From Microbacterium sp. Marseille-Q6648 (lineage in GTDB: Bacteria; Actinomycetota; Actinomycetes; Actinomycetales; Microbacteriaceae), in the NCBI RefSeq assembly GCF_943181415.1, contig NZ_CALPBZ010000001.1, forward strand, positions 124,001 through 188,000: a stretch of DNA of 64,000 nucleotides. The letters run 5' to 3'. Position numbers and translations under genes: made by a program. This document shows, piece after piece, positions 1-64,000 of this stretch (position 1 is the first letter of the stretch; the number at the start of each line of letters is the position of its first letter). The notes beneath the pieces are model-generated. The model did not search any database, was not told where the DNA came from, and saw only the letters and a program-made list of their open reading frames with translations.

Positions 1-55
1 CCAGGCGTACCTGCGACTGGCCCGGGAGCTGGTCTCGCGTGGCGCCGTCGCCTGA
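1..55 (+). CDS. ParA-family ATPase, 3' end only
   Basis: The first bases continue an open frame (from base 2) that ends at a TGA at 53-55 and encodes the tail AYLRLARELVSRGAVA. This ending and its position just before scpA match the ParA/Soj-type ATPases that usually precede scpAB in actinobacteria. The stop lies inside scpA, whose GTG start is at 39, so the genes overlap by 17 bases and are probably translationally coupled. Only 17 residues are visible, so the family call depends mostly on context. Confidence 0.6.
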   Translation, partial: QAYLRLARELVSRGAVA

Positions 56-842
56 CGAGCCCGACCGGTTCCGGGTCTCGCTGACCAACTTCGACGGTCC
101 GTTCGACCTGCTGCTGAACCTCATCTCCAAGCACGAGCTCGACATCACCGAGGTGTCGCTGTCGAGGGTGACGGACGAGTTCATCGCGTATCTGCGGGAC
201 GCCGGGCCCGAGGGTGATCTCGACGAAGCGTCCGAATTCCTCGTCGTGGCCGCGACACTGCTCGACATGAAGGTCGTGGGACTGCTGCCGCAGGGCGAGT
301 TCGTCGACGCCGAGTCGGTGGCGCTGCTCGAGGCGCGCGACCTCCTGTTCGCCCGCCTGCTGCAGTACCGGGCGTTCAAAGAGGTGTCGACGTGGTTCGC
401 GAGATGCCTCGAGCGCGAAGAGCGCCGACACGTCCGCGCGGTGCGCCTGGACGAGAAGTACCGGAACGCCGTCCCCGAGCTCGTGTGGACGCTGAGCCCC
501 GACGACTTCGCCGCCCTCGCGCTGCTGGCGATGACGCCGAAGGAGATCCCGTCGGTGCGACTGGATCACCTGCACGCGCCGTTGATCAGCATCCGGGAAC
601 AGGCCGCCGTCGTGGTCACCCTGTTGCGGGATGCCGGAACGCTCACTTTCCGGGAGCTCGTGGCCGGGGTCTCGCAGCCGGGTGTCGTCGTGGCGCGGTT
701 CATCTCGGTGCTCGAGCTCTACCGTCACGCGGCGATCGGCTTCGAGCAGCTGGAGCCGCTCGGCGAATTGACCCTGCGCTGGACCGCCGACCGGTGGTCC
801 GATGAGAACCTCGCGACCCTGGGGGCCGACTATGACAGATGA
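39..842 (+). CDS. scpA: Segregation and condensation protein A
   Basis: ScpA is the kleisin subunit that bridges the heads of the SMC dimer and binds ScpB, giving the bacterial condensin. The 267-residue product has the typical N-terminal signature FDGPFDLLLNLI near residues 19-30 and then the HELDI segment. Its C-terminus has the winged-helix pattern (TLTFRELV...VARFISVLELYR) that contacts the SMC cap. Length is normal for the family. The GTG at 39 is the only start that keeps the N-terminal signature close to the beginning. It overlaps scpB by 11 bases, so the pair is likely made in stoichiometric amounts. Confidence 0.95.
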   Translation: MAPSPDEPDRFRVSLTNFDGPFDLLLNLISKHELDITEVSLSRVTDEFIAYLRDAGPEGDLDEASEFLVVAATLLDMKVVGLLPQGEFVDAESVALLEARDLLFARLLQYRAFKEVSTWFARCLEREERRHVRAVRLDEKYRNAVPELVWTLSPDDFAALALLAMTPKEIPSVRLDHLHAPLISIREQAAVVVTLLRDAGTLTFRELVAGVSQPGVVVARFISVLELYRHAAIGFEQLEPLGELTLRWTADRWSDENLATLGADYDR

Positions 843-1446
843 CACGACCACCACCGATGACGTCGACGCGTCGGCGCGGCCGCGGACGACCGCCGACGTG
901 GCCCGCCGGCTCGAGGCCATCCTGCTCGTCGTCGACGAGCCCCAGAGTCTGGTGGCGCTGGCCACCGCGGTCTCGGCGCCCGTGCCCGCCGTCCGCCAGG
1001 CGATCGAAGGGCTCGTCGCGGATTACGACGGACTCGCCGGGGGTCCGCGCCGCGGCTTCGAGCTGCGCGAGGTCGGCGGCGGCTGGCGGCTCTACGTGCG
1101 GGACGAGCACGACGACCTGGTGAGCGAGTTCGTCAACTCGCAGGCGCCGTCGCGCCTGTCGCAGGCGGCGCTGGAGACCCTCGCGGTGATCGCCTACAAG
1201 CAGCCCGTCACGCGCGGTCAGGTCGCCTCGATCCGCGCGGTCAACGTCGACTCCGTCGTGCGGACGCTGCTGTCGCGCGGCCTCATCGAGGAGCGCTTCG
1301 CCGACCCGGAGACCGGCGCGATCCACTACGGCACCACCGACGCGCTGCTGGTGCACCTCGGCATCAACTCCCTCGACGAGCTGCCCCACATCTCGCCCCT
1401 CCTCGACGACGGCGCGCAGGGATTCGACGCGGAGGTGATCCGATGA
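832..1446 (+). CDS. scpB: Segregation and condensation protein B
   Basis: ScpB dimers bind the middle of ScpA and regulate SMC ring opening. The 204-residue product has two winged-helix units; the most recognisable stretch is LSQAALETLAVIAYKQPVTR around residues 108-127, followed by RAVNVDSVVRTLLSRGLIEE, both highly conserved in the family. I place the start at the ATG at 832 (MTDDTTTTDD) because it gives the usual length and a short overlap with scpA; a longer frame from 802 would add an unlikely Arg/Trp/Pro stretch. The acidic Thr/Asp N-terminus looks like a disordered tail. The stop overlaps the next gene as ATGA. Confidence 0.95.
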   Translation: MTDDTTTTDDVDASARPRTTADVARRLEAILLVVDEPQSLVALATAVSAPVPAVRQAIEGLVADYDGLAGGPRRGFELREVGGGWRLYVRDEHDDLVSEFVNSQAPSRLSQAALETLAVIAYKQPVTRGQVASIRAVNVDSVVRTLLSRGLIEERFADPETGAIHYGTTDALLVHLGINSLDELPHISPLLDDGAQGFDAEVIR

Positions 1447-2231
1447 GCGACGAGGGCCGCGTCCGGCTGCAGAAGGCCCTGGCCAACGCCGGCGTCGCGT
1501 CGCGCCGCGTCGCCGAGCAGCTGATCGTCGACGGGCGCGTGAGGGTCAACGGCGCCGTGGTCACCGAGCTCGGCTCGCGCGTCGACCCCGACACCGACCT
1601 GATCGACGTCGACGGCACCGCCGTGCAGCTCGACCAGACCAAGCGCTATGTCATGCTCAACAAGCCCACCGGCGTCGTGAGCTCGATGCGCGACGACCGA
1701 GGGCGTCCCGACCTGCGCCGGTTCACGAAGGACTGGCCGGAGCGGCTGTACAACGTCGGGCGACTGGATGCCGAGACGAGCGGCCTGCTCGTCCTCACCA
1801 ACGACGGGGAGCTCTCGCACGTGCTCGCCCACCCGTCGTTCGGCGTCACCAAGGTCTACATCGCCAAGGTCGAAGGGCGGGTGACGCCCCAGACCGTCGC
1901 CCGGCTGACGCGGGGGATCGACCTGGAGGACGGCCCCATCGCCGCGGACAAGGCGCGCTTGCTCTCGAGCTCGGACGCCGGCGGCGGGTCGCTCATCGAG
2001 CTGACCCTGCACTCCGGGCGCAACCGCATCGTGCGGCGGATGATGGCCGCGGTCGGTCACCCCGTCGTCGAGCTCGTGCGGCGGCAGTTCGGCCCGCTGC
2101 ACCTGGGAACCCTTCCAGCGGGCGAGGCGCGCGAGTTGACTAAGGTGGAGCGGGGCGCGCTGCTCACTCTCGCGCGCCAGGCGACCGGCGACCCGACGTC
2201 CGAGGGTCGCAGCGATCAGGAGAACACGTGA
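1443..2231 (+). CDS. rluB: rRNA pseudouridine synthase, RluB/RsuA family
   Basis: The enzyme isomerises a specific uridine of ribosomal RNA, by family analogy a position in helix 89 of 23S rRNA. Residues about 4-60 form an S4 RNA-binding domain (RLQKALANAGVASRR, DGRVRVNG). The catalytic domain follows, with the RsuA-family signature GRLDAETSGLLVLTNDG around residue 107; its Asp is the invariant nucleophile. A second conserved stretch, SGRNRIVRRMM, lies near residue 195. It starts inside the scpB stop (ATGA) and its own stop overlaps the tyrA GTG start, so it is embedded in the operon. RluB is preferred over RsuA because of the actinobacterial gene order; the exact target base is not shown by the sequence. 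Confidence 0.9.
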   Translation: MSDEGRVRLQKALANAGVASRRVAEQLIVDGRVRVNGAVVTELGSRVDPDTDLIDVDGTAVQLDQTKRYVMLNKPTGVVSSMRDDRGRPDLRRFTKDWPERLYNVGRLDAETSGLLVLTNDGELSHVLAHPSFGVTKVYIAKVEGRVTPQTVARLTRGIDLEDGPIAADKARLLSSSDAGGGSLIELTLHSGRNRIVRRMMAAVGHPVVELVRRQFGPLHLGTLPAGEARELTKVERGALLTLARQATGDPTSEGRSDQENT

Positions 2232-3349
2232 CCGATACCGCGACAGCGTCCGCGCGCGTGCGCGCGCGCGTTCACGGCACGGTTCGCATCGTCGGAGCGG
2301 GCCTGCTCGGGTCGAGCATCGGCCACGCCCTCACCGGGCTCGGGGTCGACGTCGCCCTGTCCGACACCTCGCCGGCGCAGCTGCGGCTCGCCGTCGACTA
2401 CGGCGCCGGACGCGCCGCCCGAGACGACGACCGGCCGAGCCTCGTCGTCGTAGCCGTGCCGCCGGACGTCACCGCCGACGTGATCGCCCGCGAACTCGCC
2501 GCGTACCCGGATGCCGTGGTCACCGACGTCGCGAGCGTCAAGCTCGAGCCGCTGCGCACGCTCCGCGAGCGTGGCGTCGACATCGCCCGCTACATCGGCT
2601 CGCACCCCCTCGCCGGCCGCGAGCGCGGGGGAGCCATCGCCGCCCGAGCCGACATCTTCGTCGGCCGGCCGTGGGTCGTGTGCCGCGACGAAGAGACCTC
2701 GGCATCCGATCTCGCCCTCGTCGAGGGCCTGGCGCTGGATCTCGGCGCGATGCCGATCGAGATGTCGCCCGAAGACCACGACCGCTCCGTGGCGCTCGTC
2801 TCGCATGTGCCCCAGCTGGTCGCGAGCCTGCTCGCGGGCCGCTTCGTCGACGCGCCCGACGGCTCGTTGCGCCTCGCCGGGCAGGGTGTGCGCGACACCA
2901 CGCGCATTGCGGCGTCGGCGCCCGAGCTGTGGGTCCAGATCCTGGGGGCGAACGCCACCCCGGTCGTGGACGTCCTCGACGCCCTCGCCGCCGACCTCAC
3001 CGACGTGGCCGCCGCGCTCCGGGCACCCGACGCCCCCGGAGCGCGCCGCGCGATCGCCGACACGATCCGCCGCGGCAACGACGGCGTCGAGCGGCTGCCG
3101 GGCAAGCACGGCCAGAACCGCCGGTTCGAGACGATCGTCGTCATGGTCGACGACACCCCCGGCCAGCTCGGCCGGCTGTTCGGCGAGCTCGGCGAGCTCG
3201 ACGTCAACGTCGAGGACCTGCGCCTGGAGCACTCCCCGGGTGCGCAGTTCGGTCTCGCCGAGATCAGCGTCGCCCCCACCGCCGTCCGCCGGGCGATCGA
3301 CGGGCTCGACGCCCGCGGATGGAAGATTGCGAGCACCACCAATGACTGA
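2228..3349 (+). CDS. tyrA: Prephenate dehydrogenase with ACT domain
   Basis: TyrA oxidatively decarboxylates prephenate to 4-hydroxyphenylpyruvate using NAD, the committed step to tyrosine. An N-terminal Rossmann fold is shown by [12 protein letters not shown] around residues 21-32, and the conserved active-site block [12 protein letters not shown] follows near residue 123. Residues about 298-372 form an ACT domain ([20 protein letters not shown]), the usual tyrosine-sensing module. The 373-residue length is typical of actinobacterial TyrA. The GTG start overlaps the rluB stop by four bases, and its stop overlaps the cmk start, so expression is coupled to its neighbours. Feedback inhibition by tyrosine is inferred from the ACT domain. 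Confidence 0.93.
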
Positions 3350-4052
3350 CTCCGTCCACACCGATCCGGTGATCGTCGCGATCGACGGTCCCGCCGGCAG
3401 CGGCAAGTCGAGCGTGTCGAAAGAGGTCGCGCGACGGCTCGGCTACGGCTATCTCGACACCGGCGCCGCCTACCGCGCGCTGGCGTGGCACGCCCTCGAC
3501 CACGGGGTCGACACATCCGACGCCACGAGCGTGCTCGAGGTCACCGGCGACTTCGAGTACGAGGTCTCGACCGACCCCGACGACTTCTGGGTGCGCGTGG
3601 GCGGTACCGACGTGACCGAGGCCATCCGCGAGCCCCGGGTCTCCGACGCCGTCAGCGGCGTCGCCCGGGTGCCCGCCGTCCGCCAGTCCGCGAGCGCGCT
3701 CTTCCGTGCCCTGGCGGGGCGGGCGGGCACGCCGGGCGTGGTCATCGAGGGCCGCGACATCACGACCGTCGTCGCCCCCGACGCACCTGTGCGCATCCTT
3801 CTGACGGCTTCGCCCGAGGTGCGGGCGGCGCGGCGCAGCGCCGAGCTGACCTCGCAGGATGCGATCGAGGTCGCCCAGGCGATGGCCAAGCGCGACGCCT
3901 CGGATTCGGCGGTGGTGGACTTCCTCACCGCGGCACCGGGCGTGACCGTGGTCGATTCGAGCGAACTGGACTTCGCCCAGACCGTCGACGCCGTCCTCGG
4001 CGTCGTCGGACGGGCCATCCCCACAGAGGCGGGAGCACGACATGGCAGCTGA
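3342..4052 (+). CDS. cmk: Cytidylate kinase
   Basis: Cmk phosphorylates CMP and dCMP to the diphosphates, salvaging the products of RNA turnover and lipid synthesis. The P-loop [11 protein letters not shown] lies at residues 11-21, followed by the conserved LDTGAAYRA substrate-binding segment and, near residue 130, [15 protein letters not shown]. The start at 3342 ([10 protein letters not shown]) gives a 236-residue protein of normal family size; the frame extends much further upstream, but that stretch is antiparallel to tyrA sequence logic and is not protein-like. It overlaps tyrA by 8 bases and der by 11 bases, as in many actinobacteria where cmk and der are paired. Confidence 0.95.
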
Positions 4053-5580
4053 CGGAACCGAACACGGAACCGAAGACGAGTATGGCGAGGACCACCTCGC
4101 CGAGACGCTGGACGAGATCGACGACGAGCTGGCGGACCAGCGCGCGGCGGCCCTGCGCGCGAGCCTCGACGACTACGAGCTGGACGAAGAGGATGCCGCG
4201 CTGCTGGCGGGCCTGGTCGACGGCGGCGAGGGCATCGAGATCCTTCCCGCCCTTCCGGTGGTCGCGATCGTCGGCCGCCCGAACGTCGGCAAGTCGGCGC
4301 TGGTGAACCGCATCCTCGGCCGTCGCGAGGCGGTCGTCGAAGACACCCCGGGCGTTACGCGCGACCGCGTCACCTACAAGGCCGAGTGGATGAACCGCCG
4401 GTTCTCGCTCGTCGACACCGGTGGGTGGGAGCCCGACGCCAGGGGCATCGATCGCTCGGTCGCCGCGCAGGCCGAGGTCGCCATCGACCTGTGCGACGTG
4501 GTGCTGTTCGTCGTGGACGCGATGGTGGGGGCGACCTCCACCGACGAGCACGTCGTGCGACTGCTGCGCAAGAGCGGCAAGCCGGTGTTCCTCGTCGCCA
4601 ACAAGGTCGACGACGCCCGCCAGGAGCCCGAGGCCGCCGCCCTGTGGAACCTCGGGCTCGGCGAGCCGTACCCGGTGTCGGCCATCCACGGCCGCGGTGT
4701 CGCGGATCTCCTCGACGACATCATGAAGAAGCTCCCCGAGGTCTCGACCGTTGCACGCGGCGAGATCGGCGGTCCCCGTCGCGTGGCGATCCTCGGTCGC
4801 CCGAACGTCGGCAAGTCGTCGCTGCTGAACAAGGCAGCCGGCGAGGAGCGCGTCGTGGTGAACGAGCTCGCCGGCACCACTCGCGACCCGGTGGACGAGG
4901 TGGTCGAACTCGGCGGGCGGCTCTGGCGCCTGGTCGACACGGCCGGCATCCGTCGTCGTGTGCATCTGCAGCAGGGCGCCGACTTCTACGCATCGCTTCG
5001 CACCTCGGCGGCGCTCGAGAAGGCCGAGGTCGCCGTCGTCGTGCTCGACGTGAGCGAATCGCTCAGCGAGCAGGACGTGCGCATCATCGACCTCGTGCTC
5101 GAATCGGGCCGCGCGCTCGTGCTGGCGTTCAACAAGTGGGATCGCCTGAACGACGACGACATGGAGAACATCGATCGCCGTCGTTACCTCGAGCGCGAGA
5201 TCGAGCAGGATCTCGCCCACGTGGCGTGGGCGCCTCGCGTGAACATCTCGGCCAAGACCGGACGTCACCTCGAGAAGCTGGTGCCCGCGCTCGAGACGGC
5301 GCTGGACTCGTGGGATCAGCGCATCCCGACGGGTAAGTTCAACGCGTTCCTGTCCGAGCTCGTCGCCGAGCATCCGCACCCGCTGCGCGGCGGCAAGCAG
5401 CCGCGCATCCTGTTCGGCACCCAGGCGTCGACGCGTCCGCCGACCTTCGTGCTGTTCACGACGGGCTTCCTGGATGCCGGTTACCGCCGTTTCGTCCAGC
5501 GACGACTGCGCGAGCTGTACGGCTTCGAGGGTTCGCCGATCGTGATCAACATGCGGGTGCGCGAGCGCCGGCAGCGCTGA
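4042..5580 (+). CDS. der: Ribosome biogenesis GTPase Der (EngA)
   Basis: Der is an essential double-GTPase needed for maturation of the 50S subunit. Two tandem G domains are clear: G1 motifs [12 protein letters not shown] (about residue 78) and [12 protein letters not shown] (about residue 253), each followed by a DTPG or DTAG switch II and an NK(V/W)D specificity motif. The C-terminal KH-like domain holds [11 protein letters not shown] and ends in basic residues (RVRERRQR). The first 70 residues are an acidic extension ([20 protein letters not shown]) typical of actinobacterial Der proteins and not part of the GTPase. It is the last gene of the scpA-der run. Confidence 0.96.
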
Positions 5581-5620
5581 GGCCGGCGCCGCCGGTGCGG
5601 TGGTGTGTCAGGCTGACACG

Positions 5621-6529
5621 GTGAGTACGCGACAGCCGGATGCCGGGGGCCCGCCGCCCCGCACGGGGCCGCGCGACCCGGGTGACGCCTGGGTCGTCGC
5701 CCCCACCGGAGAGCGGTACTGGGGGCGTTTCGGTGCCGCGGGTCTGCTGGCCCACGACGCCGAGCGCGGCATCCTGCTGCAGCATCGCGTGTCGTGGAGC
5801 CACTTCGGCGGCACGTGGGCGCTGCCCGGCGGCGCGCGCCATGACGGCGAGTCGGCGACCGACGGCGCGATCCGCGAGGCGACCGAAGAGGCCGGCGTGC
5901 CCGACGGGGCCGTGCGGCCGCGCCTGCTGAGCGTCCTCGACCTCGACTACTGGAGCTACGCCACGCTCGTCGCCGACGTCGAGCGGCCGTTCGAGCCGGT
6001 GATCAGCGACCCCGAGAGCGTCGAGCTGGCGTGGGTTCCCGTCGAAGAGGTCGTCGCCCGGCCACTGCACCCGGGGTTCGCCGCCTCGTGGCCGGCGCTT
6101 CGTGAGCTGCTCGAGGTGCGGCCCGCTCTCGTGGTCGACGTCGCCAACGTCATGGGCGCCGTCCCCGACGGGTGGTGGCGCGATCGCCGCGGAGCGGCCG
6201 AGCGCCTGATCGCGCGCGTGGCGGGGCTCGAGGTCGACGGCATCCCGGGCGGTGAGCTCGGGCTCTCGGAGCACCGCTGGTTCCCGGCGATCGCGGCGGT
6301 CGTCGAAGGTCAGGCGCGGCAGGCTCCCGCTGCCGGTCGCGTCGAGGTGGTGCGGGCTCCGGCATCCGGAGACGATGCCATCGTGGCCGAGACCCGCCGC
6401 AGGCTCGGGCGGGGCGAGCAGGTCACGGTGGTCACCAGCGACCGCGAGCTCGCCGCCCGCGTGACGGATGCCGGGGGCACGGTCCGCGGCGCGCGATGGC
6501 TGCTGGACCTGGTGACCCCGGCATCCTGA
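5621..6529 (+). CDS. NUDIX hydrolase fused to a NYN/YacP-like domain
   Basis: The N-terminal half is a NUDIX domain with the complete box around residues 70-93: GGARHDGE, then REATEEAGV, matching GX5EX7REUXEEXGU. It should hydrolyse a nucleoside diphosphate linked to another group. The C-terminal half (from about residue 170) begins VVDVANVMGAVPDGWW and includes TVVTSDRELAARV, the pattern of NYN/PIN-like nuclease domains of the YacP type, with acidic residues in the expected places. This two-domain layout suggests RNA or nucleotide quality control, but the substrate is unknown. The start is uncertain: GTG at 5600 or 5621; neither has a clear ribosome binding site, and I use 5621. It lies 40 bases after der and may be read from the same transcript. 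Confidence 0.75.
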   Translation: MSTRQPDAGGPPPRTGPRDPGDAWVVAPTGERYWGRFGAAGLLAHDAERGILLQHRVSWSHFGGTWALPGGARHDGESATDGAIREATEEAGVPDGAVRPRLLSVLDLDYWSYATLVADVERPFEPVISDPESVELAWVPVEEVVARPLHPGFAASWPALRELLEVRPALVVDVANVMGAVPDGWWRDRRGAAERLIARVAGLEVDGIPGGELGLSEHRWFPAIAAVVEGQARQAPAAGRVEVVRAPASGDDAIVAETRRRLGRGEQVTVVTSDRELAARVTDAGGTVRGARWLLDLVTPAS

Positions 6530-6530
6530 A

Positions 6531-8021
6531 TCAGTGAGCGAACGCGGGAGCGTCCCCCGGGACCGCGTCCGACGGCTCGACCGGCTTGCGGACGAACAGC
6601 GCGAGTCCCGCGGCGGCGGTGGCGATGATGGCTCCCACCAGGAACGCGGCGTGCACGCCGTCGGCGGTCGCGGCCACCGCGTCGGCGCCGCGTGAGGCGG
6701 ATGCGGCGGCCTGCACCGACATGAGCGTGACGAACAGGGCCGTGCCGGCGGCGCCGGCGACCTGCTGGATGGTGCCGACGATCGCGCTGCCGTGCGGGTA
6801 CAGGTGGCGCGGGAGCGACCCCAGGGCCGACGTCATGAGCGGGGTGAAGACGAAGCCGAGGCCGAGGTTGAGGGCGACGTGCACGGCGATCACCCACGCC
6901 ACCGTGGTGCCCTCGTCGAAGGTCGCCATGCCCCACAGTGCGGCGGCGGCCACGGCCATGCCCGGGATCACGAGCGGGGTCGGTCCGAAGCGGTCGAAGA
7001 GCGAGCCGACGATCGGCGCGATGACGCCCATCAGGATGCCGCCCGGAAGCAGCATCAGGCCGACGGCGAGGGTGTCCAGGCCCAGTACCTGCTGCAGGTA
7101 GATCGGCAGCAGCACGAGCGAGCCGAACAGCGCGGCGAACACCACGACGACGAGGGACACCGCGAGGCTGAAGGTGCGCGACCGGAAGGTGCGGAGGTCC
7201 AGCAGTGCGGCATCCGTCTTCTGCAGGCGGATCTGGCGGACGACGAAGGTGATCAGGCTGGCCGCGCCCACCACCAGCGGGATCCACACCGGGACGGGCG
7301 CGTGGCCCGACGCCGCTTCGCCGATGGAGCTGAGGCCGAAGATGAGTCCACCGAAGCCGAGCGCCGACAGGATGACCGAGGGGACGTCGAGGGTCGCGGG
7401 GACGGTCTCGGTGACGTTGCGCACCCACACCGCGCCCAGGGCGATCGCCAGGACGGCGATGGGCAGGACGAGCCAGAACATCCAGCGCCAGTCGAGCGCC
7501 GAGAGGATGATGCCCGACACGGTGGGCCCGATGGCCGGGGCGACCGCGATCACGATGGAGATGACACCCATCATGCGGCCGCGATGGGTGGCGGGGACGA
7601 TCGTGAGGACCGTCGTGAACAGCAGCGGCATCATGATCGCGGTGCCCGACGCCTGCACGATGCGGCCGGCCAGCAGCACCTCGAAGCCGGGTGAGAGCGC
7701 GGCGATCAGGGTTCCCGCGGTGAAGAGCCCCATCGCGGTGAAGTAGATGTTCCGCAGGGGGAAGCGCGCGAGCAGGAAGCCGGTGAGCGGGATCACGACG
7801 GCCATGGTGAGCATGAAGCCGGTGGTCAGCCACTGGGCGGTGCTCGCGGTGATGGCGAGGTCGTTCATGAGGCGGGGGAGCGCGACGCTCATGATCGTCT
7901 CGTTGAGGATCACGACGAAGGCCGAGGCGACGAGGAGGGCGATCACCGAGCCGGTGCGGCGATCGACGGCGGGGGCGGTGGGCACCGGAGTGGACGCGGT
8001 GCGCGAGTCTTCAAGAGTCAT
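6531..8021 (-). CDS. DHA2-family MFS drug efflux transporter
   Basis: A 496-residue polytopic membrane protein of the major facilitator superfamily, DHA2 (EmrB/QacA) type, which normally has 14 helices and exports hydrophobic drugs in exchange for protons. Signature segments include LNETIMSVALPRLMNDL in the first helices, the DHA2-style QWLTTGFMLTMAVVIPLTG, and the motif LAGRIVQASGTAIMMPLL. The start is taken at the ATG at 8021; a GTG and a TTG lie immediately upstream in frame. It is divergent from a TetR regulator, which is the usual arrangement for an inducible efflux pump. The substrate cannot be told from the sequence. Confidence 0.9.
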   Translation of the reverse strand: MTLEDSRTASTPVPTAPAVDRRTGSVIALLVASAFVVILNETIMSVALPRLMNDLAITASTAQWLTTGFMLTMAVVIPLTGFLLARFPLRNIYFTAMGLFTAGTLIAALSPGFEVLLAGRIVQASGTAIMMPLLFTTVLTIVPATHRGRMMGVISIVIAVAPAIGPTVSGIILSALDWRWMFWLVLPIAVLAIALGAVWVRNVTETVPATLDVPSVILSALGFGGLIFGLSSIGEAASGHAPVPVWIPLVVGAASLITFVVRQIRLQKTDAALLDLRTFRSRTFSLAVSLVVVVFAALFGSLVLLPIYLQQVLGLDTLAVGLMLLPGGILMGVIAPIVGSLFDRFGPTPLVIPGMAVAAAALWGMATFDEGTTVAWVIAVHVALNLGLGFVFTPLMTSALGSLPRHLYPHGSAIVGTIQQVAGAAGTALFVTLMSVQAAASASRGADAVAATADGVHAAFLVGAIIATAAAGLALFVRKPVEPSDAVPGDAPAFAH

Positions 8022-8077
8022 CACCTGCAATTATGGCAGACACTGTCAAGTTGGCACCTGATGTACACTGGGCCGGG
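8022..8077. promoter_or_regulatory. Divergent MFS/TetR control region with a palindromic core
   Basis: This short divergent spacer contains the perfect palindrome GACACTGTC (8039-8047), followed by a TTGGCA box. On the minus strand the same bases read TTGACAGTGTC, so a -35-like TTGACA overlaps the palindrome. It is the natural place for the TetR product to bind and shut off both genes. Only the symmetry is seen; operator function is inferred. Confidence 0.4.
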
Positions 8078-8725
8078 ATGAGCACTTCCTCGGTGGTGGA
8101 CGACGACGCGGTCGACGCGCCCGTAGGCCTGCGCGAGCGACGCCGCCTCGAGACGACGCGCGAGATCTCGGATGCCGCTCTCGACCTCTTCGAGCGACAG
8201 GGCGTCCACGCCACGACGGTCGACGAGATCGCGCATGCCGCCGGCATCTCGCCGCGGACGTTCTTCCGGTACTTCGCCACCAAGGAGCAGGCGGCGTTCC
8301 TCGACGACCCCGAGGGCGACCTGCTCGTGCGCGAGACGCTGCGGGCGCTCGACGCCGGCGCGTCGGCCGCCGCCGCGCTCGAGGCGGGCTGGCTCGCCGT
8401 GTTCGACATCGTCGCCGGCGACGTCGAGGGCCAGACCCGCGGACGCCGGCTGCACGCGCTGATCTTCTCCGAGCCGGCGCTGCTCGCCGTGGCCCTTCGC
8501 CGTGACGCCGAGCAGGCGCAGGTGCTGGCGGAAGCCCTTGCGGGGTCGTCGGGGGCGGACCCCGCCTCGCTGAAACTGCTCGTGGCGCTGTTCGGGACGC
8601 TCGGCCGGCAGACCTTCGACGTGTGGGCGCGCCGGCGCGATGCGGGCGACGACGTCGCGCCCCGTTCGGTGTATCTCGACCTGCGTGGGGCGGTGCGGGG
8701 CTTCGCCGAGCACTTCGCCGGCTGA
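8078..8725 (+). CDS. TetR-family transcriptional regulator
   Basis: A 215-residue repressor with an N-terminal TetR helix-turn-helix: RETTREI-like first helix, then TVDEIAHAAGISPRTFFRYF around residues 47-66, a textbook recognition unit. The remaining residues would form the ligand-binding and dimer domain; it is not conserved enough to name a ligand. I choose the ATG at 8078 (MSTSSVVDD) because the upstream in-frame ATG at 8033 would place coding sequence over the palindrome between this gene and the divergent efflux pump. The likely role is ligand-responsive control of that pump and itself. Confidence 0.88.
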   Translation: MSTSSVVDDDAVDAPVGLRERRRLETTREISDAALDLFERQGVHATTVDEIAHAAGISPRTFFRYFATKEQAAFLDDPEGDLLVRETLRALDAGASAAAALEAGWLAVFDIVAGDVEGQTRGRRLHALIFSEPALLAVALRRDAEQAQVLAEALAGSSGADPASLKLLVALFGTLGRQTFDVWARRRDAGDDVAPRSVYLDLRGAVRGFAEHFAG

Positions 8726-8740
8726 GCGCGGTCGTTCCGG

Positions 8741-9112
8741 TCAGTCGTCGCGACCGCGCAGGCGGTCGAGGTCGCGGCGCTCGCGCTTGGTCGGGCGGCC
8801 GGCGCCGCGGTCGCGGATGGGGACGAACGGCGTCTCTTCGCGCGGGAGCGGCGGGGGCGTGCGGTCTTCGACGGCCTCTGCCGCCAGCGCGGCGCCCACC
8901 CGCTTGGTGATCGTCGTCTTCACGACGAGGATCCGGTCGAAGCCGTTGATACGGACGCGCAGCTCATCGCCCGGCCGTACCGGCTGAGCGGCCTTGGCCC
9001 GTTCGCCGTTGACCCGCACGTGCCCCGCGCGACATGCCGTCGTGGCCAGTGACCGGGTCTTGTAGACGCGCACGGCCCAGAGCCAGGCGTCGACGCGGGC
9101 GGTTGCGGTCAT
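8741..9112 (-). CDS. RNA-binding S4 domain protein, HslR/Hsp15-like
   Basis: A 123-residue protein with an S4 domain at the N-terminus (RVDAWLWAVRVYKTRSLATT, then AGHVRVNGERAK), followed by the family segment RPGDELRVRINGFDRILVV. In E. coli Hsp15 binds 50S subunits that still carry nascent chain and tRNA, helping to recycle stalled ribosomes; that role is inferred here. The C-terminus is strongly charged (RPTKRERRDLDRLRGRDD), as usual for the actinobacterial members. It is convergent with the TetR gene and lies 12 bases after the GNAT gene on the same strand, so these two may be co-transcribed. Confidence 0.85.
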   Translation of the reverse strand: MTATARVDAWLWAVRVYKTRSLATTACRAGHVRVNGERAKAAQPVRPGDELRVRINGFDRILVVKTTITKRVGAALAAEAVEDRTPPPLPREETPFVPIRDRGAGRPTKRERRDLDRLRGRDD

Positions 9113-9124
9113 CCGACCATGATC

Positions 9125-9733
9125 TCAAACCCGCGGTGCCGCCAGGTCGAGGGCCATGACGGCGCGGTCGGCGCGGGAGCGGCCCACCTCGCGGAAGCCG
9201 GCGTCGCGGAAGGTGCTCACCACACCGTGGTACAGGCTGTTCGCGGAGTGCGCGTGGCCGGCATCCGGATCGACGGGGTAGCCCTCTACGACTCTCGCCC
9301 CGTTGTCGCGCGCATGTTGCACCGCGGCGTCGAGCAGATGTGCGCTGAGCCCCCGCCCGCGGTGCTCCCGCCGCACGACGAAGCAGCTGATCGCCCACAC
9401 GGCCGGGTCGTCCCACGGCTCTTCGGACACGGTGGCGTACGCCTTGGTCCGACCGAGGCGCGGCTGAGCCGTGCGGGGGCCGACCCGCACCCAGCCCGCC
9501 GCCTCGCCGTCGATGTAGGCGATGAGGGCGGGCGGCGGCCCGGCGGCGATCTCGTCTCGCAGCATCGTGCGGCGCTCGTCGGCGGAGGTCGCGTTGAACC
9601 GGGTGCTGGTGATCGTCCACCACTGGCACTGGCAGCTCTTGCCGTCGCCTCCGCCGGTCAGCGCGTGCTGAGCGTCGTCGAAGCGGTCGGCGGTGGCCGG
9701 TTCGATGGTGACACCTGCGGTGTGTTCGGTCAT
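9125..9733 (-). CDS. GNAT-family N-acetyltransferase with CQCQ motif
   Basis: A 202-residue acetyltransferase. The acetyl-CoA binding motif RREHRGRGLSAHLL lies about two thirds along, preceded by the strand AISCFVV, and the C-terminal half continues with DAAVQHARDNGARVVEGYP. Near residue 33 there is an unusual CQCQWW segment. A clear paralogue with the same CQCQ feature and the shared block (D)DP.VWAI.C.VVRR...GRGL lies at 46253-46870. The substrate is unknown. The start is placed at the ATG at 9733; an ATG at 9763 is also in frame and would add ten residues. Confidence 0.8.
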   Translation of the reverse strand: MTEHTAGVTIEPATADRFDDAQHALTGGGDGKSCQCQWWTITSTRFNATSADERRTMLRDEIAAGPPPALIAYIDGEAAGWVRVGPRTAQPRLGRTKAYATVSEEPWDDPAVWAISCFVVRREHRGRGLSAHLLDAAVQHARDNGARVVEGYPVDPDAGHAHSANSLYHGVVSTFRDAGFREVGRSRADRAVMALDLAAPRV

Positions 9734-9841
9734 GGCGGCGACCGTAGTCGCGGCATCCGACATGCGGCAAGTGTCTCGGTTCGCGGGCGGTCCCCGGAGC
9801 GGCTACGATAGGGGAGTTGTCTTCACGCAGGTGACGACGTC

Positions 9842-9915
<74 letters not shown>

Positions 9916-9968
9916 CCGGAGGGTTGTTGGCAGAACTGATAGCAGAACAGCTCGACTAGGTCGGAAAA

Positions 9969-10005
9969 CACGAAGGCCCCCCGCGATTCGCGGGGGGCCT
10001 TCGTG
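9969..10005 (+). terminator. Strong hairpin terminator after tRNA-Pro
   Basis: A perfect 17-bp stem (9969-9985 with 9989-10005) encloses the three-base loop ATT. It is GC-rich and followed by TTGCC rather than a long T run. It probably ends the tRNA transcript and may also stop read-through from the convergent operon at 10176. Confidence 0.8.
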
Positions 10006-10175
10006 TTGCCTGGCGTCTGGACGCTGGTTTCGGGCGGGTCGTAGACGCCGATTGCGGGTCACTTCCGCGCTCGGGTCGCTGCGGGGAGTTTTCGGGCTCG
10101 CCGGATGTCCGATGGTCCGGCGGGTGAGCTTGCCGTTCGTCTGGCGTCGGCGGTGTCAGCGGGCGAGGGTCGCCG

Positions 10176-12095
10176 TCACGTTCGTAGGGGTTGTGGCTCC
10201 GCGGTGCGCTTGAGGTCCTTCGTGTTGTAGACGCGGATGTCGCCGTTGCCTGTGGTCTTGGTGTATTTGTTCGCCCACCGTTCGCGGCGGCGCGGAGGTG
10301 CCGGTGCGGCCGGAGTTGTCTTGCGCTCCCGTCGCTGCTCGTCGTCGAGGAAGGATGCGATCTTGCGGATGTTGTGATTGACGAGCAGCACCGTGATGAT
10401 GATCTGCGCTGCGCTGATCCCGCGGACGCGCCGGCGGCCGGCTGTTTCGATGTCTTCGTCGCCAGATGCCTTCAGCTGCTGGTTCTCGGACTCGACAGTA
10501 TTGCGAGCGTGGTGGTGGAACTCCTCCCACTCGTCGGTGCCGTAATCAAAGGCCTGTGCCGGCTGCCGCATGGCGGTGAGGTCGAATGCTACAGAGTCCT
10601 GTGTGCATATCTTGTCGAGGAACTCCCTCTCGAGGGTTTCGGGCTCGACGTGCGGACGTGCCTTCTTCGCTGCGGACACCATCGTCTCTCGGAGCGGGCA
10701 GGTGACGGTCGGGCTCGGGCCAAGTGCGGGGCATCGCAGAATCACCTTTCCACCGGGCGTCTTCGCCTTCTCCTTGACGTGCGCTGCGAATGCCTTCCGT
10801 TCCTTGATGCGTGCCTTATAGGTCGCGATGTCGATGATGCCCTTCTGAACGTCGGGGGTCGCAGTGACATGCGGCTTCGGCGTGTTGGGGCAGAGCATGT
10901 CGCCTTCGACTGCGAGGGCGCCGTGCTGACCGCCCTGCACCCCGAGTCGGTCCGCACGGTATTCCGTGGACGGGGTGAAGCCGGTCTCGAGGGCGGGTTC
11001 GAGCAGGCGGCTGGGCACGCTGTTTGCCCAGTACTGCTTATCGGCGTCAGCGACTCCGGGCTCCATTCCGAGCGTCGTGGCCGCCCGGAGCAGGTCGACG
11101 GCTTCCTCAGCGACTTCGCGGTTGGGGATGCTGAGGCTTGCGGCGACGACGATGGTGGGGAATCGCTTGCTGCCGGGCTCCTCAGAGTCCACCCTGACGG
11201 CGAGGTTGGCTACCCATCCCCAGTCGAACACCTTGCCGGCGTTGGCCTTGTCCTTGGGGTTGGTCTGGTCGACTTCGCCGCGCTTGTAGTCGGTGCGTTC
11301 GCCGTTCCCGACGTGCCAGCCGGCGAATGCGTCCACGGGGCCAGGGGCGATCTGGCCGAAGTCGGCCGTCCTGCGTTCAACGGCGATCTTGTCTTTGATG
11401 GTGTTGTGCGAGAAGCCGCGGGTGGTGGGCGTGCCGACATAGGTCTGGTCGAATGACAGGTCGAGCTTCTTGTATCGGCGGCGGATGGCGCGGGGCTGTT
11501 CCATGACGGTCATGCGAAGGAATAGGCGCGTGTATTCGTTGAGCCGTGCCTTGTATTTGGCCGCGCGGACCGGGTCGTGCGCGTCGAGGATGGCCTGGAT
11601 CATCTCGTGCGTCTTCGCTGTGTAGCGTTCCTGGGGATACGGGTCCATGAGCGAGTTCATCCGCTGGAAGGCGCGCATGGTGTTGTTGTACCAGCGGTCC
11701 TTCGAGACGCTCGGGTCGACAAGGTCGCGGTTGCTCTGCGGAAGTCCGAGCAGTTCCTGCGACGCGGGTGAGAGCCTGACCTGAAGCAGTAGCGCCGCGC
11801 GGCGCACATGCATCGGCGAGCTCTCCCGCGCCAGGAGGAGGAATGCGGTGAGCACCGCCCGGGACGAGATCATGGCGGGTCTGCCGCCCATGCCGTCGGT
11901 GTTCCGGTCCTCGAAAGCCCACTGGTCGAGCCGCTCCAGAACACCGGCCTTCCGAACGCGGGCTTCGGCGAGCGCCACGGTGGCGTCGTCGATGAGGTCA
12001 GTGTTCCTGCCGCGGCCCAAGACCTCGGCGGGGCTGATGCCGCCGATGTCGAGGTCATACCCGGGAATCAGGTAGTCGACGTCGCCGGCGGTCAT
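10176..12095 (-). CDS. Large DDE-transposase-like protein
   Basis: A 639-residue protein. The N-terminal part has a transposase-like helical region (GGRPAMISSRAVLTAFLLLA) similar to those in IS5/IS1182-type enzymes. Three acidic residues sit in DDE-like contexts: D in LSFDQTYVG (about 214), D in VADADKQYW (about 348) and E in NTVESENQQLK (about 535). A Cys-containing segment (CPNTPK ... RCPALG ... TCPL) falls between the last two. It is longer than common DDE transposases of these families. The ATG at 12095 overlaps the upstream recombinase-like gene by four bases; the frame stays open further upstream but that part is an Arg/Pro-rich shadow. As the last gene of a four-gene overlapping operon it is probably part of a mobile element. 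The DDE assignment is by eye. Confidence 0.65.
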   Translation of the reverse strand: MTAGDVDYLIPGYDLDIGGISPAEVLGRGRNTDLIDDATVALAEARVRKAGVLERLDQWAFEDRNTDGMGGRPAMISSRAVLTAFLLLARESSPMHVRRAALLLQVRLSPASQELLGLPQSNRDLVDPSVSKDRWYNNTMRAFQRMNSLMDPYPQERYTAKTHEMIQAILDAHDPVRAAKYKARLNEYTRLFLRMTVMEQPRAIRRRYKKLDLSFDQTYVGTPTTRGFSHNTIKDKIAVERRTADFGQIAPGPVDAFAGWHVGNGERTDYKRGEVDQTNPKDKANAGKVFDWGWVANLAVRVDSEEPGSKRFPTIVVAASLSIPNREVAEEAVDLLRAATTLGMEPGVADADKQYWANSVPSRLLEPALETGFTPSTEYRADRLGVQGGQHGALAVEGDMLCPNTPKPHVTATPDVQKGIIDIATYKARIKERKAFAAHVKEKAKTPGGKVILRCPALGPSPTVTCPLRETMVSAAKKARPHVEPETLEREFLDKICTQDSVAFDLTAMRQPAQAFDYGTDEWEEFHHHARNTVESENQQLKASGDEDIETAGRRRVRGISAAQIIITVLLVNHNIRKIASFLDDEQRRERKTTPAAPAPPRRRERWANKYTKTTGNGDIRVYNTKDLKRTAEPQPLRT

Positions 12096-13144
12096 CGGAC
12101 GATCTCCTCGCCGATGAGCAGGCCGGTGAAGTCGGAGGCCGTGAGGGGACGGGCGAGTTCGAGGTAGCGGAAGAGCGTGTGGTAGCTGTCGAAACCGCCG
12201 ACTTCCTTCAGCACCGGGAGGGGGACGCCGCTGTCGATGTGGTGAATGAGCCAGCTCGCGCGGAGGCGGCTCGGTGTCGGCCGCACAAGTGCGGGGTGGT
12301 CGGTGAGGAAAACTTGAATGATACGGGGTGGATACTCCTCGATGTACGGGCCCCGGAACACGGCGTCCGTTGCGTTGCGGCCCTCGATGCTGCGAAGGAG
12401 TACGCGTGCCCAGGCGTGCCGTACCGGCACGCGGCGGGGATGCGGGCCGGGCACGTTGACGAACACGCGACCGTTGACGGCGTCGATATTGCCGACGGTG
12501 GTGTCGACAATCTCTTCGGCGCGGAGTCCGGCGCCGCCAGCCAGTCCGAGCAGCCCCCAGGCGTTCTGCCGCTTCTTCAGCGTGGTGAGGCTGTTTGCCC
12601 AACTGTGCATCGTCGCGATCTGCGGCGTCGTGAACGGGGCGCGAAGCCGAAGGTCAGGGGCGGGCAGTCCCTTCAACTCGGCATCCGTGAGCGCGCGGCC
12701 GTTCGCGACGAGCTGGCGGGCGACGCCCCACTTGTGGGTCTTGGAGCGCCGACCGAGCTGGTTCTGCAGGTACAGGTCGATGTTGTTCTGTGTGTAGACG
12801 CGGTCGACGGTCAGTTCGATGCCGCTGGTCGCCCATAGCCAGGCGTGGAAGCGGGCTGACATCGTCATCAGGCGTCGGGTGGAGTCGTAGGTGGTGGGGC
12901 GAAGCGCGACGGCGGCGGCGAGGGTGAAGTCGCGGACGGCATCCCACTGGACCGAGCTGACGTGTGGGCGGTAGCCGAGCATGATGTGCCAGACGAAGTC
13001 GGGCATCTCGGGGTTGATGTCGCGCAGGTGCGCGTACGTGTCGGCGTCGCGGAGGATGTCGTTGAGTCGGTGTTTTGCGGTCATGCCGAGCATGTACGCG
13101 GCGGCTCGAAAAACCCGCGCGGCGAGCTGATCGGCTCCTCTCAT
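12092..13144 (-). CDS. Tyrosine-recombinase-like protein, histidines missing
   Basis: A 350-residue protein that follows the layout of tyrosine recombinases: helical N-terminal core-binding part, then GAGLRAEEIVDTTVGNID with the box I Arg (about 206), RLRASWLIHHIDSG with the box II Arg (about 294), and SYHTLFRYL with a Tyr at the nucleophile position (about 325). The two conserved His/Trp positions of box II are not kept: the expected HxxR reads PSRLR and the LGH region reads GGF. Strand transfer is therefore possible but not assured. I use the ATG at 13144, which has a GGTGG stretch upstream; a TTG at 13198 would overlap the previous gene. The stop overlaps the next gene as ATGA. Confidence 0.65.
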   Translation of the reverse strand: MRGADQLAARVFRAAAYMLGMTAKHRLNDILRDADTYAHLRDINPEMPDFVWHIMLGYRPHVSSVQWDAVRDFTLAAAVALRPTTYDSTRRLMTMSARFHAWLWATSGIELTVDRVYTQNNIDLYLQNQLGRRSKTHKWGVARQLVANGRALTDAELKGLPAPDLRLRAPFTTPQIATMHSWANSLTTLKKRQNAWGLLGLAGGAGLRAEEIVDTTVGNIDAVNGRVFVNVPGPHPRRVPVRHAWARVLLRSIEGRNATDAVFRGPYIEEYPPRIIQVFLTDHPALVRPTPSRLRASWLIHHIDSGVPLPVLKEVGGFDSYHTLFRYLELARPLTASDFTGLLIGEEIVR

Positions 13145-13181
13145 GACCTGCCACCCTGGCTTCGCGGCGCTCGACCGGTTG

Positions 13182-14093
13182 TCAGTCCACGGGCTCAACC
13201 GGCGGCGGGACGAACTTCGCGATCCGGTCCAGCGCGGCGTGGTTCTCCAGCCCCGCGATCTGGAGCAGTTCTTGCGGGGCGGTGCCGGCGAGCAGGTGTG
13301 TCAGCAGCCAGGTGGTGCGCATCCGGGCTGGCCGCACGTCCAGGTCGGTCTGCTGACCCCGGTGGAGAAAGTCGGTCACTTGAGCGCCGCGGACTCCTTG
13401 CCGTCCGGGTCTGAACACCCAGCGGTCTCGTTCGTCGTCGAGGGAGTCGATGAGCGGTGCCGTCCAGTGCGGAAGCACCGGCACGAGGCGTGCCCGCGAC
13501 TCCCATACCGCGACATGGAGGATCCCGCTGCGCCACTCGAGGTCGGTGCCTCGGACCGCCAGCAGCTCACGGGTGGCAAGTCCCGCGCCCAGGCCGAGAG
13601 CGAGCAGCACGAGCGCATCACGACGCCGACTCGGACGACCCTGTCGCAGCGCCCAGCTCCTCAGCGACGCCACCTCCGCGATCGTGTACGGCGGGGTCGG
13701 CTCCGATCTCGGAAGGGGGAGCGTCCTGTCGTGCGCGGGTGTCACCGCCTCCACGATGGCGAGCAGCGTCGACCGGTACGTGGCGCGGCTGCTGCGAGAG
13801 AACTCGGGCATCCCGCGGTGAACGAACTCCTCCACCAGACGCCGCCGGAAGATCCGATCCATCTCGGCGGGGATACCCCGCGTCTGCCACGCCCACAGTG
13901 CGAACGCGGTCGCAGGCGGGAACAAGCTGCGCTCGTCCCGGTTCAACCTGCGGGCCGCAACGGCCACGGCGCCTGTGACTGCTGGTTCGAGCTCAGTCCA
14001 GTACGCGCCGGCTTTCACCGGCCGGTAGGGCGTCGGATCTGCGGGGCCTGACAACCCCGAGCCGCTCCCGGGCGTTGGCGTGGGCTGGTTCAC
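13182..14093 (-). CDS. Degenerate tyrosine-recombinase-like protein
   Basis: A 303-residue protein homologous in layout to its downstream neighbour. It keeps the box I context GAGLATRELLAV, but the expected Arg after GL is Ala. The box II block RMRTTWLLTHLLAG keeps one Arg. In the tail IAGLENHAALDRIAKFV the nucleophilic Tyr position is occupied by Ile. It is therefore probably catalytically dead and may serve as a DNA-binding partner of the second recombinase-like protein. The GTG start overlaps the stop of the preceding small gene (GTGA), so translation is coupled. Assignment to the family is by motif order only. Confidence 0.6.
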   Translation of the reverse strand: MNQPTPTPGSGSGLSGPADPTPYRPVKAGAYWTELEPAVTGAVAVAARRLNRDERSLFPPATAFALWAWQTRGIPAEMDRIFRRRLVEEFVHRGMPEFSRSSRATYRSTLLAIVEAVTPAHDRTLPLPRSEPTPPYTIAEVASLRSWALRQGRPSRRRDALVLLALGLGAGLATRELLAVRGTDLEWRSGILHVAVWESRARLVPVLPHWTAPLIDSLDDERDRWVFRPGRQGVRGAQVTDFLHRGQQTDLDVRPARMRTTWLLTHLLAGTAPQELLQIAGLENHAALDRIAKFVPPPVEPVD

Positions 14094-14455
14094 CTCCCCG
14101 CCCCCGATCGAGGGGGACGCGGTACCCCTCGCAGGATGCCAGCGACAGGTTCGGTGGTGCGCCGGGTGAACCAGACGCCAGGGATGTCGAGGTCGAGCAG
14201 AAGCACCATCGGCTCCCCGACACGGCAGGTGGCGAGGAGGACGAGGTCCACCTCTTCACGACTGCGACGTTGAATCGGACTGCCGGAGGTGGGGAAGGTG
14301 GCGACTGTGCGGGTGTCAAGGTCGACACGCAACACGGTCCCGTCGTCGGTCTCCACCAGGTGTACGCCGCTCATGTCATCGGTGAGAAACGGTTCCGAGA
14401 GCGCAGCGTCCACGTCCAACCCCCTTCGGTATACCGGCTTCGTCGACATCGCCAC
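14090..14455 (-). CDS. Small hypothetical protein heading the recombinase-like operon
   Basis: A 121-residue protein that I do not recognise. It contains the hydrophobic stretch VDLVLLATCRVGEPMVLLLDLDIPGVWF and acidic segments (VDLDTRTVATF), suggesting a compact alpha/beta domain. No signal peptide or helix-turn-helix is visible. The first start is a GTG at 14455; an ATG two codons later is also possible. Its stop overlaps the GTG of the next gene, which makes it the first member of the four-gene operon running to 10176. A role as an accessory or regulatory subunit of the putative mobile element is inference. Confidence 0.5.
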   Translation of the reverse strand: MAMSTKPVYRRGLDVDAALSEPFLTDDMSGVHLVETDDGTVLRVDLDTRTVATFPTSGSPIQRRSREEVDLVLLATCRVGEPMVLLLDLDIPGVWFTRRTTEPVAGILRGVPRPPRSGAGR

Positions 14456-14594
14456 GGTACGAATCCGCGCATGCCCGAGTCCGCCGACTCAGCGACAACG
14501 ACAGCGCCACGCCGCGCGGTCACACGGCGCACACCCACTGCGCATAGGTCCATGGGGCGCACCTCCGCGTCCCCGAAAGGACCACCGGACCGTC

Positions 14595-15152
14595 GTGAAC
14601 GAACCCCACCTCCATGCGATGGCGGACGCGATCTGGCGCGCCGCCGACCCCGGCGACACCGCCGCCGCGCGCTACGCCGCAGCCGCCGAGCACTTCCTCT
14701 CGGGTGTTCCGGTGGTGTACGTCCGGCCGACCAAATGGATCCTCACTTTGAGGGCATACGAACGGTTCTGGGAGCAGCACGACCGGACCCCACGCGAGAA
14801 CACCCGGGCGCGCAGCACCCTCCCCGCCGCCGAACGTCACCTCGGCGAATGGGCGCGGTATCAGAGACGCTTCGAGGAGCACCTCAACGGATACCAGCTC
14901 GGCCGGCTCGAGGTGTCACCGGCGTTCGTGTGGGATCTTCGCGGCGCGAACTGGCACCGCCACCTCATCGCCTGCCACGCACACCGAGCCGAAAGCGGAC
15001 AGCTGCCCCGGCTGAACGCCGACGACACCGAGGAGTTCGCTCTCGCGCGATGGCTCGGCCGTCAGCTCCGCCGACTGCAACTCGGAAACCTCACCCCCGC
15101 ACAAACCCGACAACTGAGCCTCCTCCTCGCCCACGATCCACGCCCCCGTTGA
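14595..15152 (+). CDS. Helicase-associated domain protein, no helicase attached
   Basis: A protein of about 185 residues with the repeat pattern of helicase-associated (HA) domains: RFWEQHDRTPREN...ERHLGEWARYQRR...HLNGYQLGRLE and later SGQLPRLNADDTEEFALARWLGRQLRR...GNLTPAQTRQL. HA domains bind nucleic acid and normally sit at the C-terminus of large actinobacterial helicases, often in several copies. Here the frame before the GTG at 14595 is not protein-like and no helicase motif occurs, so it is a free-standing unit. It faces away from the recombinase-like operon across about 140 bases. Function unknown; DNA or RNA binding is inferred. Confidence 0.6.
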   Translation: MNEPHLHAMADAIWRAADPGDTAAARYAAAAEHFLSGVPVVYVRPTKWILTLRAYERFWEQHDRTPRENTRARSTLPAAERHLGEWARYQRRFEEHLNGYQLGRLEVSPAFVWDLRGANWHRHLIACHAHRAESGQLPRLNADDTEEFALARWLGRQLRRLQLGNLTPAQTRQLSLLLAHDPRPR

Positions 15153-15241
15153 CGAGAGTCGTCCCTGTCGGCGCGGACCTCGAGCAACGCCGGCTCGGAT
15201 CCCCCTACAACAAGCCGCCCTTGTCCCTTGTGGAGCAACCC

Positions 15242-16057
15242 TCATGCGGGTGGGGCTCCGGCGGTACGGATGTCGTGCAGGGTGAGGGTGTGGATGTGTA
15301 GTCGGTGGAGGTCGACGATCGAGGCGTGGCCGTATTGGCCGTCGCAGCCGAGGCTGATGACGCGGCGTCCGTCGGCGGTGATGCCGCCGCCGGGGGCGTG
15401 CATGTGGCCGTGGAGAAGCAGTTCGGGGCGGACGGCGTCGAACACGTCCGTGATTCTTCTGCGGGAGGCGGCGGAGGCGGCGAGCGTGTCCCTGTCGAGG
15501 CCGAGGGGGTTGATGCGGAGGGAGTCGCCGACGGCGCGGACAGGGGTATGGGCCGGGGATTCGTGGGTGATCATGATGTCGGCGGGACCGCCAGCGATCG
15601 CGGCGGCGACGTGGGCGTCGGTGATCTCCTCGTCGGGCCACCAGTCTCGTCCTTCGGTGCGCCACCGCCGGTCCACCGAGGTCGCGCCTCCGAGGGACAG
15701 GATGCGTCGACCTCCGATGGTGAGCCGGTAGGGGCGAGGCAGGATCCAGGTCACTGCCGACACCCGCACTGCGTGCCCGGGGTGCGCGTCGAGCAATGGG
15801 GTCAGCTGGTTCCAGGGTTCGTGGTTGCCGAGCGTGACGTACACGCGGGTGATCCCGGCGGTGAGGAAACTGTCATCGCTGCGTTCGGGGTGGGTCCACC
15901 AATCCCCGGCCTGCAGGATCGTGTCCATCCCGGGCGCGATACGGCTGATCGCCCGTGCCACGCGCCGGATCCACCCGGTGTTGCCGTGCCAGTCCCCGCA
16001 CACCGCGACCCGTTGCGCCGGCAGGTCGATGCTGTCCGCCGTCTCCCACACCCTCAC
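15242..16057 (-). CDS. Calcineurin-like metallophosphoesterase
   Basis: A 271-residue phosphoesterase with the full set of metal-binding motifs in order: GDWHGN (residues 21-26), GDW (about 50), GNHE (about 77), THE (about 165) and HGHMH (about 217). It should bind two divalent metals and hydrolyse a phosphomonoester or diester; the substrate is not evident. There is no signal peptide, so it is cytoplasmic. The GTG start at 16057 is preceded by GAGGAGG at ideal spacing. It is 30 bases downstream of the HAD-domain gene on the same strand, so the two phosphate-transfer-type enzymes are probably co-transcribed, which hints at a shared role in nucleic-acid end processing or defence. Confidence 0.85.
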   Translation of the reverse strand: MRVWETADSIDLPAQRVAVCGDWHGNTGWIRRVARAISRIAPGMDTILQAGDWWTHPERSDDSFLTAGITRVYVTLGNHEPWNQLTPLLDAHPGHAVRVSAVTWILPRPYRLTIGGRRILSLGGATSVDRRWRTEGRDWWPDEEITDAHVAAAIAGGPADIMITHESPAHTPVRAVGDSLRINPLGLDRDTLAASAASRRRITDVFDAVRPELLLHGHMHAPGGGITADGRRVISLGCDGQYGHASIVDLHRLHIHTLTLHDIRTAGAPPA

Positions 16058-16087
16058 GCGGCCTCCTCTTCGTCGTTATGTCGCTCA

Positions 16088-17467
16088 CTAGGGTCGTGTG
16101 AGGTTGTCCGCTTCCCAGAGCAGGTCCAGCAGCCAAGTGAGGTCGCGGCCCTGCTGCAGCCAATCGACAGGGGTAGTTCCGTCGAGTTCTTCCCATGGCG
16201 TGGTCATGATCGTTGTGACGTCCTTCGTGGGTCTGCCCGGCGCCGCGATGGTGAGCAGCACCTGATGCAGCCCGGGGAGGGGCCGCCCGGTGTGATCGAA
16301 CTGCCAGACGGGGAACATCAGTCCCTGCGCGGTGGCGTCGGCGATGATCTCCCCACGCGCCCGTCGCGCCCGGACCGTGGACGCCGACACCCCCCACTTG
16401 CTCGCCAACTCACCCGTCGATGCCCACGCCACACCGCCGGCGTTTCCGGGTGGGTCGAGTGTGCGTTTGAGGTGATCGTTCTGTTCGGGGGAGTCGGGGA
16501 GCAGCGGAGGGACCCCGCCCTCGACGGCAAACTGCTTCTCTTCTTGGGTTAGGCCGGTGCTGCGGCAGAAGGCGTTTCCGGTAGCGGCGCGGAGCCGGCC
16601 GCCGCGGTACCGGTGGAGGGTGCCGACCAGGCGCAGCACCGTTGACCACGACGGGTCATCCGGGTGCGGGTTCTGTCGGTACGCGTGCTGGAGCTCTTCG
16701 ATGTCGAGAACCTGGGCGCGGGCGAGGGCGGCGAGGTACCGGGCGGTGTCGCTGTCTGACGGGAACGCCTGGGTCAGCGCCGCCCGGGCGCTGACCCAGC
16801 GGGCGTGACCTTCGACGGTGCCCCACCGTTCCTGGATCCGCTGCCTCCGACGCTGATTCATCTGCCCATGTTGCCGCCGCCGCAACTCCCCCTGCCCCTC
16901 CCGGCTGCTGACCAGCTCCAACCACTCCGACATCACCGCCACGTCCTGGGCCGTGATCCCCGTGTGCGGGTCGGTCACCCGATGCACGTAGGTGAGGGTC
17001 CGATCCAGACGCCCTCGGTGATGCCGCAGCGGCCCGGGACGGTCATCGACCCACAGCACCGGACGTCCTGCGGTAGCGGCCGCGATGTTCCGCGCCTTCC
17101 ACTGCGCGGACGTCTCCGACAATCCCGCACCCGTGTCCGGCACCACCGGTAACTGGGGCAGACCCAGAGGGCCCGCGAAGTACCGGTTCGCGTGCTCCTG
17201 CCAGGTCGTGCACCACTGGACATCGACGCCCCGCTCGACGAGGCTCCTGACCCATCGTGCTCCTGCGGCGGAGAAGAAATGCTCCTGTCTCCACTTGCCC
17301 GTCGAGTCCCATGGCGGTTGCGAGTGGAAGACGTCCGGATACTCGTCACGGGTCATTGTGATCGTCACGGACTCTGCCTCGAACTCCGGAAACGGTGGCG
17401 GAGGCACTCGCAGCACACCATCCACGTCGAGTGCCACTACCGGTCGATAGCGATCGAGCGCCCCCAT
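16088..17467 (-). CDS. HAD (RNA-repair-type) protein with HTH and toxin-binding-like C-terminus
   Basis: A 459-residue protein of at least three parts. Residues 1-165 are a HAD-like domain of the kind found in Swiss-army-knife RNA repair proteins: VVALDVDGVL carries the DxD nucleophile pair, WCTTWQEHAN and GLPQLPVV follow, and LWVDDRPG supplies the later acidic pair. The middle is a basic helical region of unknown fold. Residues about 346-380 look like a helix-turn-helix (STGELASKWGVSASTVRARR), and 384-459 (FPVWQFD, LPGLHQVLL, LDGTTPVDWL) resemble the MbcA/ParS/Xre toxin-binding domain. The ATG at 17467 has a perfect AGGAGG upstream. A paralogue of the HAD part is at 24249-25130. The two C-terminal assignments are by pattern only. 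Confidence 0.6.
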   Translation of the reverse strand: MGALDRYRPVVALDVDGVLRVPPPPFPEFEAESVTITMTRDEYPDVFHSQPPWDSTGKWRQEHFFSAAGARWVRSLVERGVDVQWCTTWQEHANRYFAGPLGLPQLPVVPDTGAGLSETSAQWKARNIAAATAGRPVLWVDDRPGPLRHHRGRLDRTLTYVHRVTDPHTGITAQDVAVMSEWLELVSSREGQGELRRRQHGQMNQRRRQRIQERWGTVEGHARWVSARAALTQAFPSDSDTARYLAALARAQVLDIEELQHAYRQNPHPDDPSWSTVLRLVGTLHRYRGGRLRAATGNAFCRSTGLTQEEKQFAVEGGVPPLLPDSPEQNDHLKRTLDPPGNAGGVAWASTGELASKWGVSASTVRARRARGEIIADATAQGLMFPVWQFDHTGRPLPGLHQVLLTIAAPGRPTKDVTTIMTTPWEELDGTTPVDWLQQGRDLTWLLDLLWEADNLTRP

Positions 17468-17508
17468 GCCTACCTCCTGCCGTGTGGTGGCTGACATCGG
17501 GACTCGTT

Positions 17509-17528
17509 GTGACACCCCGGGGTGTGAC
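17509..17528. promoter_or_regulatory. Palindrome upstream of the HAD-HTH gene
   Basis: The 14 bases ACACCCCGGGGTGT (17512-17525) form a perfect palindrome, extended to near symmetry over 17509-17528. It lies about 45 bases before the start of the HAD-HTH gene and is followed by GGGTGTGACCC and GGGGTCACCACCC, a second imperfect pair. Because the protein carries a helix-turn-helix, self-binding here is plausible but only inferred. Confidence 0.4.
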
Positions 17529-17741
17529 CCGAAGGGGTCACCACCCGGAGTGTCGCACCGGCTCCCGCCGCCGTGCGCTCCTTCGGTCGTGATTCGTCGA
17601 TGAGTCGGTGAACCGTCGCAGCTTCACCGCCGGACCTTCGCCGTCATGGCCTGACGGTCGCCAGACCGTTCGGCGACGTATCGGGACACCCGGCTCGCTG
17701 CTCGGCACCGACCACGGCTGACTCACGGTACGGTCGTCGGT

Positions 17742-17969
17742 GTGAACCGGATCAGCGACTGGGCGCGGAAGCGGTGGGACGCACGAGCCCCATCCGACGA
17801 GGCCGATGACCCCGCGCTCGAGTTCGACGGCGACACCATCCGTCTGTCCGAGGTCACCCCGCGCGTCGAAGCCAAAACTCGAGAACTCAAGGACACCCTC
17901 CGCGCACTCGGAGCCGACCGGCGCACACTTCGCATGGTCGATGAGCTCGAAGGGCTCGTTGGTGTGTAA
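17742..17969 (+). CDS. Small hypothetical protein
   Basis: A 75-residue acidic protein with an Asp/Glu-rich first half (APSDEADDPALEFDGDTIRLSE) and a helical second half (RVEAKTRELKDTLRALGADRRTLRMVDELEGLVGV). No family is recognised. The start is a GTG with no clear ribosome binding site. It sits alone between the HAD gene and the restriction operon, divergent from the former; small acidic proteins next to restriction systems are sometimes modulators, but nothing here proves that. Confidence 0.4.
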   Translation: MNRISDWARKRWDARAPSDEADDPALEFDGDTIRLSEVTPRVEAKTRELKDTLRALGADRRTLRMVDELEGLVGV

Positions 17970-18208
17970 GGATGCTCCCTGCCAAACGTGTGGCGCCCTT
18001 AGCCCGCACTCTGCGTCGCTGCGGTCAATGGCGCCGCCGACGATCTGCCTCCACCGGCGGGCACGCCCCTGCACGCGAACTTCGCGCGACAGATGAGGGC
18101 AGGTGAGGGCCGTCTTCCCGGTCATGTCGCGATGCGCCGATACATTGAGAGCACCCCGCGAAGACCACACCAAGAGCGCCGCACCGGCGCGAGGAGAAGT
18201 ACAGGCCA

Positions 18209-19777
18209 ATGACGCCGACCACCAAAGAAGCCCAGCGCGCAGAACTGCACAAGACCATCTGGCGGATCGCGAACGACCTGCGCGGGTCGGTCGATGGCTG
18301 GGACTTCAAGAGCTACGTGCTCGGCATGCTGTTCTACCGCTTCATCTCCGAGAACCTCACCGCCTACATCAACAACGGCGAACACGAAGCCGGCGAGACC
18401 GACTTCGACTACGCACGCCTCCCCGACGCTGAGGCCGAGTTCGGCCGCACGGAAACCGTCGCGGAAAAGGGGTTCTACGTCCTGCCTTCCGAACTCTTCC
18501 AGAACGTCCGCAGGCGCGCGCCGAAGGACGACAACCTCAACGAGACCCTTGAACGAGTCTTCAAGAACATCGAAGGCTCGGCCGTCGGCACTGACAGCGA
18601 AAACGACCTCAAAGGCCTCTTCGACGACCTCGACATCAATAGCTCCAAGCTCGGCAACACCGTCGCCAAACGCAACGAAAAGCTAGTGAAGCTGCTCGAC
18701 GCGATCGGCGACCTCCCCCTCGGCAACTTCGAGGACAACTCCATCGACCTGTTCGGCGACGCCTACGAGTACCTCATGCAGATGTATGCCTCGCAGGCAG
18801 GCAAGTCCGGTGGTGAGTACTACACACCGCAGGAAGTCTCCGAGGTGCTCGCCCGCATCACCGTCATGGGCAAGACCCGCGTCAACAAGGTCTACGACCC
18901 CGCTGCCGGATCCGGTTCGCTGCTGCTCAAGTTCGCCAAGGTGCTCGGCCGCGAGAACATCGGCGGGTTCTACGGTCAGGAGATCAACCTGACCACCTAC
19001 AACCTCGCCCGGATCAACATGTTCCTCCACGACGTCAACTACGAGAAGTTCGACATCGCCCACGGCGACACCCTCACCGACCCGCACCACTGGGACGACG
19101 AACCCTTTGAAGCGATCGTCTCCAATCCGCCCTACTCCATCAAATGGGACGGCGACGCCAACCCGCTCCTGATCAACGACGAGCGTTTCGCGCCAGCTGG
19201 GGTGCTGGCGCCGAAGTCGAAGGCGGACCTCGCCTTCACCATGCACATCCTGAGCTGGCTCGCCGTCAACGGCACGGCCGCCATCGTCGAGTTCCCCGGT
19301 GTGCTCTACCGCGGGGGAGCGGAGCAGAAGATCCGCAAGTACCTCATCGACAACAACTACGTTGACGCCGTGATCCAGCTGCCGCCCGACCTTTTTTTCG
19401 GGACCACGATCGCGACCTGCATCATCGTGCTCAAGAAGTCAAAGACCGACAACGCGGTCTTGTTCGTGAACGCGTCGGACGAGTTCAAGCGGGTCGGCAA
19501 CAAGAACAAGCTCACGCCTGACCACCAGCAGAACATCCTCCTTGCGCTGGAGAACCGCGAGGACGAAGACCACTTCGTCAAGCTGGTGCCGAACGAGGAG
19601 GTTGCCGCAAACGACTACAACATCTCAGTGTCGTCGTACGTCGAGCAGGAGGACACGCGCGACGTCATCGATATCACAGTGCTGAACGCAGACATCGCGC
19701 GCATCGTAGCTCGGCAGTCCGAACTCCGCGTTTCTATTGACGCGATTGTTGCGGATCTCGAAGGTTCCGCCGTATGA
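18209..19777 (+). CDS. hsdM: Type I restriction-modification methyltransferase subunit HsdM
   Basis: HsdM is the N6-adenine methyltransferase subunit of the type I complex; two copies with one HsdS form the modification enzyme. The 522-residue product has the N-terminal helical domain (LHKTIWRIANDLRG, FKSYVLGMLFYRFIS), the S-adenosylmethionine motif DPAAGSGSLLLKF at about residue 230 and the catalytic NPPY at about residue 306 (IVSNPPYSIKWDG). The length is typical of type IC HsdM. GAGGAG lies 12 bases upstream of the ATG. Its stop overlaps hsdS as ATGA, and all three hsd genes are coupled in this way. Confidence 0.97.
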   Translation: MTPTTKEAQRAELHKTIWRIANDLRGSVDGWDFKSYVLGMLFYRFISENLTAYINNGEHEAGETDFDYARLPDAEAEFGRTETVAEKGFYVLPSELFQNVRRRAPKDDNLNETLERVFKNIEGSAVGTDSENDLKGLFDDLDINSSKLGNTVAKRNEKLVKLLDAIGDLPLGNFEDNSIDLFGDAYEYLMQMYASQAGKSGGEYYTPQEVSEVLARITVMGKTRVNKVYDPAAGSGSLLLKFAKVLGRENIGGFYGQEINLTTYNLARINMFLHDVNYEKFDIAHGDTLTDPHHWDDEPFEAIVSNPPYSIKWDGDANPLLINDERFAPAGVLAPKSKADLAFTMHILSWLAVNGTAAIVEFPGVLYRGGAEQKIRKYLIDNNYVDAVIQLPPDLFFGTTIATCIIVLKKSKTDNAVLFVNASDEFKRVGNKNKLTPDHQQNILLALENREDEDHFVKLVPNEEVAANDYNISVSSYVEQEDTRDVIDITVLNADIARIVARQSELRVSIDAIVADLEGSAV

Positions 19778-20994
19778 GTCACATCGATGATCTGATCGCC
19801 TCAGCTGCTCCGCAGGGCATCGAGTTCAGGACGCTCGGTGAAATCGCCGAACTCGTTCGCGGAAATGGCATGCCAAAGACAGACCTCACCGAGGCCGGCG
19901 TCGGTGCTATCCACTACGGGCAGATCTACACGCGCTACGGCGTTTGGACCACCAGCACCCTCTCCTACGTCGCTCCGGAGACCGCAGCCAAGCTCGCAAA
20001 GGCGAATCCGGGTGACATCATCATCACCAACACCAGCGAGAACGTCGAAGACGTCTGTAAGGCGGTGGCATGGCTCGGTGAACTGCCGATCGTGACCGGC
20101 GGTCACGCGACGGTCATACGCCATGGTCAGGATCCGAAGTATCTCGCGTACTGGTTTCAGTCGGAGTCATTCCGCAAACAAAAGAAGGCTCTGGCGACCG
20201 GCACAAAAGTCATTGATGTCTCGGCACGCCAACTAGCGAAAGTCCGAATCCCCGTGCCGCCTCTCGATGTGCAGCGTGAAATCGTGCGAATCTTGGATCA
20301 GTTCACTCAGCTGGAGGCGGAGCTGGAGGCGGAGCTGGAGGCCCGTCGACAGCAGTATGCCTACTACCGGGACTCGCTGGTGCGTGCCGTCGATGGCGAT
20401 GTGGTCGCCCTGGGTCAACTCGGCACGTTCATCCGAGGTCGACGGTTTACCAAGAACGACGTTGTAGATGAGGGCATTCCGAGCATCCACTACGGCGAGA
20501 TCTACACCGACTACGGCGTATCCGCATCCCGCGCGAATCGGGAGCTGCGTTCGGACATGGCGGGTCAGCTTAGGTACGCACAACCTCGCGACGTGATCTT
20601 TGCAGGCGTTGGCGAGACCGTCGAAGACGTTGGCAAGGCGGTCGCCTGGCTGGGCGACGGGCCGGTCGCGGTGCACGACGACACGTTCTCGTTCACGTCC
20701 GGACTCGACCCGAAGTACGTCGCTTATGCAGTTCAGACCAAGGATTTTCATGCTCAGAAGGCGAACTATGTCGCGCGCGGCAAGGTGAAGCGGCTCTCAT
20801 CTGCCGGACTCGCCAAGATCACGATCCCGGTGCCAGGCCCCGCCGAACAGAAGCGCATTGTGGCGCTGCTCGATGGGTTCGACACGCTCGTCAACGACCT
20901 CCGCGTCGGTCTCCCCGCCGAACTGGCTGCACGCCGCCAGCAGTACGAGTACTACCGCGACAAGCTCCTCACCTTCGAGGAGGCCGCGGCATGA
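19774..20994 (+). CDS. hsdS: Type I specificity subunit HsdS (type IC-like)
   Basis: HsdS reads the two halves of the target and sets methylation and restriction specificity. The 406 residues hold two target recognition domains (about 1-165 and 206-370), each followed by a conserved helical spacer: IVRILDQFTQ...RRQQYAYYRDSL and IVALLDGFDTLV...RRQQYEYYRDKLL. The first spacer contains LEAE repeated (residues 180-191), the counterpart of the TAEL repeat of EcoR124 enzymes. The two recognition domains resemble one another (IHYGQIYTRYGV and IHYGEIYTDYGV; VEDVCKAVAWLG and VEDVGKAVAWLG). The recognition sequence cannot be derived by reading. It overlaps hsdM and hsdR by four bases each. Confidence 0.96.
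   Translation: MSHIDDLIASAAPQGIEFRTLGEIAELVRGNGMPKTDLTEAGVGAIHYGQIYTRYGVWTTSTLSYVAPETAAKLAKANPGDIIITNTSENVEDVCKAVAWLGELPIVTGGHATVIRHGQDPKYLAYWFQSESFRKQKKALATGTKVIDVSARQLAKVRIPVPPLDVQREIVRILDQFTQLEAELEAELEARRQQYAYYRDSLVRAVDGDVVALGQLGTFIRGRRFTKNDVVDEGIPSIHYGEIYTDYGVSASRANRELRSDMAGQLRYAQPRDVIFAGVGETVEDVGKAVAWLGDGPVAVHDDTFSFTSGLDPKYVAYAVQTKDFHAQKANYVARGKVKRLSSAGLAKITIPVPGPAEQKRIVALLDGFDTLVNDLRVGLPAELAARRQQYEYYRDKLLTFEEAAA
20311..20346 (+). repeat. 12-bp tandem repeat in the HsdS spacer
   Basis: CTGGAGGCGGAG occurs at 20311-20322 and again exactly at 20323-20334; a third partial unit, CTGGAG, begins at 20335. Each unit encodes LEAE. Gain or loss of one unit keeps the frame and would lengthen or shorten the helix between the two recognition domains by four residues. 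Confidence 0.9.
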
Positions 20995-23900
20995 GCGACG
21001 CCTCTCCTCGCAAGTACGAACCGATCGCCGTCTCGGCAGAGTCGACTGTGGTCGCAGAGTACGTCCCCGACGCTCACGCCTCGGCGGCCTACCAGTCGGA
21101 GTCCGCGCTCGAGCACGAGCTGATTCGGCTCCTCGAGTCGCAGGCATACGAGTACCTTCCTGTCACGTCCGAGGCGCAGCTCGTGGCGAACCTGCGCACT
21201 CAGCTTGAGGCACTGAACCACATCACCTTCTCCGACGCGGAGTGGGCGGACTTCTTCGACAACAAGATCGCCGGCAAGAACGATGGCATCGTCGAGAAGA
21301 CCGTGCGCATCCAGGAGGACCACGTCCAGCTCCTGAAGCGTGATGACGGCTCGACGAAGAACATCACGTTGCTGGACAAGCAGAACATCCACAACAACCG
21401 CCTACAGGTCATCAACCAGTACGAAATCGGCCAGGGTGGAGGCGGCGCGAACTTCGCCAACCGCTACGACGTCACGGTGCTCGTCAACGGCCTGCCGATG
21501 GTGCACATCGAGCTCAAGCGCCGCGGCGTCGACATCCGTGAGGCGTTCAACCAGATCGACCGCTATCAGCGGGACAGCTTCTGGGCCGGGTCTGGTTTGT
21601 TCGAGTATGTGCAGCTGTTCGTGATCAGCAACGGCACGCTGACGAAGTACTACTCGAACACGACGCGCACGCAGCACATCAGTGAGGGCAAGAAGCAGAC
21701 CAAGGGCCGCAAGACGTCGAACTCGTTCGAGTTCACGTCCTGGTGGGCGGACGCACAGAACAAGCCGATCCAGGATCTAACCTCATTCGCGAGGACGTTC
21801 TTCGCCAAGCACACGCTGCTGAACATCCTCACCCGCTACTGCGTCCTCACTGCCGACCGGCTGCTCCTGGTGATGCGCCCGTACCAAATCGTCGCGACCG
21901 AGCGGATCCTGCAGCGCATCGACATCGCCACGAACTACAAGCAACTCGGCACGGTCGCCGCGGGCGGCTATGTCTGGCACACCACCGGGTCCGGCAAGAC
22001 CCTGACGAGCTTCAAGACAGCACAACTGGCGTCGAAGCTGCCGAGTGTGGACAAGGTGCTGTTCGTCGTGGACCGCAAGGACCTCGACTACCAGACGATG
22101 CGTGAGTACGACCGGTTCCAGAAAGGCGCGGCCAACTCCAACACCTCAACAGCGGTGCTGAAGACGCAGCTGGAGGACCCGGGCGCGCGGATCATCATCA
22201 CAACGATTCAGAAGCTGTCGACGTTCATCAAAGCGAACAAGGGGCATGCGATCACCAACGACCACGTCGTGATCATCTTCGACGAGTGCCACCGCTCACA
22301 GTTCGGTGACATGCACACCGACATCACCCGCGCGTTCAAGCGCTACAACCTCTTCGGCTTCACCGGGACACCGATCTTCGCCGCCAACGCCGGCGCCGGC
22401 GGCAACCCCCAGCTGAAGACCACCGAGCAGGCGTTCGGTGAGAAGCTGCACACCTACACGATCGTGGACGCGATCACCGACAAGAACGTGTTGCCGTTCC
22501 GGATCGATTACGTCAACACCGTCAAGGTCGGCACCGTCGTTGACAAGCAGGTGTCGGCCATCGACACCGAGAAGGCGCTGCTGGCGCCTGAGCGCATCAG
22601 CCAGGTCGTGCAGTACACGCTGGAGCACTTCGACCAGAAGACCAAACGCTCCTCGACGTATCAGCACTCGGTGGTGACGAACGTTGCCGCGTCGACCCGC
22701 GCCCGCCGTCAAGCCGAGGCTGTGCATGCCCCCAGGTCGGTGCGCGGCTTCAACGCCATCTTCGCCACCGCGTCGATCGACGCGGCGCGCCGCTACTACA
22801 ACCACTTCCAGATTCAGCAGGAAGCCCTCCCTGCCGTCCGGCGCCTGAAGATCGGTCTCATCTACTCGTACGGGGCGAACGACGCCAGCGACGACGGCAT
22901 CCTCGACGACGAAGCCTTCGACACCGACGCGCTCAGTACGGACGCGCGGGGCTTCCTCGAGGATGCGATCCAGGACTACAACGACATCTTCGGCACGAGC
23001 TACGACACCACCGCGCACAAGTTCCAGAACTACTACAAAGACCTCTCCCAGCGGCTGAAGAACCGGGAGCTGGACATGGTGATCGTGGTGAACATGTTCC
23101 TCACCGGCTTCGACGCGACCACTCTGAACACCCTCTTCGTCGACAAGAACCTGCGGGCGCACGGCCTCATCCAGGCGTACTCGCGCACCAACCGCATCCT
23201 GAACTCGGTGAAGACGTACGGCAACATCGTCGCCTTCCGTGACCTTGAGGAAGAGACCAACGCCGCCCTCGAGCTGTTCGGCAACAAGGACGCCCGCGGT
23301 GTCGTGCTCCTCAAACCCTATGGGGAGTACTACGGCGAGTACACCGAGAAGGCCGACGAGCTGCTGGCATCGTTCCCCCTCGGCCAGCAGATAGTCGGAG
23401 AAGCCGCGCAGAAAGACTTCATTCAACTGTTCGGCGCCATCCTGCGGCTGGAGAACATCCTCACTTCCTTCGACGACTTCGCCGGGCACGAGAGCCTCAC
23501 CGAACGCCAGGTGCAGGACTATCGCAGCGTCTACCTTGACCTGTACGCCGAGTTCCGCACGCTCAAGGACGCCGACAAGGAACTCATCAACGACGACGTG
23601 GTGTTCGAGATCGAGCTGATCAAGCAGGTCGAGATCAACGTCGACTACATCCTGATGCTCGTCCAGAAGTACCGCAGCCAGCACGGTGACGGCGAGGACA
23701 AGGAGATCCGCGCTGAGATCTCCCGCGCCGTCGACGCGAGCCCGACCCTGCGCAACAAGAAGGACCTCATCGAAGCATTCGTTGACTCCGTCTCCGTCGA
23801 CGGTGCCATCGACGAAGAATGGCAGGCGTTCATCGCCGCCAAGCGCGAAGCCGAGCTCGCGGCGATCATCGAGAACGAGCGACTCCGGGCCGACGCCACT

Positions 23901-24086
23901 CGCGCGTTCATCGAGACCGCGTTCCGCGACGGCACGCTCCGCACGACCGGCACCGCCATCACGAAGGTCCTGCCGCCCGCTTCCCGGTTTGCAGCGGATG
24001 GCGGACACGGCGAGAAGAAGCAGCGCGTGATCGAGAAGCTCGGCGCGTTCTTCGAGCGGTTCTTCGGACTAGGCAGCGACATCTAG
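20991..24086 (+). CDS. hsdR: Type I restriction endonuclease/translocase subunit HsdR
   Basis: HsdR translocates DNA with an SF2 motor and cuts unmethylated DNA away from the target. The 1031-residue product has a PD-(D/E)xK nuclease site near residues 157-176 (YDVTVLV...VHIELKRRG), Walker A TTGSGKT at about 330, motif II DECHRSQFG at about 431, and the later motor motifs FTGTP and SRTNR. The C-terminal helical part binds the methyltransferase core. Length and the DECH box fit the type IC (EcoR124) branch, as does HsdS. The sequence is intact, so with hsdM and hsdS the system appears complete and active. Confidence 0.97.
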   Translation: MSDASPRKYEPIAVSAESTVVAEYVPDAHASAAYQSESALEHELIRLLESQAYEYLPVTSEAQLVANLRTQLEALNHITFSDAEWADFFDNKIAGKNDGIVEKTVRIQEDHVQLLKRDDGSTKNITLLDKQNIHNNRLQVINQYEIGQGGGGANFANRYDVTVLVNGLPMVHIELKRRGVDIREAFNQIDRYQRDSFWAGSGLFEYVQLFVISNGTLTKYYSNTTRTQHISEGKKQTKGRKTSNSFEFTSWWADAQNKPIQDLTSFARTFFAKHTLLNILTRYCVLTADRLLLVMRPYQIVATERILQRIDIATNYKQLGTVAAGGYVWHTTGSGKTLTSFKTAQLASKLPSVDKVLFVVDRKDLDYQTMREYDRFQKGAANSNTSTAVLKTQLEDPGARIIITTIQKLSTFIKANKGHAITNDHVVIIFDECHRSQFGDMHTDITRAFKRYNLFGFTGTPIFAANAGAGGNPQLKTTEQAFGEKLHTYTIVDAITDKNVLPFRIDYVNTVKVGTVVDKQVSAIDTEKALLAPERISQVVQYTLEHFDQKTKRSSTYQHSVVTNVAASTRARRQAEAVHAPRSVRGFNAIFATASIDAARRYYNHFQIQQEALPAVRRLKIGLIYSYGANDASDDGILDDEAFDTDALSTDARGFLEDAIQDYNDIFGTSYDTTAHKFQNYYKDLSQRLKNRELDMVIVVNMFLTGFDATTLNTLFVDKNLRAHGLIQAYSRTNRILNSVKTYGNIVAFRDLEEETNAALELFGNKDARGVVLLKPYGEYYGEYTEKADELLASFPLGQQIVGEAAQKDFIQLFGAILRLENILTSFDDFAGHESLTERQVQDYRSVYLDLYAEFRTLKDADKELINDDVVFEIELIKQVEINVDYILMLVQKYRSQHGDGEDKEIRAEISRAVDASPTLRNKKDLIEAFVDSVSVDGAIDEEWQAFIAAKREAELAAIIENERLRADATRAFIETAFRDGTLRTTGTAITKVLPPASRFAADGGHGEKKQRVIEKLGAFFERFFGLGSDI

Positions 24087-24248
24087 GAAGACCCGGTCCC
24101 GTCAGGTCGTCGTCAGCGGCCCGTCGCTCGCAATAGCTCTTCTCTCGAGCCTCAGCCTCAGTCATGCCGACGACGGCGGACACCCCGGCGCACTTGCGCG
24201 GACAGCGCGAAAGGGACCGTGAGCGAGCATGGCCACCTCACCTGTCAG

Positions 24249-25130
24249 TCACGACGACCCTGTGCCCCGGGGAAGATCGAGGAGCGGAAGAAGCGCCTCA
24301 GCCGGCGGATCGACAGGAAGTCCCCAGTCCTCCCGAATCCGCTCGACAACCCGGAGGTCCAGCGCACCCGCGCTGTCTACTGCATACGCGGCGAGCGGCG
24401 CTGCGAGACCAGACCCGGCATCGACGACGTCCGCGAGCCGCGATCGAACGGTAGCCCACTCCCGCTGAACACGTTCGGTCGAGAGGTCCAGACGCCGTCG
24501 CTTGTCAACGAGCCGTGCTCTCATCGCGCGGAGCTCCGCGTGACCTGCAGGTGAGACGGCGTGCCGGAGCCACTCATCCATGAACCGCACATCGCCATCG
24601 GACGCACCGCCCGGAATGAACCTCGACCACGTCAACGCCCGCATCTTCGGCTTGCGATAGCGCTCCAGTAGATGCCGTCCAGCGCTCGTCAGCTCGTCGT
24701 GAACCCACAAGAGCGGTCGATCTGCATAGGCCGCCTGACTCAGCTGGCTGGCCTTCCAGTCGGCTTCGGTCGTGTGGAATCGCCCGTCGTCGGTTGTCGC
24801 AACGGGGAGTTCGGGGAGGCCGAGCGCAGGGCTGAAGTATGTGTTCGCGTACTGCTCGTACCGGCTCGACCAGACGACCTCGATACCTCGCTCCAGCGCA
24901 CCCTTGACCCAGAGCACCCCGCGGCCGAGAAACGCCCACCGCTCGATGTGCTCGCCGCGTTCATCCCAGCCGGGAGCGCCGACGAAGCGAGTCGGGTACG
25001 CGTCGCGGCGGAATGTGATCTCCGCGCCGGTGCCCGTCAAGAACCTCGTCTCGAGAGAGGCAGGCAGGGGAAGACCGAGCAGTCCGGTCACCTCGATGGC
25101 GACAACGGGACGGAAAGCCTCGTTCGACAT
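24249..25130 (-). CDS. HAD-like paralogue with lost catalytic aspartates
   Basis: A 293-residue protein whose first 165 residues align along their length with the HAD domain at 16088-17467: RPVVAIEVTGLLGLP against RPVVALDVDGVLRVP, then WSSRYEQYANTYFSPALGLPELPV, and LLWVHDELTS against LWVDDRPG. The DxD nucleophile motif has become ExT and the later acidic pair is partly lost, so phosphatase activity is unlikely. The rest is helical and charged (LRAMRARLVDKRRRLD) without the HTH and toxin-binding-like parts of the paralogue. It lies just beyond hsdR on the opposite strand. A binding or regulatory role is inferred. Confidence 0.6.
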   Translation of the reverse strand: MSNEAFRPVVAIEVTGLLGLPLPASLETRFLTGTGAEITFRRDAYPTRFVGAPGWDERGEHIERWAFLGRGVLWVKGALERGIEVVWSSRYEQYANTYFSPALGLPELPVATTDDGRFHTTEADWKASQLSQAAYADRPLLWVHDELTSAGRHLLERYRKPKMRALTWSRFIPGGASDGDVRFMDEWLRHAVSPAGHAELRAMRARLVDKRRRLDLSTERVQREWATVRSRLADVVDAGSGLAAPLAAYAVDSAGALDLRVVERIREDWGLPVDPPAEALLPLLDLPRGTGSS

Positions 25131-25427
25131 AGCACTGCCTCCCCGCGATGTGCACTGCGTGGGCTCGCGTGAACCCTCACGCTAGCCTCACGAGCCCGCT
25201 CGATTCCGCCGAGTCATCGACAAGAGGGTTACGACGTGGCAGAGGGGTGCAGGTGAGCTGTTGACCCTCATCCGCTGACGAAACGGGGAAACCCGCGGCA
25301 TCGCACTCCCTGGAGGTGCACCGCCGCCGATGCTCGGTCCACCGATATCGATCTGAGAAGATCTGCGGTACGGGCCCGCGCGGCGGCCAGTCGGATATGA
25401 GTTGCGATACGAAGCAATAGGGGAGCG
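25131..25427. other. Divergent intergenic region
   Basis: These 297 bases separate two divergent genes and should hold both promoters. No gene was found. The only clear element is AGGGGAG at 25420-25426, a good ribosome binding site for the gene at 25428. TTGACC near 25261 is a possible -35 box without a convincing partner. Confidence 0.5.
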
Positions 25428-26324
25428 ATGCAGCGAAGGTTCAGCTCGGTGATCCGGGTCGAGAAACCCGCCAGCAGCAACGGGCCGGAAGATGTCCTGT
25501 TGACCGGCGGACAGTTCGAGTGGACGTGGGCGGTTCCTATGCCGTACCGGGCGCTCGCGGATCCGCACGGCATCTGCGTGATGCCTATCTCGCCAGCTGA
25601 CACGATCCGCCGAAACGAAGCGGGCCATCCAAAGGGAAACTTTCACCACGGCCTGGCGTACTTCGCCACCTTGCAGTCCTTCCTCACATATTCGTTCGGC
25701 TGGACGCGCCACGACCTCGGGCTGCTGTGGTGGTACCGGAACGACAGGCCGGTCGACGATCCTCGTATGGCCCTGCTCCGGGAGATATGGGACGCCGATG
25801 GGATGCTCGAGCGATACATGGCGTGGTGCATCGACCACGGCCCCGGTGAGTGGAAGGCTGGCCCGGGTACCCCCATTCGTCACTGGGCGAAGCACCTGAA
25901 CCAGGCGCCCGCTGTTCTCACCGAAGCCGATCGGGAGAGGCTGAACGCGCAGCGGCGCTTAGCGGAGTCCGGCGACCTCTGCGCCAGCCCCTGGGGAATG
26001 CACCTCGAGGACGGAGGTCACATCGGCGCGCCCTCTGGACGGCAGTGGAAACACCTCCCGGTACCTGCGGAACTCGCCGAATCCGCACGGATCAGTCACA
26101 GCGACCCCGCCAGGGGGCGAGCCACCCTTGTGACCGAGCACGTCACCGGCTGGTACAGCACTCTGGCCGACCTCGGGGCCACACTCCCTCCACGGCCAGG
26201 CGGACGAAGCTGGCGCGTCGACGTCTTCGTGCAGCCGATCGGTTACCTCGGCGAGTACCGCCACTCCTGGTCAACCGGCCTATGGTTCGCCGGAAGGCAC
26301 CGCTATCACGCCGTCGGCAACTAG
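25428..26324 (+). CDS. Hypothetical protein in the defence cluster
   Basis: A 298-residue protein that I do not recognise. It is rich in Trp, His and Tyr (FSYGWTRHD-like segment near residue 90, LLWWYRNDRP, WSTGLWFAGRHRYHAV at the C-terminus) and has no signal peptide, membrane helix or known catalytic motif. A well-placed AGGGGAG precedes the ATG. It lies about 90 bases before the large Hhe-like helicase on the same strand and could be a partner, but the two genes do not overlap. Base composition is somewhat less extreme than the core operon, in line with the rest of the island. Confidence 0.6.
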   Translation: MQRRFSSVIRVEKPASSNGPEDVLLTGGQFEWTWAVPMPYRALADPHGICVMPISPADTIRRNEAGHPKGNFHHGLAYFATLQSFLTYSFGWTRHDLGLLWWYRNDRPVDDPRMALLREIWDADGMLERYMAWCIDHGPGEWKAGPGTPIRHWAKHLNQAPAVLTEADRERLNAQRRLAESGDLCASPWGMHLEDGGHIGAPSGRQWKHLPVPAELAESARISHSDPARGRATLVTEHVTGWYSTLADLGATLPPRPGGRSWRVDVFVQPIGYLGEYRHSWSTGLWFAGRHRYHAVGN

Positions 26325-26416
26325 GGAACACAGGCAGGCGTGCCATGGGACGCGTGATCCACTGTCGTCCCACGGTGGCAGACTCGACGCTATGCGTGTG
26401 GGGGCGGGGGCAATGA

Positions 26417-29400
26417 GTGAGTGACGCATCCATGGTGAACGACAACGTTGCTCGTGCATCGCAAGAGTGGAAGAGCGCCCTCATCGACGTCAGCGGCACG
26501 AACCGCCTGCTGCACTTCAAACCCACCAGCACCACGCTTGACCTTTCTTCTGCGACCGAACGCGGTCTGCTCCGCCTGTTCCGGGGCGACGGCGTTTCGG
26601 TACGCGACTTGTACGCGGATCGAACCGCCGCGGACCACGCCGCCCGCGCTGCCGCAGCGCTGCACCGCAAGCAACGCGAAGCTACCGAGGAGTACGGCGT
26701 CTCGGTCACCTACCTCGCTCTCGGCTTCGCGACCTGGGACCCGGAAAGCAACCGGGCACTCGCCGAAGCGGAAGCCGACGAGCTTGGTGAAGAGGTACCC
26801 GCCCGCGTACGGCGGGGGCCTTCACCGAACGCGCCGGTCCTGCTGCGCCCTGTCGAGGTCATCCGCCGCCGCGGCGTCACCGACGACTGGGAGATCAAGC
26901 TCGTCGACGACTTCCAGGTCAACGGCGTCCTCCTCCACGTGGTCAACTCCGACCGCCCACGAATCCTCGAGGAAAAGCTCCTCGAACCAACGGCGGACTT
27001 CGAAACCGCAACCATCACACCTGGCATCAACACCACCCTGCAAGGCGTCCTCGACGCAGTCCGCAGCGGCTGCGCCGACATCGCCGGATTCGCCGCTCAC
27101 GGCAACATGGTCATCGGCACCTTCTCCTACCAGAAGCAGCCGATGGTCAACGACGTCGCCAACCTCGCGGCGCTGACCCGCTCGGACCTGGCCGCCGCCC
27201 TCGCCGGTGACGTTGAAGCCGCCGCACGAGTCCGGGCAGCGGCATCCCACATCGCGGTCACCGAGGCCGACCCGGACTACGCGCCAGTGGACTCGGAATA
27301 CCTGGTCCTTGACGCGGACGCCAGCCAGTCGTACGTCGTCAACGCAGCGCTCGCCGGAAAGAACCTTGTCGTCCAGGGGCCTCCCGGGACGGGAAAAAGC
27401 CAAACGATCGCGAATGTGATTGCCGCGTTGGTGGCCGACGGCAAGCACGTGCTGTTCGTCGCCCAGAAGCGCGCGGCAATCACGGCTGTCCTGGACCGAC
27501 TACAGGGCGCGGACCTCTCGCATCTGCTTCTTGATCTGTTCGCCGCGGACGGCTCGCGACGTGTCATTGCTGAGCAGCTTCGTACCGTCTTGGACCGGCA
27601 GCAGCAGATCGGCGAGCCAGACACGTCCTACCTGCACGCGCGGCTGACCTCATCGCGCGACCGCCTCGTCCGCCACAACGATGCGCTCTTCGCGCCCACG
27701 CACGGCTGGGGTGCCAGCATCCACGAACTGCGCGTCGCATCGCTCGGGTTCCCACCCGAAGCGCAGACTCCTCTACGGCTGAACCCCGCAACGTTCAACG
27801 GGTGGAAGCTGGACACGCTCGGTTCCGCCCAGACAGACATCGACGAACTCGGCAGACTCGGTGCACTTGACCCCGAATGGAACACCCACCCCGGCTGGTC
27901 GCCCGCGGCGATGACGAGCGCAGACGAGGCCGAACGACTCCGTCAGCTCGCGCTCGACCTGCGGTGGACAACCCTCCCCGCGCTCACCCACCAGTTCTCC
28001 GAAGCAGCGGCCCTCAGCGGGCACAGCGCTCCACGCGGGATCCAGGAGTCAGACGCGCTCACCGCGATGCATCACGACGCAGCGCGCGTCGCCGCAGTCA
28101 GCGCCGAACTGCTGAACGGAGCGGACCTCGATGCGATGCTCGCGGGGGTATCCAAGCCCCACCGCCGGGAAATGACCGGCATGACCTGGTCGCGCCGGCG
28201 GGAAGGCAAGAAAGCACTCGCGCGACTCATGCCCGGGACCTCGGCACGTGACCGCGTGAACCTCCTCCTCATCGCCCGCGCTGTCCGAACCGCATGGCAG
28301 AACACCCCGGTCACGCCCTACTTCGCAGCAGAGACGATGGTCAGCGCGTACGGGGAAGCGAGGGAAAGCATCGCTCACATCGATCGTGCCCTCCAGGGCG
28401 TGTCGCTGGCGTCGATGAACTTCGATGCCGCCGCCTCCGCGCTCGACACCGTGCTCGCGGATACACGCACGGGTCAGATGATGCGCGCCCACGGACTCGA
28501 GCAGAATCTGGTCCGCCTCGGGCTCGGCCCCGTGGTCGCGCTGCTGCGCGCGCGCGCCGCCACACGCGAACTCGGGCTCGCACGGCCGAGCGAAGTTCTT
28601 CGGTGGGTGTGCGTCCGCTCGGTCCTCGAGGCGGCAGAGCTGGCGAACCCCGCGATCGCTGGGGTTCGCGGTGACGTGCTCAGCGACGCGACCGCGGCGT
28701 TTCAGCAGCTGGACAGCAGCCACCTCCAGGCCAATGCCGCCCGGGTGCGCCGCAAGGCGGCGGTCTACCTGAAGCACGCGTTCGACACCTTTCCGGACCA
28801 GCACAGCGCCCTGAAGACCGAGGTCACCAGGAAACGGAACTTCCGCCCCGTACGGCGCTTGTTCGACGAGGTACCTGACGTCCTGCTCGCGGCTAAGCCC
28901 GTCTGGGCGATGAGCCCACTGCAGGTCTCGCGGATTCTCCCGGCTGCGCAGTGTTTCGACGTCGTGATCTTCGATGAGGCCAGTCAGGTCAAACCGGCTG
29001 ACGCTATCCCCGCCCTGGTACGCGGCCGGCAGGCGATCGTGGCAGGTGACTCTCGCCAGCTCCCGCCGACGGAGTTCTTCACCAAGGTCCTGGAAGACGA
29101 GGAAGAACCCGAAGACGATGCCCCGCTGGAAAGCACCGATGAGGTATTGCCAGCGAAGCCGGCAACAAGGCCGCGCTCGTCGTACACCCGAGATGCGGAG
29201 AGTGTCCTGTTCGCTATGGACCGACTCCTCGCCGGGCAGAGCCGAAGCCTCCAGTGGCATTACCGTTCCTATGACGAACGCCTGATCGCCGTATCCAATA
29301 AGCACGTGTATGACGGGAGCCTGACGACCTTTCCAGCGCCCGACGCTCTCAAGTCCATCCGGCACGAGGTCGTTCCGTATAGCCCGGGCATCTCCGGCGG

Positions 29401-30508
29401 CACCAATAGTCCTGAACTCGAAGTCCGCCGCATCGTGGAACTCGTTCGCGAACAGGTCACAGCGCACCCAGGCGAAAGCGTCGGCATCATCGCATTCGGC
29501 ATCAAGCACGAGGCACGCATCGAACGCGCCCTCGAGCTCGCCATGCAAGAAGACGCCGCCTTTGAAAGGTCTCTCAACGCCAACCGTGACGAGCCCTGGT
29601 TCGTGAAAGCGATCGAGCGCGTCCAAGGCGACGAACGCGACGCGATCATCCTGTCAGTCGGATACGGAAAGAGCGCTGACGGCCGGCTTCGCTACTTCTG
29701 GGGCCCTCTCCTGAAAGAAGGCGGCGAACGCCGACTCAACGTCGCGATCTCCCGGGCGAAGAGGCGGATGACCCTCGTCACCAGCTTCTCGAAGGACGAC
29801 GTTCCGGCTGACGGGCACCCCTCGGCCGGATACCGCCTCATGTTCAACTTCGTCCGATTCATGGACTCCGGTGGTCGCGACCTCGCCGACGGAACCGCAC
29901 GGACGGTCGGCCTGAATCCGTTCGAAATCGACATCAAACGCCGCCTGGAAGATGCCGGACTCGCGCTCGACTGCCAGGTGGGCGTGGCCGGGTACCGGCT
30001 CGACTTCGCCGTGCGACACCCCGACTTTCCGGGCAGGCACGTCCTCGCCATCGAAGCCGACGGTGCCGCATACCACTCCGGTCACACAGCTCGCGAACGC
30101 GACCGCCTCCGTCAAGAACTCCTCGAGCGCCGCGGATGGACCTTCCACAGGATCTGGAGCACTGACTGGTTCAACAACGCTGACCGCGAGGTCAAGCGGG
30201 CCGTGGCCGCCTACGAAGAAACTCTCCGGCGGGGTGATACGCCCAACCCGCATTCTGCCCCGACTCCGCTCAAGGTGTGGAACGAAGGGACAACTGAGCG
30301 CAAGCGGGCCCGCCCACGGTTCGAGCGGCGGGAACAGATCACCGATTACTCCATGTCCACGCTCATCGAACTCGTTCGTTTCGTCCGCTCCGACGACGTG
30401 CTCCGTTCCAAGGAGGACGAGCAGCGTCTGCTGCTGAATGAACTTGGCTACTCGCGCCTGGGAAGCAGAATCCAAGCCGTACTATCCCGTGCCCAGGAGC
30501 TTGCCTAG
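26417..30508 (+). CDS. Hhe-like anti-phage protein: DUF4011, SF1 helicase and Vsr-like nuclease
   Basis: A 1363-residue protein. The N-terminus has the DUF4011 signature WKSALIDVSGTNRLLHFKP (residues about 17-36). The SF1 helicase core has Walker A VVQGPPGTGKSQT (about 316), DEASQVKPADAIP (about 852), GDSRQLPPTEFF and the late motif RRLNVAISRAKRRM (about 1104). The C-terminus is a Vsr/DUF559-like nuclease: GYRLDFAVRHP, LAIEADGAAYHSG and LERRGWTFHRIWSTDWF (about 1190-1255). DUF4011-helicase-Vsr is the architecture of the Hhe anti-phage proteins described in defence-island screens, so a role in sensing and destroying invading DNA is likely. The start is a GTG at 26417 with a G-rich stretch upstream; an ATG at 26432 is an alternative. 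Confidence 0.85.
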   Translation: MSDASMVNDNVARASQEWKSALIDVSGTNRLLHFKPTSTTLDLSSATERGLLRLFRGDGVSVRDLYADRTAADHAARAAAALHRKQREATEEYGVSVTYLALGFATWDPESNRALAEAEADELGEEVPARVRRGPSPNAPVLLRPVEVIRRRGVTDDWEIKLVDDFQVNGVLLHVVNSDRPRILEEKLLEPTADFETATITPGINTTLQGVLDAVRSGCADIAGFAAHGNMVIGTFSYQKQPMVNDVANLAALTRSDLAAALAGDVEAAARVRAAASHIAVTEADPDYAPVDSEYLVLDADASQSYVVNAALAGKNLVVQGPPGTGKSQTIANVIAALVADGKHVLFVAQKRAAITAVLDRLQGADLSHLLLDLFAADGSRRVIAEQLRTVLDRQQQIGEPDTSYLHARLTSSRDRLVRHNDALFAPTHGWGASIHELRVASLGFPPEAQTPLRLNPATFNGWKLDTLGSAQTDIDELGRLGALDPEWNTHPGWSPAAMTSADEAERLRQLALDLRWTTLPALTHQFSEAAALSGHSAPRGIQESDALTAMHHDAARVAAVSAELLNGADLDAMLAGVSKPHRREMTGMTWSRRREGKKALARLMPGTSARDRVNLLLIARAVRTAWQNTPVTPYFAAETMVSAYGEARESIAHIDRALQGVSLASMNFDAAASALDTVLADTRTGQMMRAHGLEQNLVRLGLGPVVALLRARAATRELGLARPSEVLRWVCVRSVLEAAELANPAIAGVRGDVLSDATAAFQQLDSSHLQANAARVRRKAAVYLKHAFDTFPDQHSALKTEVTRKRNFRPVRRLFDEVPDVLLAAKPVWAMSPLQVSRILPAAQCFDVVIFDEASQVKPADAIPALVRGRQAIVAGDSRQLPPTEFFTKVLEDEEEPEDDAPLESTDEVLPAKPATRPRSSYTRDAESVLFAMDRLLAGQSRSLQWHYRSYDERLIAVSNKHVYDGSLTTFPAPDALKSIRHEVVPYSPGISGGTNSPELEVRRIVELVREQVTAHPGESVGIIAFGIKHEARIERALELAMQEDAAFERSLNANRDEPWFVKAIERVQGDERDAIILSVGYGKSADGRLRYFWGPLLKEGGERRLNVAISRAKRRMTLVTSFSKDDVPADGHPSAGYRLMFNFVRFMDSGGRDLADGTARTVGLNPFEIDIKRRLEDAGLALDCQVGVAGYRLDFAVRHPDFPGRHVLAIEADGAAYHSGHTARERDRLRQELLERRGWTFHRIWSTDWFNNADREVKRAVAAYEETLRRGDTPNPHSAPTPLKVWNEGTTERKRARPRFERREQITDYSMSTLIELVRFVRSDDVLRSKEDEQRLLLNELGYSRLGSRIQAVLSRAQELA

Positions 30509-30574
30509 CGTTCAACGGGAGCTGGGCAGCGCGCTATGGCTAGTGCGTGTGCGCGAGGTTGCGGCGACTGGCCG

Positions 30575-31117
30575 TTACAGCGAGACGTATGCGGTGAGGT
30601 CGTCTTCTTCGTCTCCACGGTTGTATCGGTAGTAGTCGACGAGTCGCTTGAGTTCTCGCTTGGTGAGGTCGCCGCTGTCGTATCGCTTCATCCGCGTGAT
30701 CAACTCGTTCCACGGGATGGCGCTTTCGCCAAGCACGCGGACGTCATTGAGGACCTGTCGCATGATGCTCACCTGGTGCAGATGGCGAGTATCGGGCTTC
30801 CAGTTGTAGTTCGCGATCCGTTCGGCGAGGCAGTGGCCACAAAACCCGAAGTAGCGAAAGGTCCCTTTGGCCTGTTCGGTATCGAAGATCTCTCGGACCC
30901 GGTCCATCCGGCACAAGGCCGTCGGTTCCTCGGTCCTCGAAGCGTGCGTGCAGCTGACTTCGTGGAACACGCACCCGTGAGGTCCAGCCCACGCTAGGAC
31001 CGTAGAGGTGTCGTCGTTCCACCACTTGGCTCGGAACTTCCAGCCCCTCAGATCCTGTTGGCCCGGGGTGTCAGGCTGGCGCAGGTTTTCCGGGTCCACG
31101 AGTTTTAGGTCGGCCAT
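30575..31117 (-). CDS. Hypothetical Cys-containing protein
   Basis: A 180-residue protein with no recognised family. The first half has clustered Cys/His residues (C49, H52, C56, H58, C69, then CGHC near residues 94-97) that could bind zinc. The second half is helical and charged and ends in acidic residues before TAYVSL. It is convergent with the Hhe-like gene, which ends 67 bases away, and is the second of two adjacent minus-strand unknown genes. A possible control hairpin lies just upstream (31145-31160). No function is proposed. Confidence 0.6.
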   Translation of the reverse strand: MADLKLVDPENLRQPDTPGQQDLRGWKFRAKWWNDDTSTVLAWAGPHGCVFHEVSCTHASRTEEPTALCRMDRVREIFDTEQAKGTFRYFGFCGHCLAERIANYNWKPDTRHLHQVSIMRQVLNDVRVLGESAIPWNELITRMKRYDSGDLTKRELKRLVDYYRYNRGDEEDDLTAYVSL

Positions 31118-31144
31118 CAGTGAAAGCTCCCAATCGTCAGGCGG

Positions 31145-31160
31145 GTGACATCGGTGTCAC
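31145..31160. promoter_or_regulatory. Perfect inverted repeat upstream of the Cys-containing gene
   Basis: GTGACA (31145-31150) and TGTCAC (31155-31160) are separated by TCGG. The site is 28 to 43 bases before the minus-strand start at 31117, a normal operator distance. The function is inferred from position only. Confidence 0.35.
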
Positions 31161-31210
31161 GCGCGTACGGTCACAAGTGTCTCGTCGGGTCGGGCGATCG
31201 AGCACGGTGC

Positions 31211-31230
31211 TCACCTCACCTCACCTCACC
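31211..31230. repeat. TCACC x4 microsatellite across a stop codon
   Basis: Four exact copies of TCACC begin at 31211, 31216, 31221 and 31226. The stop codon of the minus-strand gene at 31221-31748 lies within the third unit. A change of one unit would alter the last codons and the stop used. Confidence 0.85.
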
Positions 31231-31748
31231 TCGCTCCAGCGGTGCGCCTGCTCAGCGGTGATCGCCACGTAGAGCTGATCGCGAGCTTGGAGATTCCTCC
31301 CCGCCACGTTGGCCAGCGGCCACATGGGCTGCGCGGCGTTCGGCTCCCGCTCCCAGGTGGGCACATCGGGGTAGTGCTTGCGCAGGTGTGCGCCGAGCTT
31401 GCGGCACGCAGCCCGCCACTCGTTCACCGTCATCTCGGTCTCTTCGGCGATCCCCTCAGTCGAGATGAACTCGCCGGGCGTGTGAGCGCACAGATCCATC
31501 ACTCGCGAGAACCGCTCGGTAGTGATCGTGGACCCTTCCGCCAGCCGGGAAAGAGCCTCGAGGGGCCACGGCTTGTGCTCATCGAGAACCTTCCGCTTGA
31601 CCGCCTCCACAGCGAGCTGGGTATCACGGAGCGCTTCCGCGCTCGGAGCGGGCGGCTCGCCACGCTGCTCCTGCCGAAAGTCGATCATGTGCTTCAGCTC
31701 GTCGTAGTCCTGCTTCGGGACGGCGAGCAGCATCCAATCAGTTCCCAT
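31221..31748 (-). CDS. Hypothetical protein with a winged-helix-like segment
   Basis: A 175-residue protein not assigned to a family. The N-terminus MGTDWMLLAVPKQDYDELKHMI could be a small sheet-helix unit. Residues about 75-130 (ITTERFSRVMDLCAHTPGEFISTEGIAEETEMTVNEWRAACRKL) have the look of a winged helix, with helix and turn spacing appropriate for DNA binding. The ATG at 31748 is chosen because GGAG lies nine bases before it; a GTG and an ATG upstream are also in frame. It sits between the unknown Cys-containing gene and mrr in a run of minus-strand genes. Confidence 0.55.
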   Translation of the reverse strand: MGTDWMLLAVPKQDYDELKHMIDFRQEQRGEPPAPSAEALRDTQLAVEAVKRKVLDEHKPWPLEALSRLAEGSTITTERFSRVMDLCAHTPGEFISTEGIAEETEMTVNEWRAACRKLGAHLRKHYPDVPTWEREPNAAQPMWPLANVAGRNLQARDQLYVAITAEQAHRWSEVR

Positions 31749-32022
31749 GATGAGCATCTCCACGTCTTCAAACGGCTTCGTCGGGCTGTTGCGGATCAGA
31801 GTAACCCATTACCCAATAATCGAGCAAGAGAGGGGTTGGAGCCGTTAGCCGCACAGGCCATCAGCTCCCGGGGCGTGACCTCGGGACGAGCGTCGTACTC
31901 TCAGCGATCTGCGATGCCCTCGTGTGCGACCAAGTGCGGCAGTCGATATCGCGTGCGCGCGCGGCAGGTGAGCGGCGAGAAGGACTTCGAGGCTGACGAC
32001 GCCGACGCAGTGCTGTGCGGTC

Positions 32023-32952
32023 CTAGGCGAAGAAGTCTTCGTCGACCTCGACGATGTCGTATGTGTCGCGGATCTGGACACCGACCCGGTATCGGATCAT
32101 CAGGTCTGCAAGGCGGCTGCCGTCGATCAATATGACGCGGGTGGGAACACTGTTGGCGTAGGTCCGCGCACCTTCCGAGAAGCGGCTTGTCGTGATGAAG
32201 ACGCCGCGGTCGGCCTTGCCGCTGAGTGCGCCCACAAACGCCTGAAGGTCGGGCCGTTGCACCACGTTGTCGGATGCGTACCGTTTGGCCTGGATGTAGA
32301 CGCGGCTCAGCCCGAGGACATCTTGATCGATGACTCCGTCGATTCCACCATCGTTACTGAGCTGGGTCACCGATCCTTGGCCCGATGTGCCCCCGTACCC
32401 CATCGCGACCAGGAGCTTCACGACGGCCTGTTCGAAGAACGCGGGGTCCTTTCCCTGTAGTCGGGCCAGCAGTTCGCCGGCCACCTCCGCACGGATACGC
32501 TCCGTGCCTGTTTGAACCTGTTCGGTCGGGGTCATCGAGGTCGTCTCCACGGTGACGCCCGTCGTGCTGGCGGTGTCGCGTGGAATCCGGGGAGCGGTGA
32601 CCTCATAAGCCCGGATGGGGGAGGAGGGATCACGTCCCAAGGCCCTGAGCTCTTGCTCGCGGACGCCTGTGGGGAAGTGCTCGAGGACCATTCGGCCGGC
32701 GTCGGTGATGGCGTAGTTCCCGCGTGCGGGGCGGGAGAGCGCGCCGATGTTCGTCAGGAACGACAGGCCCCATCCGATGCGGTTCTCGTAAAGCGCTTGA
32801 CCCGAGGCGAGCACTTCCCGTGTCTGCGCCTCCGTGAGGCTCGCTTCCTGTGCCACACGTGGGCAGAGGTCACGTCGCGTACGAACGGCCCCGTCGCTCA
32901 GCACCCGGAGAGTGGGAATCATGAACTCTTCCCATGTCGGCATGCTTGTCAT
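32023..32952 (-). CDS. mrr: Mrr-type restriction endonuclease
   Basis: Mrr enzymes cut modified DNA or act in stress-linked DNA cleavage. The 309-residue product has the N-terminal Mrr winged-helix domain (MPTWEEFMIPTLRVLSDG, then NRIGWGLSFLTNIGAL and YAITDAG) and a C-terminal Mrr nuclease domain (AVVKLLVAMGYGG). The catalytic motifs are GGIDGVIDQDVLG and YIQAKRYA, the D-QxK variant of the PD-(D/E)xK site usual for Mrr, followed by VFITTSRFSEGA. It appears complete. In the island it is a second restriction activity beside the type I enzyme; as Mrr typically targets methylated DNA, the two should not be functionally redundant. Confidence 0.92.
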   Translation of the reverse strand: MTSMPTWEEFMIPTLRVLSDGAVRTRRDLCPRVAQEASLTEAQTREVLASGQALYENRIGWGLSFLTNIGALSRPARGNYAITDAGRMVLEHFPTGVREQELRALGRDPSSPIRAYEVTAPRIPRDTASTTGVTVETTSMTPTEQVQTGTERIRAEVAGELLARLQGKDPAFFEQAVVKLLVAMGYGGTSGQGSVTQLSNDGGIDGVIDQDVLGLSRVYIQAKRYASDNVVQRPDLQAFVGALSGKADRGVFITTSRFSEGARTYANSVPTRVILIDGSRLADLMIRYRVGVQIRDTYDIVEVDEDFFA

Positions 32953-33152
32953 TCGTCATTCCCCCCGGTTCTGGACAGCCCGGGTCGTCGGCCAGACGGC
33001 CCCGCTGTCATGTCAGCGTTGCCGAACTGGACTGGCATTCACCCTACGGATGCCCCTCCCTACCGGTGCCTCGCATTCCGGCCGGGCACGTGCGCGAAGA
33101 GGGTGTTGGCTGGACCGCTCCGCAACCTCTTGGCTTGATCGCTCGTGCGAGA

Positions 33153-33401
33153 TCATTCACTCGCTTTCTTCGACGCGTCGGCCGTCCGCGGGCCCCAGTT
33201 CCCCGGCCCCGGACGCTTCGCGTTCCAGCGGTCGATTGTCTGCTCGGACCACCCACGGGGCGCGTTCCGCCCGGTCCCGACGCGCACGTCAGGCTCAGGC
33301 AGACGCAGCTTCGCGACCGTGTTTCGGGAGACGCCGAGCCGGTCGGCCACGCCTTGTAAAGACAGGTACTCAACAGTCACGCCCCCCAGTATCACCCGCA
33401 C
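33153..33401 (-). CDS. Small helix-turn-helix protein (excisionase/AlpA-like)
   Basis: An 82-residue protein dominated by one helix-turn-helix: LSLQGVADRLGVSRNTVAKLR near residues 13-33, then a Trp/Pro-rich tail (RGWSEQTIDRWNAKRPGPGNWG). This is the layout of AlpA/excisionase-like or MerR-fold DNA-binding proteins of mobile elements. GTG codons at 33401, 33395 and 33380 are all possible starts; the last gives an N-terminus closest to the domain. A near-palindrome and a set of hairpins lie directly upstream. Located near the right edge of the island, it may control excision or expression; this is inferred. Confidence 0.6.
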   Translation of the reverse strand: MRVILGGVTVEYLSLQGVADRLGVSRNTVAKLRLPEPDVRVGTGRNAPRGWSEQTIDRWNAKRPGPGNWGPRTADASKKASE

Positions 33402-33419
33402 TTACACGCATGTGTAGTG
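33399..33419. promoter_or_regulatory. Near-palindrome at the start of the HTH gene
   Basis: The arms TACAC and GTGTA face each other around GCAT, with outer CAC and GTG. The site is directly at the candidate starts of the HTH gene and is a good candidate for autoregulation. No binding is shown. Confidence 0.4.
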
Positions 33420-33442
33420 TGGATCGCGATTGGTTCCCTTCG

Positions 33443-33519
33443 ATCCGATCAATCGGATGCCGCGACTTGGCCGTTGGCGGCATCCTCGCTCGTCCCGGGC
33501 TGCAACGCCCGGGACGAGC
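33443..33519 (-). other. Three adjacent hairpins in the leader of the HTH gene
   Basis: Hairpin A: ATCCGAT/ATCGGAT (33443-33449 with 33452-33458). Hairpin B: GGATGCCGC/GCGGCATCC (33455-33463 with 33477-33485), sharing 33455-33458 with A, so the two exclude each other. Hairpin C: a perfect 13-bp stem GCTCGTCCCGGGC (33488-33500 with 33507-33519). Read from the minus strand they precede the HTH gene in the order C, B, A. Hairpin C may also act as a terminator. Confidence 0.45.
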
Positions 33520-33825
33520 ACCCTAGCCCTCGCTCCGGAGTGAGGTTCGTGAGGTCGGCGCCAACCCACCCACGATCAGTTTCGGACGTCCTCCCTCGGG
33601 ACCCAGGAGAATCTGAACACGCGGTGCCGCGTGACCTCACCCATGGGCTGATTCTGTCGCTGACGTCGTGGTCACCGGGGCGCCGGACTCCGCGTCCCTT
33701 GACTCGGTGAGGCGCCCCAGCGCGGATGGCAACAGGAAAATCGAACTGGACCGACAGGAAACGCTCCCTTATAAGTCGGCGCCCACCGGCGTCACCACAG
33801 TTTTTGCCAACAACCCACCGGACAA
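33520..33825. other. Intergenic region at the right island border
   Basis: About 300 bases without a convincing gene on either strand. No copy of the tRNA-Pro 3' end was seen here, so an attachment site is not supported. It separates the HTH gene of the island from the fatty-acid oxidation genes. Confidence 0.5.
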
Positions 33826-33857
33826 CGAAAGGGCCCGCCGTTCGGCGGGCCCTTTCG
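33826..33857 (-). terminator. Hairpin terminator of the fatty-acid oxidation pair
   Basis: A perfect 15-bp GC-rich stem, CGAAAGGGCCCGCCG with its complement, around a two-base TT spacer. It is downstream of the minus-strand hydroxyacyl-CoA dehydrogenase and may work in both directions; on the minus strand it is followed by TTGTCC. Confidence 0.7.
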
Positions 33858-33892
33858 CGTCCCCCGTGCTGTCGTACCCCACGGGCCCGTCT

Positions 33893-33971
33893 GGACCGCG
33901 AGAGTACATCTGGCGGACGAGGGGGTGGGGGTGCGCCCGCGTCTCGGCGGTCGGATGTACTCTCGCGGTCC
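33893..33971. repeat. Palindromic element, copy 1
   Basis: Perfect 18-bp arms (33893-33910 and 33954-33971; the first begins GGACCGCGAGAGTAC) enclose 43 bases. A second, inverted copy lies at 35673-35748 on the other side of the two fatty-acid oxidation genes. Confidence 0.8.
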
Positions 33972-34013
33972 GGCGTGGGTGCGCGGGGCGGCGCCGCGCG
34001 GGCCGCGGCGGGG

Positions 34014-34868
34014 TCAGGAACCGGCGGGGTAGTCGAAGAAGCCGCGACCGGACTTGCGGCCCAGGTCGCCCGCGGCGACTTTGTCGCGGAGGATCTGCGG
34101 CGGTGCGAAGCGGTCGCCGAGCGTCTCATGCAGGTACTCCGCGATCCCCAGCCGGACGTCGAGGCCGACCAGGTCGGAGGTTCGCAGCGGGCCGGTGGCG
34201 TGCCGGTAGCCGAGCACCATCGCGGTGTCGATGTCCTCGGCGCTGGCGACGCCCTCTTCCAGCATCCGCATCGCCTCGAGCGCGATCGCCGCACCCAGGC
34301 GAGAACTGGCGAAACCCGGGGCGTCGTTGACGACGATCGGGGTCTTGCCGAGGGCAGCCACCCAGGTCTCCGCCTGCGCGCGCAGCTCGGGCGCCGTCCG
34401 CGGGGTGATGACGATCTCGACGAGTGCCGACGGGGGGACGGGGTTGAAGAAGTGCAGGCCACAGAATCGCTCCGGCCGTTGCAGCGTGCCGGCCAGGTCG
34501 GTGACCGAGAGCGATGACGTGTTAGTGGAGAGCCACGCGGATGCGCCGAGCACCTTCTCGGCCGCGGTCAGCGCCTCGACCTTCATCTCGAACGCCTCCG
34601 GAACGGCCTCGATGACCAGCTCGGCACCCGCCAGGTGGGCGAAGTCGGTGCCCACGCGCACGCGGGTGAGCAGGCGCTCGGCGTCGACGGAGGCGTCCCG
34701 TGCGGCGGCCTTGGCGACGCCGTCCTCGAGGCGCGCTCGCGCATGCTCAGCGGCGGTGTCATCCCGTTCGATCACCGTGATCTCGGCCCCGGCCTGGGCG
34801 AAGACCTGCGCAATACCCGCGCCCATCCTGCCGCTCCCGATCACGCCGACGGCTGCGGGCAGCGTCAT
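34014..34868 (-). CDS. 3-hydroxyacyl-CoA dehydrogenase
   Basis: A 284-residue NAD-dependent dehydrogenase of fatty-acid oxidation or 3-hydroxybutyryl-CoA turnover. The Rossmann motif GVIGSGRMGAGIAQVFA is at residues 8-24, the catalytic His is in GLHFFNPVP (about residue 142), and the C-terminal domain ends in DLGRKSGRGFFDYP, the usual signature of FadB2/Hbd proteins. Size is normal for the single-domain form. The ATG overlaps the stop of the enoyl-CoA hydratase gene, so the two successive oxidation steps are translationally coupled. Hbd versus FadB2 cannot be settled by reading, so no symbol is given. Confidence 0.93.
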   Translation of the reverse strand: MTLPAAVGVIGSGRMGAGIAQVFAQAGAEITVIERDDTAAEHARARLEDGVAKAAARDASVDAERLLTRVRVGTDFAHLAGAELVIEAVPEAFEMKVEALTAAEKVLGASAWLSTNTSSLSVTDLAGTLQRPERFCGLHFFNPVPPSALVEIVITPRTAPELRAQAETWVAALGKTPIVVNDAPGFASSRLGAAIALEAMRMLEEGVASAEDIDTAMVLGYRHATGPLRTSDLVGLDVRLGIAEYLHETLGDRFAPPQILRDKVAAGDLGRKSGRGFFDYPAGS

Positions 34869-35617
34869 GAGGTCTCCTTCGACCGGTCCAGGAATCGGGT
34901 CATGCGCTCGGTCTTGGCCTCGGACTCGAAGAGGATCGCCTGCGCGAGGTCATCGACGAGCGGATGCGCCGAGCGCGGTGCCGCGAGCACGCGCTTCGTC
35001 AGCCGGACGGCCAGGGGGTCCTGCTCGCAGATGCGGTCGGCGATCGCGTCGGCAGCGGCGATCAGGTCCTCGGGCTCGTGGACGGAAGCGACGAGGTTGA
35101 CGCGGAGGGCCTCGTCGGCCGTGAGACGGCGGCCCGTGAAGAGGATCTCCTTCGCGAGGGGCTCTCCGACCAGTTCCAAGAGCCGCCAGGTCGCACCTGC
35201 GGCGGCCATAATCCCCAGCGCGGATTCCGGGTTTCCGAAGACGGCTCGCGTCGAGGCGACACGGATGTCGGCGGCGTAGGCCAGCTCCGCGCCTCCGCCC
35301 AGCGCGTAGCCGTCGACGGCGGCGATGACGGGCATCGGCAGCCGGGCGATGCGCGAGAACAGGGTCGAGTTGATCCCCTGAAGCGCGTCGTCGCGTCGCC
35401 GCTCCCGCAGAGTGCGGATGTCGGCGCCGCCCGCGAAGACGCCCTTCCCACCGGCATCCGCACCCGTGAGGATCAGGATGCGGGGATCCCGCTCCAGCTG
35501 AGAGCAGACGTCGTGCAGCTCGGACACCATTTCGTCGTCGATGGCGTTGCGCACGTCAGGGCGATGCAGCTCGACGGTGATCCGATCCGCGCCTTCGCGG
35601 AGAAGCAGGGTGTTCAT
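34865..35617 (-). CDS. Enoyl-CoA hydratase/isomerase family protein
   Basis: A 250-residue crotonase-fold protein that should hydrate enoyl-CoA, the step before its downstream partner. The oxyanion-hole segments are GGADIRTLRE (about residue 60) and GYALGGGAELAYAAD (about residue 105); the second catalytic region reads NPESALGIMAAAGATWRL. I use the ATG at 35617 (MNTLLLREGAD), which gives the usual family length; the longer frame would begin inside the palindromic element upstream. The stop overlaps the dehydrogenase start by four bases. Confidence 0.9.
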   Translation of the reverse strand: MNTLLLREGADRITVELHRPDVRNAIDDEMVSELHDVCSQLERDPRILILTGADAGGKGVFAGGADIRTLRERRRDDALQGINSTLFSRIARLPMPVIAAVDGYALGGGAELAYAADIRVASTRAVFGNPESALGIMAAAGATWRLLELVGEPLAKEILFTGRRLTADEALRVNLVASVHEPEDLIAAADAIADRICEQDPLAVRLTKRVLAAPRSAHPLVDDLAQAILFESEAKTERMTRFLDRSKETS

Positions 35618-35672
35618 CCGGCCAGGTTGCCATTTCGCGCCCCGCGCGTCCAATGCGCCGCGTCCGGCCGGC

Positions 35673-35748
35673 CCGCGAGAGAACACCTGACGCGCCAGAG
35701 TGCGGGTGCGCCCCACCGTCTCGTCCGCCAGATGTACTCTCGCGGTCC
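35673..35748. repeat. Palindromic element, copy 2 (inverted)
   Basis: The right arm CAGATGTACTCTCGCGG (35729-35745) matches copy 1 exactly; the left arm CCGCGAGAGAACACCTG (35673-35689) differs at two or three positions. The inner spacer resembles that of copy 1 only after reverse complementing, so the copies are in opposite orientation and bracket 34014-35617. Confidence 0.75.
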
Positions 35749-35754
35749 AGTCCG

Positions 35755-36507
35755 TCAGGGGGCGGAGGGCGCGGTGCGGGCGAGCCAGGCGGTGAAGGTC
35801 TCGGAACCGCGCTCGGCGTCGGGGCCCGGAAGTAGCGTGCCGTCGCGCTGGGCGCGGCCGAGAGGGCCGGGCAGGGGGATGCTGGGGATCCAGCCGCGGT
35901 GACCCGACGCGCGGGCGAAGCGGCGCACCATGTCGACCAGGGATTCCTCGCGCGGACCGGCGATCTCGACGTACCCGCGGGCAGGACCCTCGGCCAGATC
36001 GACCAGCCGCGCCGCGACCTCGCGGGCGGCGATCGGCTGCGTGCGCATGCGCGGGGCGAGGTGAAGCGGTCCCGCTTTCGCCGCCGCGTACATCTGCGGC
36101 GCGAACTCGTGGAACTGCGTCGCCCGCAGGATCGTCCAGTCCAGCGGCGCCTTCTCGACCAGCAGCTCCTGCGCGCGCTTGCCGGCGTAGTAGTCGTGCG
36201 GCGCGCGATCGACGCCCACGATCGAGAGCGCGACATGTCGCGTCACGCCGGCCGCGTGCTCGGCCTCCAGCAGCGAGCGCGTGACGGCCGAGAAGAATGC
36301 GGTGGCGGCATCCGCCTTCAACGTCGACACGTTGGTGACATCGATCACCACGTCGGTGCCGGCCAGCGCCTCGGCGACACCCGTCCCGGCGACGAGGTCG
36401 ACCCCCGTCGATCGCGCGACGACGGCGACGTCGTGTCCGCGGGTCCGAGCCTCGGCCACGACCATCGTTCCGATCAGGCCGGTGCCCCCGGCGACGGCGA
36501 TCTTCAT
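35755..36507 (-). CDS. NmrA-like NAD(P)-binding oxidoreductase
   Basis: A 250-residue atypical short-chain reductase. The Rossmann motif AVAGGTGLIGTMVV is at residues 4-17, and TNVSTLKADAATAFFSA and LSIVGVDRAPHDYYAGKRAQE follow; the YxxxK in the last segment fits the SDR active site. The C-terminal half (LDWTILRATQFHEF, PIAAREVAARLVDLA) is typical of NmrA/complex I-associated-like proteins that act as redox sensors or act on quinones. No partner or substrate is indicated. It lies 30 bases downstream of the AlkZ-like gene on the same strand and could share its transcript. Confidence 0.8.
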   Translation of the reverse strand: MKIAVAGGTGLIGTMVVAEARTRGHDVAVVARSTGVDLVAGTGVAEALAGTDVVIDVTNVSTLKADAATAFFSAVTRSLLEAEHAAGVTRHVALSIVGVDRAPHDYYAGKRAQELLVEKAPLDWTILRATQFHEFAPQMYAAAKAGPLHLAPRMRTQPIAAREVAARLVDLAEGPARGYVEIAGPREESLVDMVRRFARASGHRGWIPSIPLPGPLGRAQRDGTLLPGPDAERGSETFTAWLARTAPSAP

Positions 36508-36517
36508 CCTGCTTCTC

Positions 36518-36553
36518 CTATCCGTGCGGCCAGGCGGCTATCCGTGCGGCCAG
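36518..36553. repeat. 16-bp direct repeat across the AlkZ-like stop
   Basis: CTATCCGTGCGGCCAG occurs at 36518-36533 and 36538-36553. The second copy contains the stop codon and last codons of the AlkZ-like gene, so the first is a tandem duplication of its 3' end. Confidence 0.85.
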
Positions 36554-37572
36554 TCCGCGACGGCGCGCGTGATGTCGCGACGCGTCGCCGCCGGCACTTT
36601 CTCGACGAGGTCGATCACGGCCTCGGTCCGGCCGCGAGCGGGCCGCCACGTCCCCACGACGACGCCGTCCACGAGCACGGCGGGGCGGAACACGCCGTTC
36701 GAGCCCGGCACGAGCGCCGCCAGCATCGACGGCGAGGCCACGAGCGATCGGTCGCCGTAACCGAGGATCCACTCGTCGAAGCCCGGCACGAGGGTGACCC
36801 CCGTGTGATCGCCCACCCCGGGCTCGCCGATCACCCAGGCCGGCTGACCGTCGACCGTCACCTCGACCAGATCCTCGACGGATGCCGCGACGCGCCGCAG
36901 CGCGGTCTTCGGCAGCTTGGTCCACCACGCCAGGTCGGTCAGCGTCACGGGCTGCCGTGCGGCGACGTACCGGCGGACGATGCCCGCGAGCGCCGCGTCG
37001 GGGTCGGCCGTGGCTGCGGCATCCGAGCGGGTCAGCAGCTGCTCGCCGCCGCCCGGAGCGAACGGACCCCAGTGCATGAGCCCCTCGACGCACAGGTGCA
37101 TGAGCAGGTGGTAGCCGCGTCCCGCCTCGGTGCTGATCCCGGCGGACTCCCACACGGCGAGTATCTCGCCCCGGCGCAGGCCACCGCCCTCCAGCGCCTC
37201 GAGGGCGAGGTCGCGCGCCCGCCCGATGGTCCGGTCGTGGAGGTCGAGCTGCGCCCGCCGACGCACGGTGGCCTGGCGGATGCGGTCGCCCGTGAACGAC
37301 AGCAGCACGGCGAGGCCGTCGGGTGTCGTGACGAAGAGGGTGCCGCGCATCGGCCAGCTGCGCACCAGCTCGCCGGCGTCGAAGCCGGCGACGACGTCGG
37401 CCACGGTGGTGCCCACGTCGGCGCGGAGCGCGACAGCCCGCAGCACGGCGGGCAGGTCCTGGCCCTGCAGCGCCACCATGTGCCGCGCCACGTCGGCGGG
37501 CGCGAGGGCGGATCCGCCCAGCAGCTGCGCCCGCCACCGCATCCGCCGTGCGTGCGTCGCCGTGATGTCCAT
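36538..37572 (-). CDS. AlkZ-like DNA glycosylase (winged-helix HTH_42 family)
   Basis: A 344-residue protein of the AlkZ/HTH_42 family, which unhooks interstrand crosslinks or removes alkylated bases, often to protect against a self-made genotoxin. The catalytic QxQ motif is present as ALQGQDLPA (Q36, Q38). Winged-helix units follow (VVAGFDAGELVRSWPMRGTLFVTT, GGLRRGEILAVWESAG) and the C-terminus holds VTLVPGFDEWILGYGDRS, a family block. GTG at 37575 directly precedes the ATG at 37572, which I use. It is divergent from the Mug-like glycosylase, with only 54 bases between starts. Activity is inferred from the intact motif. Confidence 0.8.
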   Translation of the reverse strand: MDITATHARRMRWRAQLLGGSALAPADVARHMVALQGQDLPAVLRAVALRADVGTTVADVVAGFDAGELVRSWPMRGTLFVTTPDGLAVLLSFTGDRIRQATVRRRAQLDLHDRTIGRARDLALEALEGGGLRRGEILAVWESAGISTEAGRGYHLLMHLCVEGLMHWGPFAPGGGEQLLTRSDAAATADPDAALAGIVRRYVAARQPVTLTDLAWWTKLPKTALRRVAASVEDLVEVTVDGQPAWVIGEPGVGDHTGVTLVPGFDEWILGYGDRSLVASPSMLAALVPGSNGVFRPAVLVDGVVVGTWRPARGRTEAVIDLVEKVPAATRRDITRAVADWPHG

Positions 37573-37626
37573 CACCCGCCCACGCTAGCGGCACACCCCG
37601 ACACCGGTCGTAGGCTGGCGGGCACC

Positions 37627-38196
37627 ATGGGATTCACACGCGCCGAGCTGCAGGCCTTCCGCGGCCGCAGCGTGCCGGATCTGATGCCCGAGCATCCTCG
37701 GCTGGTCTTCGTCGGCATCAACCCGGGACTGTGGACGGCGGCGACCGGCGCGCACTTCGCCTACCCGGGCAACCGCTTCTATCCCGCGCTCGCGGCCGCG
37801 GGGATCATCTCGCGCCTGCCGCGCATCGACGACGACGGCATGGCCGAGGCCGATCGGCGGATGTTCCTCGACGCCGGCATCGGCATCTCGAACCTGGTGC
37901 GACGGGCGACGGCCCGCGCGGACGAGCTCACGCGCGACGAGCTGCGCGAGGGTGCCGCCGACCTCACCCGCGCGGTCGCCCAGTGGAAGCCGCGCGTGGT
38001 CGCGGTGGTCGGGCTCACGGCGTACCGGCAGGGCTTCCGACGGCCGAAGGCCCTCGCCGGTCGTCAAGACGGGATGCTGGCAGGCGCCGAACTGTGGGTC
38101 GTTCCGAACCCGAGCGGTCTGAACGCGCACGACACCGTGGCCACGCTCGCCGAGGCGTACGCCGCCCCGGCCCGGGCCGCCGGCATCCTGCCCTGA
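37627..38196 (+). CDS. mug: G/U mismatch-specific DNA glycosylase, Mug-like
   Basis: Mug removes uracil or thymine opposite guanine. The 189-residue product has FVGINPGLWTA at residues 28-38 (the Asn in GINPG activates water), the family segment GNRFYPAL, and the C-terminal NPSGLNAHDT that contacts the flipped base. Size matches the family. The ATG at 37627 is preceded by a divergent short spacer; the frame continues upstream for a long way but through sequence antiparallel to the AlkZ-like gene and without sense. It forms a divergent DNA-repair pair with that gene. Confidence 0.88.
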   Translation: MGFTRAELQAFRGRSVPDLMPEHPRLVFVGINPGLWTAATGAHFAYPGNRFYPALAAAGIISRLPRIDDDGMAEADRRMFLDAGIGISNLVRRATARADELTRDELREGAADLTRAVAQWKPRVVAVVGLTAYRQGFRRPKALAGRQDGMLAGAELWVVPNPSGLNAHDTVATLAEAYAAPARAAGILP

Positions 38197-38225
38197 TCGC
38201 GCGGGTTCCGGGACACCACCTCCGG

Positions 38226-38309
38226 CGTCCAGATCACGTGTTCTCGCCGAGCACACACGTCAGGCGCGCACGCAACCTGTGCGCTCGGCGATATGACGTG
38301 ATCTGGACG
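38226..38309. repeat. Long imperfect palindrome between mug and the L,D-transpeptidase gene
   Basis: Outer arms CGTCCAGATCACGT (38226-38239) and its complement (38296-38309) are perfect; inner arms TCGCCGAGCACAC (38244-38256) and 38279-38291 differ at one position. The folded structure is about 84 bases and may end the mug transcript. Confidence 0.75.
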
Positions 38310-38379
38310 AAGAGCAACGCGGGGAACCACGAAGGAATCCGGGGTTGCGGCATCCGCTCGGCACGGGTCGAATGGACTC

Positions 38380-39285
38380 GTGCACGCGAGTCGCCGACGG
38401 TCGCGCGCCGGATGGATCGTCGCCGGCGCGCTCGTCGTGGTGATCGCGCTGGCCGCACTGTGGATGCTGCGCCCCGGCGTCCCGCCCGAGCCCGAGGTCG
38501 CGGTCACGCAGACCCCGACCCCGACGCCGACGCAGACTCCCACGCCGACGCCCACCCCGAGCCCCGCCGCCCTCCCTGCCAACACCGCCTCGTACGACGT
38601 GGGGACGCTCCCCGAGGTGAGCGTGTTCGCCGTGATCCCGGCGCTGCCGGTCGACGACGAGCCGGCCGCCGCGCTCACGGGAGCCCTGGCGACGCCGCGA
38701 GGCGCGGGTGCCCCGGTGTTCGCCGACCCGCGAGGTGAGCCGGTGGCCTACCTGCCGAGCGAGCTGCGGTTCGACGGAACGACGGTGCCGGTGGTCGAAC
38801 GGCACGAGCACTGGCTGAAGGTGCTGCTCGTCGGTCGGCAGGCGGTGCCGTCGGGCGGAGACCCGGGTCAGATCACCGGATGGCTGCGGGCCGCGGACGT
38901 GCAGGTGGCGGCATCCGAGGTGGCGGTCGAGGTCGACATCTCGGACCGCACGATCGACATCGTCCGCGACGGCGAGCCTGAGCGCGTGGCGACCGATTTC
39001 GCGTGGGGAACCGATGCGACGCCCACACCGACCGGTCGCACCTTCATCATGACCACGCGGGTCGTGCCCGAGTTCGCGTATACGCGCGGTCATCCCTTGG
39101 TGTACCTGGCGGTGCAGTCGCCGACGCTCGACGGGTTCGGGGGAGCGGATGTCGCCGTGACGGCGTTCCACTACCACGACGAGAGGTCGGGGGCGATCTC
39201 GAACGGCTGCATCCGGCTCGACCCTGCGGCGATCTCGGCGCTCGCCGCCCTGCCGCTCGGAACGCCGGTTCACATCCGCCCGTAG
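38380..39285 (+). CDS. L,D-transpeptidase (YkuD domain), membrane-anchored
   Basis: A 301-residue envelope protein. Residues about 11-31 are a single membrane helix (WIVAGALVVVIALAALWML), followed by a Thr-Pro repeat linker (about 45-65). The C-terminal YkuD domain begins EVDISDRTIDIVRDG and contains the active-site block AFHYHDERSG...SNGCIRL, with His and the nucleophilic Cys (about residue 277). It should make 3-3 crosslinks in peptidoglycan or attach proteins to it, outside the membrane. The GTG start at 38380 gives a short cytoplasmic tail of HASRRRSR. Confidence 0.9.
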   Translation: MHASRRRSRAGWIVAGALVVVIALAALWMLRPGVPPEPEVAVTQTPTPTPTQTPTPTPTPSPAALPANTASYDVGTLPEVSVFAVIPALPVDDEPAAALTGALATPRGAGAPVFADPRGEPVAYLPSELRFDGTTVPVVERHEHWLKVLLVGRQAVPSGGDPGQITGWLRAADVQVAASEVAVEVDISDRTIDIVRDGEPERVATDFAWGTDATPTPTGRTFIMTTRVVPEFAYTRGHPLVYLAVQSPTLDGFGGADVAVTAFHYHDERSGAISNGCIRLDPAAISALAALPLGTPVHIRP

Positions 39286-39347
39286 CGCGTGACGAAGGTC
39301 CTGTCGGGCCCGTCCCCCCGGGAGTACCGTGAGCGCCAGGGGCCCAC

Positions 39348-40706
39348 ATGACCGCTCGACTGACGTTCCACGGAGCCGTGGACACCGTGACCGGATCCCG
39401 CACGCTCGTCGAAGGCGGCGGCACGCGCATCCTGGTGGACTGCGGCCTGTTCCAGGGCTTCAAGGCGCTGCGCGAGCGCAACCGGCAGCCGTTCCCGGTG
39501 CCGCCGGCGAGCATCGACGCGGTCGTGGTGACCCACGCGCACCTCGACCACACCGGCTACCTGCCGGCACTGGTGAAGAACGGCTTCCGCGGCAGGATCC
39601 ACGCCACGACCGGCACGACCGAGCTGAGCGGACTCATCCTTCCCGACAGCGGGTACCTCATGGAGGAGGAGGCGCGGTTCCGGGCGCGCCACCGCACGTC
39701 CAAGCACGAGCGGCCCGCGCCGCTGTACACGCGAGCGGATGCCGATGCCGCCGTCGACCGGTTCGTCTCGCACTCCTTCGACGACGACATCGACCTCGGC
39801 GGCGTGCGCGTGCGGTTCGTGCCGGCCGGGCACATCCTGGGCGCGGCGCAGGTGCGGATCGAGACCGAGGGACGCACGGCGCACTTCACCGGCGACCTCG
39901 GACGCGCCGACGATCCGCTCATGAATCCGCCGCGGCCGCTCGAGATGACCGACGTGCTGGTGACCGAGTCGACGTACGGCGATCGCGATCACGCCGAAGA
40001 GGACCCGGCGGATGTGCTCGCCGACGTCATCGGGCGGGTGTGCGGGCGCGGCGGGGTGGTGATCATCCCGGCGTTCGCGGTCGGGCGGGCCGAGTCGCTG
40101 CTGCTGCAGCTGGCGCGGCTGCGTCAGGCCGGGCGCATCCCCGAGGTGCCGGTGTTCCTCAACAGCCCGATGGCGATCAACGCCACCGAGATCTACCAGC
40201 GGCACCGCGACGAGCACCGCATCTCGAACGACGAGTTCGCGCACATGTACCAGCTGCCGACGCTCGTGCGGACGGTCGACGACTCCAAGCTGCTGAACCT
40301 GCGCGGCGGACCGTGCGTCATCATCTCCGCGAGCGGGATGCTGGAAGGCGGACGTGTGCTGCACCACGTGAACGCCTACGGGTCCGACCCGCGGAACGCG
40401 ATCATCCTCACCGGCTTCCAGGCGGGCGGCACGCGCGGGGCGGCGCTGCAGCGCGGGCAGCGGAGCCTGCGGATCTTCGGACGCGACGTCGAGATCGAGG
40501 CCGAGGTGCACCAGATCGGGTCGCTGTCGGCGCACGCCGACCGGCGGCAGATCATGGACTGGCTGCGCACCGCCCCCGAGCCGCCCGGTCAGACGTTCCT
40601 GACCCACGGCGAGCCCGAGGCCGCCGACGCCCTGCGTCAGCAGATCGAGTGGCGGCTCGGCTGGAAGGTGCGGGTGCCGCGGCTCGGGGAGTCCGTGCTC
40701 ATGTGA
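39348..40706 (+). CDS. MBL-fold beta-CASP RNA-processing nuclease
   Basis: A 452-residue metallo-beta-lactamase fold protein with the beta-CASP insertion, related to archaeal and eukaryotic CPSF73-type nucleases. Motif 2 HAHLDH lies at residues 64-69, VPAGHILGAAQV and HFTGDLGR supply later metal ligands, ESTYGDRDH follows, and the beta-CASP motifs ASGMLEGGR and SLSAHADRRQ are present, with FLTHGEPEA near the end. Bacterial members of this group are thought to process or degrade RNA. AGGGG precedes the ATG at good spacing. It is convergent with the glycosyltransferase gene; a three-unit tandem repeat covers both stops. Confidence 0.88.
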   Translation: MTARLTFHGAVDTVTGSRTLVEGGGTRILVDCGLFQGFKALRERNRQPFPVPPASIDAVVVTHAHLDHTGYLPALVKNGFRGRIHATTGTTELSGLILPDSGYLMEEEARFRARHRTSKHERPAPLYTRADADAAVDRFVSHSFDDDIDLGGVRVRFVPAGHILGAAQVRIETEGRTAHFTGDLGRADDPLMNPPRPLEMTDVLVTESTYGDRDHAEEDPADVLADVIGRVCGRGGVVIIPAFAVGRAESLLLQLARLRQAGRIPEVPVFLNSPMAINATEIYQRHRDEHRISNDEFAHMYQLPTLVRTVDDSKLLNLRGGPCVIISASGMLEGGRVLHHVNAYGSDPRNAIILTGFQAGGTRGAALQRGQRSLRIFGRDVEIEAEVHQIGSLSAHADRRQIMDWLRTAPEPPGQTFLTHGEPEAADALRQQIEWRLGWKVRVPRLGESVLM

Positions 40707-40741
40707 CGCGGTGCTCATCCGACGGGTGCTCATCTGACGCG
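40695..40741. repeat. Tandem repeat (3 units of 15-16 bp) over convergent stops
   Basis: GTGCTCATGTGACGCG at 40695-40710 is followed by two variants, GTGCTCATCCGACGG and GTGCTCATCTGACGCG. The stop of the MBL gene is in unit 1 and the stop of the opposing glycosyltransferase is in unit 3. Confidence 0.8.
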
Positions 40742-41821
40742 ATGCGCGGCCTCCTCCAGCACGCGCACGGCCGCCTCGCCCGGATGCTGGTCCCGCAGTC
40801 GCCGGCCGAGCGCGCTCGCCGCATCGCGAACCGGCCCGTCGGCCAGCAACCTGTCGATCGCGGCGCGGATGACGGCGGGGTTGGCACGCGCCGACAGGGC
40901 CTCGCCGACGCCGAGCCGGGCGACGGCCGCGCCGATCACCGGCTGATCCGTCAGCGGGTTGGCGGGCAGCACGAGGACGGGGATGCCGTGGGCCAGCGCG
41001 CGGGCGGTGGTGCCGTGTCCGCCGTGCGAGACGACGAGCGACACCGTGGGCAGTTCCGCGGTGTGGTCGGCGTACGCGCGCAGGTCGACGCCCGCGGGGA
41101 CGCGCAGGCGGCGCGGGTCGATCGCGGGGCCCGTCGTCACGAGCGCGGACAGTCCGTCGAGGGCATCGAGGATGCGCTGCAGCATCCGGTCCTGCCCGGG
41201 GACGGCGGCGGTGCTGAGACTGACCAGCACGCGCGGGCGGGTGGGAGCGGCCGCGACGGCGCCGATCGCCTCGGTGGGGCCGACGTGGTGCAGTCCCGCG
41301 GCATCGACGGGCGACTCGAACTCGGGGATCGCGGTGACGAGTTTCGTGCCCGGAGCGTGGAGGATGGCGGGGGCGTCGACGCCCAGCATCCGGATCACCC
41401 GCCCGAGGGGACCGTCGACGGCGCGGTCGAAGAAGCTGAAGAGGGTGTGGACGAGGCTGACGACGGGAAGCCCCGCCGCCAGCGCCTCGGCGGCGCCGCC
41501 GACGAGCAGGCAGTCGACGACGACGACGTCGGTGGGGGAGCGCCGGTACGACGCGACGATGTCGCGCCCGGCGCCGCGGTCCGCGAACGCGCGCGCCTGT
41601 CGCAGCGAGACGGCGACGAGGTTGCCGGGCTCGGTCGCCACGAATCGGCGTGCGGAGACGTAGGGCTCGACGGGGAATCCGGCGGCGGCGATCCGGGCCT
41701 GCTGCGCGGGTGCGGCGAGGAAGCGGGCCGAGCCGCCGGCGTCGACGACGGCCCGCGCGATGGCCAGGGCCGGGGGCAGGTTGCCGCCCGCGTCGAGGGT
41801 GGCGAAGAGGACAGTGGTCAT
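40730..41821 (-). CDS. UDP-glycosyltransferase-like protein (MGT family)
   Basis: A 363-residue GT-B fold glycosyltransferase of the type that modifies macrolides, flavonoids or other lipophilic acceptors. The N-terminal motif TVLFATLDAGGNLPPALAIA is typical, and the donor-binding block near residue 280 reads VVSHGGHGTTARALAHGIPVLVLP, with the GG and HG residues of the family. The acceptor cannot be told. Its ATG overlaps the stop of the TetR gene (ATGA), so regulator and enzyme form one unit and the enzyme may inactivate a toxic compound sensed by that regulator. Confidence 0.85.
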   Translation of the reverse strand: MTTVLFATLDAGGNLPPALAIARAVVDAGGSARFLAAPAQQARIAAAGFPVEPYVSARRFVATEPGNLVAVSLRQARAFADRGAGRDIVASYRRSPTDVVVVDCLLVGGAAEALAAGLPVVSLVHTLFSFFDRAVDGPLGRVIRMLGVDAPAILHAPGTKLVTAIPEFESPVDAAGLHHVGPTEAIGAVAAAPTRPRVLVSLSTAAVPGQDRMLQRILDALDGLSALVTTGPAIDPRRLRVPAGVDLRAYADHTAELPTVSLVVSHGGHGTTARALAHGIPVLVLPANPLTDQPVIGAAVARLGVGEALSARANPAVIRAAIDRLLADGPVRDAASALGRRLRDQHPGEAAVRVLEEAAHRVR

Positions 41822-42423
41822 GTCCGTGTTCTTTCGGGTGAAGCGGCGGCGGAGAGGGCTCCGTCGATGAGGAGTCGCATCCGCTGGCGGACGATTCCGG
41901 GTGCCAGTCCGCGGTCTCGGCGCAGCAGGCTCCACACCTGCAGGTCGGTCGCGACGGACAGGACGTCGACGAGCGCGTCGCGGTCGCGGACGTGCGTCAA
42001 CTGCGGGGCAAAGGACTCTTCGACCCAGCGGCGGTGGACTCCCTTGCCCACCGAGGTGAAGCGGCGGATGCGGTCGTCGCTGGTCTCGGCCGCGACGAGG
42101 CGCACCACGAGTTCGCCCCAGACCTCGTAGTGGTCGACGACGGCGCGGATGGCGGCGTCGATGTCGCCGGGCTCGACGCGACGGTCGTCGGCGATCTGCG
42201 CGCTCGCCGCGCCCAGGGCGTGGGCGAACAGGGCGTCCTTGGAGCCGAAGTGACGGAGGACGGTCTGCACCGAGACTCCGGCACGTTCGGCGATCTGGTC
42301 GAGCGTGATCTCGAGCGTGAGCAGCTCGCGCGCCGCGGCGATGGTCGCCTCGACGATGGCGGTCTTCGTCGAGGCCGTGGCCTCGGCCCTGGCCGACTGC
42401 CGATAGGTGCGGGTCTGGCTCAT
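41818..42423 (-). CDS. TetR-family transcriptional regulator
   Basis: A 201-residue repressor. The helix-turn-helix is LDQIAERAGVSVQTVLRHFGSKDALF around residues 42-67, preceded by the TetR first helix AIVEATIAAARELL. The C-terminal helical domain would bind a ligand. I use the ATG at 42423 (MSQTRTYRQ). It precedes and overlaps the glycosyltransferase gene, so it probably represses its own operon. The divergent spacer to the LOG gene is about 110 bases and contains GCTAGCGTG, a possible -10 region for the latter. Confidence 0.88.
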   Translation of the reverse strand: MSQTRTYRQSARAEATASTKTAIVEATIAAARELLTLEITLDQIAERAGVSVQTVLRHFGSKDALFAHALGAASAQIADDRRVEPGDIDAAIRAVVDHYEVWGELVVRLVAAETSDDRIRRFTSVGKGVHRRWVEESFAPQLTHVRDRDALVDVLSVATDLQVWSLLRRDRGLAPGIVRQRMRLLIDGALSAAASPERTRT

Positions 42424-42533
42424 GCCACGCACGCTAGACCCGCGTACATTTTCGTGTCAATACCCACTCACACGAAATGGGATACCGGTCGGCGAAACCG
42501 ACGGGAAACAGCGCGGTGCTAGCGTGCCAACCC

Positions 42534-43154
42534 ATGAGCACCCCCTTCACCGTGACTGTCTTCTGCGGGTCTGCCCCCGGCTTCGACCCGGTCTACGTGC
42601 AGACCGCCGCGCACGTGGGGTCGGTGATCGGCGAACGCGGCATGCACCTCGTGTACGGCGGCGGACACGTCGGACTCATGGGGACGTCCGCAAACGGAGC
42701 GCTCACCGCCGGCGGGACCGTGACGGGCGTGATCCCGCGGGCGCTGCAGTCGCGCGAGGCGATGCACGAGCATCTGACGGAGCTGATCGTGGTCGACACG
42801 ATGCACGAGCGGAAGACGATCATGTCGGAGCGGGCCGACGCGTTCCTCGCCCTCCCCGGCGGGCCGGGAACGCTCGAAGAGCTCACCGAGCAGTGGACGT
42901 GGGCGCAGCTGGGCATCCACGAGAAGCCGTGCGGTGTGCTGAACGTCGACGGCTACTACGACCCCTTCATCGCACTCGTGCAGAACATGCGCGACAGGGG
43001 GTTCACCCACCGGCGCTACACCGACATGCTCGTGATCGGCGACGACATCGACGACGTGCTCGATCGGCTGCAGGCGTACGAGCCGCCGACACGGGTGTAC
43101 CAGTCGCCGGGGGCCGAGATGTCGAGTTCTGAGCTTCCCGGCATCCGTCCCTGA
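42534..43154 (+). CDS. LOG family protein (nucleoside 5'-monophosphate phosphoribohydrolase)
   Basis: A 206-residue LOG/TIGR00730 protein. It has the glycine-rich GGGHVGLMG loop (residues about 42-50) and the hallmark PGGPGTLEEL near residue 113. Plant and bacterial LOGs release free cytokinin base from its ribotide; other bacterial members act on AMP or related nucleotides. The ATG at 42534 (MSTPFTVTV) fits the family start; the longer frame adds unlikely sequence. A following segment, RRYTDMLVIGDDIDDVLDRL, is also family-typical. Real substrate not shown. Confidence 0.88.
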   Translation: MSTPFTVTVFCGSAPGFDPVYVQTAAHVGSVIGERGMHLVYGGGHVGLMGTSANGALTAGGTVTGVIPRALQSREAMHEHLTELIVVDTMHERKTIMSERADAFLALPGGPGTLEELTEQWTWAQLGIHEKPCGVLNVDGYYDPFIALVQNMRDRGFTHRRYTDMLVIGDDIDDVLDRLQAYEPPTRVYQSPGAEMSSSELPGIRP

Positions 43155-43211
43155 GGCCCCGGCGCTTCGCGGGCGTGGGATGCTGGGTGTCGGACATCGA
43201 GGAGGATCCCC

Positions 43212-44204
43212 ATGCAGCAGCGCCCGCTCGGCCGTACCGGCCGCAACGTCTCGGCGATCGGATTGGGCACCTGGCAGCTCGGCGCCGATTGGGGCCAGGT
43301 CAGTGAGACCGAGGCCGAGGCCGTGCTTGCGGCATCCGTCGCTTCGGGGGTGACGCTCTTCGACACCGCCGACGTGTACGGCGACGGTCGGAGCGAGACG
43401 CTCATCGGGCGTTTCATGTCGTCGCACGATGCCTACGGCGTGACCGTGGCGACGAAGATGGGCCGGCGCATGGCGCAGGAGCCCGGGAACTACACGCCCG
43501 AGAACTTCCGCGCGTGGACGGCCCGTTCGCGCGAGAACCTCGGCGTCGACACGCTGGATCTGGTGCAGCTGCACTGTCCGCCGACCGCGGTGATCGAGGA
43601 CGACGCCACCTACGAGGCACTCGACGCCCTCGTCGCCGACGGTGCGATCAACGCGTACGGGGTGTCGGTCGAGACGACGGCGCAGGCGCTCGCCGCGATC
43701 AGGCGTCCGAACGTGACGAACGTGCAGATCATCTTCAATCCATTCCGGCTGAAGCCCATGGACGAGGTGCTGCCGGCGGCGGAGGCGGCGAAGGTCGCGA
43801 TCTTCGCGCGGGTTCCGCTGGCGTCGGGGCTGCTGTCGGGCAAGTACTCGCCGTCGACCACCTTCGCCGACAACGACCACCGCACCTACAACCGGCAGGG
43901 CGAGGCCTTCGACAAGGGCGAGACGTTCTCGGGCGTCGACTTCGACGAGGGGCTCGCCGCGGTTCGCGAGCTGACCGAGGCGCTGCCGCCGAACGTGTCG
44001 CTGCCGCAGGCGACGCTCGCGTGGATCGCGACGCGGCCGGGTGTGACGAGCGTCATCCCTGGCGCGCGCAACGTCGACCAGGCGACGTCGAACGCGGATG
44101 CCGCAGCCCTCATCGACGGCGGCTTCGACGTCGAGGCTTTCGACGCCGTCGTCCGCGACGTGTACGACCGGCGCTTGCGCGAGGTCATCCACCCGCAGTG
44201 GTGA
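43212..44204 (+). CDS. Aldo/keto reductase
   Basis: A 330-residue NADPH-dependent oxidoreductase with a TIM-barrel fold. The tetrad is visible: Asp and Tyr in LFDTADVYGDGRSE (about residues 55-68), Lys in TVATKMG (about 83), and His in LVQLHCPP (about 119). The cofactor end reads TSVIPGARNVDQA near residue 280. It resembles the YajO/Tas-like subgroup that reduces small aldehydes and ketones. GAGGAGG precedes the ATG. It is followed by the inverted repeat array. Confidence 0.92.
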   Translation: MQQRPLGRTGRNVSAIGLGTWQLGADWGQVSETEAEAVLAASVASGVTLFDTADVYGDGRSETLIGRFMSSHDAYGVTVATKMGRRMAQEPGNYTPENFRAWTARSRENLGVDTLDLVQLHCPPTAVIEDDATYEALDALVADGAINAYGVSVETTAQALAAIRRPNVTNVQIIFNPFRLKPMDEVLPAAEAAKVAIFARVPLASGLLSGKYSPSTTFADNDHRTYNRQGEAFDKGETFSGVDFDEGLAAVRELTEALPPNVSLPQATLAWIATRPGVTSVIPGARNVDQATSNADAAALIDGGFDVEAFDAVVRDVYDRRLREVIHPQW

Positions 44205-44220
44205 GGCGCGGCGCCGTGTC

Positions 44221-44559
44221 CGGTCGCTGAGCGAGGAGCGCAGCGACGAGACGAAGCGTGGCTGCCGAGCGCGGCGCGCTTCGTCTCGCTGCGCTCGCTC
44301 AGCGTCCGGGTTCTGGCGGGCGGGGCCCCGGTCGCTGAGTGAGGAGCGGAGCGACGAGACGAAGCGTGGCTGCCGCGCGTGGCGCGCTTCGTCTCGCTGC
44401 GCTCGCTCAGCGTCCGTGCGGTTCCGGTCGCTGAGCGAGGGGCGGAGCGACGAGACCAAGCGTGGCTGCCGTGCGTGGCCCGCTTCGTCTCGCTGCGCTA
44501 GCTCAGCGTCCGTGCGTTCCCGGTCGCTGAGCGAGGAGCGCAGCGACGAGACGAAGCGC
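44221..44559. repeat. Array of alternating family repeats
   Basis: Seven copies of one sequence alternate in orientation with a period near 100 bases. Forward copies, beginning CGGTCGCTGAGCGAGGAGCG, start at 44221, 44329, 44425 and 44521. Reverse copies, beginning GCTTCGTCTCGCTGCG, lie near 44278, 44386 and 44481. Each forward-reverse pair can form a long hairpin. The array fills the whole gap between the aldo/keto reductase and the convergent HNH gene and probably ends both transcripts. The same repeat occurs at 53765 and 59227-59372. Confidence 0.9.
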
Positions 44560-44569
44560 GGCGGCACGC

Positions 44570-46162
44570 TCACGCGGCGTTGTAGTCATAGCGGGCTCGG
44601 CCGCCCAGGCGCGGTGTGCGGTGCGGATCGACATGCGGAGGCGGAATGAACCACACTTTCGCTGCGATGGTCCCGCCGTCGATCCGGATCTCCCACCCGT
44701 TGTCGTGAACGCGGTGGTGACACGACTCGCAGAGCAGCACGCCCCTCGAGAGGTCGGTCTTTCCGTTGTCCCGAGCCCACCAATCGAGGTGATGGGCTCT
44801 CGTCATTCCCGGTGGAGCGCCGCATCCGGCGCATCCGCCGTCTCTTTCGACGAGTGCGAGCCGCTGAGCCTGGGTGAAGAACCGCTTCTTCCGCCCCCAG
44901 TCGAGCAGTTCGCCCTCGGAGTCGAACACCGCGGGGATCACACCACCGCTCGCGGCCAGTTTGCGTGCCGCGGCGACGCTGATCGGGGTGTCGACACCGT
45001 CGACGAGCGCGTGGCCGTTGCCCGTCTGCAGGTCGTCGAGCGTCATCCGCACGACGACGGTGGCGCCGCCGAGCGGTAGATCGTTGTTGTCGCAGCCGAC
45101 CGCGTGCGTCACCAGCCGCAGGAGAGCATCGAGCTGACGCTGAGCGTGCGAGCGCAGATCCGGTTCGGTGCCGAGCGGCCCGGGGGAGTCCCCGCCGCCG
45201 TGGCCGTGCCCGTGACCGCCATCGTGCCCGTGCGCCCCGGCGTCACCGAAGCCCCGGCCGCCGTCACCGAAGCCCCCGCCGTCACCCAAGCCCCGACCCG
45301 CGTCGCCGAAACCGCCCCCGTCGCTGCCGACCGAGTCCCCGTCACCGGCGGCGCGGCCGAACGCGTTTCGGTAGTCCGCTGAGACGATCGCCTGGATCGC
45401 CAGCTTCAGCGGCGCGCCCGAGGCCGCGTCGCATTTGACCTCCATGTGGAAGAACCCGTCGCGCTCGAACATCCGCAGACTGCCCTCGCCGCGGGCATCG
45501 CGCTCCCGCGGGGCGATGCCGTCGGGGTCGAGGTAGGCCTCGGCGCGGGCGATGATCTTCTTGAGCAGGTCGAGCGAGAGTCCGGAGGCCTGTTCCACCA
45601 GCATCCGCTCGGCCTTCTGCAGCGCGGCGAGATCCGCACGGAGCGCGGCGCGGTCGAGCATCGTGATGATGAGCGAGGCCGCCTGGGTTCCGATCGACGC
45701 GGACTTGAGGCCCTCAGCCACGTAGGGGTGCTTGGCGGGCATGGGCTCGCCGGTCAGCGACGTGCGCGGAGCCGTCGCCTGCCCGACCTTCACGAGACGG
45801 CTCGCCTCGCCCATCGTCGTTCCGGTGGTGGCGGCGATCAGCGTCACCGGGTTGCGGAAACCCTGCTGCTTGGCCAGGGCGTCGGGCCCGAGTTCGGGGC
45901 GCGACTCGCGGGCGATCTCGGCGGCGGTCGCGGCTTGCAGGCCGTTCACCGCGCGGGCGAGCACTCCGAGCGCGTCGTTCGCGGCGACGAGTCGAGACCG
46001 ACCGAGGCTTTCGACGGTGGCGGGGGCTGTGCCCGCGGCATCCTGACCCGTCCACGCCGCCTGTAGAACCGACAGCGCATCGCGGATCGGCGCGAGCGGA
46101 TCCACCTCATGCGATGTCGGGCTATCGATCATGTCTTCGATACTAGAGAGGGCCTCCGACAT
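44570..46162 (-). CDS. DUF222/HNH endonuclease-domain protein
   Basis: A 530-residue member of the actinobacterial DUF222 family (13E12-type), which ends in an HNH nuclease. The HNH part reads CAGCGAPPGMTRAHHLDWW...GVLLCESCHHRVHD, with Cys pairs for zinc and the catalytic His residues. The DUF222 region covers the first 280 residues. Between them, near residues 280-340, is an unusual run of Gly, Asp and His (short units such as GFGDGGRGFGDAG and HGHDGGHGHGHGG). The cellular role of these multicopy proteins is not established. I use the ATG at 46162. Confidence 0.85.
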   Translation of the reverse strand: MSEALSSIEDMIDSPTSHEVDPLAPIRDALSVLQAAWTGQDAAGTAPATVESLGRSRLVAANDALGVLARAVNGLQAATAAEIARESRPELGPDALAKQQGFRNPVTLIAATTGTTMGEASRLVKVGQATAPRTSLTGEPMPAKHPYVAEGLKSASIGTQAASLIITMLDRAALRADLAALQKAERMLVEQASGLSLDLLKKIIARAEAYLDPDGIAPRERDARGEGSLRMFERDGFFHMEVKCDAASGAPLKLAIQAIVSADYRNAFGRAAGDGDSVGSDGGGFGDAGRGLGDGGGFGDGGRGFGDAGAHGHDGGHGHGHGGGDSPGPLGTEPDLRSHAQRQLDALLRLVTHAVGCDNNDLPLGGATVVVRMTLDDLQTGNGHALVDGVDTPISVAAARKLAASGGVIPAVFDSEGELLDWGRKKRFFTQAQRLALVERDGGCAGCGAPPGMTRAHHLDWWARDNGKTDLSRGVLLCESCHHRVHDNGWEIRIDGGTIAAKVWFIPPPHVDPHRTPRLGGRARYDYNAA

Positions 46163-46252
46163 TGCATCTTCGAGCGGATGCCGCCCCGGGCAGCCGCGGA
46201 ACCAGTCCAGCACTGACCGGGATGCCGCACCTGTACGAACAAAGATACGAAA

Positions 46253-46870
46253 CTAAGCAAACTCCAACCGCATGACCCGTCGTCGCTTCGTCGGCGCGCT
46301 GACCTCGCGGAATCCGGCGGCCAGGAAGGGCCCGACGGCGCCGACGCTCATCTCGTCCCACGTGATCTCCTGCCCGCCCGTGACCATCGGATAGCCCTCG
46401 ATCGCCTGGGCCCCGCGCGAGCGCGCGTGCGACACCGCCGCCGCGACCACCGGGTAGGTCAGCCCGCGCCCCCGGTACCCGCGCCGCACCACGAGGCACG
46501 GGATCGCCCACACGTCCGGGTCGTCGCGCGACTCGGTGCGGCCCTTCCATGGCACGGGTGACCCGCGCAGGCGCCCGTAGACCGAGCGCCGGTCGACCGC
46601 GCACCACGCCACGGGCTCGTCGTCGAGGTAGCCGACCAGCCCGATGGTCTCGGTCGCGCGGGGGTCGTCGCAGTGGGTCTCGGCCCGCAGGATCGCGCCG
46701 CGCTCGGCGACGGGGAGGTACCACCAGTCGCGATCGCCTAGGCGCTGACGCTGGCACTGGCAGCGTCCGGCCGTGCCGGTGAGGATCGCCTGCAGGTCAT
46801 CCCACGACGCTTCGTTCGCGGGCACGATCCGCAGCCCGTCGATGTCGCCCGCCCTCGTCCTCCCCGGCAT
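46253..46870 (-). CDS. GNAT-family N-acetyltransferase with CQCQ motif (paralogue)
   Basis: A 205-residue acetyltransferase related to the one at 9125-9733. Near residue 34 it carries GRCQCQRQ, and it shares DDPDVWAIPCLVVRRGYRGRGLTYPVV, where RGYRGRGL is the acetyl-CoA binding motif, and RGAQAIEGYPM. The first strand IDGLRIVPANEASWDDLQAIL matches the start of the paralogue. The substrate is unknown. It stands alone between the DUF222 gene and a divergent membrane protein gene. Confidence 0.8.
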   Translation of the reverse strand: MPGRTRAGDIDGLRIVPANEASWDDLQAILTGTAGRCQCQRQRLGDRDWWYLPVAERGAILRAETHCDDPRATETIGLVGYLDDEPVAWCAVDRRSVYGRLRGSPVPWKGRTESRDDPDVWAIPCLVVRRGYRGRGLTYPVVAAAVSHARSRGAQAIEGYPMVTGGQEITWDEMSVGAVGPFLAAGFREVSAPTKRRRVMRLEFA

Positions 46871-46956
46871 GCGCCCAACTTACGGATTCTCAGCGAAAAA
46901 TTCAGGCGACATTGCGGTTACGCCGGGGACTCCCGGAGTAGCTTGATCCCCGAACC

Positions 46957-46975
46957 GGTTCTTGTGGGAAGAACC
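46957..46975. promoter_or_regulatory. Small hairpin in the leader of the membrane protein gene
   Basis: GGTTCTT (46957-46963) and AAGAACC (46969-46975) pair around GTGGG, 26 bases before the ATG at 47002. It could be an operator or a short RNA hairpin; no riboswitch class is recognised. Confidence 0.35.
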
Positions 46976-47001
46976 TGATGACTCTCGCTGGGGAAGAAGA
47001 C

Positions 47002-47538
47002 ATGAACACGCTCTCGCCGTACGCGCCTGCGCAGCCCATGCTGCGCTCGTCCCGCAACAACTCCGACGGTCCTGCCTCGCGGCGCACCCCGCCGTCCGCT
47101 CACGACAACGTCGTGGTGCCCGGGTTCGTCCCGCCCGCTCGTGAGCGCTTCGCTCCGCAGACTCCGGCTCACCGCCCGGGCTGGGCCGCCGGTACTGCTG
47201 CCCATGGCGATCGGATGCCGGTGGTCGTCCCCGCACGTCGCAATCGACTCGTCGCCGCATCACTCGTCTTCACCGGCCTCGGCATGGTCGCCGCCGGCGC
47301 CTCGCTATGGCGGCTCGGCGCGAGCGATGTGATGCTCGCCGGCATCGCCAGTGCCCTCGCCGTCGTGCTGCTCGTGCTCTCATCGGCACTCGCGATCGGC
47401 TCGCTGGTCGTCGGCATCAGCCGCCGCACCGGGTGGATCGCGCCCGCGATCGCGCTGCTGCTCGCGGTGGCCTCGCTCGCCGGGGCCCTCTACCTCGCCG
47501 CCGGCCAGGTGCTGGACCTGCAGCTGCCCACCTTCTGA
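47002..47538 (+). CDS. Hypothetical membrane protein
   Basis: A 178-residue protein. The first 75 residues are Pro/Ser/Arg-rich and probably cytoplasmic and disordered. They are followed by three hydrophobic helices: about 85-107 (LVAASLVFTGLGMVAAGASLW), 112-134 (VMLAGIASALAVVLLVLSS) and 148-170 (WIAPAIALLLAVASLAGAL). The ATG at 47002 has GGGGAAGAAG upstream; a start at 46978 would run into the hairpin. No family is recognised; short three-helix proteins of this sort are common in actinobacteria without known role. Confidence 0.65.
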   Translation: MNTLSPYAPAQPMLRSSRNNSDGPASRRTPPSAHDNVVVPGFVPPARERFAPQTPAHRPGWAAGTAAHGDRMPVVVPARRNRLVAASLVFTGLGMVAAGASLWRLGASDVMLAGIASALAVVLLVLSSALAIGSLVVGISRRTGWIAPAIALLLAVASLAGALYLAAGQVLDLQLPTF

Positions 47539-47714
47539 CCCCGAAGCTGCCCACCGTCTGATCACCCGGCACCCGCGCCGCCGCAAGCCCGCGCGCCCGG
47601 CATCCACCCCTCTTGATCTCGCGCTCGCGCGGGAGGACAGTGATCCCATCGACGGTGTGGGGCCGTCGCAGCGTTGCGGCGTCGCGCCATCCGCCGCGGC
47701 AAGGGGTTCCGGTC

Positions 47715-49382
47715 ATGGCCGTCCGATCGTTCCGTCCCGTGTTCGCCGTCGCCCTCGCGGCACTCCTTGTCGGGGGCGTGTTCGCGCCCGCCGTCGCAGA
47801 CGGCCCGCCCCCACCCGACTGGCAGCCGCACTCGTCGGTCGTCGTCGATGACGCGACGGTGTCGTGGCAGACGGCGACGTCGCGCTTCTCGCCGTTCGGC
47901 GGCACCGAGATGCTCGACGAGATGCCGGTGTATCGGCCCGACGTCGTGAACGACTCCGACCGCACGCGCTACTTCGCGCTGGGCACCGACTTCGTCACCC
48001 CCGGCGTGATCGACGAGATCTGGATGCCGGAAGGCTGGGGTGCCTTCAGCGAGGCGGCCGTGGACGTCGGACTCGCCGGGGAGTTCTGGTACGAACTGCT
48101 TCCGGGCCAGTCGATGTCAGCGACCGGTCGGTTCCCCGACGGGCTGCCGGCGTGGTCGGGGCACACGATCACGATCTTCGAACTCGACACCGCACCCGCG
48201 CCTGCGCCCGCTGCAGCCCCGGCCGCGACGCCGCTGCTGTCGATCACGACTCCGGGCCGCCATGTCCCCGCCGACCTGACCGTCGGCGACCTCGACAACA
48301 TCTCGGCCGCGATGGGTGAGCGTGCCACGGTGTCGGGCAGCGGTCCGGTTCCGGAGGTGTTCGCGGGCGTGACGGCGACGGTGACGGCATCCGATCTGCC
48401 GCCGGGGGAACAGCTCGAGCTGTGGATCACGAAAGACACCAGCTACGCGTTCGTGCAGATCTTCGGCGGCGGACTCGCGGTCGGGTCGATCAAGGTCGGC
48501 GAGGGCACGGTCGCGCCCGACGGGAGTCTCGCCGCCACCTTCACCGTACCGACCGGCACGCCGGACGGGATCTACCAGCTGCTCGCCGGAGTGCGCGCCG
48601 AGCGGTACTGGCCGGCCGGCACGTACGACGACTTCCAGGTGAGTCAGCCGTTGACCGTGCTGACCGCGGCGTCGCCCGCGAGCCCGACCGAGCCCGTGTC
48701 GATCGCCGTCGACGGAGCCACGACGGTGTCGCTGACGTTCCCGAGCGGCGCGAGCGCGGGCGAGACGACGGTGATCCCGAGTTCGACCGGTCCGCTGCCC
48801 ACCGGGTTCCAGCTGACCTCGGACCCGCCGCTGTACCTGCACATCGACTCGACGGTCGACTTCGACGGAGCGGTCACGGTGTGCTTCGCCTACGACGAGA
48901 CCCAGTTCGCGACTCCGCCGCACATCTACCACTTCGACCCCGTGCTGTTCGAGTGGCAGCAGATCACGACCTCACGCTCGCCCGGAGTGGTGTGCGGCAC
49001 GACGTCGAGTTTCTCGCCGTTCGTGCTCGCCATCCCCGACGCGTTCCCGTTCTCGGGCTTCCTCGCACCCGTCGCCGACGGCGAGCCCAACCTCGCGAAG
49101 GCGGGGCAGGCGATTCCCGTCAAGTTCTCACTCGGCGGCGACCGTGGGCTCGAGGTGCTGGTGACCGCGCGATTCCGCGACGAGGGCACGGTGCTGAACC
49201 CGACGGGGGAGTGGGTGGATGCCGCGGCGGCCGGCAACTCCGGGCTGACCTACGACGCCGCGAGCGACACCTATACCTACGTGTGGAAGACGAGCAAGGC
49301 GTGGGCGAACCACACCGGCCACTTCGAGATGACCCTCTCCGACGGTTCGACGCACACCTTCGACGTCTCGTTCCGCAAGTAG
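47715..49382 (+). CDS. Secreted PxKF-domain protein
   Basis: A 555-residue exported protein. A signal peptide is clear at the N-terminus (SFRPVFAVALAALLVGGVFA, with a likely AxA cut after PAVA). Beta-rich Ig-like regions follow, with an Ala/Pro linker near residue 165. The C-terminal domain has the hallmark IPVKFSLGGDRGLEVL (PxKF) and the Trp/Tyr motif TYTYVWKTSKAWAN. PxKF domains are found at the ends of secreted or wall proteins of actinobacteria. AAGGGG precedes the ATG at 47715. There is no sortase signal, so it is probably released or loosely bound. Function unknown. Confidence 0.75.
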   Translation: MAVRSFRPVFAVALAALLVGGVFAPAVADGPPPPDWQPHSSVVVDDATVSWQTATSRFSPFGGTEMLDEMPVYRPDVVNDSDRTRYFALGTDFVTPGVIDEIWMPEGWGAFSEAAVDVGLAGEFWYELLPGQSMSATGRFPDGLPAWSGHTITIFELDTAPAPAPAAAPAATPLLSITTPGRHVPADLTVGDLDNISAAMGERATVSGSGPVPEVFAGVTATVTASDLPPGEQLELWITKDTSYAFVQIFGGGLAVGSIKVGEGTVAPDGSLAATFTVPTGTPDGIYQLLAGVRAERYWPAGTYDDFQVSQPLTVLTAASPASPTEPVSIAVDGATTVSLTFPSGASAGETTVIPSSTGPLPTGFQLTSDPPLYLHIDSTVDFDGAVTVCFAYDETQFATPPHIYHFDPVLFEWQQITTSRSPGVVCGTTSSFSPFVLAIPDAFPFSGFLAPVADGEPNLAKAGQAIPVKFSLGGDRGLEVLVTARFRDEGTVLNPTGEWVDAAAAGNSGLTYDAASDTYTYVWKTSKAWANHTGHFEMTLSDGSTHTFDVSFRK

Positions 49383-49452
49383 CCGCCGCGCGCTGTCGTG
49401 GGGGCGCGAATCCGCCGTACCGAGATCCCGCAACCCCGCATACGCTGACCCC

Positions 49453-49860
49453 ATGGACGAGCTCACCGAAGAAGTGCGTGTCGCCGCCCCACTCGACACC
49501 GTGTGGAACGACTGGACCGACGCCGCCGCGGTCGAGGAGTGGTTCTGGCCCCCGCGCCTGCAGCCCGCCGCTCACATCGTGCCCGAGACATCGGGTACCT
49601 GGCTGGTGCGTTCCGTACCGGCCGACATGGCCGTGCTCGGGACGATCGTGTCGCTCAGCCCGCCGCATGTGATGCGGCTGCAGTGGGCGTGGGAGGGCGA
49701 GGACTTCAGCTCTGAGGTCGAGGTGAGTCTCGATACCGCGGATGCCGGTTCCACGCGCGTGCGCGTCGTCCACTCCGGGCTGCGCACCCCCGAGGAGTGC
49801 GCGTCGCACCAGCAGGGGTGGTCCGACTGCCTCTCCCGCTTGGTGGAGCGATACGCGTGA
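49453..49860 (+). CDS. SRPBCC (AHSA1-like) domain protein
   Basis: A 135-residue protein of the START/Bet v1-like fold that binds a hydrophobic ligand. The N-terminal strand-helix DELTEEVRVAAPLDTVWNDWT and the following WFWPPRL are typical, as is the C-terminal helix HQQGWSDCLSRLVERYA. Members are mostly uncharacterised; some act in polyketide or stress pathways. It overlaps the next gene as GTGA, so the two are coupled. Confidence 0.85.
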   Translation: MDELTEEVRVAAPLDTVWNDWTDAAAVEEWFWPPRLQPAAHIVPETSGTWLVRSVPADMAVLGTIVSLSPPHVMRLQWAWEGEDFSSEVEVSLDTADAGSTRVRVVHSGLRTPEECASHQQGWSDCLSRLVERYA

Positions 49861-50156
49861 ACTTCGAGTTCGATTCCACGGTCTTCCGCTGGTCGGGCCG
49901 CGAGGACTCCTCGTGGTACTTCGCCGCGCTGCCGCCCGAGCTGAGCGAAGAGATCCGTGAGATCCCGCGCCCGACCCGCGGTTTCGGATCGGTCCGCGTG
50001 CGCGTTCGGGTAGGCGGTTCAGAGTGGACGACGTCGATCTTCCCCGACAAGGGCCTCGGCACGTACGTGCTTCCGCTGAAGAGGTCCGTGCGCGACGCTG
50101 AAGGTCTTGCAGACGAAGGCCCCGTCACCGTCCAGCTGGTCGTCCTCGACGCGTGA
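49857..50156 (+). CDS. DUF1905 domain protein
   Basis: A 99-residue protein starting at the GTG at 49857, which overlaps the stop of the SRPBCC gene. It matches DUF1905: FEFDSTVFRWSGREDSSWYFAALP, GFGSVRVRVRVGGSEWTTSIFP and YVLPLKRSVRDAEGL. The fold is a small beta barrel; its function is unknown. The pair with an SRPBCC protein suggests a shared small-molecule role. Confidence 0.85.
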   Translation: MNFEFDSTVFRWSGREDSSWYFAALPPELSEEIREIPRPTRGFGSVRVRVRVGGSEWTTSIFPDKGLGTYVLPLKRSVRDAEGLADEGPVTVQLVVLDA

Positions 50157-50462
50157 CCAGATCGTGATCCGATATACAACTCTCACTCTGTTCACACGAG
50201 TAACACGATCCCGCTAGCATCCGGGTGGGGGTTTTCCTGAGGGATTCTTTACCGAAGCAACAGCGGATTTCGTTGACGCGGTGGGACGGATAACGCCAGG
50301 ATCGTCGGCAGGGGGAATCAGTGGCATCACACCCGTGCAGGCCGTCCCCACAACTGAGTTGATCGTCTCATAGGACAGTTCGCGGATCACTGGGGATCCA
50401 GTCCGAACGAATCGAGAAACTCAGGGCTTGTCATGTTCAACTAACAGGGGAGTACTGCGCTC
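50157..50462 (+). promoter_or_regulatory. Leader and promoter region of the pilus operon
   Basis: These 306 bases contain no gene. A possible promoter is TTCACA near 50194 with TAGCAT about 18 bases later. CAGGGGAG at 50446-50453 serves the pilin gene as ribosome binding site. The length of untranslated leader, over 230 bases if the promoter is right, is notable; no known riboswitch was recognised. Confidence 0.4.
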
Positions 50463-50867
50463 ATGCGTGCATTCATCAAGAACTACATCGCGGCCGAGAA
50501 GGCCCGTCGTGAGGAAGAGGGCCGCGAAGCTGGCTTCTCGCTCATCGAGCTCATCGTCGTCGTCGTCATCCTCGGCATCCTGGTCGCTATCGCGATCCCG
50601 GTGTTCCTGAACATCCAGGGGCAGGCTCGTGATAACGCCGCGGGGAGTGTGGCTGCCACCGCCGCAACGCAGGCCGCTTCGCAGATCGCACAGGGTGACC
50701 CGCTCGACATCTCGAACCTCGACACGGGCAACGTGGATCAGTTGGAGTTTGTCGACGCCTCCGGCGACACCGCAGCGACCGTCACGCCGCCGACGACGAT
50801 CGAAACCATCTGCGTGTGGGCCGTCGTTGATGGTTCCGCAAACGCCTACGCCGGGCCTGGTTGCTAG
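50463..50867 (+). CDS. Major type IV pilin
   Basis: A 134-residue prepilin. The class III-like leader of 24 charged residues ends in EAG before FSLIELIVVVVILGILVAI, so the processed pilin starts with Phe and has Glu at position 5. The hydrophobic helix is followed by an Ala/Gln-rich stretch and a short C-terminal domain closed by two Cys (ICVW and PGC at the end), consistent with a disulphide loop. It is first in the operon and a hairpin follows it, which fits high production. No symbol is given because pilA/pilE naming is arbitrary here. Confidence 0.92.
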   Translation: MRAFIKNYIAAEKARREEEGREAGFSLIELIVVVVILGILVAIAIPVFLNIQGQARDNAAGSVAATAATQAASQIAQGDPLDISNLDTGNVDQLEFVDASGDTAATVTPPTTIETICVWAVVDGSANAYAGPGC

Positions 50868-50878
50868 TAGATGATCTA

Positions 50879-50913
50879 GTGGTGGGCGGGCCCCCGTATT
50901 GCCTGCCCACCAC
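50879..50913 (+). terminator. Hairpin between the major and minor pilin genes
   Basis: GTGGTGGGCGGG (50879-50890) pairs with CCTGCCCACCAC (50902-50913) at 11 of 12 positions. With no T tract it is likely a partial terminator or a 3' stabiliser, so that the pilin mRNA exceeds that of the following genes. Confidence 0.6.
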
Positions 50914-50930
50914 AAGGTCGGCTAGATGTT

Positions 50931-51311
50931 ATGCGATCGCAGGATGATGCGGCTACGGGTGGCTTCGGATTGATCGAAGTCGTCGTGGCGATGCTGCTCT
51001 TAGGGGTCATCGCCATCGCAATCCTGCCCGCGCTCTGGCAGGGAGTCATGTACTCCTCGCAACAGTCCTCAACAGCGACCGCGACACGCTTCTTGAATTC
51101 TCTGGTTGAAGAGGCTCGCGAGTCTCCGAACTGTGCCTTTCTGTCGTCCGTCCTTGGACGCTCCACGACGGATGGTGAAGGAAATACCCTCACCAGTTCT
51201 GGCAGCCTCGCTGCGGGGTGCGCCCCGGGCGTAGCCGCGACGATAAGCATCTCGATCAGCAGCGCGGGCGAGACTCTCGCAAGCACGACGGCCAGAATCT
51301 ACATTCCATGA
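50931..51311 (+). CDS. Minor pilin-like protein (PilV/GspI-like)
   Basis: A 126-residue pilin-like protein with a short leader (MRSQDDAATGG) and the processing site GG before FGLIEVVVAMLLLGVIAIAI, with Glu at position 5. The C-terminal domain is small, with two Cys (PNCAF and AGCAP) that could pair. Minor pilins prime pilus assembly. Its stop overlaps the next gene as ATGA. Confidence 0.82.
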   Translation: MRSQDDAATGGFGLIEVVVAMLLLGVIAIAILPALWQGVMYSSQQSSTATATRFLNSLVEEARESPNCAFLSSVLGRSTTDGEGNTLTSSGSLAAGCAPGVAATISISISSAGETLASTTARIYIP

Positions 51312-51841
51312 GGCTTGCACGCGATGTGAGGGATGCGGGAGTAGGCGTCATCGAACTCATCGTGGCGATCGTTGTTTCTGGGATTGTTCTAGCGGGAGTC
51401 GCGACAGTCTTTGCTCGATCCTGGCAAACACAAGAGGAGGTCATGTCGGTTTCGCATGCGACAAATCGTGGCCAGGTGGTTGGCGCTGCGATTGAGAGAG
51501 CTGTGAGAAATGCCTTGTTCATCGAGGTCGCCGATGCCGGAACCGTACTACGCGTCAGCACATCCCTTGGGGGCAATCTCCGGTGTCAGGCGTTTCAGCT
51601 TTCACCCGGGGGGTCGGCGCGATTCATTACGTCGGGATCGGCGCTCGGCGATTCGACAACGTGGCCAGAGTGGCAAAACGGAATCACTGCCGATGGGGGG
51701 GCGGAGATTTTCAACGACTCGCTGCCGGGCCGCATAAGCTATCGATTCCAGATCGGTACCGAATCGGCGCCGGTGCGGTTCGCAGGCGAGATCTCGCCGC
51801 GGTCGAGCCCGGCCGCAGACAACGGGGGGTGCTGGCTGTGA
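51308..51841 (+). CDS. Minor pilin-like protein (PilW/GspJ-like)
   Basis: A 177-residue pilin-like protein. The leader MRLARDVRDAG ends before VGVIELIVAIVVSGIVLAGV, with Glu at position 5 and Val at position 1. The globular part contains RGQVVGAAIERAVRNALF, similar to GspJ/PilW proteins, and ends with GGCWL. The ATG at 51308 is within the stop of the preceding gene, and its own stop overlaps the next GTG, so these three genes are coupled. Confidence 0.8.
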   Translation: MRLARDVRDAGVGVIELIVAIVVSGIVLAGVATVFARSWQTQEEVMSVSHATNRGQVVGAAIERAVRNALFIEVADAGTVLRVSTSLGGNLRCQAFQLSPGGSARFITSGSALGDSTTWPEWQNGITADGGAEIFNDSLPGRISYRFQIGTESAPVRFAGEISPRSSPAADNGGCWL

Positions 51842-53457
51842 ATGCGCGTTTACGGCAAGTCATTGGGCGCAACGAGCGAGGGGCAGTGCTCGTGACCGTT
51901 GTTGTGGTTATGTTCGTGGGTTTTGTTCTTGCGAGCGCCATAGCAGCCGCAGTCGTGCACACGATCGACGCCAACCTTGGGAACGGCGACGATCTGGACG
52001 CGTTCGTCGCGGCCGAGTCTGGTCGGGACGTGGCCGTAGCTGCGATCGTCGACGGGTGCACGGCTGCTGACATGTCCGGTAGTGGAACCATCCCTGTGTA
52101 CAGCTACGAGATCAGAACGGTAGATGGACCAGAACCGACCAGTTTCGATGCGCTGACATCGAACGCTTGCCCTACGGCCGACACTGACTACGTCGTCATC
52201 CGATCTATCGGAACGGGAGTGCGCGGCGGTACATCCACCATCGATAGCGTCTACCGCTGGTCGTCCCGATATTCGGACGTTCCCGGTGGCGTCGTGACCT
52301 ACTTTTCGGGCTCGGTCTCCCAGGGTGTATCCCACTACACGGGAGACTTGGTGCTCCGAAATGGCAACTGGACGTGCACCGAGGGAGGGACCCTGACCGG
52401 GGACCTCTACGTGCTCAACGGGTCAGTAACGCTGAGCAATAATTGCGTCATCAACGGTGACATATTTGCCAGGGGTAACGTGGGTAGCAATTCACAGGAC
52501 TGGCATGTAAGAGAGCGTCTCGCGAGCGGAAGTCCGGGAAACATCGTCACCGACGGTACGGTGAGTTTCACCTCCAACGGTGACCCTAGTGTGGCGGGAA
52601 GCATTCATTCGCGGGGGCAGGTAGCGCTGTCTGCGGCGGGCGGTGGTATCGGTACTGTGGGTGGAACTGTCACGTCGATGAACCCCACTGACTCGGTCGA
52701 CACGGGCGCCTGGACTACAGGCGCGGTTTCTCTCGGAAGTAGCACCGAGCCTCCGTTCGTCCCCACTCTGGCTTGGCTTGAGGACGCGTCGAAGTGGATA
52801 GACCTGGATCGCACGTCCGGTTGGAATGGTGCAGGGGTCGAGATGCAGTCGGTCGTTTCCTCAAGCTGCAACACTGTGCTTCAGAACCAGGCTTCCGCGT
52901 CAACGTATGTACGTGGCGTTCTTGGCGCTGGCACTGCGCCCGTGATAATCGACTTCACTGCGTGCAATAAGAACGTGAGCGTGAAGCTCGACGTCGGCGC
53001 GACGATAAGGCGGGATGCCGTTGTTCTGGTCCCGCGCAACAGTTCCATGACGTTCGAACTTGGCAGCGGGCTGAGTGCTGACGCCGCGCGCCAGTTGCTG
53101 CTTGTCCACGAAGACGCCAACCGAGATGATCGCGACGTCGCTGGAGATCCTAAGCCGACGTGCGGAATCGGTGGCCAGGACGGATTCGATACCACGGGCC
53201 CGATTGACACTGACATACGGGTGATGATCTACTCCCCGTGCGGCCTCCAGGGCACAGTTACCGCGAGCTTTGAGGGCCAGCTTTACACCGACGACACTAC
53301 TAACTTCCATGCAGGCTCGAATTACACATGCCGACCAATGTCGTGGCCCGGGGCGCTTCCCAGCCTCGGGTGCGCGATAAAGGGCTCCGGTGGAATCATC
53401 GACTCGACAACGATCATTCAGGAACTCGGCGAGCTCGTTTACCAGACTGAGCGATAA
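51838..53457 (+). CDS. PilX-like pilus protein with repetitive beta region
   Basis: A 539-residue protein beginning at the GTG at 51838. The N-terminus has a prepilin-like leader (NARLRQVIGRNERG) and a hydrophobic helix AVLVTVVVVMFVGFVLASAI but no Glu at position 5, as in PilX/GspK proteins. DAFVAAESGRDVAVAAIVDG follows, also PilX-like. The middle (DLVLRNGNWTCTEGGTLTGDLYVL, NGDIFARGNV, GSIHSRGQVAL) has a repeating Gly/Asn/Val pattern suggesting a right-handed beta helix, similar to bactofilin-type folds. Several Cys occur late. It may cap the pilus or act as an adhesin; both are inferences. Confidence 0.7.
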   Translation: MNARLRQVIGRNERGAVLVTVVVVMFVGFVLASAIAAAVVHTIDANLGNGDDLDAFVAAESGRDVAVAAIVDGCTAADMSGSGTIPVYSYEIRTVDGPEPTSFDALTSNACPTADTDYVVIRSIGTGVRGGTSTIDSVYRWSSRYSDVPGGVVTYFSGSVSQGVSHYTGDLVLRNGNWTCTEGGTLTGDLYVLNGSVTLSNNCVINGDIFARGNVGSNSQDWHVRERLASGSPGNIVTDGTVSFTSNGDPSVAGSIHSRGQVALSAAGGGIGTVGGTVTSMNPTDSVDTGAWTTGAVSLGSSTEPPFVPTLAWLEDASKWIDLDRTSGWNGAGVEMQSVVSSSCNTVLQNQASASTYVRGVLGAGTAPVIIDFTACNKNVSVKLDVGATIRRDAVVLVPRNSSMTFELGSGLSADAARQLLLVHEDANRDDRDVAGDPKPTCGIGGQDGFDTTGPIDTDIRVMIYSPCGLQGTVTASFEGQLYTDDTTNFHAGSNYTCRPMSWPGALPSLGCAIKGSGGIIDSTTIIQELGELVYQTER

Positions 53458-53460
53458 CCC

Positions 53461-54327
53461 GTGGGGCCGCTTGAATTATTCATTGTCGTTGTCACGGGGC
53501 TTTTCGGAGCCTTGATCGGGTCATTCCTAAATGTGGTCGCTTATCGAGTTCCGGCCGGGGTCTCTCTCATGCGCGAGAGCCGTTGCCCACACTGTGATGC
53601 CTGGGTGAGACCATGGCAGAACGTGCCTGTCTTCGGGTGGCTTGCCTTGCGAGGACGGTGTGCCTCCTGTCGGGCTTCGATCTCGGTGCGGTACCCGGTC
53701 GTGGAGGCGATCACCGGCGTGGCGTTCGCGGGCGTCACTTGGTGGGTCCTCGCTGGCGGGGTGGGCGCTTCGTCTCGCTTTGCTCGCTCAGCGACCGGGG
53801 AGACGAGTGCGGGGTCCGAGGGGGGAGTTTGGGTGCTCGTCGTCGCGTGCCTCTACCTCGCGAGTGTCAGCATCGTGCTAGCGCTGATCGACCTCGACAC
53901 CCACCGGCTGCCGAACGCGATTGTTTTGCCGAGTTACATCGTTGGTGGACTACTGCTCGCTCTCGCGAGTCTGCTCACCGGAGACTGGGTGGCCTTACTT
54001 CGGGGCGGGATCGGCATGGCCGCGCTGTACGCCTTCTACTTCGTCCTGAGGCTGGTTCGATCGGATGGCATGGGAGGTGGCGATGTGAAGCTCGCGGGCG
54101 TGCTCGGGCTCTACCTCGGCTACGTAGGGTGGGGAGCTCTCGTCGTGGGGGCATTCGTCGCATTCGTGATCGGCGGGATTTACGGCGTGGCGCTCATGTT
54201 GATGCGTCGCGCCAGCCGGAAGTCCGCGATACCGTTCGGCCCATGGATGATCCTCGGCGCCTGGGTGGGATTGCTCGTGGGTGAAGTCATAGCCCGCTGG
54301 TACATCGGATTGTTTGTGACAGTGTGA
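53461..54327 (+). CDS. pilD: Prepilin peptidase (PilD/GspO type)
   Basis: A 288-residue polytopic membrane protease that cuts the prepilin leaders and may N-methylate the new end. The cytoplasmic zinc-type loop has two CxxC pairs (RCPHCDAW is written here as CPHC, and CASC). The aspartate active sites are LIDLDTHRLPN (about residue 145) and GMGGGDVKL (about 205). The domain order is normal. Residues 102-112 (GASSRFARSATG region) are encoded by a 33-bp copy of the family repeat found at 44221 and 59227, in a loop between membrane helices. The GTG start follows the previous stop by three bases. Confidence 0.93.
   Translation: MGPLELFIVVVTGLFGALIGSFLNVVAYRVPAGVSLMRESRCPHCDAWVRPWQNVPVFGWLALRGRCASCRASISVRYPVVEAITGVAFAGVTWWVLAGGVGASSRFARSATGETSAGSEGGVWVLVVACLYLASVSIVLALIDLDTHRLPNAIVLPSYIVGGLLLALASLLTGDWVALLRGGIGMAALYAFYFVLRLVRSDGMGGGDVKLAGVLGLYLGYVGWGALVVGAFVAFVIGGIYGVALMLMRRASRKSAIPFGPWMILGAWVGLLVGEVIARWYIGLFVTV
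53765..53797 (+). repeat. Family repeat inserted in frame in pilD
   Basis: GCGCTTCGTCTCGCTTTGCT and the rest of the 33-bp unit match the copies at 59227 and 59264 exactly over most of their length. It adds 11 codons to pilD without changing the frame. Confidence 0.85.
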
Positions 54328-54355
54328 AGACTGCTATTGGGGAAGGTGAGAGCCG

Positions 54356-55411
54356 ATGGCCAAGACACTCGTAGGGCTCGAGATTACCGAAGAGAGCGTG
54401 CGCGGTCTCGAGATGACGATGGGGCGGTCGCCGTCACTGGTCGCTGTCGGTGAGGTTCCGTTGCCTCGTGAGGCTGCGCGCGACTCCGAGGTGCTCGACC
54501 AGGATGCCGTCGCGTTGGCCCTCCGGCAACTATGGGCAGCGAGCGGGTTCAAGGGCAAGAGCGTGACTCTGGGGGTGGGAAGTCGCCGCATCCTCGTGCG
54601 CGAATACACGACGCAGGCCATGCCGCCGCAATTGCTGAAGCAGGCACTGCCCTACCAGGTCCAGGATCTCCTGCCTGTCCCCGTCTCGCAGGCGGTGTTG
54701 GACTTCTATCCCGCCTCCCAGATCGGCGACCAGGTGTCGGGGCTCCTCGTTGCGGCGGTGTCGGAGAACATCGAGCAGATGATCGAAACCCTCGGGAGGG
54801 CGAAGGTGCGCGTCGATCGGGTCGACCTGGTTCCGTTCGGACTCGCGCGCATCGCCAAAGGCCTTGCCCGGCCGGGCGAGACCGTCGCGATGATTCACCT
54901 GGGCGACCACACGTCGTTTGTCGGGGTCGTGACGGACGGCGTTCCGCACTTTGTGCGCATCATCCCCGTGGAAATCGCTACTGCGGCCGCCCTGCGAGTT
55001 GAGGCGGGCGCGATCGAACCCGAACCGAGCGAAGAAGAGGTCCTCGAACACGTCGGCGCGAGTGGGATCATCCCTCGCCGCGCCGGGGACGTCACGGGCA
55101 CGCGCGCATCGCTGCGCGGAGGCCCCGCGCCCACCGCGCCCGCGGTCGCCGACCTCGTCTCTCGACTGCGCAGCACGGTCTCATTCTTCCAAGGGCGTGA
55201 CGGCGGCACCCGGATCTCCCGCGCGCTCATCAGCGGCGCGGGGTACAACGCCGACGGCGTCGCTGATGCGATCGAGCGGGCCTTCGACATTCCGGTCGCG
55301 CCTGTCAGGCTCGAGCAAATACTCAATACGCAGGGCCGCCCACTCGCGGACGATCTTGCCTTCAACGCTGTCGCAACCGCAGGCGTGCTGCTCGGACAGG
55401 GGGCGAAATGA
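54356..55411 (+). CDS. pilM: PilM, actin-like pilus assembly protein
   Basis: A 351-residue cytoplasmic ATPase-fold protein that binds the N-terminal tail of PilN on the inner face of the membrane. Signatures are VGLEITEESVRGLEM at residues 4-18, LKQALPYQVQDLLPV near 95, and MIHLGDHTSFVGVV near 180 (the actin-like phosphate loop). A stretch of about 60 residues (EPEPSEEEVLEHVGASGIIPRR) is an insertion without known role. The ATG overlaps nothing upstream but the stop overlaps pilN as ATGA. Confidence 0.9.
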   Translation: MAKTLVGLEITEESVRGLEMTMGRSPSLVAVGEVPLPREAARDSEVLDQDAVALALRQLWAASGFKGKSVTLGVGSRRILVREYTTQAMPPQLLKQALPYQVQDLLPVPVSQAVLDFYPASQIGDQVSGLLVAAVSENIEQMIETLGRAKVRVDRVDLVPFGLARIAKGLARPGETVAMIHLGDHTSFVGVVTDGVPHFVRIIPVEIATAAALRVEAGAIEPEPSEEEVLEHVGASGIIPRRAGDVTGTRASLRGGPAPTAPAVADLVSRLRSTVSFFQGRDGGTRISRALISGAGYNADGVADAIERAFDIPVAPVRLEQILNTQGRPLADDLAFNAVATAGVLLGQGAK

Positions 55412-56061
55412 GCAGCGCCGTATCCAGCATCCCGTTCGGCGGGGTACCGCGCGTTAACCTGATTCCACGATCGGAGCTCGATCGTCGCGAGCGTGCCAGC
55501 ACTGTGCGCAAGTGGATCTGGGGAGTCATTGGCGCGGTGCTCGCCTCGCTGGCGTTGATCGCAGGGGCGATGACCATCAACTGGCTGGCGGATCAGCGCC
55601 TTCTCGCCGAGCAGGCGCGCACCAACGCTCTGCTGACCGAACTGGGGAGCTTGTCAGAGGTCAGCGGTGCCATCGCGGCCGAGCGCGAGCTCATCGACTT
55701 CCGGGCTCAGTCGTCAGGCTCGGACTTCGCCTGGGCCCCGGTCGTGGCCGAGTTGCGTCGCTCGCTCCCCTCGGGAGTCGAACTGGGCGGCTTCGCCCTG
55801 ACAACGGGCGGTGTCCCACAGGGCGAGGATCCCGCCGCCGGGGTGGGGCTGGCGGGAAGCCTCACGCTCAGCAGCCCGAACGCCATCGACATCGCGCAGA
55901 CCGTGCGCGCGATGCGTGCGCTCGCGGGCGTTGCGGACGCGGACGGCAGGCTCGTGTCGACGAGCCAGCAGTCCGTCGGTGCCTACACCTACGAGATCTC
56001 TATCGCCTTCGACCAGTCGATCTACTCGGGCCGTTTCGCCGCCACGGAAGGGGAGCAGTGA
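55408..56061 (+). CDS. pilN: PilN-like pilus assembly protein
   Basis: A 217-residue bitopic protein. The N-terminal tail contains VNLIPRSELDRRERA (residues 11-25), the PilM-binding motif INLLP-like of PilN proteins. A membrane helix follows (GVIGAVLASLALIAGAMTI), then a coiled-coil segment (LADQRLLAEQARTNALLTELGSL) and a small periplasm-like domain. In this monoderm the domain would face the outside. Assignment is by gene order and motif; overall similarity to proteobacterial PilN is weak. Confidence 0.8.
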   Translation: MSSAVSSIPFGGVPRVNLIPRSELDRRERASTVRKWIWGVIGAVLASLALIAGAMTINWLADQRLLAEQARTNALLTELGSLSEVSGAIAAERELIDFRAQSSGSDFAWAPVVAELRRSLPSGVELGGFALTTGGVPQGEDPAAGVGLAGSLTLSSPNAIDIAQTVRAMRALAGVADADGRLVSTSQQSVGAYTYEISIAFDQSIYSGRFAATEGEQ

Positions 56062-56741
56062 TGCCCAAGCAGCTCATCAACCTCATCGGCATCGTCGTAT
56101 GCGCAGGCATCCTCGGCCTGGCGGTGGCCGTTGTGGCGCTTCCGATCTACTTCCAGTCCCTCGCGACGGGCACGCAGACCGCCGAGGTTGATCAGACCAA
56201 TGACGTCTATCAGATACAGGTCGAGGGGCTGCGCGCGCAGGAAGAGCGGATGGGTGAGATCGAAGCATCCGTCTCCGAGTTGCGAACGCAGATGCCCGCC
56301 GCGAATGAATTCGACGATGTGTTCGAACTCGTCGCGCGGTCGGCGTCCGATGCCAACGTGCAGGTGCAGACCATCACGGCCGGGGAGAACGCGGCGTTCG
56401 CCGTTCGCACCGCACCGCTGGCAATCGGCGAGGAGCCCGAAGCGCCGGCGCCCGCTGAGCAGACCGCGGACCCCGCCGCCGGTGAGGCGACGGACCCCGC
56501 CGAGCCAGCAGCCCCCGAGCCCTTGCCTGCTCCCGTCGAGGGAGCACCGCTCGAGGGGCGTCAACAGGTCGACTTCACCATCACCGTCACAGCCACGCAA
56601 CTGCAGGACGCCATCGGCTTCCTCGACCGGCTGCGCACCGGGCCCCGCCTACTGACCGCCATCGATACGACAGTCGTCCCCACGGGGACGGGATACGACG
56701 TATTGGTCTCGGCGCTCACCTACGTCCTCCCGGAGAACTGA
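56061..56741 (+). CDS. pilO: PilO-like pilus assembly protein
   Basis: A 226-residue bitopic protein beginning at the ATG at 56061, one base inside the pilN stop. The N-terminus is a membrane helix (LINLIGIVVCAGILGLAVAVVAL), followed by a coiled coil (IQVEGLRAQEERMGEIEASVSELR), a domain that includes DANVQVQTITAGENA, an Ala/Pro/Glu linker, and a last small domain (VDFTITVTATQLQDAIGFLDRL). PilO partners PilN in the alignment complex. The linker is unusually long. Confidence 0.8.
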   Translation: MPKQLINLIGIVVCAGILGLAVAVVALPIYFQSLATGTQTAEVDQTNDVYQIQVEGLRAQEERMGEIEASVSELRTQMPAANEFDDVFELVARSASDANVQVQTITAGENAAFAVRTAPLAIGEEPEAPAPAEQTADPAAGEATDPAEPAAPEPLPAPVEGAPLEGRQQVDFTITVTATQLQDAIGFLDRLRTGPRLLTAIDTTVVPTGTGYDVLVSALTYVLPEN

Positions 56742-56742
56742 C

Positions 56743-57882
56743 ATGACCGCGAACATGCTCGACGAGCTGCTCGGCGCGGCGGCTCGCGGCCGCGCATCGG
56801 ACGTCCACCTCACCGCCGATGCGCAGGCGTTGATGCGCGTCGACGGCGACTTGGAGCCGATTCCGGGATACTCCGACATCATCTCTGCGTCATGGCTCGA
56901 AGCCGCCGCGTACGAGTTGATGTCGGCATCACAGCGCGAAGAGTTCCAGACGCATCACGAGGTCGACCTCGCGCACTCGATCGACGGCCTCGGTCGACTC
57001 CGCATCAATGTCTACCGGCAGCTGGGGGCCGTCGCGGTCGCCCTACGGTTCATCCCGAACAAGGTGTACACGCTCGAGCAGTTGGGCGCGCCCGTCATCG
57101 CGCGCGAGCTCGCGTTGAAGCCCCGTGGTCTCGTCCTTCTCACCGGCCCGACCGGATCGGGGAAGTCGACAACCCTGACGGCGATGGTCGACATCATCAA
57201 TCACACGGTGCCTGCTCACGTGATCACTATTGAAGACCCGATTGAGTTCCAGCACGAGAGCAAGCGCTCGCTCATCCACCAGCGCGAGATCGGGTCGGAC
57301 ACTAACTCGTTCGCCGAGGCCCTTCGTCGCGTGCTGCGCCAGGACCCCGACGTCATCCTCGTCGGCGAGCTCCGCGACCCAGAGTCGATCCGCACCGCGC
57401 TATCGGCGGCGGAGACCGGTCACCTCGTGCTCTCGACCCTCCACACGCAGGGTGCCGCCAAGAGCGTCAACCGCATCATCGACGTGTTCCCTGCTGACCA
57501 GCAGCACCAGATCCGCGCTCAGCTCGGCGACACCCTGCAGGGTGTGATCAGCCAGACGCTCATGCCGCTATCCCAGACCGAGGGCCGGACGATCGCGACC
57601 GAGGTGCTCGTGAACACACCGGCTGTGGCCAACATGATCCGCGAGGGCCAGGTCGCGCAGCTGTACTCCGCGATGCAGGCTGGGCAGGCGGTCGGCATGC
57701 ACACGCTCGACCAGGACCTCAAACGTCTGGTGTCAGAGGGCGTTATCTCGCTCACCGTGGCCAAGTCGTACGCCGTCGATCCGTCGACCCTCGAGAACGT
57801 CTACGTGCGCCCACGCGACCTCGACGCGGACGAGTGGAGCAACCGCGCCAGCGAGTGGCATCACGAGGACGCGGGAGTCTGA
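56743..57882 (+). CDS. pilT: PilT retraction ATPase
   Basis: A 379-residue hexameric ATPase that powers pilus retraction. Walker A GPTGSGKSTTL lies at about residue 137, Walker B DPDVILVGELRD at about 203, the Asp box TIEDPIEF at about 164 and the His box STLHTQGAA at about 231. PilT features SDVHLTADAQALMRVDG at the N-terminus and the absence of the zinc motif separate it from PilB. It lies one base after pilO and two before pilC. A retractable pilus implies twitching or DNA uptake, which is inferred. Confidence 0.92.
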   Translation: MTANMLDELLGAAARGRASDVHLTADAQALMRVDGDLEPIPGYSDIISASWLEAAAYELMSASQREEFQTHHEVDLAHSIDGLGRLRINVYRQLGAVAVALRFIPNKVYTLEQLGAPVIARELALKPRGLVLLTGPTGSGKSTTLTAMVDIINHTVPAHVITIEDPIEFQHESKRSLIHQREIGSDTNSFAEALRRVLRQDPDVILVGELRDPESIRTALSAAETGHLVLSTLHTQGAAKSVNRIIDVFPADQQHQIRAQLGDTLQGVISQTLMPLSQTEGRTIATEVLVNTPAVANMIREGQVAQLYSAMQAGQAVGMHTLDQDLKRLVSEGVISLTVAKSYAVDPSTLENVYVRPRDLDADEWSNRASEWHHEDAGV

Positions 57883-57883
57883 C

Positions 57884-59116
57884 ATGGCTATTTTGCAGGA
57901 GTTCCGCTACCGGGCGATCGACCCGCGCGGGGGAGCTGTGGTCAAGGGGACCATCGAAGCCGCAACTGAGGCCCAAGTCACTGGCAAGCTGAAAGCCCAG
58001 GGACTCACACCGCTCGAAGTCATCGAGCTGTCGAAGACCGGTCTCAACATGGAGATCAAGATCCCCGGATTGACGCGCCACGTGAAGGCGAAGTCCTTGG
58101 CGATCTTCGCCAAGCAGATGGCCGGCCTCATCAACGCCGGTCTGCCGCTCATGCGAACGCTGTCGATCCTCATCGAGCAGAGCGACGACAAGCGCCTGCA
58201 ACCCGCGCTCGTGGCTGTGCACGCCGACGTGGAATCTGGTTCATCCCTCTCTGGCGCCATGGCGCGGCACCCAGATGTCTTCCCTCCTTTGCTGCTCAGC
58301 ATCGTGCGAGTCGGCGAGACGGGCGGCTTTCTCGGGGCGGCGCTGACGTCGATCGCCGAGAACTACCGCAAGGAAGCGGAGCTGCAGAACAAGATCCGCT
58401 CGGCGACCACCTACCCGACGATCGTGCTCATCGTCGCCGTCCTCGGCGTGCTCGCGATGATCACCTTCATCGTGCCCGTCTTCGAGAACATGTTCGCCGG
58501 CCTCGGTTCGACCCTGCCGGTGCCGACGCTCATCCTCGTGGCGCTGTCGAAGAACATGGCGTGGATACTTCCCGTCACGGCGGTCGTTATTTTCGTTGCG
58601 TGGATGTGGTGGATGCGCAACCGTCACACCGAGCGCGTGCGCAAGGTGATGGATCCGCTGAAGCTCAAGCTGCCGATCTTCGGCAAGCTCGCTACCAAAA
58701 TGGCCGTTGCCCGGTTCGCCCGGAACTTGTCGATGATGCTCGAGGCGGGCGTGCCGATCATGCAGGCCCTCGCGATCGTCGCGCAGGCCTCGAACAACTA
58801 CAAGATCGAGCAAACGATCCACGACGTGCAGGAGTCGATCAGGCACGGCAAGTCGTTCGCGTCCCCGCTGGCGAAGGCCGGCGTCTTCCCCGCGATGGTG
58901 CCGCAGATGGTGTCGGTCGGTGAAGAGTCCGGCACCTTGTCGGAGATGCTCGCGTCGATCGCGGACTTCTATGAGGATGAGGTCGAGACGGCCACCGAGC
59001 AGCTTTCGGCCACCATAGAACCTATCCTCATCGTGGGGCTCGGCATCGTCATCGGCGGCATGGTCATCTCGCTATACCTGCCGATCTTCTCGCTGTACGG
59101 TGAACTCGGACAGTAG
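57884..59116 (+). CDS. pilC: PilC inner-membrane platform protein
   Basis: A 410-residue protein of the GspF/PilC family. Two homologous halves each contain a cytoplasmic helical domain (LAIFAKQMAGLINAGLPLMRTL and ARFARNLSMMLEAGVPIMQAL) and membrane helices (IVLIVAVLGVLAMITFIVPVF, and ILIVGLGIVIGGMVISLYLPIF at the C-terminus). PilC couples the PilB and PilT motors to the pilus. It is the last gene of the operon, followed by a GC-rich hairpin and four repeats. Confidence 0.94.
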   Translation: MAILQEFRYRAIDPRGGAVVKGTIEAATEAQVTGKLKAQGLTPLEVIELSKTGLNMEIKIPGLTRHVKAKSLAIFAKQMAGLINAGLPLMRTLSILIEQSDDKRLQPALVAVHADVESGSSLSGAMARHPDVFPPLLLSIVRVGETGGFLGAALTSIAENYRKEAELQNKIRSATTYPTIVLIVAVLGVLAMITFIVPVFENMFAGLGSTLPVPTLILVALSKNMAWILPVTAVVIFVAWMWWMRNRHTERVRKVMDPLKLKLPIFGKLATKMAVARFARNLSMMLEAGVPIMQALAIVAQASNNYKIEQTIHDVQESIRHGKSFASPLAKAGVFPAMVPQMVSVGEESGTLSEMLASIADFYEDEVETATEQLSATIEPILIVGLGIVIGGMVISLYLPIFSLYGELGQ

Positions 59117-59171
59117 TAGTACAGCTCCGCCGCCGCACCCGACCGCGTCGGTGCGATGACGGCGTGTAGAG

Positions 59172-59205
59172 CCGTCCCCGGGATACCCCCAGCGCCCGGG
59201 GACGG
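59172..59205 (+). terminator. Terminator hairpin after pilC
   Basis: A perfect 11-bp stem, CCGTCCCCGGG (59172-59182) with CCCGGGGACGG (59195-59205), around 12 bases. It follows the pilC stop by 56 bases and probably ends the pilus transcript. Confidence 0.7.
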
Positions 59206-59226
59206 TGCGCGGAGCGGGGGTTGCAG

Positions 59227-59372
59227 GCGCTTCGTCTCGCTTTGCTCGCTCAGCGACTGGGAGGCGCTTCGTCTCGCTTTGCTCGCTCAGCGACCGCGAG
59301 TGCGCTTCGTCTCGCTGCGCTCGCTCAGCGACCGGGAGTGAGCTTCGTCTCGCTGCGCTCGCTCAGCGGCCG
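59227..59372. repeat. Four tandem copies of the 33-bp family repeat
   Basis: Copies at 59227-59259, 59264-59296, 59302-59334 and 59340-59372 are all in the same orientation with 4-5 base gaps. Copies 1 and 2 have CGCTTTGCTCGC, copies 3 and 4 have CGCTGCGCTCGC. The block fills the space between convergent pilC and pilB. Confidence 0.92.
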
Positions 59373-59443
59373 GGGGTGCGGCGCGGGCGCGACCGGAGGG
59401 CGCGCGGCAGAGAAGGCGGGGTCCGGGCCTTGGCCCGGGCCGA

Positions 59444-61216
59444 TTACAGCGAGACGCGGAGGACCTCTTCGATTGTCGTCAGGCCCTGGGCTACCTTCGC
59501 CCAGCCGTCTTCGCGCAGGGAGACCATGCCCTGCTTGATGGCGACCTGACGCATCTCGGTGCCGGTGGAGCGGGTGACGACGAGTTGCTCGAGCTCGTCG
59601 GTCATCGTCATCACCTCGTGCAGACCCAGACGCCCGCGGTAGCCGGTGCCCGAGCACGACTCGCAGCCCACGGCGCGATAGATCTCGGGCACGTCCTGCG
59701 GGTCGTGCGGGAAGCCCAGCGAATCGAGCACCTCGGACGGCTCGGTGTAGGGAGCACGGCACTTCAGGCACAGCCGGCGTGCGAGGCGCTGGGCGATCAC
59801 GGCCGACAGGGCCGTGGCGACGAGGAACGGCTCGGAGCCGATCTCGGTCAGTCGCGTGAGCGCCGACGGCGCGTCGTTCGTGTGCAGCGTCGAGAGCACC
59901 AGGTGACCGGTGAGGGCCGCTTCGATCGAGATGACCGCGGTCTCCTTGTCGCGGATCTCACCGACGAGCACGACGTCGGGGTCGCTTCGAAGGATCGACC
60001 GCAGCGCCGACGCGAACGTCAGTCCGGCGCGGTTGTTCACCTGCACCTGGTTGATGCCGGCGAGCCGGTACTCCACCGGGTCTTCGACGGTGATGACGTT
60101 GATCTTCGGGTTCGCCACTTCGCGCAGCGCCGTGTACAGGGTCGTCGACTTGCCCGACCCGGTGGGGCCGGTGACGAGGATCATGCCGTGCGGGCGCGTG
60201 ATGGCCTCGCGGAACCGCGTCTCGTTGATCTTCGAGAACATCAGGTCGCGCATGGCCATGGTCTGGCCGGTGTTGTCGAGAATTCGCATGACGATCTTCT
60301 CGCCCCACACCGTCGGCAGCGTCGCCACGCGCAGGTCGACCGTGCGCCCGTCGTGAGACACCGACAGGCGGCCGTCTTGCGGCTTGCGCTTCTCGGCGAT
60401 GTCGATCGACGACATGATCTTCAGACGCGAGATGATCCCGTCCTGGATGCCGCGATCGGCCTTCTGCATCTCGTGCAGAACGCCGTCGATGCGGAACCGC
60501 ACGGTCAGCTGCTTCTCGCCGGGCTCGACGTGGATGTCGCTCGCACGGTCGTTGATGGCCTGCGCGATCAGCAGGTTCACGAACCTGACCACGGGCGCGT
60601 CGCTGTCCTGCTCGCCCAGCTCCTCGGTGAACGAGGCCGCCGACGACGTCGACGTCTCTTCGATGGAGGCGGTCAGCTCGCTGAGCTCTTCGTCCGAGCG
60701 CAGGAACCGCTCGAACATCTGCGACAGCGCATCGCGTGCCACGACGACCGGTTCGACGAACAGGTCGGTGACCGATGCGACGTCGTCGAGCGCGACGATG
60801 TCGGTCGGGTCGAGCGTGCCGACGATGAGCCGGTCGCCGCGTTTGTCGATGGGTATCAACCCGTACTTCCGACACACGGCCGTCGGCACCATCGCGACGA
60901 TGCTCGGATCCAGCGGCATCTCGGACAGATCGACGAACCGGTGCCCGGTGTTCAGCGCGATCGCCTCGGCGATCTGCGACTGCGTCACCAAAGACTGACC
61001 GGCCAGATGCTCGATCAAATCCGGTGTATCGCCATACTGCGTCAGTGCGGCGGACATTTCAGATGCTCGTATTGCCCCAGTCAAGACGAGCGTTTGTGCA
61101 AGACCTCTCACAGCGTCCCCAATCGCTTCCCCGTATCCTACGGCCACCGGGACCGGAGGGGGAGGGGCGGAGGCACTTCGACGTGCCTCGCGACGCGATC
61201 GGTAGGGTGGGGCCAT
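59444..61216 (-). CDS. pilB: PilB pilus extension ATPase
   Basis: A 590-residue hexameric ATPase that powers pilus extension. The N-terminal domain (about 45-150) is of the GspE/PilB N1 type (LVTQSQIAEAIALNTGHRFVDL). The motor has ASDIHVEPGEKQLTVRFRIDG, Walker A GPTGSGKSTTLY at about 350, Walker B DPDVVLVGEIRD at about 420 and a zinc motif CLKC...CESCSGTGYRGR near 480-515. The ATG at 61216 shares bases with the ATG of the divergent YihY gene; a GTG at 61147 is an alternative start that would leave a spacer. It faces the rest of the pilus genes. Confidence 0.93.
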   Translation of the reverse strand: MAPPYRSRREARRSASAPPPPVPVAVGYGEAIGDAVRGLAQTLVLTGAIRASEMSAALTQYGDTPDLIEHLAGQSLVTQSQIAEAIALNTGHRFVDLSEMPLDPSIVAMVPTAVCRKYGLIPIDKRGDRLIVGTLDPTDIVALDDVASVTDLFVEPVVVARDALSQMFERFLRSDEELSELTASIEETSTSSAASFTEELGEQDSDAPVVRFVNLLIAQAINDRASDIHVEPGEKQLTVRFRIDGVLHEMQKADRGIQDGIISRLKIMSSIDIAEKRKPQDGRLSVSHDGRTVDLRVATLPTVWGEKIVMRILDNTGQTMAMRDLMFSKINETRFREAITRPHGMILVTGPTGSGKSTTLYTALREVANPKINVITVEDPVEYRLAGINQVQVNNRAGLTFASALRSILRSDPDVVLVGEIRDKETAVISIEAALTGHLVLSTLHTNDAPSALTRLTEIGSEPFLVATALSAVIAQRLARRLCLKCRAPYTEPSEVLDSLGFPHDPQDVPEIYRAVGCESCSGTGYRGRLGLHEVMTMTDELEQLVVTRSTGTEMRQVAIKQGMVSLREDGWAKVAQGLTTIEEVLRVSL

Positions 61217-62216
61217 GCCCGCCATTATCGCGAAGATCATCGCCTGGGTGTTGACGGTGAAGCTCGTGCGGGCATTCCTTCTCTACAGCGAGCGGCGCGG
61301 GCCCATGCTCGCGGACAGCGTCACCTACCGTGCACTGTTCAGCATCTTCGCCGGGGTGCTCCTCGGGTTCTCCTTCGCCGCCCTCTGGTTCGCGGGCAAT
61401 CCGGCGGCGTTTCAGAGCCTCATCTCCTCGGTGGATGCCGTCATCCCCGGCCTCGTCGGCGAGGGCGGACTCATCGACCCGTCCGACATCGACGCGCCCG
61501 CAGGGCTGACCGTCGCCGGCATCCTGGCGACCATCGGTCTGCTGCTCGCCGCGATCGGAGCGATCGGCTCGATGCGGATGGCGATGCGCTCGATCGCCGC
61601 GACCCTCAACGACGACATCCTCTTCATCTGGGTGATCCTGCGGAACCTCGCCCTCGCCATCGGCATCGGACTTGCTCTGGGCGCGTCGGCGGTCATCACG
61701 TTCCTCGCGACCTTCGGCGTCAGCATCCTCGCCGACTGGTTCGGGATGCCCCAGGACAGCCCGCTCGTGGCGGTGCTCACCGGCGTCATCGGCGTGATCG
61801 TCGTCTTCATCCTGGATGCCGCGGCGATCGCCGTGCTCTTCGTGGTGCTCTCGGGCATCAGACCCCCGGCCCGCGCCCTCTGGTCGGGGGCCATCCTCGG
61901 CGCCATCGGCCTCACCGTGCTGCAGCAGCTGTCGGGACTGTTCGTCGGGGGAGCCGGATCCAACCCGCTGCTGGCCTCGTTCGCCTCGCTCATCGCGCTG
62001 CTGCTGTGGGTGAACCTGTCGTCGCAGGTGATCCTCATCGCCACCGCCTACATCGTGGTCGGCGTCGACGAGTCACGCGACCGCGTGCGAACGAAGTTCG
62101 GCGCGTCGACGTTCCTGCAGCGCCGCGTGCGCCAGGCCGAGGTCGCCGTTCAGCTCGCCACCGACGAACTGCGCCGGGCGCGAGAGCTCGAAGAAGAGGA
62201 GAGGACGCGCGCATGA
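61215..62216 (+). CDS. YihY/BrkB-family membrane protein
   Basis: A 333-residue polytopic membrane protein of the YihY (formerly RNase BN, BrkB) family. About six membrane helices are visible, including ALFSIFAGVLLGFSFAALWF, VAGILATIGLLLAAIGAIGS, and the conserved C-terminal block SFASLIALLLWVNLSSQVILI. The last 40 residues are a charged coiled-coil tail (AEVAVQLATDELRRARELEEEE). Function of the family is unclear; it is not an RNase. It overlaps nnrE by four bases. Confidence 0.88.
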   Translation: MPAIIAKIIAWVLTVKLVRAFLLYSERRGPMLADSVTYRALFSIFAGVLLGFSFAALWFAGNPAAFQSLISSVDAVIPGLVGEGGLIDPSDIDAPAGLTVAGILATIGLLLAAIGAIGSMRMAMRSIAATLNDDILFIWVILRNLALAIGIGLALGASAVITFLATFGVSILADWFGMPQDSPLVAVLTGVIGVIVVFILDAAAIAVLFVVLSGIRPPARALWSGAILGAIGLTVLQQLSGLFVGGAGSNPLLASFASLIALLLWVNLSSQVILIATAYIVVGVDESRDRVRTKFGASTFLQRRVRQAEVAVQLATDELRRARELEEEERTRA

Positions 62217-62950
62217 CCCACACCCCCGCCTACACGTCCGAGCAGATCCGCATCGCCGAGGCGCCGCTCCTCGCGAACGGCGAACCGCTCATGGCACGCG
62301 CCGCAGCGGCCCTGGCGAAGCTCACGCGACAGATCGGCGGCTTCGCCGACGACCCGGATGCCGCCCCGCTGCACCCGCACCCCACCACCCACGCCCGCCA
62401 CCTTCTCGTGCTCGCCGGCAGCGGCAACAACGGCGGCGACGCCCTCTACGCCGCCGCGCACCTGGCCGAAGAGGTCGACGTCGACATCCTCGTCGTCGGC
62501 GCCCGCGTGCACGAGCGCGGCCTCGCCGCCGCGATGGCAGCAGGGGCCCGCCGCGTCGAGATCCCCGCCGTGCGCGACGCGGTCGAGCCGTACGACCTCG
62601 TCCTCGACGGCATCCTCGGCATCGGCACGGGGGCCGACCCGGCCCTGCACGGGAACGCCCGCGAAGCGGTCGAAGCCCTCCTCCCCGCGGTGCGCGAGGG
62701 AAAGACGCGCGTCATCGCCGTCGACCTGCCGAGCGGGTTGCACCCCGACACCGGCGAGGCCGGAGATTCGGTGCTTCCGGCGTCCGTCACCGTGACCTTC
62801 GGCGCGGTCAAGCCCGGCCTGGTGCGCGGCCGCGGACCCGAGCTGGCCGGCGACATCGTGCTGGTCGACATCGACGTGCTCGACGAACTAGACGGCTTCG
62901 AGCCGTCGGAGTGGGCGGACGTCTCACGGATCGTCCGTGCGCCGCGCTGA
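62213..62950 (+). CDS. nnrE: NAD(P)H-hydrate epimerase
   Basis: A 245-residue YjeF N-terminal domain protein that converts R-NAD(P)HX to the S form so it can be repaired. The family motifs are EAPLLANGEPLMARAA at the N-terminus, VLAGSGNNGGDALYAA at about residue 63 and DLPSGLHPDTGEAG at about residue 175, followed by TVTFGAVKPGL. The ADP-dependent dehydratase domain often fused to it is absent and is presumably encoded elsewhere. Coupled to the YihY gene by an ATGA overlap. Confidence 0.92.
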   Translation: MTHTPAYTSEQIRIAEAPLLANGEPLMARAAAALAKLTRQIGGFADDPDAAPLHPHPTTHARHLLVLAGSGNNGGDALYAAAHLAEEVDVDILVVGARVHERGLAAAMAAGARRVEIPAVRDAVEPYDLVLDGILGIGTGADPALHGNAREAVEALLPAVREGKTRVIAVDLPSGLHPDTGEAGDSVLPASVTVTFGAVKPGLVRGRGPELAGDIVLVDIDVLDELDGFEPSEWADVSRIVRAPR

Positions 62951-62997
62951 GCCGGGGCGGCCGGTGTTGACCGGGCCGCTCCGTCCCGCGCCGCTCC

Positions 62998-63057
62998 GAC
63001 GAACGGTCCGGCTCAGTCACGCGCGCCGCGCTGACGAACGGCCGGCTCAGTCGCGGG
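62998..63057. repeat. Near-direct repeat across the amidotransferase stop
   Basis: GACGAACGGTCCGGCTCAGTC (shown in part) at 62998-63023 recurs as GACGAACGGCCGGCTCAGTC at 63033-63057. The second copy contains the stop codon of the minus-strand amidotransferase gene, so its 3' end has been duplicated. Confidence 0.75.
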
Positions 63058-63781
63058 CGTAGCGCTCAACGAAGGTGCGCAGCATGCGCGCGGGGTGCGA
63101 CACCGCCGCCCGGCGCACCGCGGCGAGCGTCAGTTCGAGCTCGTGTGCGGCGAAGTAGCCGTGCGACGCGTACGCGTGGATGCGCGTCGTGATGCCGTCG
63201 ACGTCGAGCTCGGGATGGAACTGCGTGGCATAGACGTTCCGCCCGACCCGGAACATCTGCACCGGGCAGTTCGGCGACGACGTCAGCAGGGTGGCCGAAG
63301 GGGGTAGGTACGAGATCGCCTCTTTGTGCCCGACGAACGCGTCGAAGGTGTCGGGGAACCCGGCCAGCAGCGGATCGTCGCGCCCGGCGTCGGTGAGGGT
63401 GACCGGCACGACGCTGATCGGCTCGCCATGGGTGCGGTCGATGGTCGCGCCGAGGAAGGCGCCGACCGTGCCCACGCCGTAGCAGGCGCCGAGGAACGGC
63501 AGGTCGCGGGCGACCACGCGCTCGAGCAATGTCTGGAACTCGCCCTCGACCCTCTGCTGCACGGGCGACTTCTTCTCGAGCGGATCCGAGGCGTTGAACG
63601 GACCCCCGCCCACGAAGATGCCCGACAGCTCGTCGAGGTCGAACTCCGGCATGGGCCCGGCCTCGAGCCGCACTCGGATGAGGTCGCGCTCGTCGAGCCC
63701 GGTGTAGCGCAGGAAGAGCGCGTACTCCTCGTCGGCGGGAACGTCCTCGGCGCGCGTGGCGAGGAGGACGAACGGCTTCAC
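63047..63781 (-). CDS. Class I glutamine amidotransferase-like protein
   Basis: A 244-residue protein with the class I amidotransferase triad: nucleophile Cys in PFLGACYGVGTVG (about residue 97), and His and Glu in ATQFHPELD (about residue 188). It has the layout of GuaA-like amidotransferase domains that stand alone, often annotated as glutamine amidotransferases of unknown acceptor. GGGPFN near residue 58 forms the oxyanion region. No synthetase partner is adjacent. It is convergent with nnrE. Confidence 0.85.
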   Translation of the reverse strand: MKPFVLLATRAEDVPADEEYALFLRYTGLDERDLIRVRLEAGPMPEFDLDELSGIFVGGGPFNASDPLEKKSPVQQRVEGEFQTLLERVVARDLPFLGACYGVGTVGAFLGATIDRTHGEPISVVPVTLTDAGRDDPLLAGFPDTFDAFVGHKEAISYLPPSATLLTSSPNCPVQMFRVGRNVYATQFHPELDVDGITTRIHAYASHGYFAAHELELTLAAVRRAAVSHPARMLRTFVERYARD

Positions 63782-63849
63782 CCCGCAAGCCTACGGTGCG
63801 CCGCGCAGCCCGGCGCGCAGGGTCGGCCCGGGTGCGAAGCGCAGAAAGA

Positions 63850-63887
63850 GAGCGGATGCCGCGAACCGAGGTCCGCGGCATCCGCTC
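63850..63887 (-). terminator. Terminator of the gene at the right edge
   Basis: A perfect 14-bp stem, GAGCGGATGCCGCG (63850-63863) with its complement (63874-63887). On the minus strand it is followed by TTTCT, so it should end the transcript of the gene whose stop is at 63929. Confidence 0.75.
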
Positions 63888-63911
63888 TGTGGAGGTGTAA
63901 TCAACGGGGTG

Positions 63912-63931
63912 TGATCAACCCGGGTTGATCA
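63912..63931. other. Perfect 20-bp palindrome overlapping a stop codon
   Basis: TGATCAACCCGGGTTGATCA is identical to its reverse complement. The last three bases hold the stop of the minus-strand gene at the edge. It may be a binding site or part of a transcript end structure. Confidence 0.7.
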
Positions 63932-64000
63932 GCCGGTGAAGGCGTGGCTCCAGGTCGTGTCAGCGCCCTCGGCGACCGACACGAACGCCTTCGGAACCGC
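63929..64000 (-). CDS. Unidentified gene, 3' end only
   Basis: The minus strand holds 23 codons before a TGA, encoding the tail KAFVSVAEGADTTWSHAFTG. No family can be named from this. It is followed by a palindrome and a terminator hairpin, which supports a real gene end. Confidence 0.6.
   Translation of the reverse strand, partial: AVPKAFVSVAEGADTTWSHAFTG

Follow-up and report, generated by a model that had tools for sequence, protein, structure and literature searches.

How do a predicted DDE transposase and two degenerate tyrosine recombinases, proteins of two unrelated chemistries, come to share one operon, and what would each contribute to a mobile element? The question is raised by four genes at 14455-10176 on the minus strand of the window, the 64,000-nucleotide stretch of Microbacterium sp. 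Marseille-Q6648 DNA that we analyzed (contig NZ_CALPBZ010000001.1, positions 124,001-188,000). Our answer, held with a probability of roughly three in four, is that the four genes are the mobility machinery of a targeted DDE transposon in which catalytically dead recombinases act as target selectors.

The Four-Gene Operon

The sequence-only reading had described four head-to-tail genes with two overlapping junctions, and both points are borne out. Gene 1 (14090-14455, minus strand like the other three) encodes a small protein of 121 aa, recognized by ORF reading; gene 2 (13182-14093) encodes a 303-aa distal tyrosine-recombinase-like protein, assigned by alignment and by its similarity to the product of gene 3; gene 3 (12092-13198) encodes a 368-aa DDE-proximal protein of the tyrosine recombinase fold, assigned from Pfam, alignment, and a fold search; and gene 4 (10176-12095) encodes the 639-aa DDE transposase, assigned by alignment and by profile and fold comparison. 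Genes 1 and 2 (GTGA) and genes 3 and 4 (ATGA) overlap by 4 nt each, and genes 2 and 3 overlap solely if the TTG start at 13198 applies to the 368-aa gene, the translation of which could instead begin at an internal ATG (13144). Pfam matches the 368-aa protein to Phage_integrase (32.7 bits against a cutoff of 27.1) and gave no match above a cutoff for the 121-, 303-, and 639-aa proteins; NCBIfam returned for the 368-aa protein just Xer-like matches below the cutoff and one unrelated weak match. The 303-aa protein is homologous to the 368-aa protein (tblastn E 8e-15). Relatives of the 121-aa protein occur at seven other loci, on the opposite strand in L034 and L048. Just upstream of the operon, on the plus strand at 14595-15152, lies a short ORF with a below-cutoff match to a helicase-associated domain.

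A Predicted Tn5/IS4-like Transposase

The 639-aa protein has a predicted Tn5-like fold, with the RNase H-like arrangement of an Asp in strand 1, an Asp after strand 4, and a Glu in the following helix, in agreement with the DDE relation proposed earlier. The triad had been placed at D214, D348, and E535, of which E535 is right; the two aspartates are D216 and D352. All three residues are present in 41 of 44 full-length homologous ORFs, and alignment and modeled fold together identify the protein as a predicted Tn5/IS4-like DDE transposase whose active site is under strong selection. The IS4 family is described as having a complete Y(2)R(3)E(6)K motif and a target duplication of ∼10 bp (PMC2266710). 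The complete motif occurs in 8 of 32 DDE proteins of the present family, and 27 of the 32 have its R(3)E(6)K part; in the window protein the Tyr is missing, and the D-E distance, 183, exceeds the IS4 range. With the IS4 superfamily as that source presents it (IS4, IS50/Tn5, IS1634), the present family has in common the Tn5-like fold and R(3)E(6)K, and its repeats of 5-7 bp are near the 5-6 bp of IS1634, not the ∼10 bp of IS4 (PMC2266710), so that neither motif nor repeat length places it in the IS4 family. Unlike that superfamily, it forms elements of 9-80 kb with partner genes and a fixed target.

Homologues of the DDE protein were found in 43 of 199 genomes of a family sample and in 19 of 396 of a phylum sample (the window's own genome counted in each), and many are fragments. 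A PDB sequence search gave no useful match, and phage records held no match to the DDE protein or the distal recombinase-like protein. Since a search for PF13751 in the genus found nothing, phylum loci were taken for the profile comparison instead. Six Streptomyces plasmid records contain homologues. In the one inspected, a linear plasmid (L262, 4226-7041), the DDE homologue follows, with overlap, a gene about as long as the recombinase-like ones; each of the two is annotated only as a hypothetical protein, and no tRNA gene adjoins. At another locus (L054, 1871-5661) two tandem DDE-family ORFs with overlapping ends lie behind two recombinase-like genes, and the first of the two has lost D352 and E535.

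The Recombinase-like Partners

The core-binding plus catalytic domain fold of tyrosine recombinases was recovered, the 368-aa protein being predicted to fold like Cre/XerA, and the 303-aa protein is connected to the same family through its similarity to the 368-aa protein; the suspected recombinase relation is thus supported for both. The active sites are as the earlier reading had them: in the alignment the 368-aa protein retains R226, R313, and Y345 and has S310 and F336 in place of the histidines, and the 303-aa protein has Ala and Ile at the positions of the first Arg and the Tyr. The histidines of the latter are gone as well. Across 45 aligned proteins (26 proximal and 19 distal, the Lys position left aside), the catalytic His is found in none and the first catalytic Arg in 13; R, R, and Y are jointly present in 12 of the 26 proximal and in 0 of the 19 distal proteins, and the Tyr is kept in 22 of the 26 proximal ones. 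None of the 45 has the full set of Arg, His, Arg, His/Trp, and Tyr, which among 31 further ORFs was found in one only (L192:427-1446), a protein that resembles an ordinary integrase. Judged from alignment and predicted fold, the partners have lost most of their catalytic residues family-wide, and selection on their active sites is much weaker than on the DDE active site.

What fits the DDE account least well is that most proximal proteins retain the Tyr. Together with the Arg-Arg-Tyr set of some of them, it means that a catalytic role may persist, and it is a point in favor of a different explanation, in which the proximal protein and its dead partner recombine a circular form of the element into the tRNA 3' end, with a pair of inverted repeats flanking a 5-7 bp overlap at the joint of the circle, and the DDE-like protein has an accessory part. 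It also accords with this explanation that recombinases classically target tRNA genes. The Tn1549 integrase is a close structural match to the 368-aa protein, through PDB entries titled CI5 and CI6b that we take to contain 5- and 6-bp spacers, which would indicate that some recombinases are less strict about the overlap. However, the universal loss of the His and the scarcity of the first Arg stand against a nearly invariant DDE triad, and we consider integration by the proximal protein unlikely.

Ends and Target of the Window Element

The element occupies 9921-33816 (23.9 kb). Its insertion target is an intact tRNA-Pro(GGG) gene (9842-9917, plus strand; ARAGORN), the 3' end of which faces the end of the DDE gene. 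Reading of the left junction, CCCG-ACCGGA-GGGTTGTTGGCA, gives a 6-bp direct repeat, ACCGGA (9915-9920, plus strand), followed by the left terminal inverted repeat (9921-9932, plus strand); because ACCGGA begins at the discriminator base, position 73, the tRNA remains whole. End comparison matches the left inverted repeat at 12 of 12 positions to the right one (33805-33816, minus strand; TGCCAACAACCC on the plus strand), and the right junction, TGCCAACAACCC-ACCGGA-CAACGAAAGGG, contains the second copy of the direct repeat (33817-33822, plus strand) with a terminator-like hairpin to its right. Within the left end, repeat scoring found two subterminal direct repeats (9925-9935 and 9937-9947, plus strand) that are 12 bp apart and 9/11 alike, and a perfect hairpin with 20-bp arms between the tRNA and the DDE gene (9967-10007) is probably a terminator supplied by the element.

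When the two flanks are joined, the alignment is gap-free over the joint in the 11 best relatives displayed. Four relatives (L213, L214, L215, and L217) have one ACCGGA at the empty site and then a like hairpin, and comparison with such empty sites identifies the hairpin at 33827-33859 as the displaced original terminator of tRNA-Pro. The ends, direct repeats, and empty sites thereby substantiate the suggestion of a mobile element. A right border near 37.6 kb, derived from synteny with G217, was replaced by the one at 33.8 kb set by the inverted repeat.

An ordinary integrase island at tRNA-Pro was considered and dropped, as no second copy of the tRNA 3' part was found: a 39-bp pattern occurs once in the genome at ≤3 mismatches, and a 30-base scan likewise gave no duplicate. 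An alignment match in G006 that might have passed for a tRNA 3' duplicate is really the joint of two tandem elements. As regards integration by the proximal recombinase, the joined ends, 12-bp inverted repeats around 6 bp, do resemble a recombinase core site, but the element has no tRNA 3' half, unlike the usual tRNA islands. In several genomes of the genus (e.g., G216, G231, G237, G220, and G248), 43-51 nt of the tRNA-Pro 3' part recur ∼2-68 kb off, which makes it probable that this tRNA also serves ordinary integrase islands.

Other Elements of the Family

The comparison drew on 46 stretches found in the initial searches (L023-L068) and 20 from a phylum search (L177-L196). Family members, 9-80 kb in size, have terminal inverted repeats that start with GGG and a direct repeat of 5-7 bp that starts at tRNA N73. 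Far ends were sought in ten elements besides that of the window, and for each of the eleven the score was compared with those of 300 null patterns; because offset and spacer are kept in the null as already chosen for the best fit, it is somewhat kind. Well-supported far ends were obtained for the window element (ACCGGA, 0/300), G006 (ACCAAA, 2/300), G071 (GCGTCA, 1/300), and G080 (ACGGA, 0/300), and at 0/300 each for G168 (ACAGGT), G087 (GCTTCC), G004 (GCACTG), and G190 (ACTTCAC); those of G182C2 (ACAGTG, 8/300), G182C1 (GCCATT, 28/300), and G150 (ACCAG, 45/300) are weak. A pattern search added L024 (ACCAGA) and L026 (ACAGAAT), with inverted repeats matching at 12/12 in both, and located no far end for L025, the DDE gene of which is broken. 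Far ends are thus well supported in 10 of 14 elements, that of the window included, with right ends that rest on short sequences.

The flanking repeats are the same at both ends of an insertion, yet their sequence and length (5, 6, or 7) vary between insertions, even among Pro-type elements with DDE proteins 66-73% identical to that of the window (6 bp in the window and L024, 7 bp in L026). Identical flanks of varying sequence and length are the signature of a DDE transposase and are hard to obtain from a fixed, homology-checked overlap. They argue against integration by the proximal recombinase, for which a strict overlap forbids such variation; the coupling sequences of Tn916-type elements need not match, whereas the flanks here do.

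A direct-repeat pair at least 9/11 alike is present in 31 of 52 left ends versus 5.6% of shuffles (direct repeats only were scored), and the best pair is spaced at 22-23 bp in 31 and at 12 bp in 9. Such repeats could be recombinase sites if labor were divided in the operon, the DDE protein transposing and the recombinase pair resolving cointegrates or circularizing the element, as in the precedent of Tn3-family elements with tyrosine resolvases; the presence of both enzyme types in one operon also fits. However, the repeats are direct, the orientation scored, and not an inverted core-site pair, catalytic residues are gone from both recombinases, and the tRNA target is left unexplained, all of which makes a division of labor quite improbable.

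A recombinase-like gene adjoins the DDE gene in 38 of 44 full-length ORFs; none is adjacent in 6 of 44, and just one in others. Two recombinase-like ORFs lie within 9 kb of 25 of the 44, a count in which the L178 pair consists of overlapping frames and the two L054 DDE ORFs share theirs. These frequencies indicate that the operon is not a chance assembly, and the recurrence of this gene order across further families and classes of Actinomycetota agrees with the expectation that the genes travel together. Neither outcome named in the sequence-only reading as contrary to it, products unrelated to DDE enzymes or recombinases and genes never found together, was seen. That a remnant integrase island at tRNA-Pro merely decayed beside an unrelated insertion sequence is suggested by the many fragmentary homologues, but the recurrent gene order, conserved active site, precise ends, and inherited target leave it hardly credible. 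In G006 (L031 and L116), an element and a decayed relative of it adjoin head to tail at a single tRNA-Pro and share ACCAAA; one tRNA may thus be used more than once.

tRNA Targeting

The stretches read and the window together contain 72 DDE-family ORFs. For 52 of these a tRNA gene lies no more than 600 bp from the end of the ORF, convergently in all 52 (51 loci, since L032 is counted twice), and the same is true of 35 of the 44 full-length ORFs; random points in 38 stretches of 20 kb were equally near a convergent tRNA in 38 of 7600 cases. The targets are Pro, Leu, Ser, Met, Ala, Lys, Gly, and Tyr tRNAs, with one Arg case at 642 bp; rRNA was suspected near the tRNA-Ala element, and none was found there. 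An intact tRNA is absent within 600 bp of 20 of the 72 ORFs, and the DNA beyond 12 of these was inspected. L030, L025, L060, and L186 abut a sequence that on visual inspection resembles a tRNA 3' half, L185 abuts a tmRNA gene at its 3' end (Rfam), and no tRNA was found in the DNA beyond the remaining seven; a tmRNA gene (Rfam) lies ∼4.0 kb further on at L190 and ∼1.6 kb at L191. Half a tRNA may be enough as a target, or a phage may have split the tRNA later.

The isotype follows descent: on a 46-protein tree with 37 labeled rows it changes 9 times, compared with a shuffled mean of 20.5 and 0 of 200 shuffles as low. Over 32 loci the DDE tree requires 7 changes and the proximal tree 8; at the 18 loci that have all three genes, each tree (DDE, proximal, or distal) requires 4. 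The three trees perform about equally and thus favor none of the proteins as the one that recognizes the tRNA.

Proposed Mechanism and Known Systems

The DDE gene converges on the tRNA, which is left whole, and the element has a fixed orientation. In the targeted transposon that we favor, the DDE protein would excise the element and join it to the target, producing the duplication. The two dead recombinases would bind the tRNA gene at the T-arm and acceptor region, where active recombinases commonly have their attachment sites, and perhaps the ends of the element too, and would thus direct the transposase to the tRNA 3' terminus in fixed register and orientation, like TnsF in Tn6022. We assign them the selector role on the grounds of a DNA-binding fold, chemistry that is largely lost while the genes are kept, and the TnsF precedent.

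TnsF is an inactivated tyrosine recombinase tested as the target selector of Tn6022 (PMC10293859), a Tn7-like element. As described, Tn6022 too is a DDE transposon sent to one chromosomal site by an inactivated recombinase domain, with a target-site duplication; it uses TnsB rather than a Tn5/IS4-like transposase, TnsF has N-terminal zinc fingers where our recombinase-like proteins are two in number and without a zinc-finger match, and the target is comM rather than a tRNA 3' end (PMC10293859). A Pfam scan of the four operon and ten window-cargo proteins gave no match to TnsA, the TnsB/TniA rve domain, a TnsC-type AAA+ protein, or TniQ/TnsD. Tsy likewise has two tyrosine-recombinase-family proteins in one operon and a fixed target; both recombinase activities are reported as essential there, and the genes listed for it, unlike ours, include no DDE enzyme (PMC10293859).

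We lean toward regarding these elements as a new Actinomycetota superfamily that arrived independently at Tn7-style homing, in which the dead pair steers an IS4/Tn5-like transposase to N73 of tRNA or tmRNA genes with no AAA+ relay seen, in tRNA-specialized lineages with anti-phage cargo. No such element was found in the open-access literature searched, and the description of it as undescribed holds that far. Tn554, with TnpA/B/C, and recombinase-in-trio elements also combine tandem recombinase genes with a further gene; by description, the present elements differ in that the further gene is a DDE transposase and the recombinases are degenerate. Islands at tRNA genes are usually ascribed to tyrosine integrases and likewise carry accessory genes, but here there is no full catalytic set among the 45 aligned proteins, no tRNA 3' duplicate in the window's genome, and insertion at base 73. 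A second route to tRNA-gene islands, through a DDE transposase, is indicated. If true, this would be a further case beside TnsF of inactivated recombinases choosing targets, with two proteins and no ATPase seen. The family has been naturally retargeted (Pro, Leu, Ser, Met, Gly, Tyr, Ala, Lys), making the rules of target choice testable, and its proteins could serve as a compact site-directed insertion tool.

Cargo

By profile match, the window element carries a calcineurin-like phosphoesterase (15242-16057, minus strand), type I restriction-modification genes hsdM, hsdS, and hsdR (18209-24086, plus strand), a DUF4011/AAA/MTES_1575 helicase-nuclease (PDC-S37; 26417-30508, plus strand), and an Mrr-type type IV restriction enzyme (32023-32952, minus strand). 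Its cargo thus includes genes that resemble anti-phage systems, in keeping with the defense-related role suggested earlier, and such elements may account for the movement of some Actinomycetota defense islands. Among ten proteins hand-picked from the larger ORFs of four other elements, a sample that is not an enrichment test, 7 have clear defense-type matches in PADLOC or Pfam: PDC-S28, ApeA/PDC-S58, UvrD/GajB-like, ThiF/E1-like, PD-Lambda-2_B, Lamassu LmuB, and, by Pfam alone, a RES/HEPN domain protein. The remainder are one weak LmuA/Avs2 match, one ADP-ribosylglycohydrolase without a PADLOC match, and one protein without a match. Two cargo proteins of the window, at 16088-17515 and 24249-25130, are paralogues without a Pfam match (33% over 291 aa, E 3e-37), and they flank the type I restriction genes, one on each side.
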